Assembly: GCA_001275005.1 (NCBI GenBank)
Contig: JWZX01002471.1
Coordinates: 1 to 26,795, forward strand
Length of the DNA stretch: 26,795 nucleotides
Source of the DNA: Chrysochromulina tobinii
Taxonomy: Eukaryota; Haptophyta; Prymnesiales; Chrysochromulinaceae
Direction of reading: 5' to 3'
In this document: positions 1-26,795 of the stretch, piece by piece
How the letters are laid out: each line of letters begins with the position of its first letter
How positions within the stretch are numbered: position 1 is the first letter of the stretch
Translations under genes and position numbers: made by a program
Notes under the pieces: model-generated
Databases searched by the model: none
Told to the model about the DNA's origin: nothing
What the model saw: only the letters and a program-made list of their open reading frames with translations

Positions 1-21
1 CCTGCCATCAGCAAGAAAGCG

Positions 22-3000
22 TTAATGAGTGTTGGGATGGAGGGGGCAATCAGTGTTAATCAGTGCTGCAGCGTACTCCTTGACAAGCGCGTCCAGCTCG
101 AGCTGCGAGTTCGACGCGCGCTTCTGCACAATGTACTCGTCGTGGTCAGCGTGGTCGGCGCGATCGACGGCCCGCAGCTCTCGCACCGTCGTGCGTGCGA
201 CCTCAAGCAGCGCATGCTGCTCGTGCGGCGATAGCAAGTGGAAGTAGCCGCCGTCCATAAAGCTCTTGGCGCTGATGGCCTGCGCCACAGCCGACGCCGC
301 CTCCATGGATATCCCTGGGCAGCGCTTGCGCACGTAGTCGTAACGGCCAAAGACCGACTCGGCGAGGCGATCGTTGGAGGCGTCGAGGCCGATCGTGTCA
401 ATGTGCATCTGCTTTGAGTTGGCGAATGAGCTGGCGCCATCCTGTGAGACGAGGTGCTTGGCAATGGCAAGCTTCTTGTCGTGCAGCTTGCGGATGCCGG
501 CAACACACTGCACCTCGAGGTACTCTATGGTCTTGAGCTGCGTCACCTTATTGGTGGGGTCTGTCGGGTTGAACAGCTCCTGGTGCACCTGCTTGTACAC
601 AAAGTGCTTCACTGAATTGTCAGGCGACAGCACGAAGTCGTCATCGTGCGTGTACTTCAGGTAGGCGGCGAACTTCGGCTGCACGCTGGCAATCGTCTTG
701 AAGACATTCAGTGTAGCGTCGAGGAGTATGCTGCCGTCCGTCGAAGCTTCAACGAACAGCTGTTCAACCAGGTCGAGCGGCGAATCGTGCAACGGCGTGC
801 CGTCCTTGATGGTGAGCAATGTGACCGGCGAAAAGCTGTCGAGCTCGTAGGCGCAGCCAGTCAGCCAGCGGAGCGGACGAGAGATGAGGAGGTCGATGAT
901 CGCGTTCGCACGGGTCATGGCCACGTACTGCATGGAGCGGAAGCTCATGTAGAGAAAGTCTTCGAGTACATTGGAGTGATCGGCGCAGAAGACAAGCGTG
1001 TGGAGGAACTCGACAATGTATGACCGCATCACGAAGAGCGGGATGGCTGCGTCGTAGTCCAGATCTTGGCGTCCGCCTTCGGCGCGCTCAAAGTGGATCA
1101 CGAACGCCTTGGGATGGGTCCTCTCCAGCCATACCCAGAACTCTCGACCCTTGCCCTTGTAGTACTTGTTTCCATGATGAAGCTCCTTGTACGCAGCACG
1201 CAGCAACTGCGAATACTCAGTGGTCATCCGATCCCAACTGGAGAAGGCATCGAGATGCGGCTTGAGCTCAGCAGCGACGTGCGCCGCCTGAGCCGACGAC
1301 ATCTCCTTGAGGAATATGTTGCGCATGTGCTGGTGGCAGTCAAGCTTGTGGACGCGGGTGATCTCCTGCTGCTCCTCCGTCGAGAACTTGGCCCAGGCCT
1401 CCTCGCCGATCTGCGCACGCTTGCCTGCGGAGATCATTTCCGCGAGGATCGACTTCGCCTTCTCAGCCGTGTTGCAGGTGTCGGACTGGATGGCGCCGCC
1501 GCCCGCGAGGCGCGCCATCGACAGGTCCTCAGGCTTGGGACCCATCCACTTCTCAGCTGGGTAGAGCTCGTGGAACATGACCTTGACTCGGCGGATGAAG
1601 TCACGGAGCTTGGCGAAGCACTTGGACTCGATGGCAGCAGCGATCTTCTCGGACGTGCCGCCCGCCGAGCAGTAGGCGCCGATCAAGATCACGGGCTCGA
1701 GCGGCGCGCCCTCCGCCGGCTCAATGATGACATTCGAAGTGATGGAGGGGTCACCGTCCTTGGTGGTCTCGTCAAAGCCGAGCATCCGGATGGCGAACGC
1801 GAAGGCGACCTTGCGTGCGGCCATGTACTGCTCCATGAACCGCAGCTCGAAGCGGCAGTCGGTGAGCGTGCGGTTGGAGATGGGCGCAGGCTTCAGCCAC
1901 GGCGCAGTCTGCTTCACCACCGCAATGATGTTGGAGCTGATGGCCGATAGGGGTGTCTGATTGGCAAACATCGAGTAGATGGTTACACGGTGCTCGTCCT
2001 CGAGCTTCTTCCCGCCCTTGCCACCGCCCTTGCCTCGGCTTGTGCGCTGCCACTGCGGCATGGACTGGAGCTTGGCGTACGCATCCGCGTGCTCTGCATG
2101 TGCCTTGCTCAACTCCTGAATCTCCTCCTTGAGCGTCTCCACCTCCTGGCGCAGCTCCTCAGCCTCCCCCTGGGCCACATACATCTTCTTGAGGCGCTTA
2201 TTAGAGGTCTCCACCTTGTCGTCGGTCGCCCGCTCGAGCACCCGCGCCCGCGCCGCCATCTTGTTCTTCAGCACACGCATCTGCTCCTTCTCGGCATGCA
2301 GTGCCTCCGCCTCCGCCTCCGTGCCATGCACCTGCCAATAGGTCAGGCAGGTCAGATTGCAGGCAGCAGGCAGGCAGCAGAGAGGGGGTGGCAGCTGACC
2401 TTTTTCTCGAGCACTGCAATGGTCCGCTGGTGCTTCGTGTACTCGACATCTGCTTCATGCCACGCCCGACTGACCTGCCCCTGCAGGGTGAGCTTTTCGG
2501 CGATGAGCTGCTGCAGCTGAGCCTGGAGCGCAGGCAGCTGCTCCTTGGCTGCCCTGACTTGTAGCTCAGCTGTCACACGCGCCTCTTGCTCACGCTGCTC
2601 CGCCGCCTCAGCACGATCCTCCTGCTGCAGGCGACTGGTGTGCTGGATGTCAGCCTCCTGCTGCTTGGCCGCACACTGAAACCCCAGCTTGAGCTTCTCA
2701 GCCTCGAGGGTGCGTACCCTAATCGCAAGCACCTTGACCTCCTCCTTAGACTTCTTGGCTTTCAGCTTGGCCTCCTCCTTCAATCTTGTAGCCTGCTGGC
2801 TTGCCTCGTGCTCTGCCTCTGCCTGCGCTGCGCGCGCTGCGCTGCGCGCTGCCTCCACCTCTGCCTGTGCTGCGCTGCGCAGCTCGTCAAGCCAAGCGAC
2901 ATCTGTCTGCTCGTGCGCGATGATGATCTGCAGCGGGGGAGAGCACGGATTAGAACAGGGATTGCAGCACGAGGGAGCGAGCGGCTCGCCGCTCGGCGCA

Positions 3001-3729
3001 TGTTCCCTCAGCGGCCAGTGGAAGGCGATTCCAATCTCACCAGGTGAGCGGACCACACATCCACGAGACCGCGTCATTGGGCGTGCTCGACACGTCACCA
3101 ACATCCCCAGGGGACATGAGACACGTCAAGATCACGTGCGCCAAGGCAGCCGAGGCAGCCGAGGCAGCCGAGGCAGCAGGGTATGTGTGCAGCATGCGGC
3201 CACGCACGCACGCGGCCACGCACGCACGTGAGCAAACCTTTTGCAGCTCGAGTGGCGTGGCATAGCTGCGGGAGTCACGCGCATGCATCGGCACTGTATC
3301 AGGAACGACGATGGGAGAGCCGGCGTTTTGCGCCAGGCCCACCCAAGGGATCTCGATGACCTCGTCGTCGAGCGCCTGCAGCCGCGCCGTGTTCCGTGCC
3401 TTGTGCCTGACCAGCTTCGAGCGTGGCTCCAAGTACTCACGTGAGAGGATGACCTTGAGCCAGTTGCCAAGTTTCTCAAGTGCCCAGTGCTCTGTGGGTG
3501 GGCGCACACCCACTATGCCGAGAATGACACGCGCCATGGTCAACTGCAGCGTGCCGCGCGCCAGAGTGCCATTCTTGATCAGCTCAAGCACACGGTCATT
3601 CGTACGGCGCAGCACCTTCTTTGTGATGCAGCGCGTGAACGCGTAGCTGTGTGGCGGCTCCGCGCCCGTGCCCGACGCGTGCGCCTCGACGATCACGTCG
3701 ATGTTCGCCCAGAGTAGCTCGTCCTCCAT
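22..3729 (-). CDS. Three-exon gene: coiled-coil protein with transposase-like (RNase H-fold candidate) C-terminal region
   Basis: I join exon 1 (3729-3238), exon 2 (2927-2400) and exon 3 (2331-22, TAA) into a 1109-residue protein. Both introns are phase 0 with AAG|GT donors and CAG acceptors. Frames differ across the 68-bp intron, so splicing is required to connect them. Residues 1-164 are a globular part starting MEDELLWANID. Residues about 165-430 are Ala/Glu/Gln/Lys-rich coiled coil that runs smoothly across the exon 2/3 junction, which supports the join. A basic Gly/Lys stretch follows (near 440-448), then a conserved-looking domain with GFDETTKDGD (about 525-534), SDTCNTAEK (623-631) and DCHQHMRN (671-678). 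The Asp-containing strand motifs followed by a Cys/His cluster are what one expects of an RNase H-like transposase core. From memory this resembles a repetitive, uncharacterised family in algal genomes, but I cannot name it. It could be a mobile-element protein or a domesticated derivative. No terminal inverted repeats were found in the window. Confidence 0.7.
2332..2399 (-). other. Intron 2 of the coiled-coil/transposase-like gene (68 bp)
   Basis: Reading the minus strand, the donor GTCAGC follows AAG and the acceptor TTGGCAG precedes GTG CAT GGC. Length modulo 3 is 2, so removal is needed to keep the coiled-coil frame. The body is built from CTGCC/CAGG short repeats. Confidence 0.75.
2928..3237 (-). 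other. Intron 1 of the coiled-coil/transposase-like gene (310 bp)
   Basis: The donor is AAG|GTTTGC just after the codons for ELQK. The acceptor is CTGCAG|ATC ATC ATC, opening exon 2 (IIIAHEQ). Low-complexity repeats inside it, including a 9-bp tandem repeat and CACG-CACG runs, look non-coding and contrast with the flanking exons. Confidence 0.7.
3143..3180. repeat. 9-bp tandem repeat (GAGGCAGCC type) inside intron 1
   Basis: About four head-to-tail copies of a CCGAGGCAG unit lie in the intron. They look like a simple minisatellite. The short open frames that read Ala-Ala-Glu through it are not credible genes. Confidence 0.8.
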
Positions 3730-4777
3730 CGAATTGACCTTTGCAGGTGATAAATCTGTGCACGGGAGCAACGCGGCGTGTGTGAGTGGTGCACAGAGAT
3801 GAAGGCATAGCGATCGTGCACGTATCCGAACGATGGCGGGAGTGGGTGAACGGTAGTGTAATGATGCTGTGTCCACCGCTTGTTTGCGATGCGCGCGCGC
3901 AGGCTGTGATGCAGGCCGGCTTCGCACCTAATTGACGTTGAGCGTTAGCTTTCTCGCACTGACAGCGAGCGCTCCAGTGGCTCATTCTGCACGAAACGCA
4001 AAAACACAGCCTCTTCGCACGCCGCCGAGCTGGTTAGCTGCTGGCGCGCCTGGCCGGATGTCAGCGGTGCGTCGCCCAGAGATGCACCACTCGAGCCTTT
4101 GCGCGGGAGCCTATCTGAAAGGCCATTGCGAGACGCGAAAGGAGGCGGAGACAGTGTGTGGGGAAAGATTGAGGGCCGAGAAGAAAACGGGGAGAGGAAA
4201 GGCTTCCTTTTTTCCCTCCCAGGGCTCTAGTTCTTGCGTATCTTGACACGATAACGCGTCGATATTTCGGTTTTGCCATCCGATTGACCGCCGTACGCCA
4301 TCCGATTCACTCCGCTTCGGGACTCACACAATCCACAGACCTCGACACAGACCACACGGAACTCAAGTACAACGCCAACACACGACATCTCCAACATGCA
4401 CCAACTTTGGTTGTCATTAAGGCCTTTGCTGCGTTTCTCGCGGGGGCGCCCGGGCGCGGAGGGGCAGCCCACTTAACCCTCTTCCCACCCCACTGTACAG
4501 CCGTGTCTTCGCTCTCTGCCGTCCGGGCGCGCCAGCCTGGCTCCATGAACCGTGCTCCACGATGTGCACAGCCTCCTCCAGACGCAACTGAAGAATCTGA
4601 TCCCTCCCGCCCCCCGCACCCTCGCGGGGAGGGCCTGCGAGGCGCGAGGGCCTTTCCGTTGAACGGGAGAGCCCCGGCGGCTCACGCGCGACGGGTGAGC
4701 CGCGCTCGACTCAGCGCCTCTCTGTCTGTGTCCGTCCTGCCACTGCCGTCCTCGCGCGCGGGCTCACGCCTGCACAC
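3730..4777. other. Intergenic region between the ATP-grasp gene and the coiled-coil gene
   Basis: This holds the 5' flank of the minus-strand gene starting at 3729 and the 3' flank of the gene ending at 4778. I see no convincing coding sequence: the open frames here have biased composition and no recognisable motif. Just upstream of the ATG at 3729 the minus strand reads CCTGCAAAG|GTC, which could be a splice acceptor for a non-coding 5' exon. An 11-bp direct repeat (GCCATCCGATT) occurs at 4275 and 4297. No TATA box or RNA gene could be assigned. Confidence 0.5.
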
Positions 4778-5956
4778 TCACGCCTTCGACGGCATGTGGC
4801 TCGCCCCGATCACGTCCAGTTTGGCGAAGAAGGTGGCGGCGCGCTTACGAGGCACGTCGCACGCTAGGTCGGCGCCTATCCGCGCGTTGACCTCGAAGAT
4901 GCACATGGTGCCATCTGGGCGCACCTTGTAGTTGAAGTTACAGATGCCCGTGAAGCCCGTGCACAGCCTCTCCATCGTATCCAGGTGCGACGGCGGGATG
5001 TCCTCGTGCGAGCGTCGCCGCTCCTGCAGCTCCTGCACGTTCGGCCACACGTACACCCCAGACTCATCACAATCGTACTCGTAGTCGGTGCAGATGGCGT
5101 CGTGGATGGTGCCGTCCTTGACCAGGAGCGAGGTCGCTTTCTCGATGCGCCCCGCGCACAACTCCTGCAGCAGCCACTTGGTCTTGTCGAACACCGGGGA
5201 GCCCGACTTGGCGGCGATCTCTTCTGCAGAGTGCACAATGTAGATCCCCTTGCCGTGCTCGCCTGCGTGCGCCTTGAGCATGCACGGGTAGCTGGCGCTC
5301 GCTGGCGTCTCGTAGTGCTGCGGCAGATACTCCAGCATGCCCAGCGCCTCTGCGTGCCGGAACAGGTTGTACTTGTTGCCGATGCGCGCCACGACGTCAG
5401 CCGCACACGTCAGCAGCTTCCACCCGTGGGTCACGAGCTCGTCGGCGTACCGGCCGATCTCGATGGCCGTGTCGCACTTGCACGGTAGCAGCCAGCACGA
5501 CGCGCCGGCCGGCGCGACCGGCAGCGGCGTCCCTGACCTCCACTCCATCGTATTGCTCGCCGAGATTTTCATCTTCTTCAAGAGCCATTCCCACTCGTTG
5601 GTGGGCGTGATATGAAAGCGCGGCGGAGCGCGCGTGCGCACCTTCTTGCTGTTGACGACCGATGTCGGTTCGTACCGCTCCACCGTGCTGCGCTCACGGC
5701 CGCTTCGCCGGCGCTCGCCCAAGTTGCCATCGGCACCGTTCTCACAGCCAGATGAGGATGCATCCTCGGCCCCCAAGGGCTCGGCGGCCGATGGATCACG
5801 GGCGCGCTTGCCGCCCTTGCGCGCTGACCCGCCGCCCGCCTCCGCCGCCTTGACGTGCGGCATTGTAGTGGGCATCAACCCCGGTGCGAGGCCCTCCAAG
5901 GAAGAGCCGCTGGCGTGCAGTCGCGTCCCTGGCGCGCTTTTCGGCTCATCATTCAT
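4778..5956 (-). CDS. ATP-grasp fold ligase-like protein with basic N-terminal extension
   Basis: The 392-residue protein starts at an ATG in a run of CATT repeats. Residues 1-115 are low complexity and basic, with ARKGGKRARD and RRRSGRERSTVERYEP; this may be a nuclear-targeting or protein-binding tail. Residues about 160-385 read as an ATP-grasp domain: a Lys-containing strand YPCMLKAH (K228), a Gly-rich nucleotide loop AGEHGKG (231-237), the hinge segment LLQELCAG with E265, and the metal-binding end CIFEVNARIG with E355 and N357. ATP-grasp enzymes activate a carboxylate with ATP and join it to an amine or thiol; substrate cannot be inferred here. The stop codon TGA lies inside a strong donor-like GTGAGT (4781-4776), so a further 3' exon is conceivable. 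The domain looks complete without one. Confidence 0.8.
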   Translation of the reverse strand: MNDEPKSAPGTRLHASGSSLEGLAPGLMPTTMPHVKAAEAGGGSARKGGKRARDPSAAEPLGAEDASSSGCENGADGNLGERRRSGRERSTVERYEPTSVVNSKKVRTRAPPRFHITPTNEWEWLLKKMKISASNTMEWRSGTPLPVAPAGASCWLLPCKCDTAIEIGRYADELVTHGWKLLTCAADVVARIGNKYNLFRHAEALGMLEYLPQHYETPASASYPCMLKAHAGEHGKGIYIVHSAEEIAAKSGSPVFDKTKWLLQELCAGRIEKATSLLVKDGTIHDAICTDYEYDCDESGVYVWPNVQELQERRRSHEDIPPSHLDTMERLCTGFTGICNFNYKVRPDGTMCIFEVNARIGADLACDVPRKRAATFFAKLDVIGASHMPSKA

Positions 5957-6152
5957 TCATGCAATTCATTCACACAACCTCGACCGTCGAGGCCCACTTC
6001 ACAGCAAACCAACGGGAGGTGTCTAGTGACGGTCTGACCCGCGAACCCGCCATGTTATATGCCTAGATAGATAGATTCGACTAGAGTAGTTTGCTGCAGG
6101 TTGTTCGCTGCCCGACCTAAATGTACAATTCATACTCACAAAGCGTCGCAGT
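5957..6152 (-). promoter_or_regulatory. Short upstream region of the ATP-grasp gene with TATA-like element
   Basis: This 196-bp gap separates the stop of the IQ-motif gene (6153) from the start of the ATP-grasp gene. On the minus strand ATATAAC occurs at about 6060-6054, near 100 bp before the ATG. A short TAGA tetranucleotide run lies at about 6065-6076. The assignment rests on position and AT-richness only. Confidence 0.25.
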
Positions 6153-7983
6153 TCAGGTTCCCGAGCGAAATCGATTAGTTCGTCCAGTATGTGTCGATGG
6201 CAATGGGACTGCTGCTTTCGCCTCCTTGAAGGACGCCCCCTTGGCTTTCTTCGCTTTTGTGGGCTTCTTCTTTTGGCGAACCCCATTGAGCTTGTTCTTC
6301 ATGACCGCACCAACCTTGACCTCTGTTCTCAAAACTGACCACCCTGAAGCGGTGCGATTCACGGGCATATTGGCACTCGAACGCGATGCTCCAGCAGCCT
6401 CCTCCAGCACGCTTGTAGGTGTGCCACGCTCCCTGAGTTTAGATTTTTCAAGGAATGAGACGCTCCACGTGCTATCTGTGCCCTCTCGTGCCACGCGGTG
6501 CATGAGCCAAGCGGCTTGAATGACGAGGATTGCATGATGCTCTCGCTGCCTTTTGCGCTCCGCGATCCGGAAGCGCACAAGCCGCTGGAGCCACACTGCG
6601 AGGCGCTCGGCTGAATTGATTGAGCCCCGCTGATCTTTGAGCAACTTGGCGTGGGCGCTCTGGTTGCGAACCTTGGCTGGCAGTAGGGTCAAGACGCCGT
6701 CCTTGACGACCACAAGCGCCGCGAGAGTATGCAGATGTCCCTTGAGCGTCATGGCGTCGCCCGTACCCAGTTTGGCCGTAGTCTTCTTGTACACTTTCGA
6801 TTCGACGCCATGCTGGCAGATCCGTGTGACAGCCACGTCCTCCGGGGTCTCGAACTCGGCAAGCTGCAGGTTATTGCACCTTTCGTCTATGGACGCCGTG
6901 AGCTCGACCTGCTCATGGAAGAGCAATGCCAAAGGCGACTTGGGCCGCGGAAAGATGGGTGGGCCGCCAAAGCGCTTCACGTCTGGCGCGTGTCCCTCGG
7001 GGGCCGCACTGATCATCTTGTTCACCGTCGACGTGTACGCTCGCGCGCGGACGCGGTCGTTTGCAAACATAAACAGCCTAAGAACGTCCCCGTTGGTCAT
7101 AGGCCTGGCGTCCTTTGTGAGTGTGATCGCCTGATCCGCGGCAAAGACCACGCTGCCAGCTAGGAGGATGGGCTTCTCCAGGGCGGACTTGAGCATTCTG
7201 GCAATCTGCTTTCGGGTATTCAACCGCGCAACGAGCAGCTTGCGCCGCCTCAGCTTCATCGACGTTGCCATCACTTGTCGGAAGACCTTAGCACGGAATA
7301 TAGCCTGGATCTTTGAGGCAGCTCGAGCCAGGCGACGCGCCTCTATGAGCGGCCGCGCGCGCCGGGCGAGCCGCCGCTGCAAGTCCTCTGCCGCGGCGAG
7401 CAGAGCTGCCTTGGCGGCTCGGATCTTTGGGATGAGCTCCTCCTTGGCGAGCTTTGGATTGGCGAGATAGACCTGGCCATTCTGCTTGGCGAAGCAGATC
7501 TGTGCGAGCGCGCACGCGGTGCCACGTAGCTCGAGTGCGTCGTTAACATTCACCTTGGTGCCCTTGTTGTCGACCGGTGATAACGGCTTGCCACCTGATG
7601 CCTGCCGGATGGAGATGACCTCGACCACCTTGGGGATCCTGAGCTGCGAGATGCTAAAGCTGGCCGTGCTCAAGTCGATGTGCGCAAGAATGTTGATGTT
7701 GGCAACGCTGAAGAGGAGCTCTGCAGGAGTGTAGAGATTGTGGCCGCCCATGATTGCGTCAACCGCCTTGCAATATGCCCTGGCTGCTGCCCGAGGCGCG
7801 GACATGACCCAAGCTGCAATCAACTTAGCGCCCGCTGCCTTCTCTTCGTCGGTCAGAGGTTTTACACGCTCTCGTTGAAGCATGTGCGCCGCGAAAGGGG
7901 CGCCTTCGGTTGCAGATCTAAGAACAGCACCGCCTTGCACGAAAAGATTGTGCTTGGATTCATCAGCATTGGAGACGCGCGGT
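6153..7983 (-). CDS. IQ-motif (calmodulin-binding) protein of two tandem diverged domains; 5' end uncertain
   Basis: The frame is open up to 8009 but has no ATG there. The first in-frame ATG is at 7883, giving 576 residues. A splice acceptor TTGCAG ending at 7984 is plausible, and I place the 5' limit of this exon there. Two IQ motifs are visible: ASKIQAIFRAKVFRQ and AILVIQAAWLMHRVA, with a partial one (WLQRLVRFRIAERKR) just before the second. IQ helices bind calmodulin or EF-hand light chains. Each IQ closes one of two diverged copies of a domain of about 220-250 residues. Paired landmarks are ARAYCKAVDAIM / ARAYTSTVNKMI, a LLF segment, and PKVVEVISIRQ / PEDVAVTRICQ. The C-terminus is Lys-rich (RQKKKPTKAKKAKG). 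Domain copy 1 begins before the 7883 ATG, which argues that translation starts further upstream. Family and function are otherwise unrecognised. Confidence 0.65.
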
Positions 7984-8009
7984 CTGCAACCCCTCAAAAT
8001 AGGAAACAA

Positions 8010-8354
8010 ATAAATTCACGAGAATGCATGCGACGGCCCATTTTCGTTCAGTTCGTTGGGACCTCGCACCAGCCGAGCTCAGCCGTGCGCACAAAGCGTT
8101 TACACGCACCACCCCCAGTCAACGCTCAAGGTGCAGCTGCTACGTCAGCCGCGGCTGACGGAGGTCGCGGACCTGTAGGGTAAAGGTGCGATCGCCCCAA
8201 ACCCATACGGCATCGAACTCAAAACGCAGCTCCACTTCGGGATGAAATCGCCGCGACTGGCGCCGTGACGAGCGCGCCGGCGGCAGCACGAGCGCTACGC
8301 ACCACGCGAGTCGGCCGGAAGAGCACGTGTGCATGCTGCAGGGCTACCTCGCAG
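8010..8354 (-). other. Gap between FkbM-type gene and IQ-motif gene; candidate 5' exon
   Basis: An open minus-strand frame from 8334 ends in a TAG that forms part of a possible donor GTAGCA (8143 onward). Splicing 8144 to 7983 would remove 160 bp, keep phase 2 on both sides, and join a segment containing EVELRFEFDAVWVWGDRTF to the IQ-motif gene. The frame fit is exact but the donor is only moderate, and the ATG would lie just 20 bp past the preceding gene's stop. Treat it as a candidate exon only. Confidence 0.25.
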
Positions 8355-9263
8355 CTACGTCCAAAAGTGCGCTCGCACACCTCGCTTGCGCAGCCGGACC
8401 ATCAGGTTCAGCACCTCGTCAACGGTTTGGTGCCTGGCTATGGGTCCCCAGAACTTCTCCATGATGGTGTGTCGCTCGCTCGGCCCCCACGCCCACATGG
8501 CCTCATAGTACAGCTCATCCACGAGCTGCAAGAGCGAGGGATCCTCTGCAATGCCGCGCATGATGGACATCTCCGTCCGTGCGTGGTCGATGTCGAGCTT
8601 GAGCACCACAAAGTCCTCAGGCCGTGCCACCTCCCGAATCAAGCCGAGCACACTCGCGGCGTCGATGGCCGCCGGCTCAGGCTCGACGCCAACGTTGAAA
8701 AAGGTGGTGATCGCGCGCATCCGCTGCGACAGCCCATGCCACCAGAGCTTGGGGTTGTGCTCGCGCAGCTCCCACGCGTAGATGCGGTCGATGGCCATGC
8801 CGCGCCGCTCGTACAGAGAGACCAAAAAGGGCACCGACGTCGGCTGCCCGTTGGTCGCGTTCGGACCGGAGCAGCCAGCATCAAAGAGGATGGTACGAGC
8901 TCCACGTGGGGGTTGCCGTGGACCTCTCGCGCTGCTCGGCACCAAGTAGCGAGTGTCCTCGAGCTGGACATGGTGCTCGCCGCTCCACTTTGGGTAGCAA
9001 ACGTCCGCGTATGGATGGCGGCCCCAACCCGTCAAGGGCTCGATGTACTCTGTCTGGCCGGCGCAGTGGAACCATGAAATGGCACGGCGCTGCTCTCCGC
9101 TGCGCGGACGACTTGGCGCAGTATTTTGAGCGTAATCGAGCCACGCCACGAGAGCCTTGGCGCTCTGATTGGCGCCGGTGCGGCAGATCCTGTTGTGTTG
9201 TCGCGTGCTCGTCCATGTTAGTTCGAGCTCGCTTGCGTGGTATAAGCACGAGAGGTGGGCCAT
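8355..9263 (-). CDS. FkbM-like methyltransferase domain protein
   Basis: The protein has 302 residues from an ATG at 9263. The core has a class I S-adenosylmethionine fold pattern: motif I ILFDAGCSG (125-133), an acidic residue ending strand 2 (YAWELREHN, E165), then VVLKLDIDHARTEMSI (219-234) and LVDELYYEAMW. The LKLDID...E segment is the hallmark of FkbM-type methyltransferases. An N-terminal segment YIEPLTGWGRHPYADVC precedes the core. Likely role is O-methylation of a sugar or other small acceptor; the substrate is unknown. No signal peptide or membrane helix is evident. It is the middle of a minus-strand run and lies 213 bp from the next FkbM-type gene, but the two share too little sequence to be recent duplicates. 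Confidence 0.75.
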   Translation of the reverse strand: MAHLSCLYHASELELTWTSTRQHNRICRTGANQSAKALVAWLDYAQNTAPSRPRSGEQRRAISWFHCAGQTEYIEPLTGWGRHPYADVCYPKWSGEHHVQLEDTRYLVPSSARGPRQPPRGARTILFDAGCSGPNATNGQPTSVPFLVSLYERRGMAIDRIYAWELREHNPKLWWHGLSQRMRAITTFFNVGVEPEPAAIDAASVLGLIREVARPEDFVVLKLDIDHARTEMSIMRGIAEDPSLLQLVDELYYEAMWAWGPSERHTIMEKFWGPIARHQTVDEVLNLMVRLRKRGVRAHFWT

Positions 9264-9476
9264 ATGACACTCCTCTTAATTAACCAAGGGGCGGCTCGCC
9301 GCAAGGCCCCGTGCTAACCCCTGCTCTTTAAGGAACATCCTACTCGCGAAAATGCATGCGCGCGCAACGTCGTACCCGCTTGGGCCAACAGACTTCACAC
9401 TTTCTACTTGGAACGGAAGAATAGGAAGGTGAACTTTAATTCCTACGACCCTGAACTCGCGCTGATTTCTTTCCCC
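9264..9476 (-). promoter_or_regulatory. Upstream region of the 8355-9263 gene with TTAATTAA element
   Basis: An 8-bp AT palindrome TTAATTAA lies at 9276-9283, 13 bp before the ATG. Similar AT-rich hexamers to octamers precede three other genes in this GC-rich window. Function is inferred from position only. Confidence 0.25.
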
Positions 9477-10238
9477 TCACCCCTGATGCGCTCCTTCCAT
9501 CGCGCTTAGGTTGCGCACACGCACGCGGCAGCCGGGGCGCTGCTTCATCTCTGCGATGCTCGCGTCGAGCGCCTCCTTTCGCCCCTCGGAGCGGAAACCA
9601 GCTTTATGGCCGCGCCACTTCGTGCTGAAGAAGCGGTCATGTCGCTCCAGCCACATGACATCGACAGACGAGCACAGCGCGTCGATCGCCTGCGGCACGG
9701 AATCGTACTCGCAGCCCTCGCAATCTATCTTGAGGCCGACCACGAGCGTTCTGGGGCGTTCACCCGAAGTGTGCGGGAAGAGCGTGGCGAGGACATTCAC
9801 AAGAGGGGTCGTGGGAACATCCACCGCGTGGGCGTCGTCCATGTTTGTTGCCCACCGAAGCAACGAATTTCCCCACCCATTGCGAACATTGTTGTGTGCC
9901 GCAGTGTCGGTCCAATAGGTTGCGGTTCCGCTCACGTTGGAGACGGCGAGGCCGAGAAGTTGAACATTGTGGCCACGCGCCTTGAGCCGCTGCTGGATCG
10001 CCGCGAGAAGTTTGGCATGCGTCGGGTTAGGCTCGATGCCGACGGCGCACACATCTTGCCGAGCCTCGACGCTGCCAAAGAGGCTGCCAAGCGTGCGATT
10101 GAGCCTGGGCGCTTTGGACGCAACAGACGGCTCGTACAGGGTGCGCAGGTTGTCGCCAACGTTGAGCCCCACGTCCACGTACACTCGAGAACACCCCGCG
10201 AGCGATGGCGCGAAAGACGACGGCAACGTGGTCGTCAT
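9477..10238 (-). CDS. FkbM family methyltransferase
   Basis: The protein has 253 residues from an ATG at 10238 to a TGA at 9477. It is a compact FkbM domain with little else. Motif I is VYVDVGLNVGDN (19-30), the strand-2 acidic residue is in VGIEPNPTHAKLL (66-78), and the family signature KIDCEGCEYDSV (170-181) is followed by VDVMWLERHD. These residues bind S-adenosylmethionine and a proton-abstracting or metal partner in the family. The expected reaction is methyl transfer to an oxygen of a saccharide or related acceptor; the substrate is not predictable. The length matches a bare catalytic domain. It is transcribed divergently from the CH-domain gene at 10526 with only 287 bp between the two ATGs. 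Confidence 0.8.
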   Translation of the reverse strand: MTTTLPSSFAPSLAGCSRVYVDVGLNVGDNLRTLYEPSVASKAPRLNRTLGSLFGSVEARQDVCAVGIEPNPTHAKLLAAIQQRLKARGHNVQLLGLAVSNVSGTATYWTDTAAHNNVRNGWGNSLLRWATNMDDAHAVDVPTTPLVNVLATLFPHTSGERPRTLVVGLKIDCEGCEYDSVPQAIDALCSSVDVMWLERHDRFFSTKWRGHKAGFRSEGRKEALDASIAEMKQRPGCRVRVRNLSAMEGAHQG

Positions 10239-10525
10239 GAATTCGAATGCGCAAACACTTCAACGAAATGCGCTTCGCGTTTGAGAGCTTGCACAGCCGA
10301 CTCGCCCACACAAGCGCGCTAATGTACTGCTGTTGCCGTGTTCACGCCCGAGAAGGCGCGAAGTGTTTCGTTGTAGTAATCTTTCAAGGTTCAGCCCGGT
10401 CGGGCTGTCGTGGGCCATGTCAAGAGCTCGCATGCAAGACCCGAACCGGAAAAGCTCCGATTCTGCTGGTCAACCTTCCTTTCGCTGTCCGTCCAAAATC
10501 ACATCGAAACGCGTCGCTCTGCTCC
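10239..10525. promoter_or_regulatory. Shared divergent promoter interval
   Basis: This 287-bp interval separates the start codons of the minus-strand methyltransferase (10238) and the plus-strand CH-domain gene (10526). The plus-strand frame stays open through it, but its composition (CCC/Cys-rich, no domain match) looks untranslated. No TATA box is obvious. Both promoters must lie here or within the neighbouring genes. Confidence 0.4.
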
Positions 10526-12739
10526 ATGCCTCCTGTCAAGGTACATACCAAAGGGGCTGCTGCCAACAAAGCAGGAAGCCAACCGAACAATCGTGGCGGC
10601 GAGCCCGCCGGCTTCCCCCCCAAGAAGCAGTCCCAAGAGGCTGCGCCATCCATGGCTGCGCCGTCCAAGCAGCTCACCGCCAAGGAGCGCGAGGAGCTGA
10701 CGCAGCTCAAGACGTACACGCGATGGTGGCACGCGACGCTCCAGCAGGCGCGCAACGCCGAGCACACAGTCACCGACCTGTCCAAGGATCTTGCAACGGG
10801 CATCGTGCCAGTCGCCCTTATGGAGGTGCTCACACGCGCGGAGATCAAGCACAACAAGGAGCCCAAGAACCGCATCAAGCAGATGGAGAACATCGCCATC
10901 TTCATCCGGCAGCTCAAAACGCTCGGCATCCCGAGCGCCAACATGAGCGCGGAAGACCTGGCCGACGGCAAGAAGCACCTGATGCTCACCCTCACGTGGA
11001 ATCTGATCGTCCACTTTGCGCCCAGCAGCAAGGAGGCGGCGCTCGCGGACGACCAGCTGCGATGGATGCAGTCGAACACGAAGGGGTACGCCCGCGTCGA
11101 CGTCTCGGGCTGGGCTGGGCTGTGCGACGGGCGCGCGCTGTGCGCCGTCCTCCATCGATACGATCCCTCTGCCCTTGACTTCGACGCGCTCCCCGATGCG
11201 GATGCCGATGGCGCCGCCCTCGCGTCGATGGAGATCGCCTTCGAAACGGCGGAGCGAAAATTCGGCGCGCCGCGGCTGCTCGAGGCGGCGGATGTGGCGC
11301 TCGCCCTCGACCCCTCCATGAAGTTGCTCGCTGCCGACGCAACGTCTGCCGCGGATGGCGCGCCCGAGCTGCGCTCGATGATCACGTACCTTCTCTCTCT
11401 GCGCCAAGCGCTCCGACAGCATCGCGACGCACGTGCGAAGGAGGTGGCCGGCAGGTGCGCCGCCTTTGTCTCGGATGCGGAAGCGCTCGGCGCGTGGGTG
11501 CTCGACGCGACGCAAATTCAGCTCGACCGCACGGTGATCGCACACGGTTTTGATCGCACCAGCAAGGAGGAGGTCGCCGACGCCGACCGCATGCTCTCGC
11601 AACTCGAGGACGGCTTCCGAGGTACAGAGAAGGTGGCGCAGCAGAAGAAACGCTCGGAGCTCGCGCAGCTGCGCCTGCCCGCCATTTCGCGCACGCTCGT
11701 CGAGAATGAAGAGGCGGACAAGCGCTTCAAGCACCGCATGCCCGGCGAGAAGGAGAGCGCACCGGCGCCCGGTGCGCCGTTGAGTGCCGTTGAGCGCGGC
11801 GCCGCCGCCAACGCGGAGAGTCCTGCGTTTGTGGTCGAGTCGGCAGCGGCGGCGATAGCCAAGCTCGACAGCACACTCAGGACACTCGCCACGGCCTGGG
11901 CAAAGCTCGAGGCCGCTGAAGAGGGCCTGTCGGTGGCACTCTGGCTCGTGCTGGTTGAGAAGAAGACGGATCTGATGGTGAAGGAGGTACTGGTTGAGGC
12001 CAAGAAGCTCGAGGACCTTGCCATCGGCTGGGCTGAAAAGATGGAGAGCGAGCAAGAGCTCCCCGTGCTCAAGTTTGACGATCGGAATGAGGCTGAGCGC
12101 GTGTGGCCCCCTGAAGCTGGCGACTCGGCAGCGGCGCTCGCGCAGGGCGTGCATGTTCTCGAGCTTTGGAGTGCGACGGGCACCGATGACTGCGTGAGCG
12201 CCCTCGATGATCGACGCTCCGCGTGTGTCGCCCTCATGAACGAAGCATCGCGCCGAAGGAACGAGGAGGGGCGTCCCTTGGCAGCCGTCCAAGCCACCGC
12301 TCCACGTGGAGGAAGATCTTCGCCGCCCCTCCACATGGAGATGGAGGACGTGCTGAACGTGGAACACAAGCTTGAGGTGGCTTGGCTCGAAATGAATGAG
12401 GCGGCCGCCGAGCTGCAGACCAAGCTGCACGAGATGCTCAAGTGGCAGCGCACCCAGCTCGAGAGCACGAGCACGCGCCTCGCCTCGGCGCACAAGAAGC
12501 TCGGGAAGCTGCGACCAGAAATGGTGAAGCAAAGCTGGTTCGGAGCGCCCGAGCCGACTCGGGCTCCGCCGCCGGCCACCCCCGAGGAGCAGTCGCCGCC
12601 CAAGCCCGGCGGCAAGCCCAACGGCAAGGCTGAGCCAAAACCGTCTTCGGCAGGCCCAGGGTTCAAGGGCGACGGGGCGGTGGTCGATACGAAAGTGAAG
12701 GTGACGGTGCAGGAGGAGAAGGGGTGCGCCATCCTGTAG
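10526..12739 (+). CDS. Alpha-actinin-like protein: two calponin-homology domains, helical rod and C-terminal CaaX box
   Basis: I chose the ATG at 10526 (MPPVKVHTKG), giving 737 residues; an upstream in-frame ATG at 10247 adds only low-complexity sequence and overlaps the divergent promoter. CH1 (about 62-166) has NRIKQMENIAIFIRQLKTLG and the ending LTLTWNLIVHF. CH2 (about 174-297) has GWAGLCDGRALCAVLHRYDP and ends in a Leu-rich helix, as in the tandem actin-binding domain of alpha-actinin, spectrin and cortexillin. Residues 298-670 are helical and charged, spectrin-like or coiled-coil, interrupted near 405-435. Residues 675-715 are Pro/Lys-rich. The last four residues are CAIL (C734-L737), a CaaX prenylation box; Leu at the end favours geranylgeranylation. 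Inferred role is a membrane-attached actin crosslinker or cortical anchor. No EF-hands are present, unlike classical alpha-actinin. Confidence 0.8.
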   Translation: MPPVKVHTKGAAANKAGSQPNNRGGEPAGFPPKKQSQEAAPSMAAPSKQLTAKEREELTQLKTYTRWWHATLQQARNAEHTVTDLSKDLATGIVPVALMEVLTRAEIKHNKEPKNRIKQMENIAIFIRQLKTLGIPSANMSAEDLADGKKHLMLTLTWNLIVHFAPSSKEAALADDQLRWMQSNTKGYARVDVSGWAGLCDGRALCAVLHRYDPSALDFDALPDADADGAALASMEIAFETAERKFGAPRLLEAADVALALDPSMKLLAADATSAADGAPELRSMITYLLSLRQALRQHRDARAKEVAGRCAAFVSDAEALGAWVLDATQIQLDRTVIAHGFDRTSKEEVADADRMLSQLEDGFRGTEKVAQQKKRSELAQLRLPAISRTLVENEEADKRFKHRMPGEKESAPAPGAPLSAVERGAAANAESPAFVVESAAAAIAKLDSTLRTLATAWAKLEAAEEGLSVALWLVLVEKKTDLMVKEVLVEAKKLEDLAIGWAEKMESEQELPVLKFDDRNEAERVWPPEAGDSAAALAQGVHVLELWSATGTDDCVSALDDRRSACVALMNEASRRRNEEGRPLAAVQATAPRGGRSSPPLHMEMEDVLNVEHKLEVAWLEMNEAAAELQTKLHEMLKWQRTQLESTSTRLASAHKKLGKLRPEMVKQSWFGAPEPTRAPPPATPEEQSPPKPGGKPNGKAEPKPSSAGPGFKGDGAVVDTKVKVTVQEEKGCAIL

Positions 12740-13501
12740 AGCTCTAAATGCGGAGTGACTAGGGGGCATCTCTCGAATGCCGTCGGTGTGCGGCTTGCCG
12801 TCGGAGTGGCTTGCCTTCGGAGAGCGCATGCATGGCTACCCGCGTGTGAAGGAGGCACGTGGCGATCCGCGACCACATCGGACACGCGAAGAGAGGTAGA
12901 AGAGAGGCTCCTAGTGTTGGGTGGGTGGGGCACGAAGACGCTGGACTTGAGCATGCGGCAGCACTCGGCGGCGGCACGCAATAGCAACCACACGGCTAGC
13001 GCAAGAGATCATATTAAGATCATACGACCTATCATGGTCCATGCGGCGGCGGGGCATGGATAAGGCATGCCGAGCGCACCTCGCTCCTCGGAGCACGCAC
13101 AAGCGACGAACACGCGTACACACGACAACGTAATCGGGGTGAGCTAGGGGTGACAAGCCTTGTCTTCAAGGCCCGAACCTCAAGCGTGAAGCCTCAAGGG
13201 CGCCGATTTGTATTTATTAGAACTCTTCTTTTACACGCGGGTCGGGGGCCTTCGGGGACAATCGGACTAGATCGCGTCGGAGCGGCGCCTTGGTTAGTCG
13301 CCTTAACCGAATTTTAGCATCATCAACACGGCACACCCGCGACCTGAGACCAGAGCACACATGTGAGTCGTGACACGGTGGCCGACTATAATTGCTGCGC
13401 ATTTGCAACATCTACACGCCCAGCAGCTGCAACTGAGACGCACTCCTCGGCCCCCAGCGCTCAACAGTGACCAGCAGGCGCGGCTACACACGCAATGGTC
13501 G
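12740..13501. other. Convergent intergenic region
   Basis: This interval lies between the ends of the plus-strand CH-domain gene and the minus-strand EF-hand gene. It should contain both 3' UTRs. On the minus strand AATAAA occurs at 13218-13213, the only clear polyadenylation-like hexamer I saw, about 285 bp past the EF-hand gene's stop. No coding sequence, tRNA or other RNA gene is supported. Confidence 0.4.
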
Positions 13502-16039
13502 TCATCCCTCTCCCTTCACCTTTCGGCTGCGGACGGCTTCCTGGATGTGTTTCCATCCCTTGGCCTGCCGCACGATCTCACCAAACTCGTGGAAGTCGAC
13601 GCTGCCGAACGGTTGCTCCACATCCGCCATGCCTATCATCGCGCTCGCCTCCGCGTCCGCGACGGCGGCATTGAGCCCCAACTGCGAAGCAAGATACTTG
13701 CTCACCTCTTCTGCCTCGATGGTTCCGGTCTTGTCGAGATCGATGTTGTCGAAGACGGCGCGCAGCTTCGAGGGGTCCTCTGAGTCGAGGCTAGACCCCA
13801 TCTTAGCGAGACCAGTGGCGGCGAGAGCCTTCCAGGACTTCATCACGTGCGTGCGGTTGGGGTTGCGGACGGCTTGTTGGATTTGCGTCGCTGCCTTGGC
13901 CTGCCGAACAATCTCTGAAAACTCATGGAAGTCGACGCTGCCGAACGGTTGCTCCACATCCGCCATGCCTATCATCGCACTCGCCTCCGCGTCCGCGACG
14001 TCGGCATTGAGCCCCAACTGCGAAGCAAGATACTTGCTCACCTCTTCTGCCTCGATGGTTCCGGTCTTGTCGAGATCGATGTTGTCGAAGACGGCGCGCA
14101 GCTTCGAGGGGTCCTCTGAGTCGAGGCTAGACCCCATCTTAGCGAGACCAGTGGCGGCGAGAGCCTTCCAGGACTTCATCACGTGCTTCACGTCCGGCAC
14201 AGTGTGCTCGCGCGGTGAGATCATGAACGCGAGCAGAAACTCCTGGAGAGCCCGCACCGTGAGATCGGACTCCTGCGAAAGGCCGAAGAGGATGGGCATG
14301 CCCCCCATCAGACCGGTCACCTCGAGCGTGGTGGCGCCCTGCTCTTTGAGGAACACTTGAAGCGCGCACACCGCCTTCATGTTCCACTCCGGCCACGAAG
14401 GGGTGAGCAGCGGCGGCGTGGCCCCATGCACGTTGAGGAAGCGCTTGAGCGCCGATTGCAGCGCGGCGTCCCACGGCGCGTCGGGCAATTCTCGGTCCGT
14501 CATGGCTGGATCCGAGCCGGGGGTCCGTGGGGATCCTGCTGTCGCCTCCTCCAGTTTCTGGATGCCGCCGTCGCCTCTTCTACCCCCGCCGCACAACATG
14601 TGCGACGCCACATAGTCGAGTGCCGATGGAGGCGCGGTATCGGGCAGCGTGTCAAGCTCCCACTTGACCGTCTTCTTGGCGGGCACGGTGAAAGGGAACG
14701 AGAAGAGCCCCGAGCTGCGCTCTCTGCGTCTCGAGCCTCGGCTACCGTCGCTGACCTTGGCCGTCGTGGGGCTGAGCACGCGGAGCAGCTGGGTGAATGG
14801 GTGGGTGCCATGGAGAGAGTATTGATAGAAGCCGTTTGCATGCAGGAAGGCGGCGAGTGGGCCTTGGGCCGAACCTAGCTGGCCGTCGAGAAAGATGCCC
14901 TTTGACGGCCATTGGAACTTGCTAATGAACGCTGACGTACCTAGCGCCGCCGCTTCCGCCGCCGATGGCGCCGCCGCTTCCGACGCCGGTGACGCCCCCG
15001 CGAGCCTCAGCGGCCCGCTCGCGGTCATCATCAAGGACGTCCACCACGAAGGAATCGTCATCGCATCCTCGGCGGCTTCCTCTTCGACTTGGGACTCTCG
15101 GAGGTACCGGTACGGCCGTCGATAGGGAGATACGCGTGGTTCGCGCTTCCTGGCTTCTGCGCCGCGGCTCACGCTCCCGCCGTCCGAGGTGACTGGAGTA
15201 GCATCGAGTACCTGGAGCGCTTCTGGGCTGTCCGAGGGCATGTCCGGCGACGGCGCCCGGCACTTGTCGCGCGCAAAGGCGAAGGCGTCGGCCTCCTTGG
15301 TGAACACTGCGTGCGGCTGGAGCGGCTGGCCGATCGAGAGGATCATGTTGGCGGTCGAGCGCGTCATCATCGTCGAGAGTACGATTGCGAACCCGTGCGA
15401 GAGCTGCCGCAGTCTGTTCCGTCGTGTCTGGTACCATTCTGAGATCTGCTTGAGGTGCGCGAGGGAGGGCAGGCTCGCACAGCGCACGTCGAAGAGCGCT
15501 GTGAAGGGCTTGCCGTATGCGAGTGCCACGTCGACGGCCGAAAGCATGTGCACGATGCTCGGCGCGTCGATCGCCTTCTCGTTCCACCGCAGGCAAAGCC
15601 GCGGGAGAGGCAGCGCAGGGTCCTGCTCCAAGGTGAGTTGGCCACAGCAAAAGTCGAGCGGGCCGACGAGGATACTGGAAGTCTCACTGGCAGCTGCCGC
15701 TGCCGCGAAGCCGAGGTCAAGCGGGTCCATCTTCGACGGGTCCGTGGCAGCCGCTGCGGTCACTCCAACGGCAGGCGCGGCGGCCTCTTCAGCTTCTTCT
15801 GCATCTTCACGCTCGGTTTTCTCGTCGGGCCCTGGGACTGGGTTCCTGGAGGACGTCCGTGGGACGCCGCGCTCGAGCATCTTCGGGGGCTTGGGGTACT
15901 CGGACGAGAACGAGAACTCTGGTGATGAGCCAAGAAACATCGCGCGACCCAGCGCGACCTGGACGTCGTGGCGCAGACCGTTAGCCCATTTTTGGAACAA
16001 CATATAGACGTTCTTTTGATAGCGAGGAGTTGCATGCAT
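13502..16039 (-). CDS. EF-hand protein with duplicated C-terminal module and STAS-like/PG-binding-like middle regions
   Basis: The frame is open to 16381 but the upstream part overlaps the next gene, so I take the ATG at 16039 (MHATPRYQKN), giving 845 residues. Residues about 140-258 (PFTALFDVRCASLPSLAHL through ADAFAFARDKC) have a STAS/SpoIIAA-like strand-helix pattern; this is tentative. Residues about 540-640 carry three degenerate ALQ-x-FL repeats (ALKRFLNVHGA, ALQVFLKEQGA, ALQEFLLAF) resembling peptidoglycan-binding-type helical repeats. The C-terminus has two nearly identical 112-residue modules. Each has one canonical EF-hand loop, DLDKTGTIEAEE (about 655-666 and 767-778), and one degenerate loop, DVEQPFGSVDFHE, one residue too long. 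Each module ends in a helix with an IQ-like pattern. Expected role is calcium sensing. The protein as a whole is unrecognised. The next gene's stop is only 118 bp upstream of this start. Confidence 0.7.
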   Translation of the reverse strand: MHATPRYQKNVYMLFQKWANGLRHDVQVALGRAMFLGSSPEFSFSSEYPKPPKMLERGVPRTSSRNPVPGPDEKTEREDAEEAEEAAAPAVGVTAAAATDPSKMDPLDLGFAAAAAASETSSILVGPLDFCCGQLTLEQDPALPLPRLCLRWNEKAIDAPSIVHMLSAVDVALAYGKPFTALFDVRCASLPSLAHLKQISEWYQTRRNRLRQLSHGFAIVLSTMMTRSTANMILSIGQPLQPHAVFTKEADAFAFARDKCRAPSPDMPSDSPEALQVLDATPVTSDGGSVSRGAEARKREPRVSPYRRPYRYLRESQVEEEAAEDAMTIPSWWTSLMMTASGPLRLAGASPASEAAAPSAAEAAALGTSAFISKFQWPSKGIFLDGQLGSAQGPLAAFLHANGFYQYSLHGTHPFTQLLRVLSPTTAKVSDGSRGSRRRERSSGLFSFPFTVPAKKTVKWELDTLPDTAPPSALDYVASHMLCGGGRRGDGGIQKLEEATAGSPRTPGSDPAMTDRELPDAPWDAALQSALKRFLNVHGATPPLLTPSWPEWNMKAVCALQVFLKEQGATTLEVTGLMGGMPILFGLSQESDLTVRALQEFLLAFMISPREHTVPDVKHVMKSWKALAATGLAKMGSSLDSEDPSKLRAVFDNIDLDKTGTIEAEEVSKYLASQLGLNADVADAEASAMIGMADVEQPFGSVDFHEFSEIVRQAKAATQIQQAVRNPNRTHVMKSWKALAATGLAKMGSSLDSEDPSKLRAVFDNIDLDKTGTIEAEEVSKYLASQLGLNAAVADAEASAMIGMADVEQPFGSVDFHEFGEIVRQAKGWKHIQEAVRSRKVKGEG
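13591..14186 (-). repeat. 336-bp in-frame tandem duplication of an EF-hand module
   Basis: The segments 13591-13850 and 13927-14186 match base for base except two positions (one silent, one Ala/Asp). The offset is exactly 336 bp, or 112 codons. Homology extends at lower identity through 13556-13590 and 13892-13926. The near-identity indicates recent duplication or ongoing gene conversion. Confidence 0.95.
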
Positions 16040-16157
16040 CCCACGTACATGTAGAAGCGGCCGTCGATTGTCCCTCAGCGCGTCGCTGTCCCTTTGGGTT
16101 AACCCATGTGTTAACCTTTGGGTTGAGGTACCTCCGACCTTCCTACCTACACGCACC
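16040..16157 (-). promoter_or_regulatory. Short intergenic region with GGGTTAACCC palindrome
   Basis: This 118-bp gap between two same-strand genes holds a perfect 10-bp palindrome at 16096-16105, a second GTTAACC at 16110-16116 and a repeated TTTGGGTT (16093 and 16117). The position, about 55-85 bp upstream of the EF-hand gene's ATG, fits a promoter element. No factor can be named. Confidence 0.3.
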
Positions 16158-19073
16158 TTATTCTGAACCAATTGGTGCGGCGACGTGTTCCAGAACACAG
16201 CCTTTTCTCTTCGGCCAGCGAAGGGCAAAGAAGCCACCCCGTGGCTCCCCGGCATGACGCTGAGGAGGCTGTTCGGCAACTCCGTCGCTCTCTGGCCAGT
16301 GCTCCGCCCCTGGCAGCGACAGTCGAAGCTGCCCCTCGGTCTTCGCGTCGCGCCCAAAGCCGGTAAGCCTCCATGTCTCATCTCGGCCGCCCGCCCGCAC
16401 GAGCTGCTCCGAGGGCGCCACCAAGTGCTCCCACGAGAGGGGCACCGATTTCGTCGAGAGTCGCTCGGCTACCTCGGTATGCACAGGGTCGGCGCCCAGA
16501 GGCAGCCAGTGCAACCAAATATTGACCAGCAGAGTCACGCGAGGTGGCGAGGCCTCCGCTGTCCCCTCCGCCGCTCCCGCTCGGACCGTCACCACCGCCC
16601 CCTCCCCTGCAGCATGCGCTGTGCGCCCCTCTCTGGCGCGTTTCGAGCCGCTCAGGCGCGGTCGCGCGGCGAGCGCCGCAGGCGCGCCGTGCAGCAGTCG
16701 GCCATCGAAGGCCAGGTGCCATCCGGGCTGTGGGTAGCATGCATGCGCGCTGCGTACGGGCCCAGAGCACGCCCCTGCCACATCGGCCGCATGGAGAGGC
16801 GAGGCGACAGGGAGCACGACCGTTGGCGCGCCGCCTTCGGCAGAGAGATATGTCACGGTCGCGAGGTGGGGATGCACGCACACGCCCTCTTCGTGATGAA
16901 GCTCGTAATCGCGGTCGAAATGAAAGCCAATGTCGCGGCTGCTTTCGACCACTTGAGTCCACCACTCGGCGCCCGACCGTCGCGCATCGAACCGCTGACC
17001 GGCGGTGTGATGCCGGAAGATGTCGAGGACGAGCCTCTCCAGAGCACTCGTTGGCTTTGTGTGGGCGCCCACCCAGTAGGTCGCATTCGTCTCGTACGGC
17101 ACCCCTAGCCGGCGCGTGTGCGCCTTCACCTTGAGATACGCCGCGGTGCAGTCGCGCACGAGTCTGGGGATCGCGTGATCAGGGACGATGGCCCGCCACA
17201 CGCGCGTTGAGAAGTCCATCTGGGGATGCTCGGATTCGTCCTCGTCGCCTTCCTCGCCGTCGCCGGACGTGGTGCGTCCGTCCTCGTCAACAGTGAGCTC
17301 AGGCACGCCCTCCTCCTCCTCGCCCTCCTCCTCGCCCTCCTCCTCGCCCTCCTCCTCCTCGCCCTCCTTCTCGTCCTCCTCCTCCCTCTCCTCGCCCTGC
17401 TCCTCGCCCTCATCGCCCTCCTCCTCGCCCTCCTCGCCGCCCTCCTCGCCCTCCTCGCCCTCCTCGCCCTCCTCCTCGCCTCCCTCCTCGCCCTCGCCCT
17501 TCGCCAAGTGCACGAGCACCCCATGCTCGAGCAAGCTCCCCACGAGCTCAAACAGGTCGCCCGCCCGCTCGCCGTCCGCCGCCGCCTCGAGCACTCCGAG
17601 CCGCACGCCCCGACAGCCCGCCTCGAGCAACTGAATGACGGAGCGCGCCAAGCTGGGGAGCACTTCAAACGCCGGGCTCGCGTCGCCCGAGAGCGCACGC
17701 GCGTTGCGCACGTTGGTGAAGAGCGCGAGCTCGGGTACGGCGCCCTGGCCCACCTGCCACGCCACCAGCTCGCCGTTGGTGTGGGCGAGGTCGACTAGCC
17801 GCGCACAGTACGGCGCTCGGAGTCGCACGCGGCTCGTGCCGTCAAGGGCGAGTGGCTGCTCGACGGGTGCGGGGGGCACGGCTGCTGGGGCGGTCGCCTC
17901 GGCGAGCGTGCTGAGCGGCGGCGCGTCCATGGGCGGCAGAGAGTGCAGCAGATAGCGCAGGCTGAGGGCATCGAGAGCGCGACCGAGTGTGCCATCTTCC
18001 CACAACTCTAACGTGAGCCAAAAGGGCACGTGCGGCGGCGTGAACGCCCCCGCGCACAGCTCCCAGCCCTTGCGAGGCGACCCAGCGCATTGGGAGCGGA
18101 GCAGACCCAGGGGCAGTGTGCGAAGCAACCCAAACGGCCGAAGCACGTCCGCGTCGTCGTGGGCGTCCGCGTCGTCGTGGGCGCCCGCGTCGTCGTGGGC
18201 GCCCGCGTCGTGCGCCTCCTGCCGCGGGCCGGCGAGTGCGGCGAGCGCGGCCCGGGCGCGCTTGGACAAGGGCAGCGTTTCGTCCTCGACGAGCAGGTCG
18301 CGCCAGGTGTGCCGCTGGTAGGTCGAGAAGGTGAGATGGAGTGAGTGGCCTGAGCGCTGCGCTAACGCTTGGTGCACCACGCCGCGAGGCAGGTAGAGCA
18401 CGTCACCCGGCCGTAGAGTAAGCTCCTGCGTGGGCGCACCGAGCTCAGCGGCTCGAAACTCAGTCGTGCGGTTCGCTGCCGGGTTCGTGCAAGCGTCCGG
18501 TCGGTCATAGAGCCGCCAGCGCTTTGATCCTTCGAGCTGGATGACAAAGACCTCGACGTCGTCGTAGTGCGGCGGAAAGCCCTGCGAACCGGCAGGCGTC
18601 AGGTACGCCGCGCATCCGACCGGGTGGCCGAAGTGCTCCTGTAGGCACGAGCAGAGCTCAAACGAGGCCTGGTGCCACTGCTGCGGCTGCACGAGCCGAA
18701 TCGAATAGCCGCCAGAGGAGAAAGCTTTCCACACCACGTCGGCATCGACCTCGCCATCGCCACCGTTCAGTGCGGAGCGCTTTCCGTCGACGTACTTGGT
18801 CACGTCCACATCGCGAAGAAATCGGGCTGGCCGCGGCTCCCTGCGCCTCACCAGTGCCTTGACATCTGCAAGCGTGAGCATCTTTGAAGGACTACCAGCC
18901 GGCGATGGCTTCTCCGTGCATCGCACTAGCAGCGGCTTCTGCAAAAAGTACATTTGATGGAATTGTGCGGTTGGCATCTGCAGCAGGTTGGCGAGCATGC
19001 GTGATCCGCGGTCCTCGACGTCGGCTTCGGATCCACCCAGGCCGCGGCTCCACCATGCGATAGCCGATCGCAT
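16158..19073 (-). CDS. NO66/RIOX1-type JmjC oxygenase fused to a second 2-oxoglutarate oxygenase-like domain
   Basis: The 971-residue protein has an ATG at 19073. Residues about 30-265 match the ribosomal-oxygenase JmjC family closely: YFLQKPLLV, GCAAYLTPAGSQGFPPHYDD (iron ligands H169, D171), VIQLEGSKRWRLY, LRPGDVLYLPRGVVHQA (H234) and HSLHLTFSTYQRHTWRDLL. In animals this family hydroxylates a histidine of a large-subunit ribosomal protein. Residues 290-520 correspond to the dimerisation and winged-helix region, here with a His-Asp-Asp-Ala repeat (288-309). A Glu/Gly-rich acidic linker spans about 525-615. Residues 620-862 look like another double-stranded beta-helix oxygenase: GFHFDRD (H718, D720), HLATVTYLS, LAFDGRLLHGAP (H795) and RVTLLVNIW (R845, candidate 2-oxoglutarate anchor). 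The fusion is one unbroken frame. Nuclear/nucleolar action is inferred from the family. Confidence 0.85.
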   Translation of the reverse strand: MRSAIAWWSRGLGGSEADVEDRGSRMLANLLQMPTAQFHQMYFLQKPLLVRCTEKPSPAGSPSKMLTLADVKALVRRREPRPARFLRDVDVTKYVDGKRSALNGGDGEVDADVVWKAFSSGGYSIRLVQPQQWHQASFELCSCLQEHFGHPVGCAAYLTPAGSQGFPPHYDDVEVFVIQLEGSKRWRLYDRPDACTNPAANRTTEFRAAELGAPTQELTLRPGDVLYLPRGVVHQALAQRSGHSLHLTFSTYQRHTWRDLLVEDETLPLSKRARAALAALAGPRQEAHDAGAHDDAGAHDDADAHDDADVLRPFGLLRTLPLGLLRSQCAGSPRKGWELCAGAFTPPHVPFWLTLELWEDGTLGRALDALSLRYLLHSLPPMDAPPLSTLAEATAPAAVPPAPVEQPLALDGTSRVRLRAPYCARLVDLAHTNGELVAWQVGQGAVPELALFTNVRNARALSGDASPAFEVLPSLARSVIQLLEAGCRGVRLGVLEAAADGERAGDLFELVGSLLEHGVLVHLAKGEGEEGGEEEGEEGEEGEEGGEEGEEEGDEGEEQGEEREEEDEKEGEEEEGEEEGEEEGEEEEGVPELTVDEDGRTTSGDGEEGDEDESEHPQMDFSTRVWRAIVPDHAIPRLVRDCTAAYLKVKAHTRRLGVPYETNATYWVGAHTKPTSALERLVLDIFRHHTAGQRFDARRSGAEWWTQVVESSRDIGFHFDRDYELHHEEGVCVHPHLATVTYLSAEGGAPTVVLPVASPLHAADVAGACSGPVRSAHACYPQPGWHLAFDGRLLHGAPAALAARPRLSGSKRAREGRTAHAAGEGAVVTVRAGAAEGTAEASPPRVTLLVNIWLHWLPLGADPVHTEVAERLSTKSVPLSWEHLVAPSEQLVRAGGRDETWRLTGFGRDAKTEGQLRLSLPGAEHWPESDGVAEQPPQRHAGEPRGGFFALRWPKRKGCVLEHVAAPIGSE
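17290..17500. repeat. CTC-CTC-GCC microsatellite coding a Glu/Gly acidic linker
   Basis: Imperfect trinucleotide arrays (CTC, TCC, GCC) encode about 65 mostly Glu and Gly residues on the minus strand. This separates the JmjC part from the second oxygenase-like domain. The opposite-strand reading as poly-Leu or poly-Ser is spurious. Confidence 0.9.
18147..18216. repeat. 18-bp coding minisatellite
   Basis: About 3.5 copies of a GCGTCGTCGTGGGC-GYCC unit encode the AHDDAG/AHDDAD repeat in the oxygenase gene, between the JmjC domain and the following helical region. Copy number is likely to vary between strains. Confidence 0.9.
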
Positions 19074-19162
19074 CGTGTCACGTGAACGAAAAGTGAACGT
19101 TACCGGTAATTAACTTGACTGCTCGACAACCGGCACGGCGCGTTTGGTTACCGTCGTCCAAG
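19074..19162 (-). promoter_or_regulatory. 89-bp upstream gap with TAATTAA element
   Basis: TAATTAA at 19107-19113 sits 34 bp before the oxygenase gene's ATG, within GTTACCGGTAATTAAC, which is partly palindromic. The previous gene's stop is only 89 bp away, so the promoter must be compact or lie inside that gene. Confidence 0.25.
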
Positions 19163-20128
19163 TCACGGGACGCCTGTACCCGTAAAAAGACACCGGGGGG
19201 AGCCGGGGCACCGGAGGAGGCCGAAGGCAGTTTCAAAGCCCCGGCGTGTCCATGCCTCGCGGCATTCTGGGCGTTTCCAAGCATCGTAGGTCTTATTCAT
19301 CAGGAGAGCGGTAAAGAAGGCCGACTGCGGCGGGAAGCCAAAGCCGAGAAGCCCAGCGTAGAAGACGTCCGTGGACGCCACCGTGTCCTCCGAGTCCTCC
19401 TTCAGCCCAGCGATATCGTTGATGTGCGCATACAGCGGAGCCCGCGGCGCGCTAATGAGGGCCTCATCAGCCACCAGGTACAGGTCGGGGAAGAGCTCGC
19501 CCACGACCGAGTAGTTGAAGTGACGAGCGAGCCGCTTGAACGCCAGTCGCGAGCCGGAATGATAGCAGCTAAAGTCCCAACTGAACGACGGCTCGTATCG
19601 GATGATCTTGTCCTCGTGCAGTGGCACATGTGGATTCACCTCCACAATGATCACACGCGGTCGGTACTTGTGTGCAAGGATGGCGTGCAACACGTGCCAA
19701 TCGTTGCCATCGATATCCACCGAGAGCAGGTCGAAGGCCTTCGGGACCATGTGTTCCACGAACAGCTGGATGATGTTTTCTCTCGTGATGAAGTGCTGGG
19801 CGAGGTTCATGGACGGGTTGGCCACTCCGCCATCCATCATGAGGCCATCCCAACCACAGTCCAGTCGAAGCGTTCGCGAGTTGCAGGACAGTCCATCCTG
19901 CGTGCCGAACTCCACGAAGAAGCGATTTGTCGTGCCGAGATCCTCAAATAACTTCCAAATCATTCCGTCGGCGCCAAGTTGAGAGAAGGTCCTTCCGTTC
20001 CACCGCGGCAGTCTTGGCTCTGAGGAGCTTTGGGCCGCTGTGTGTAGCCCCGGCAAAAACGGCGGCCTGCTGCACGTCTCGTGCCTCTGCGGGGAGGACG
20101 CGACAGCCGTCCAGGTTCTCTTGTCCAT
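19163..20128 (-). CDS. Star-like FkbM-type methyltransferase
   Basis: The protein has 321 residues from an ATG at 20128. It reads FSQLGADGMIWKLFEDLG (48-65), then motif I FFVEFGTQDG (70-79), the strand-2 acidic residue in WDGLMMDG (D99), DLLSVDIDGNDWHVL (133-147) and RVIIVEVNPHVP (158-169), followed by a Tyr-rich segment and FPDLYLV. This arrangement matches the FkbM/Star-like methyltransferase group, which is longer than bare FkbM domains and differs from the two other copies in the window. The first 45 residues are poorly conserved in character; a weak targeting function is possible but no clear signal peptide is seen. Substrate is unknown. It lies 361 bp downstream of the giant membrane-protein gene and 89 bp upstream of the oxygenase gene, on the same strand. 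Confidence 0.8.
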   Translation of the reverse strand: MDKRTWTAVASSPQRHETCSRPPFLPGLHTAAQSSSEPRLPRWNGRTFSQLGADGMIWKLFEDLGTTNRFFVEFGTQDGLSCNSRTLRLDCGWDGLMMDGGVANPSMNLAQHFITRENIIQLFVEHMVPKAFDLLSVDIDGNDWHVLHAILAHKYRPRVIIVEVNPHVPLHEDKIIRYEPSFSWDFSCYHSGSRLAFKRLARHFNYSVVGELFPDLYLVADEALISAPRAPLYAHINDIAGLKEDSEDTVASTDVFYAGLLGFGFPPQSAFFTALLMNKTYDAWKRPECREAWTRRGFETAFGLLRCPGSPRCLFTGTGVP

Positions 20129-20489
20129 CGGTTCTCTCGAGTCGCGTCGTCTTGGGCGATTTGCAATTTAGTTTTGTGTGCATTGTGGCGATTTAATTAA
20201 ACGACTCGAGTTGTGATCAGCCCCGCGAGGCTATTTCGTAGTGCGGCCAGTTGCACGCTGCCATCCTTGCAGGCGATTCGAGTGCTGTCTGTGGCATGCT
20301 CATCGCCTCATCCACGCATATGCATGATCTCGAATCCTGCTCTTCGGAGCCCACCCGCTCTCCCTTCACACCGCTCTCCCTCCACACCGCTCTCCCTCCA
20401 TACCGCTCGAGCCGCCAAGTCGCGACCGTGCCCGCATCGCCGCGCTGCCATGCCACGTCATCCGTACGTCAAGACCCCTCATCACGTCA
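20129..20489 (-). other. Intergenic region with AT palindrome and 17-bp tandem repeat
   Basis: TTAATTAA at 20193-20200 lies 65 bp before the ATG at 20128, a likely promoter element by position. About three copies of a 17-bp CCGCTCTCCCTCCACA-type unit lie at 20352-20407, in the 3' flank of the giant gene. No coding sequence or RNA gene is supported. Confidence 0.4.
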
Positions 20490-23400
20490 TCAGCGCGTCA
20501 ATCTCGATGTGCCTTCGACATTCGCCTCGCCAGAGCGATCGTCGACTATAGCTCTGGTCCTCGTGCCACCGCAAGGACTGATTTCGGAGCCAGGACTGGC
20601 ACTGGACCGACCGTCACTGGTACTGGTGTCGGCGTCAGCATCGGGGCCGTGCCCGTTGGTGTCGGTCGCGGCTGGGACAGAGGAGAGGTCAATACCGGCG
20701 GCCTCGCCGCTTCTCTTGCGCGGCGCCGCTACGGCAGGCGCGGCGGCGGCGGCACACGGGGGCGCAGGCGCGAGGGAAGGCGGCACCGAACTGCGGTCGG
20801 AGCGGGGAAAGTGCATGTGCTGCCTGATGTTGGTCTTCCAGCTCCAGTGGAGAGCTTTCTCATCGCCCGGTGCGGCAGCTGCAGACGGCAGCGGCGATGG
20901 CAGCGGCACATTGAACGCTCCAGGTACCGGCATCGCGTGAGGCATCGGCTTGGCCCGCACCAGGTAGAACTCTGGCACGGTCGTCCGCTCCGTGAGCCGC
21001 GCATGCCGATGACGCACCGAGCTCTCGGTGCGTCCCGGCAGAAGCTCAGTAATCATGCGCCATTGATTGCCAAAGCGTGCCGCCGCCTCCAGAATAATGG
21101 CATCCTCTCGAGGCGAAAACAAACTCGGGGCTGCGTTTTGCACCTTCGCGGCGTGCACGCACGGCGCACTGTTCGCAATGCTCTGCTGCACGCCCGACGA
21201 AATGCTCGCAACCATCGAGAAGTCCAACTGTCGATTCTTGACTCGCTGCCAGCGATTGCGAACGCTGTCTGCGGAGCGAGTTCCGATTGCTGCCGCCACG
21301 ACGTTCCAGTCGGTGCCATGCTGCAACACGGCGCGGGCTATGGCTTCGTCATGAGCGGCGGTCCAGCGCACCCTGCGGACGACATCATGTCGCTCTTCGT
21401 CGATCACTTCAAGAGAAGCATCCCCAAGAGAAGCCTTCGCAGCTCGCAAGGTCATGCCTGTCTCCGAGCCCACATCCGAGCCCACATCCGAGCCCGCCGC
21501 CGAGCTACCGTCACCACCAAGATGGCCCCGCTCACTCCCAGCCCCACCGCCGTTGCTGCCACAAAGACTGCTACCGCTACAGGTGGGTGGGCCGGGCGGG
21601 ATCGAGTTGGGTGGCGACTCGGACGGCGGCTGTGGAGCCTCAGGCAGCGCAGGACTCTGAGTTCCGAAGCGGTGTTTGAGCATATGCAAGTCGAGCTGAG
21701 CGCGGTCGCGCGAGTCTCGAAAATTGTCGGCCAGGCGGCGAAGGCGGCGACGCGAGACGCACGCGAACAGGAATGCTAGAAGTGAAAGAAGCACAAGCCC
21801 GGCAAAAAGCCCCCCCTGCCACTTGAGGCCTACGTCAACGAAGGCGACGTCAAAGAAGGAATTGGACGGGAGCGGTGGGCTCGACGGCGGCGGCAGCGGT
21901 ACCGCGGCGCCTGGCGGGCAGAAGCTGCCCCGCTCGCAAGGCAAGCACGCGGGCCCAAAGAGGCCGCCATACGGAGCGTACGTGCCCGGCGAGCAGTCGA
22001 CACAGAATGTGCCAGCCTCGCCTTGGCGCTTGCCAATAGGGCAGGCAGTGCACTCGGCGCCTCCCACAGAGCGGTCGTAGCCGGGCTTGCAGGGGGAGCA
22101 TTCGCCGCGGACATTGAGCTCCGTGTGCTCTTCGCACTCGTAGCAGATATCGAAATGGTCATCGCGGCGTGAGGAGGGAGCGGGGCAACGGACGCATCCG
22201 TTGCCAAAGAGGCTGCGTGCAGTGCCAGGCTGAGAGCATCTGATAAAGGGCAGAAGACGGCTAGCTCTGCCTACGTGTCCAAGCAGCACGTCGAGGTCGC
22301 CGTCGCCGTCCACGTCCGCCGCCGCGATCGACCTCGTGTACGCGCTTCCGCCGGGCAGCTCAATGCTCGTCGGGAACGTGCCGTCGCCCGCGTTGAGCAG
22401 CACGCGGCTGGGACTGCCGTCGATCCCAAGCATCAAGTCCAGGTCGCCATCGCCGTTGACGTCCGCCGCCGCGATCGAGTACGTGGAAGCGCCGCCACCG
22501 GGCAGCTCGATGCTCGTCGGGAACGTGCCGTCGCCCGCGTTGAGCAGCACGCGGCTAGGACTGTTAAAGTTCCCAAGAAGCACGTCGAGGTCGCCGTCGC
22601 CGTCCACGTCCGCCGCCGCGATCGAGCTCGTGGACGCGCCGCCGCCGGGAAGCTCGACGCTCGTCGGGAAGGTGCCATCGCCCGCGTTGAGCAGCACGCG
22701 GCTGGGACTGCCGTCGTTCCCAAGCAGCACGTCGAGGTCGCCGTCGCCGTCCACGTCCGCCGCCGCAATCGAGCTTGTGTACGCGCTTCCGCCGGGCAGC
22801 TCGATGCTCGTCGGGAACGTGCCGTCGCCCGCGTTGAGCAGCACTCTGCTGGGCCTGCCAGCGACCCCAAGCAGCACGTCGAGGTCGCCGTCGCCGTCCA
22901 CGTCCGCTGCCGCGATCGAGTACACGATCGAGGACGCGATCGACCGTCTGCCACCAAGAAGCACGTCGAGGTCGCCATCGCCGTCGCCGTCGGCGTCCGC
23001 CGCCGCGATCGAGCGCGTGTTCATGCCGCCGCCGGGCAGCTCGACGCTCGTCGGGAACGTGCCATCGCCTGCGTTGAGCAGCACTCGGCTGGGACTGTCT
23101 ACGTTCCCAAGAAGCACGTCGAGGTCGCCGTCGCCGTCCACGTCCGCCGCCGCGATCGAGCTTGTGTACGCGCTTCCGCCGGGCAGCTTGATGCTCGTCG
23201 GGAACGTGCCGTCGCCCGCGTTGAGCAGCACTCTAGAACTGCCGTCGTTCCCAAGCAGCACGTCGAGGTCGCCGTCGCCGTCCACGTCCGCCGCCGCGAT
23301 CGAGTACGTGGACGCGCTGCCGCCGGGCAGCTCGATGCTCGTCGGGAATGTACCGTCGCCCACGATGAGCAGCACGCGGCTGGGACTGCCGTCGTTCCCA

Positions 23401-26129
23401 AGCAGCACATCGAGGTCGCCGTCGCCGTCCACGTCCGCCGCCGCGATCGAGTTTGTGGACGCGTTGCCGCCGGGCAGCTCGATGCTCGTCGGGAAGGTGC
23501 CTCCGCCCGCGTTGAGCAGCACCCGGCTGGGACTGCCATAGTTTCCAAGCAGCACGTCGAGGTCGCCGTCGCCGTCCACGTCCGCCGCTGCGATAAACAG
23601 CGTGTCCCCGCTGCCGCCGGGCAGCTCGATGCTCGTCGGGAAGGTGCCGTCGCCCGCGTTGAGCAGCACCCGGTTGGGCCTGCCAGCGTTCCCAAGCAGC
23701 ACGTCGAGGTCGCCGTCGCCGTCCATGTCCGCCGCCGCGATCGACCACGTGAACGTGTCCGCGCTGCCGCCAGGCAGCTCGATGCTCGTCGGGAAGGTGC
23801 CGTCGCCCGCGTTGAGCAGCACCCGGCTGGGGCCATTGTTCCCACGTAGCACGTCAAGGTCGCCATCGCCGTCCACGTCCGCCGCCGCGATCGACCACGT
23901 GGATTCGGTGCTGCCGCCGGGCAGCTCGATGCTCGTCGGGAAGGTGCCTTCGCCCGCGTTGAGCAGCACCTTGTTGGGAGTCCTACTTGTGACACTACTA
24001 GCCGATTGTTCCCTGTTCCCAAGCAGCACATCAAGGTCGCCGTCGCCGTCCACGTCCGCCGCCGCGATCGACCACGTGTTCGCGATTTCACTGCCGCCGG
24101 GCAGCTCGATGCTTGTCGGAAAGGTGCCGTCGCCCGCGTTGAGCAGCACTCGGCTGAAACCGAAGTTCCCAAGCAGCATGTCGAGGTCGCCGTCGCCGTC
24201 CACGTCCGCCGCCGCGATCGAGCGCGTCATCGCGCTGCCGCCGGGCAGCTCGATGCTCGTCGGGAAGGTGCCGTCGCCCGCGTTGAGCAGCACCCGGCTG
24301 GGACTGCCAGAGTTCCCAAGCAGCACGTCGAGGTCGCCGTCGCCGTCCACGTCCGCCGCTGCCATCGACCACGTGTCCGCGCTGCCGCCGGGCAGCTCGA
24401 TGCTCGTCGGGAAGGTGCCTCCGCCCGCGTTGAGCAGCACTTGGCTGGGACTGCCATAGTTCCCAAGCAGCACGTCGAGGTCGCCGTCGCCGTCCACGTC
24501 CGCCGCCGCGATCGAGGCCGTGTACGCGCTGCTGCCGGGCAGCTCGATGCTCGTCGGGAAGGTGCCGCCGCCCGCGTTGAGCAGCACTTGGCTGGGACTG
24601 CCATAGTTCCCTAGCAGCACGTCGAGGTCGCCGTCGCCGTCCACGTCCGCCGCCGCGATCGAGACCGTTTGCACGCTGCCGCCGGGCAGGTCGGAGCTGC
24701 GAAACTGGATCACGACCTCAGTGCTGCCCAGTAGCTCTCCTCCTGTCCTCGCCATTGGCTTGGGCAGGCGCAGGCATCCGGTCTCGTTGCTCAAGGGGCA
24801 TGCCGGCGGCAAGAGCGCAGCTCTGACTCCTGGCGCGGGCTTCGGACGGGCGGGCCTGGGCATGGCGACGCAGCCCACTCGCCCTGGTGCCGAGCAGTTG
24901 GGCGGTGCGAACGCCGTCGGGTGGCCGCCAGGCCGGAGGTCATGCGCATAGTCCCGCGGTGGAGGGGTCCGCCGTTGGCGACCAGCTACGTTCCGTGCCT
25001 CAAGAGCCCAGCCAGGCTGAGCCGGTTTGGGCGGCTGAGCTGGTGGTACCGGCGGTGACGGCGGCGGCGGCGGCGGTGACGGCGGCGGCGGCGACGGCGA
25101 CGGCGGCGGCGGCGACGGCGGCGACGGCGGCGGCGGTGATGGGGGCGGCTCGGGTGACGGTGATGTCTGCGCGCTGGCGAAGCCCACTACCAGGGTGAGG
25201 AAGAGCACGCCGACGAGCCGAGGAGCGGACCCAAAGCGGCCCGCAGAGCAGCGCCGAGCAGAGGGTCGGCACGAGGGAGAGGCGGCGCTGACGGCACGGC
25301 GGCCTTTGGGCGGCCCCGGGATTGAGGCGAGGGCCGAGGCGCCAAGGTGCGCCGCAAAGGCCTGGACGGCACCGTACAGTACCGCGCAGAGCAGACCGAG
25401 CATTGCCAGCATGCAAGTGCTCCCCACGGCGCCCCCCCCGCCCCTCTCCCCACAGGCGCAGAGCAGACCGAGCCTTGCCAGCAGACCGGGAAGAGGGGCC
25501 GGGGCCATCGCGAGAACGGAGGCGCCCATCGTGGACGAGCGCGTCTGCGGCAAGGAAGCCGGATCCGTCTCGTGCGCGGCCCCCGCAATGTCGATGGTGT
25601 TCTTTGCCTTGAAGGCATCGGTCTCAGGCAGCCAGCCCAGATAGCTGATGATCGAGACCATCAGCGTCGTCTGGATGTCATCGAGCGTCGTGTGCAACTT
25701 GGCGCCCGTCGACGTCATGTCGGAGAGCGACTTGGCCGCGACGCGCGCCTTGAGGGTCTCGAGAGAGCCGCGCGTGCAGGCTGGCACCGCGCCGGACGTC
25801 GTCGTGGAGAAGGTGTCGAATAGGGGGGCGGTCTCGGCAGCCACTTGCACATTCATCGGCCCATTGGCCAGAGAATAGCCGTGGGAAGAGACCCCGTTGA
25901 CAGTGATGAAGTCGTAGCCGTCCTCGGTGGCAAACTCGTTGGAGGCAAACTCGGTGGCGCAGTCACAATCCGAGGCATACCCAGGAGCACCGATGCACGT
26001 GTTCGCGCACTGCTGCGCATCGGCGAAGCTCATCATCAAGAGGAGGAAGAGGATGCGGGCGAGCCGAGGCGCGGCCCCGACGCGGCCGACCGAGCGGCGC
26101 CAAGCAGAGTGGTCTGGCGTGGTCTCCAT
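20490..26129 (-). CDS. Predicted membrane-tethered Myb transcription factor with FG-GAP repeat ectodomain
   Basis: One frame, first ATG at 26129, encodes 1879 residues. A hydrophobic signal-like segment ends FADAQ (24-39). A Cys-containing region follows, then further hydrophobic stretches (about 216-262, 303-319), the last ending FASAQ like a second signal. Next come a Ser/Pro extensin-like stalk (322-372), 17 repeats of about 49 residues with the calcium-loop core DVDGDGDLD (485-1297), six CxxC pairs resembling GCC2/GCC3 or EGF-like modules (1298-1404), a transmembrane helix GLFAGLVLLSLLAFLFACV (1440-1458) and a basic stop-transfer SRRRLRR. On the cytoplasmic side a linker leads to two Myb repeats. 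Repeat 1 has W1589, W1608, W1627 and repeat 2 has F1671, W1690, H1709, all with 18-residue spacing. The 43-residue gap between them is unusual for R2R3 Myb. A Pro/Ala/Ser tail contains APRKRSG. Release by proteolysis is inferred. An undetected intron or gene junction in the linker is the main alternative. Confidence 0.8.
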   Translation of the reverse strand: METTPDHSAWRRSVGRVGAAPRLARILFLLLMMSFADAQQCANTCIGAPGYASDCDCATEFASNEFATEDGYDFITVNGVSSHGYSLANGPMNVQVAAETAPLFDTFSTTTSGAVPACTRGSLETLKARVAAKSLSDMTSTGAKLHTTLDDIQTTLMVSIISYLGWLPETDAFKAKNTIDIAGAAHETDPASLPQTRSSTMGASVLAMAPAPLPGLLARLGLLCACGERGGGGAVGSTCMLAMLGLLCAVLYGAVQAFAAHLGASALASIPGPPKGRRAVSAASPSCRPSARRCSAGRFGSAPRLVGVLFLTLVVGFASAQTSPSPEPPPSPPPPSPPSPPPPSPSPPPPSPPPPPPSPPVPPAQPPKPAQPGWALEARNVAGRQRRTPPPRDYAHDLRPGGHPTAFAPPNCSAPGRVGCVAMPRPARPKPAPGVRAALLPPACPLSNETGCLRLPKPMARTGGELLGSTEVVIQFRSSDLPGGSVQTVSIAAADVDGDGDLDVLLGNYGSPSQVLLNAGGGTFPTSIELPGSSAYTASIAAADVDGDGDLDVLLGNYGSPSQVLLNAGGGTFPTSIELPGGSADTWSMAAADVDGDGDLDVLLGNSGSPSRVLLNAGDGTFPTSIELPGGSAMTRSIAAADVDGDGDLDMLLGNFGFSRVLLNAGDGTFPTSIELPGGSEIANTWSIAAADVDGDGDLDVLLGNREQSASSVTSRTPNKVLLNAGEGTFPTSIELPGGSTESTWSIAAADVDGDGDLDVLRGNNGPSRVLLNAGDGTFPTSIELPGGSADTFTWSIAAADMDGDGDLDVLLGNAGRPNRVLLNAGDGTFPTSIELPGGSGDTLFIAAADVDGDGDLDVLLGNYGSPSRVLLNAGGGTFPTSIELPGGNASTNSIAAADVDGDGDLDVLLGNDGSPSRVLLIVGDGTFPTSIELPGGSASTYSIAAADVDGDGDLDVLLGNDGSSRVLLNAGDGTFPTSIKLPGGSAYTSSIAAADVDGDGDLDVLLGNVDSPSRVLLNAGDGTFPTSVELPGGGMNTRSIAAADADGDGDGDLDVLLGGRRSIASSIVYSIAAADVDGDGDLDVLLGVAGRPSRVLLNAGDGTFPTSIELPGGSAYTSSIAAADVDGDGDLDVLLGNDGSPSRVLLNAGDGTFPTSVELPGGGASTSSIAAADVDGDGDLDVLLGNFNSPSRVLLNAGDGTFPTSIELPGGGASTYSIAAADVNGDGDLDLMLGIDGSPSRVLLNAGDGTFPTSIELPGGSAYTRSIAAADVDGDGDLDVLLGHVGRASRLLPFIRCSQPGTARSLFGNGCVRCPAPSSRRDDHFDICYECEEHTELNVRGECSPCKPGYDRSVGGAECTACPIGKRQGEAGTFCVDCSPGTYAPYGGLFGPACLPCERGSFCPPGAAVPLPPPSSPPLPSNSFFDVAFVDVGLKWQGGLFAGLVLLSLLAFLFACVSRRRLRRLADNFRDSRDRAQLDLHMLKHRFGTQSPALPEAPQPPSESPPNSIPPGPPTCSGSSLCGSNGGGAGSERGHLGGDGSSAAGSDVGSDVGSETGMTLRAAKASLGDASLEVIDEERHDVVRRVRWTAAHDEAIARAVLQHGTDWNVVAAAIGTRSADSVRNRWQRVKNRQLDFSMVASISSGVQQSIANSAPCVHAAKVQNAAPSLFSPREDAIILEAAARFGNQWRMITELLPGRTESSVRHRHARLTERTTVPEFYLVRAKPMPHAMPVPGAFNVPLPSPLPSAAAAPGDEKALHWSWKTNIRQHMHFPRSDRSSVPPSLAPAPPCAAAAAPAVAAPRKRSGEAAGIDLSSVPAATDTNGHGPDADADTSTSDGRSSASPGSEISPCGGTRTRAIVDDRSGEANVEGTSRLTR
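22276..24700 (-). repeat. Tandem array of 17 FG-GAP/VCBS-like coding repeats
   Basis: The unit is about 147 bp (49 codons), with a core encoding SIAAADVDGDGDLDVLLGN then RVLLNAGDGTFPTSIELPGG. Fifteen units are full length. The twelfth from the N-terminus lacks the second half, and the seventeenth ends early into the Cys-rich region. The fifth carries an insertion (REQSASSVTSRTPN). Nucleotide identity between units is very high, so the array is young or homogenised. Confidence 0.95.
25039..25166. repeat. GGC/GAC microsatellite coding the Ser/Pro stalk
   Basis: Long runs of GGCGGCGGTGAC-type triplets encode the SPPPPSPP extensin-like segment on the minus strand, just after the internal signal-like sequence. 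On the other strand it reads as poly-Ala/Thr, which I do not regard as coding. Confidence 0.85.
25167..25261 (-). repeat. Internal copy of the signal-peptide-coding segment (pairs with 26013-26107)
   Basis: The 95 bp align without gaps to 26013-26107 at roughly three-quarters identity, in the same reading frame and 846 bp apart. They encode GSAPRLVGVLFLTLVVGFAS versus GAAPRLARILFLLLMMSFAD, each followed by Ala-Gln. A further 28-bp repeat (25384-25411 and 25456-25483) encoding LGLLCA lies between them. Confidence 0.85.
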
Positions 26130-26795
26130 CAGCGCAAGCAAGGCGCGGGCCCAAGGAGTCTTCAAACATTCGAATGATTTTCCCGAGGAATGAAACGTTG
26201 CGGATTTAGAACGCTATTTTGGTGCTGGCAGGAAAGCGAGGGTATTGCTAATTATAAAACTAAAGTTTAGTGGTGGCGGCGTCTGAGGGAAATTCACGAG
26301 GTGCGACGACCAGGCTCGTAAAGAAGAAGTGCACCAGGGGGGTGACCACGGGGGAGCATGGTGTGGGGAGCACGGGGGGAGCATGGGGGGAGCAGCGCAG
26401 CAGGTGCTGGTAGCTGGAAGCCGTGTGGAGAGCAGCAGCAGCAGGATGGTTTGGGCGGGGAGGATGGTTTGGGCGGGGAGCGGGGGGGTTGTTAACTTGT
26501 TATCGGGGTCTGGGCGTCGGCGGCTTGGATGGCGGTGGATTGGGGTGTCTCAGAGTTTCGCGAAATTTAGAGAAAAATTTGCCAGAAGCGCCGCAGGCGC
26601 CGAAATTTTTCGATATTTGCCACTCACCGCTCCACTTGCCTCCCAAGCACCCGAAGTACACATGTACCGGATAATCATCGAAAGGTACATGTATGGCCCC
26701 CGGTCAGGGTCACTAGGTGGACATTTCAGAGACATCTCAGACAGTACCTGACCTCAAACTGTCTCGCCATCTTCGCAACTTCGGCCCAGCCCCCC
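26130..26795 (-). other. Upstream region of the giant membrane-protein gene
   Basis: TAATTATAAAA lies at 26249-26259, about 120-130 bp before the ATG at 26129, and is the best TATA-like element in the window; it matches TATAAAA on the plus strand and TTTTATAAT on the minus. G-runs at 26337-26391 could form a G-quadruplex. An 18-bp unit is repeated twice at about 26443-26478. A perfect 9-bp inverted repeat (ACATGTACC/GGTACATGT) occupies 26660-26668 and 26684-26692. The plus-strand open frames here have biased composition and no recognisable domain, so I call no gene. Confidence 0.4.

Follow-up and report, generated by a model that had tools for sequence, protein, structure and literature searches.

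Can a single algal protein reach from the cell surface to DNA? Eukaryotic receptors usually reach genes via relays, and a reading frame in the haptophyte Chrysochromulina tobinii, described in an earlier note from its letters alone as an FG-GAP adhesion ectodomain joined across one membrane helix to two Myb repeats, raises the question of a more direct route. The window, meaning the whole 26,795-nucleotide stretch of DNA analysed here, is contig C1324 of a 53.15-Mb genome in 2,253 contigs; draft genomes of freshwater Chrysochromulina isolates are put at 59 and 65 Mb in a passage of PMC9878933.

Layout of the reading frame

The minus-strand frame is unbroken over 1,891 codons (Table 1), and translation, Pfam, motif counting and hydropathy recover the Pro-rich stalk, 17 calcium-loop FG-GAP repeats, six CxxC pairs and single membrane helix that the earlier note had listed. 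Pfam matches in the frame are FG-GAP_3 (E 4.2e-154, 15 stretches), FG-GAP (1.4e-65, 16 stretches), Myb_DNA-binding (1.3e-21, 2 stretches) and, on the calcium loops again, Dockerin_1 (5.4e-13). A recognised DNA-binding domain and a transmembrane (TM) helix, the latter from hydropathy, lie within one coding frame. Residues 490-1300 of the ectodomain are strongly acidic (pI 4.05, net charge -98) and rich in calcium loops. The C-terminus is predicted to be cytosolic because RRRLRR follows the TM helix, positive residues marking the cytosolic side under the positive-inside rule, and the signal-like segments ahead of the helix agree with this topology.

Table 1. Features of the receptor-Myb reading frame, with positions in the window
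Feature	Positions	Strand	Basis
Whole ORF, 1,891 codons, first ATG at 26129	20490..26165	-	translation
Signal-peptide-like segment 1, core LARILFLLLMMSFADA	26025..26081	-	hydropathy; putative signal peptide
Signal-peptide-like segment 2, resembling segment 1 and one in kinase receptor P0005	25170..25226	-	hydropathy, similarity
Pro-rich stalk	25011..25160	-	translation
17 FG-GAP/VCBS-like calcium-loop repeats, spacing mostly 49 residues	22266..24698	-	Pfam and motif count
Cys-rich membrane-proximal domain, six CxxC pairs, common to FG-GAP kinase receptors	21924..22238	-	motif count, comparison
Domain-swap joint, residues 1425/1426	21890..21891	-	similarity to FG-GAP kinase receptors stops, to SBBP-Myb proteins starts
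Transmembrane helix (residues 1449-1474), then RRRLRR	21744..21821	-	strongest hydrophobic helix by hydropathy; alignment
Conserved juxtamembrane (jx) helix RLADNFRDSRDRAQLDLHMLKHRF	21666..21743	-	alignment, genome matches
Acidic Gly/Ser-rich linker, net -9, from jx helix to Myb1	21378..21665	-	composition
PNSIPPGPP linker motif; third-position changes dominate among paralogues	21585..21611	-	codon comparison
Myb repeat 1, VRNRW recognition-helix pattern as in soluble relatives	21240..21374	-	Pfam, comparison
Myb repeat 2, SVRHRH in an altered recognition helix	21006..21119	-	Pfam, comparison
RKR...GIDL.S.P tail motif, invariant in 7 aligned sequences	20673..20720	-	alignment; candidate nuclear localisation signal

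The signal sequence proposed earlier is present as a signal-like segment, but there are two such segments, similar to each other and ~280 residues apart in one frame, the first after the first ATG and the second just before the Pro-rich stalk, so the true start of the ORF is uncertain. The order of ectodomain, TM helix and Myb repeats is unaffected by this. The paired segments (25170-26081) could stem from duplication at the 5' end or from use of an alternative first exon.

The Myb repeats score 76.9 bits over two stretches against a curated PF00249 cut-off of 24.4 and so belong to that family. The aromatic spacing that had been taken as correct in both holds fully for Myb1, which also keeps SVRNRW, but Myb2 has a histidine where the third aromatic should be and reads SVRHRH, a recognition helix from which the canonical W and N are gone. 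Canonical R2R3-MYB proteins have adjacent repeats, aromatic triads and K/R-N recognition residues in both repeats; we rejected that class for a protein whose matched repeats lie 40 residues apart and whose Myb2 lacks the N and the third W. Both repeats are basic (pI 11.9 and 11.2), and the closest solved chains are the DNA-binding Mybs c-Myb (3.6e-17) and MYB21 (2.8e-15). The tail is loose apart from the pattern RKR..E..GIDL.S.P, which all seven aligned sequences share unchanged and which could be a nuclear localisation signal.

Elsewhere in the window, an 830-codon plus-strand ORF with a CH domain overlaps a 776-codon minus-strand ORF without a Pfam match (10247-12829), and adjoining minus-strand ORFs at 13502-20128 carry EF-hands, JmjC_2 and a sub-cut-off FkbM methyltransferase match. 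Rfam at gathering thresholds matched nothing anywhere in the window.

Two halves and their relatives

A protein search with residues 1380-1720, in which the 7,984 candidates with the most shared words were scored, returned at least five proteins: P0002 (propeller-TM-Myb), P0003-P0005 (FG-GAP and kinase domains) and P0006. FG-GAP_3 matches lie on at least 23 contigs of the genome (150 of 320 candidates scored), and only C1324 and C1197 among these are also among the Myb matches listed, which number at least 122 (150 of 158 candidates scored). On eight contigs we followed the pieces after the last FG-GAP repeats. Six (C930, C672, C1490, C2200, C249 and C280) run via a TM helix into a kinase, called by Pfam for C930 and C672 (PK_Tyr_Ser-Thr in both) and by eye for the other four; the C2253 and C989 pieces are still in Cys-rich sequence at their ends, short of the gene end. 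The window protein has the FG-GAP and Cys-rich ectodomain that defines these receptor kinases, with no kinase domain among its Pfam matches at E<=1. These receptor kinases and the JGI proteins P0003-P0005 share this ectodomain with it but have their own TM helix and a kinase where it has the Myb module. An integrin alpha-like receptor was also considered and rejected: integrin alpha has a seven-repeat FG-GAP propeller and integrin alpha domains, whereas the window protein has 17 near-identical repeats and the integrin family is not among its Pfam matches.

The place of the join can be narrowed from both sides. Against nine kinase receptors, residues 1300-1424 are 68-100% identical per 25-residue segment in seven, with an earlier fall-off in C1490 (past 1376) and in C930 (past 1400). 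The local match stops exactly at 1425 in four of the nine (C672, C2200, P0003 and P0004), stops at 1376 in C1490 and straggles past 1425 at <=36% in the other four (C930, C249, C280 and P0005). The match to P0009 begins at 1426 and continues at 56-100% per segment, and that to P0008 rises from 12-24% from residue 1368 to 56-100% after 1425. Because kinase-receptor identity stops at ~1425 and SBBP-Myb identity starts at ~1426, the window gene is, on these alignments, a domain swap in the Pro-rich stretch that is predicted to lie outside the cell ahead of the membrane helix, with a kinase-receptor ectodomain on one side and a membrane-Myb module on the other. Going beyond the earlier note, the alignments thus assign the ectodomain to a kinase-receptor family and place the Myb module behind another ectodomain as well.

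The same joint is found at a second locus, C1197, which makes an assembly chimera unlikely. There, FG-GAP repeats, Cys-rich domain, TM helix, jx helix, linker and two Myb repeats follow one another in one 1,405-codon ORF, 90% identical to the window protein over 416 residues, with both frames open up to the tail; no signal segment was seen in this ORF. Past ATDT (L039 near 1816), the C1197 tail is in a frame different from that of the window gene and P0008, so the last residues differ.

In C2150, the TM helix, jx helix, linker and two Myb repeats lie in one ORF behind an SBBP-type propeller. A search with P0002 gave 14 proteins, of which P0002, P0007, P0008 and P0009 share the TM helix, jx helix, linker and both Myb repeats; the remaining ten, with Myb domains in their Pfam lists, are covered over 14-40% only. 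The two halves are not always separate genes in homologues: TM helix and Myb repeats share one ORF in all six relatives with the module that we examined (C1197, C2150, P0002, P0007, P0008 and P0009), which are fewer than six independent cases and include database proteins that are ORF calls, biased toward open frames. Near-identity pairs P0007 with C2150 and P0009 with P0008, leaving two groups among P0002, P0007-P0009 and C2150. Aligned identity to the window gene is 83-84% for P0008 and P0009 and 42% for P0002, P0007 and C2150. These five SBBP-propeller proteins have the TM helix, jx helix, linker and both Myb repeats in common with the window gene but differ in their propeller, in having no Cys-rich domain and in showing no signal peptide in the same ORF. 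Because a signal peptide is absent from the same ORF in several SBBP-type relatives, the Myb protein C2150 included, the topology of these relatives is unproven. A search for an upstream signal-peptide exon of C2150 gave weak candidates only; our simple signal scan missed C1755 and C741, in which a signal-like segment ahead of the propeller is visible by eye in the same ORF.

Searches of database proteins and viral contigs found no FG-GAP-TM-Myb protein outside the C. tobinii genome. A viral origin was rejected, one scan of viral contigs giving 56 pattern matches and zero relatives by tblastn. Five more distant Myb-pair relatives within the genome (C363, C829, C232, C2110 and C2161) have two spaced repeats without the TM module, and the hydropathy flags in C363 and C2161 are Ala-rich runs only. 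Other large Myb ORFs were rejected as receptors, the parts of C996 and C796 having no TM helix (hydropathy 1.8), C1856 none (1.6) and C2161 its Ala run only; C1401, C1083 and C1070 were left out of this comparison.

The membrane cassette across the genome

The earlier note had cited the jx helix as an argument against a gene boundary just after the membrane, and the helix proves to be a recurring sequence: a TM-jx-linker query matches 18 genomic loci, 17 of which include the TM helix, and each of the 18 ORFs was read at least in part. Four lead into DNA-binding domains, three of them Myb pairs (C1324, C1197 and C2150) and the fourth, in C1956, six C2H2 fingers after the TM-jx-PNSIPPGPP stretch (3.3e-31). 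In C1617 a U-box (6.2e-10) and Sel1 repeats (9.9e-13) come after TM-jx, and in C1633, without a TM helix, the jx-linker sequence follows a helicase. The other 12 have no cytosolic Pfam family above cut-off (all scanned, several loci being cut short). With Pfam at E<=1, the cytosolic ends of C2171, C1911, C973, C1503 and C1956 gave only sub-cut-off matches besides the C1956 fingers, the best being RING in C1956 (0.012) and Trypsin_2 in C2171 (0.021).

Outside the membrane, SBBP repeats are above cut-off in 11 of the 18 (C2150, C1503, C973, C1911, C2171, C741, C1755, C765, C1907, C2233 and C1770) and below it in C2019, and C1956 has similar repeats by eye. PNSIPPGPP is present in 12 of the 18 and missing in C1907, C2138, C2233 and C1770; C2019 has TIPPGPP, and C1617 stops at PNSIP.

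Several of these loci merit description in their own right. The C1956 protein (L041, C1956:27000-36000, ORF 1271-4585 minus) runs from propeller and TM helix to the six C2H2 fingers and the sub-cut-off RING; three ENA/JGI proteins match it at 99-100%, and 43% of the searched stretch aligns at 99% identity with gene model P0034 of Chrysochromulina parva. In C1617 (L022, ORF 1303-2652 plus), TM-jx breaks inside PNSIP ahead of the U-box and Sel1 repeats, which may be another effector or a mosaic. The C1633 helicase ORF (L021/P0006, PIF1-type in the P0006 Pfam list) enters the jx-linker without a TM helix, a mosaic hinting at recombination or mobile capture. Past residue ~700, C2171 (L046) has the same TM-jx sequence and then a weak trypsin-like C-terminus, the Trypsin_2 match being below cut-off.

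From sequence, the set is best read as one family of receptor-like proteins of modular build, a subset of which would be membrane-tethered transcription factors. A bolder version, which we advance tentatively and with rather less than even confidence, is that a family of receptors in freshwater haptophytes spans the way from surface to DNA within one protein, with FG-GAP or SBBP propellers on a standard TM/jx/PNSIPPGPP cassette and interchangeable effectors that include Myb pairs and a C2H2 array, the DNA-binding part being freed by intramembrane cleavage or exitron splicing and bypassing kinase relays.

Proposed working, alternatives and known systems

For the window gene itself, the reading that we favour, by a modest but real measure of confidence, is that the gene is real and encodes a type I single-pass membrane protein with the FG-GAP and Cys-rich ectodomain outside and the two Myb repeats inside. 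Built by joining an SBBP-type TM-jx-linker-Myb half to an FG-GAP receptor-kinase ectodomain, this protein would most likely act as a membrane-tethered transcription factor. At the ectodomain, binding or a change in calcium would lead to release of the cytosolic part from the membrane, and the freed Myb part would then move to the nucleus and bind DNA. Release might occur by intramembrane proteolysis or by exitron-like splicing. The genome encodes a presenilin (4.8e-65) and has nine rhomboid matches, so intramembrane cleavage is possible, although both enzyme types are common in eukaryotes and lend this route weak support. Several observations speak against the favoured reading: the degenerate recognition helix of Myb2, a C-terminal tail with no significant constraint, the small share of TM-jx matches that lead into recognised DNA-binding domains (4 of 18), and relatives, among them C1197, whose ORF shows no signal peptide.

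Splicing as the means of release, with an in-frame intron (exitron) removing the membrane segment to leave a soluble isoform with the DNA-binding domain, we regard as unlikely. Gene model P0034 lacks the last part of the propeller, the TM helix, the jx helix and the linker of the sister C2H2 gene, and the corresponding C. tobinii stretch, a possible exitron, is in frame, with a length of 561 nt that is divisible by three, and is bounded by GT and AG; skipping of TM segments by alternative splicing is also described for plant membrane-bound factors in part of PMC9237531. However, P0034 is a single model that may be an annotation artefact, and the Myb gene had no TM-less counterpart among the models seen. 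The omitted segment is moreover under protein-level constraint, so the unspliced form must matter too.

About equally improbable, in our estimate, is that the Myb repeats form a SANT-like protein-binding scaffold at the membrane and have no role in transcription. The altered Myb2 recognition helix would suit a scaffold, as would the cytosolic ends of most other TM-jx proteins, which have no recognised DNA-binding domain and in one case carry the U-box with Sel1 repeats. Yet SANT domains tend to be acidic, whereas both repeats here are basic; Myb1 keeps its recognition pattern, and a C2H2 version of the cassette protein exists.

The favoured reading of a working receptor-like protein can also be judged by coding constraint, measured between the window gene and C1197 over a 522-codon alignment (dN 0.042, dS 0.118). 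The tests were one-sided, on six segments and uncorrected, with the neutral expectation taken from the observed change spectrum (nonsynonymous fraction 0.715). From the TM helix to Myb2 there are 23 nonsynonymous and 25 synonymous changes (p=0.0005). The counts are 9 and 12 for TM helix, jx helix and linker (p=0.0085), 7 and 8 for jx helix and linker (p=0.046), 14 and 13 for both Myb repeats with the stretch between them (p=0.018) and 1 and 5 for the Cys-rich domain (p=0.011). In the C-terminal tail, with 22 and 13, constraint is not significant (p=0.15), and in the inter-Myb stretch alone dN (0.074) slightly exceeds dS (0.065). A functionless recent recombination mosaic, in which two gene halves were brought together through Pro-rich and repeat DNA and have drifted since in both copies, could explain the abrupt joint within Pro-rich sequence, the unconstrained tail, its different frame in C1197 and the existence of other mosaics (C1633, and C1617, where the linker motif is left midway for a U-box). 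But the two fused copies show purifying selection past the joint, part of which would predate the fusion if each copy arose by a fusion of its own, and neither frame is interrupted ahead of the tail; we hold a drifting mosaic to be quite improbable.

That no gene boundary separates the membrane helix from Myb1, as the earlier note had argued, is borne out by the selection test and by PNSIPPGPP. Among ten fetched full ORFs with the motif, two of them with one substitution each, pairwise differences at codon positions 1, 2 and 3 number 9, 9 and 107, the ORFs being related and the pairs non-independent; these changes fall mainly at the third position, a pattern which shows that translation extends past the membrane helix into this stretch. 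The jx helix has a weaker pattern (209, 126 and 226). Shuffling leaves the TM-to-Myb1 segment open in 3.0% of 20,000 trials for the window gene and in 2.1% for C2150, and the shuffling, purifying selection and codon pattern together speak against a chance ORF or two genes. Two genes or transcripts with an only apparent fusion are thus the least probable reading, for although the true start is uncertain and the gene is known here from genomic sequence, coding constraint spans the gap and all six module relatives examined keep TM helix and Myb repeats in one ORF.

If the favoured reading is true, a kinase end swapped for Myb repeats, with a C2H2 sister on the same cassette, would be a one-component design occurring naturally in a planktonic alga and would offer a test system for exchanging ectodomains and effectors around a fixed membrane and juxtamembrane cassette. 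It would resemble Notch in its large ectodomain, one TM helix and cytosolic part acting in the nucleus, but the intracellular domain of Notch itself carries no DNA-binding domain, and the parts are unrelated. Notch membership was rejected, since its hallmarks, an EGF/LNR ectodomain and ankyrin repeats, are absent from the Pfam matches.

Also comparable in principle are MYRF, SREBP, bZIP28 and the NAC-NTL factors, in which one protein tethers and then frees a DNA-binding domain (PMC13294678 and PMC9237531, in part), although their DNA-binding domains and lumenal parts are unlike those of the window gene. The 2026 screen of membrane-bound regulators covers vertebrates and is extended to NDT80-type proteins, and a term search of its main text gave zero occurrences of Myb, SANT, FG-GAP and haptophyte (PMC13294678). 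Among Myb proteins, a survey passage counts 65 predicted MYB-related membrane-bound factors in 14 plant species (PMC5694209), and a brown-algal MYB survey reports the TM helix as missing in most (PMC8854648). No FG-GAP-TM-Myb or SBBP-TM-Myb protein is among the literature matches listed, from a search mostly outside subscription papers. A close counterpart is maMYB (Arabidopsis AT5G45420), an ER membrane-bound R2R3-MYB open to proteolytic activation that emerges in land plants and, like the window protein, has a membrane anchor ahead of two C-terminal SANT/Myb repeats facing the cytosol; compared by description only, it differs in its two N-terminal membrane helices, and a large ectodomain is not mentioned in the relevant part of the source (PMC10180911). 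The window gene, if read correctly, would extend membrane-bound factors to haptophytes, a group with none among the literature matches listed. The principle of a membrane-bound MYB is already known from maMYB; what is new is the build, which is of receptor scale and has swappable parts.
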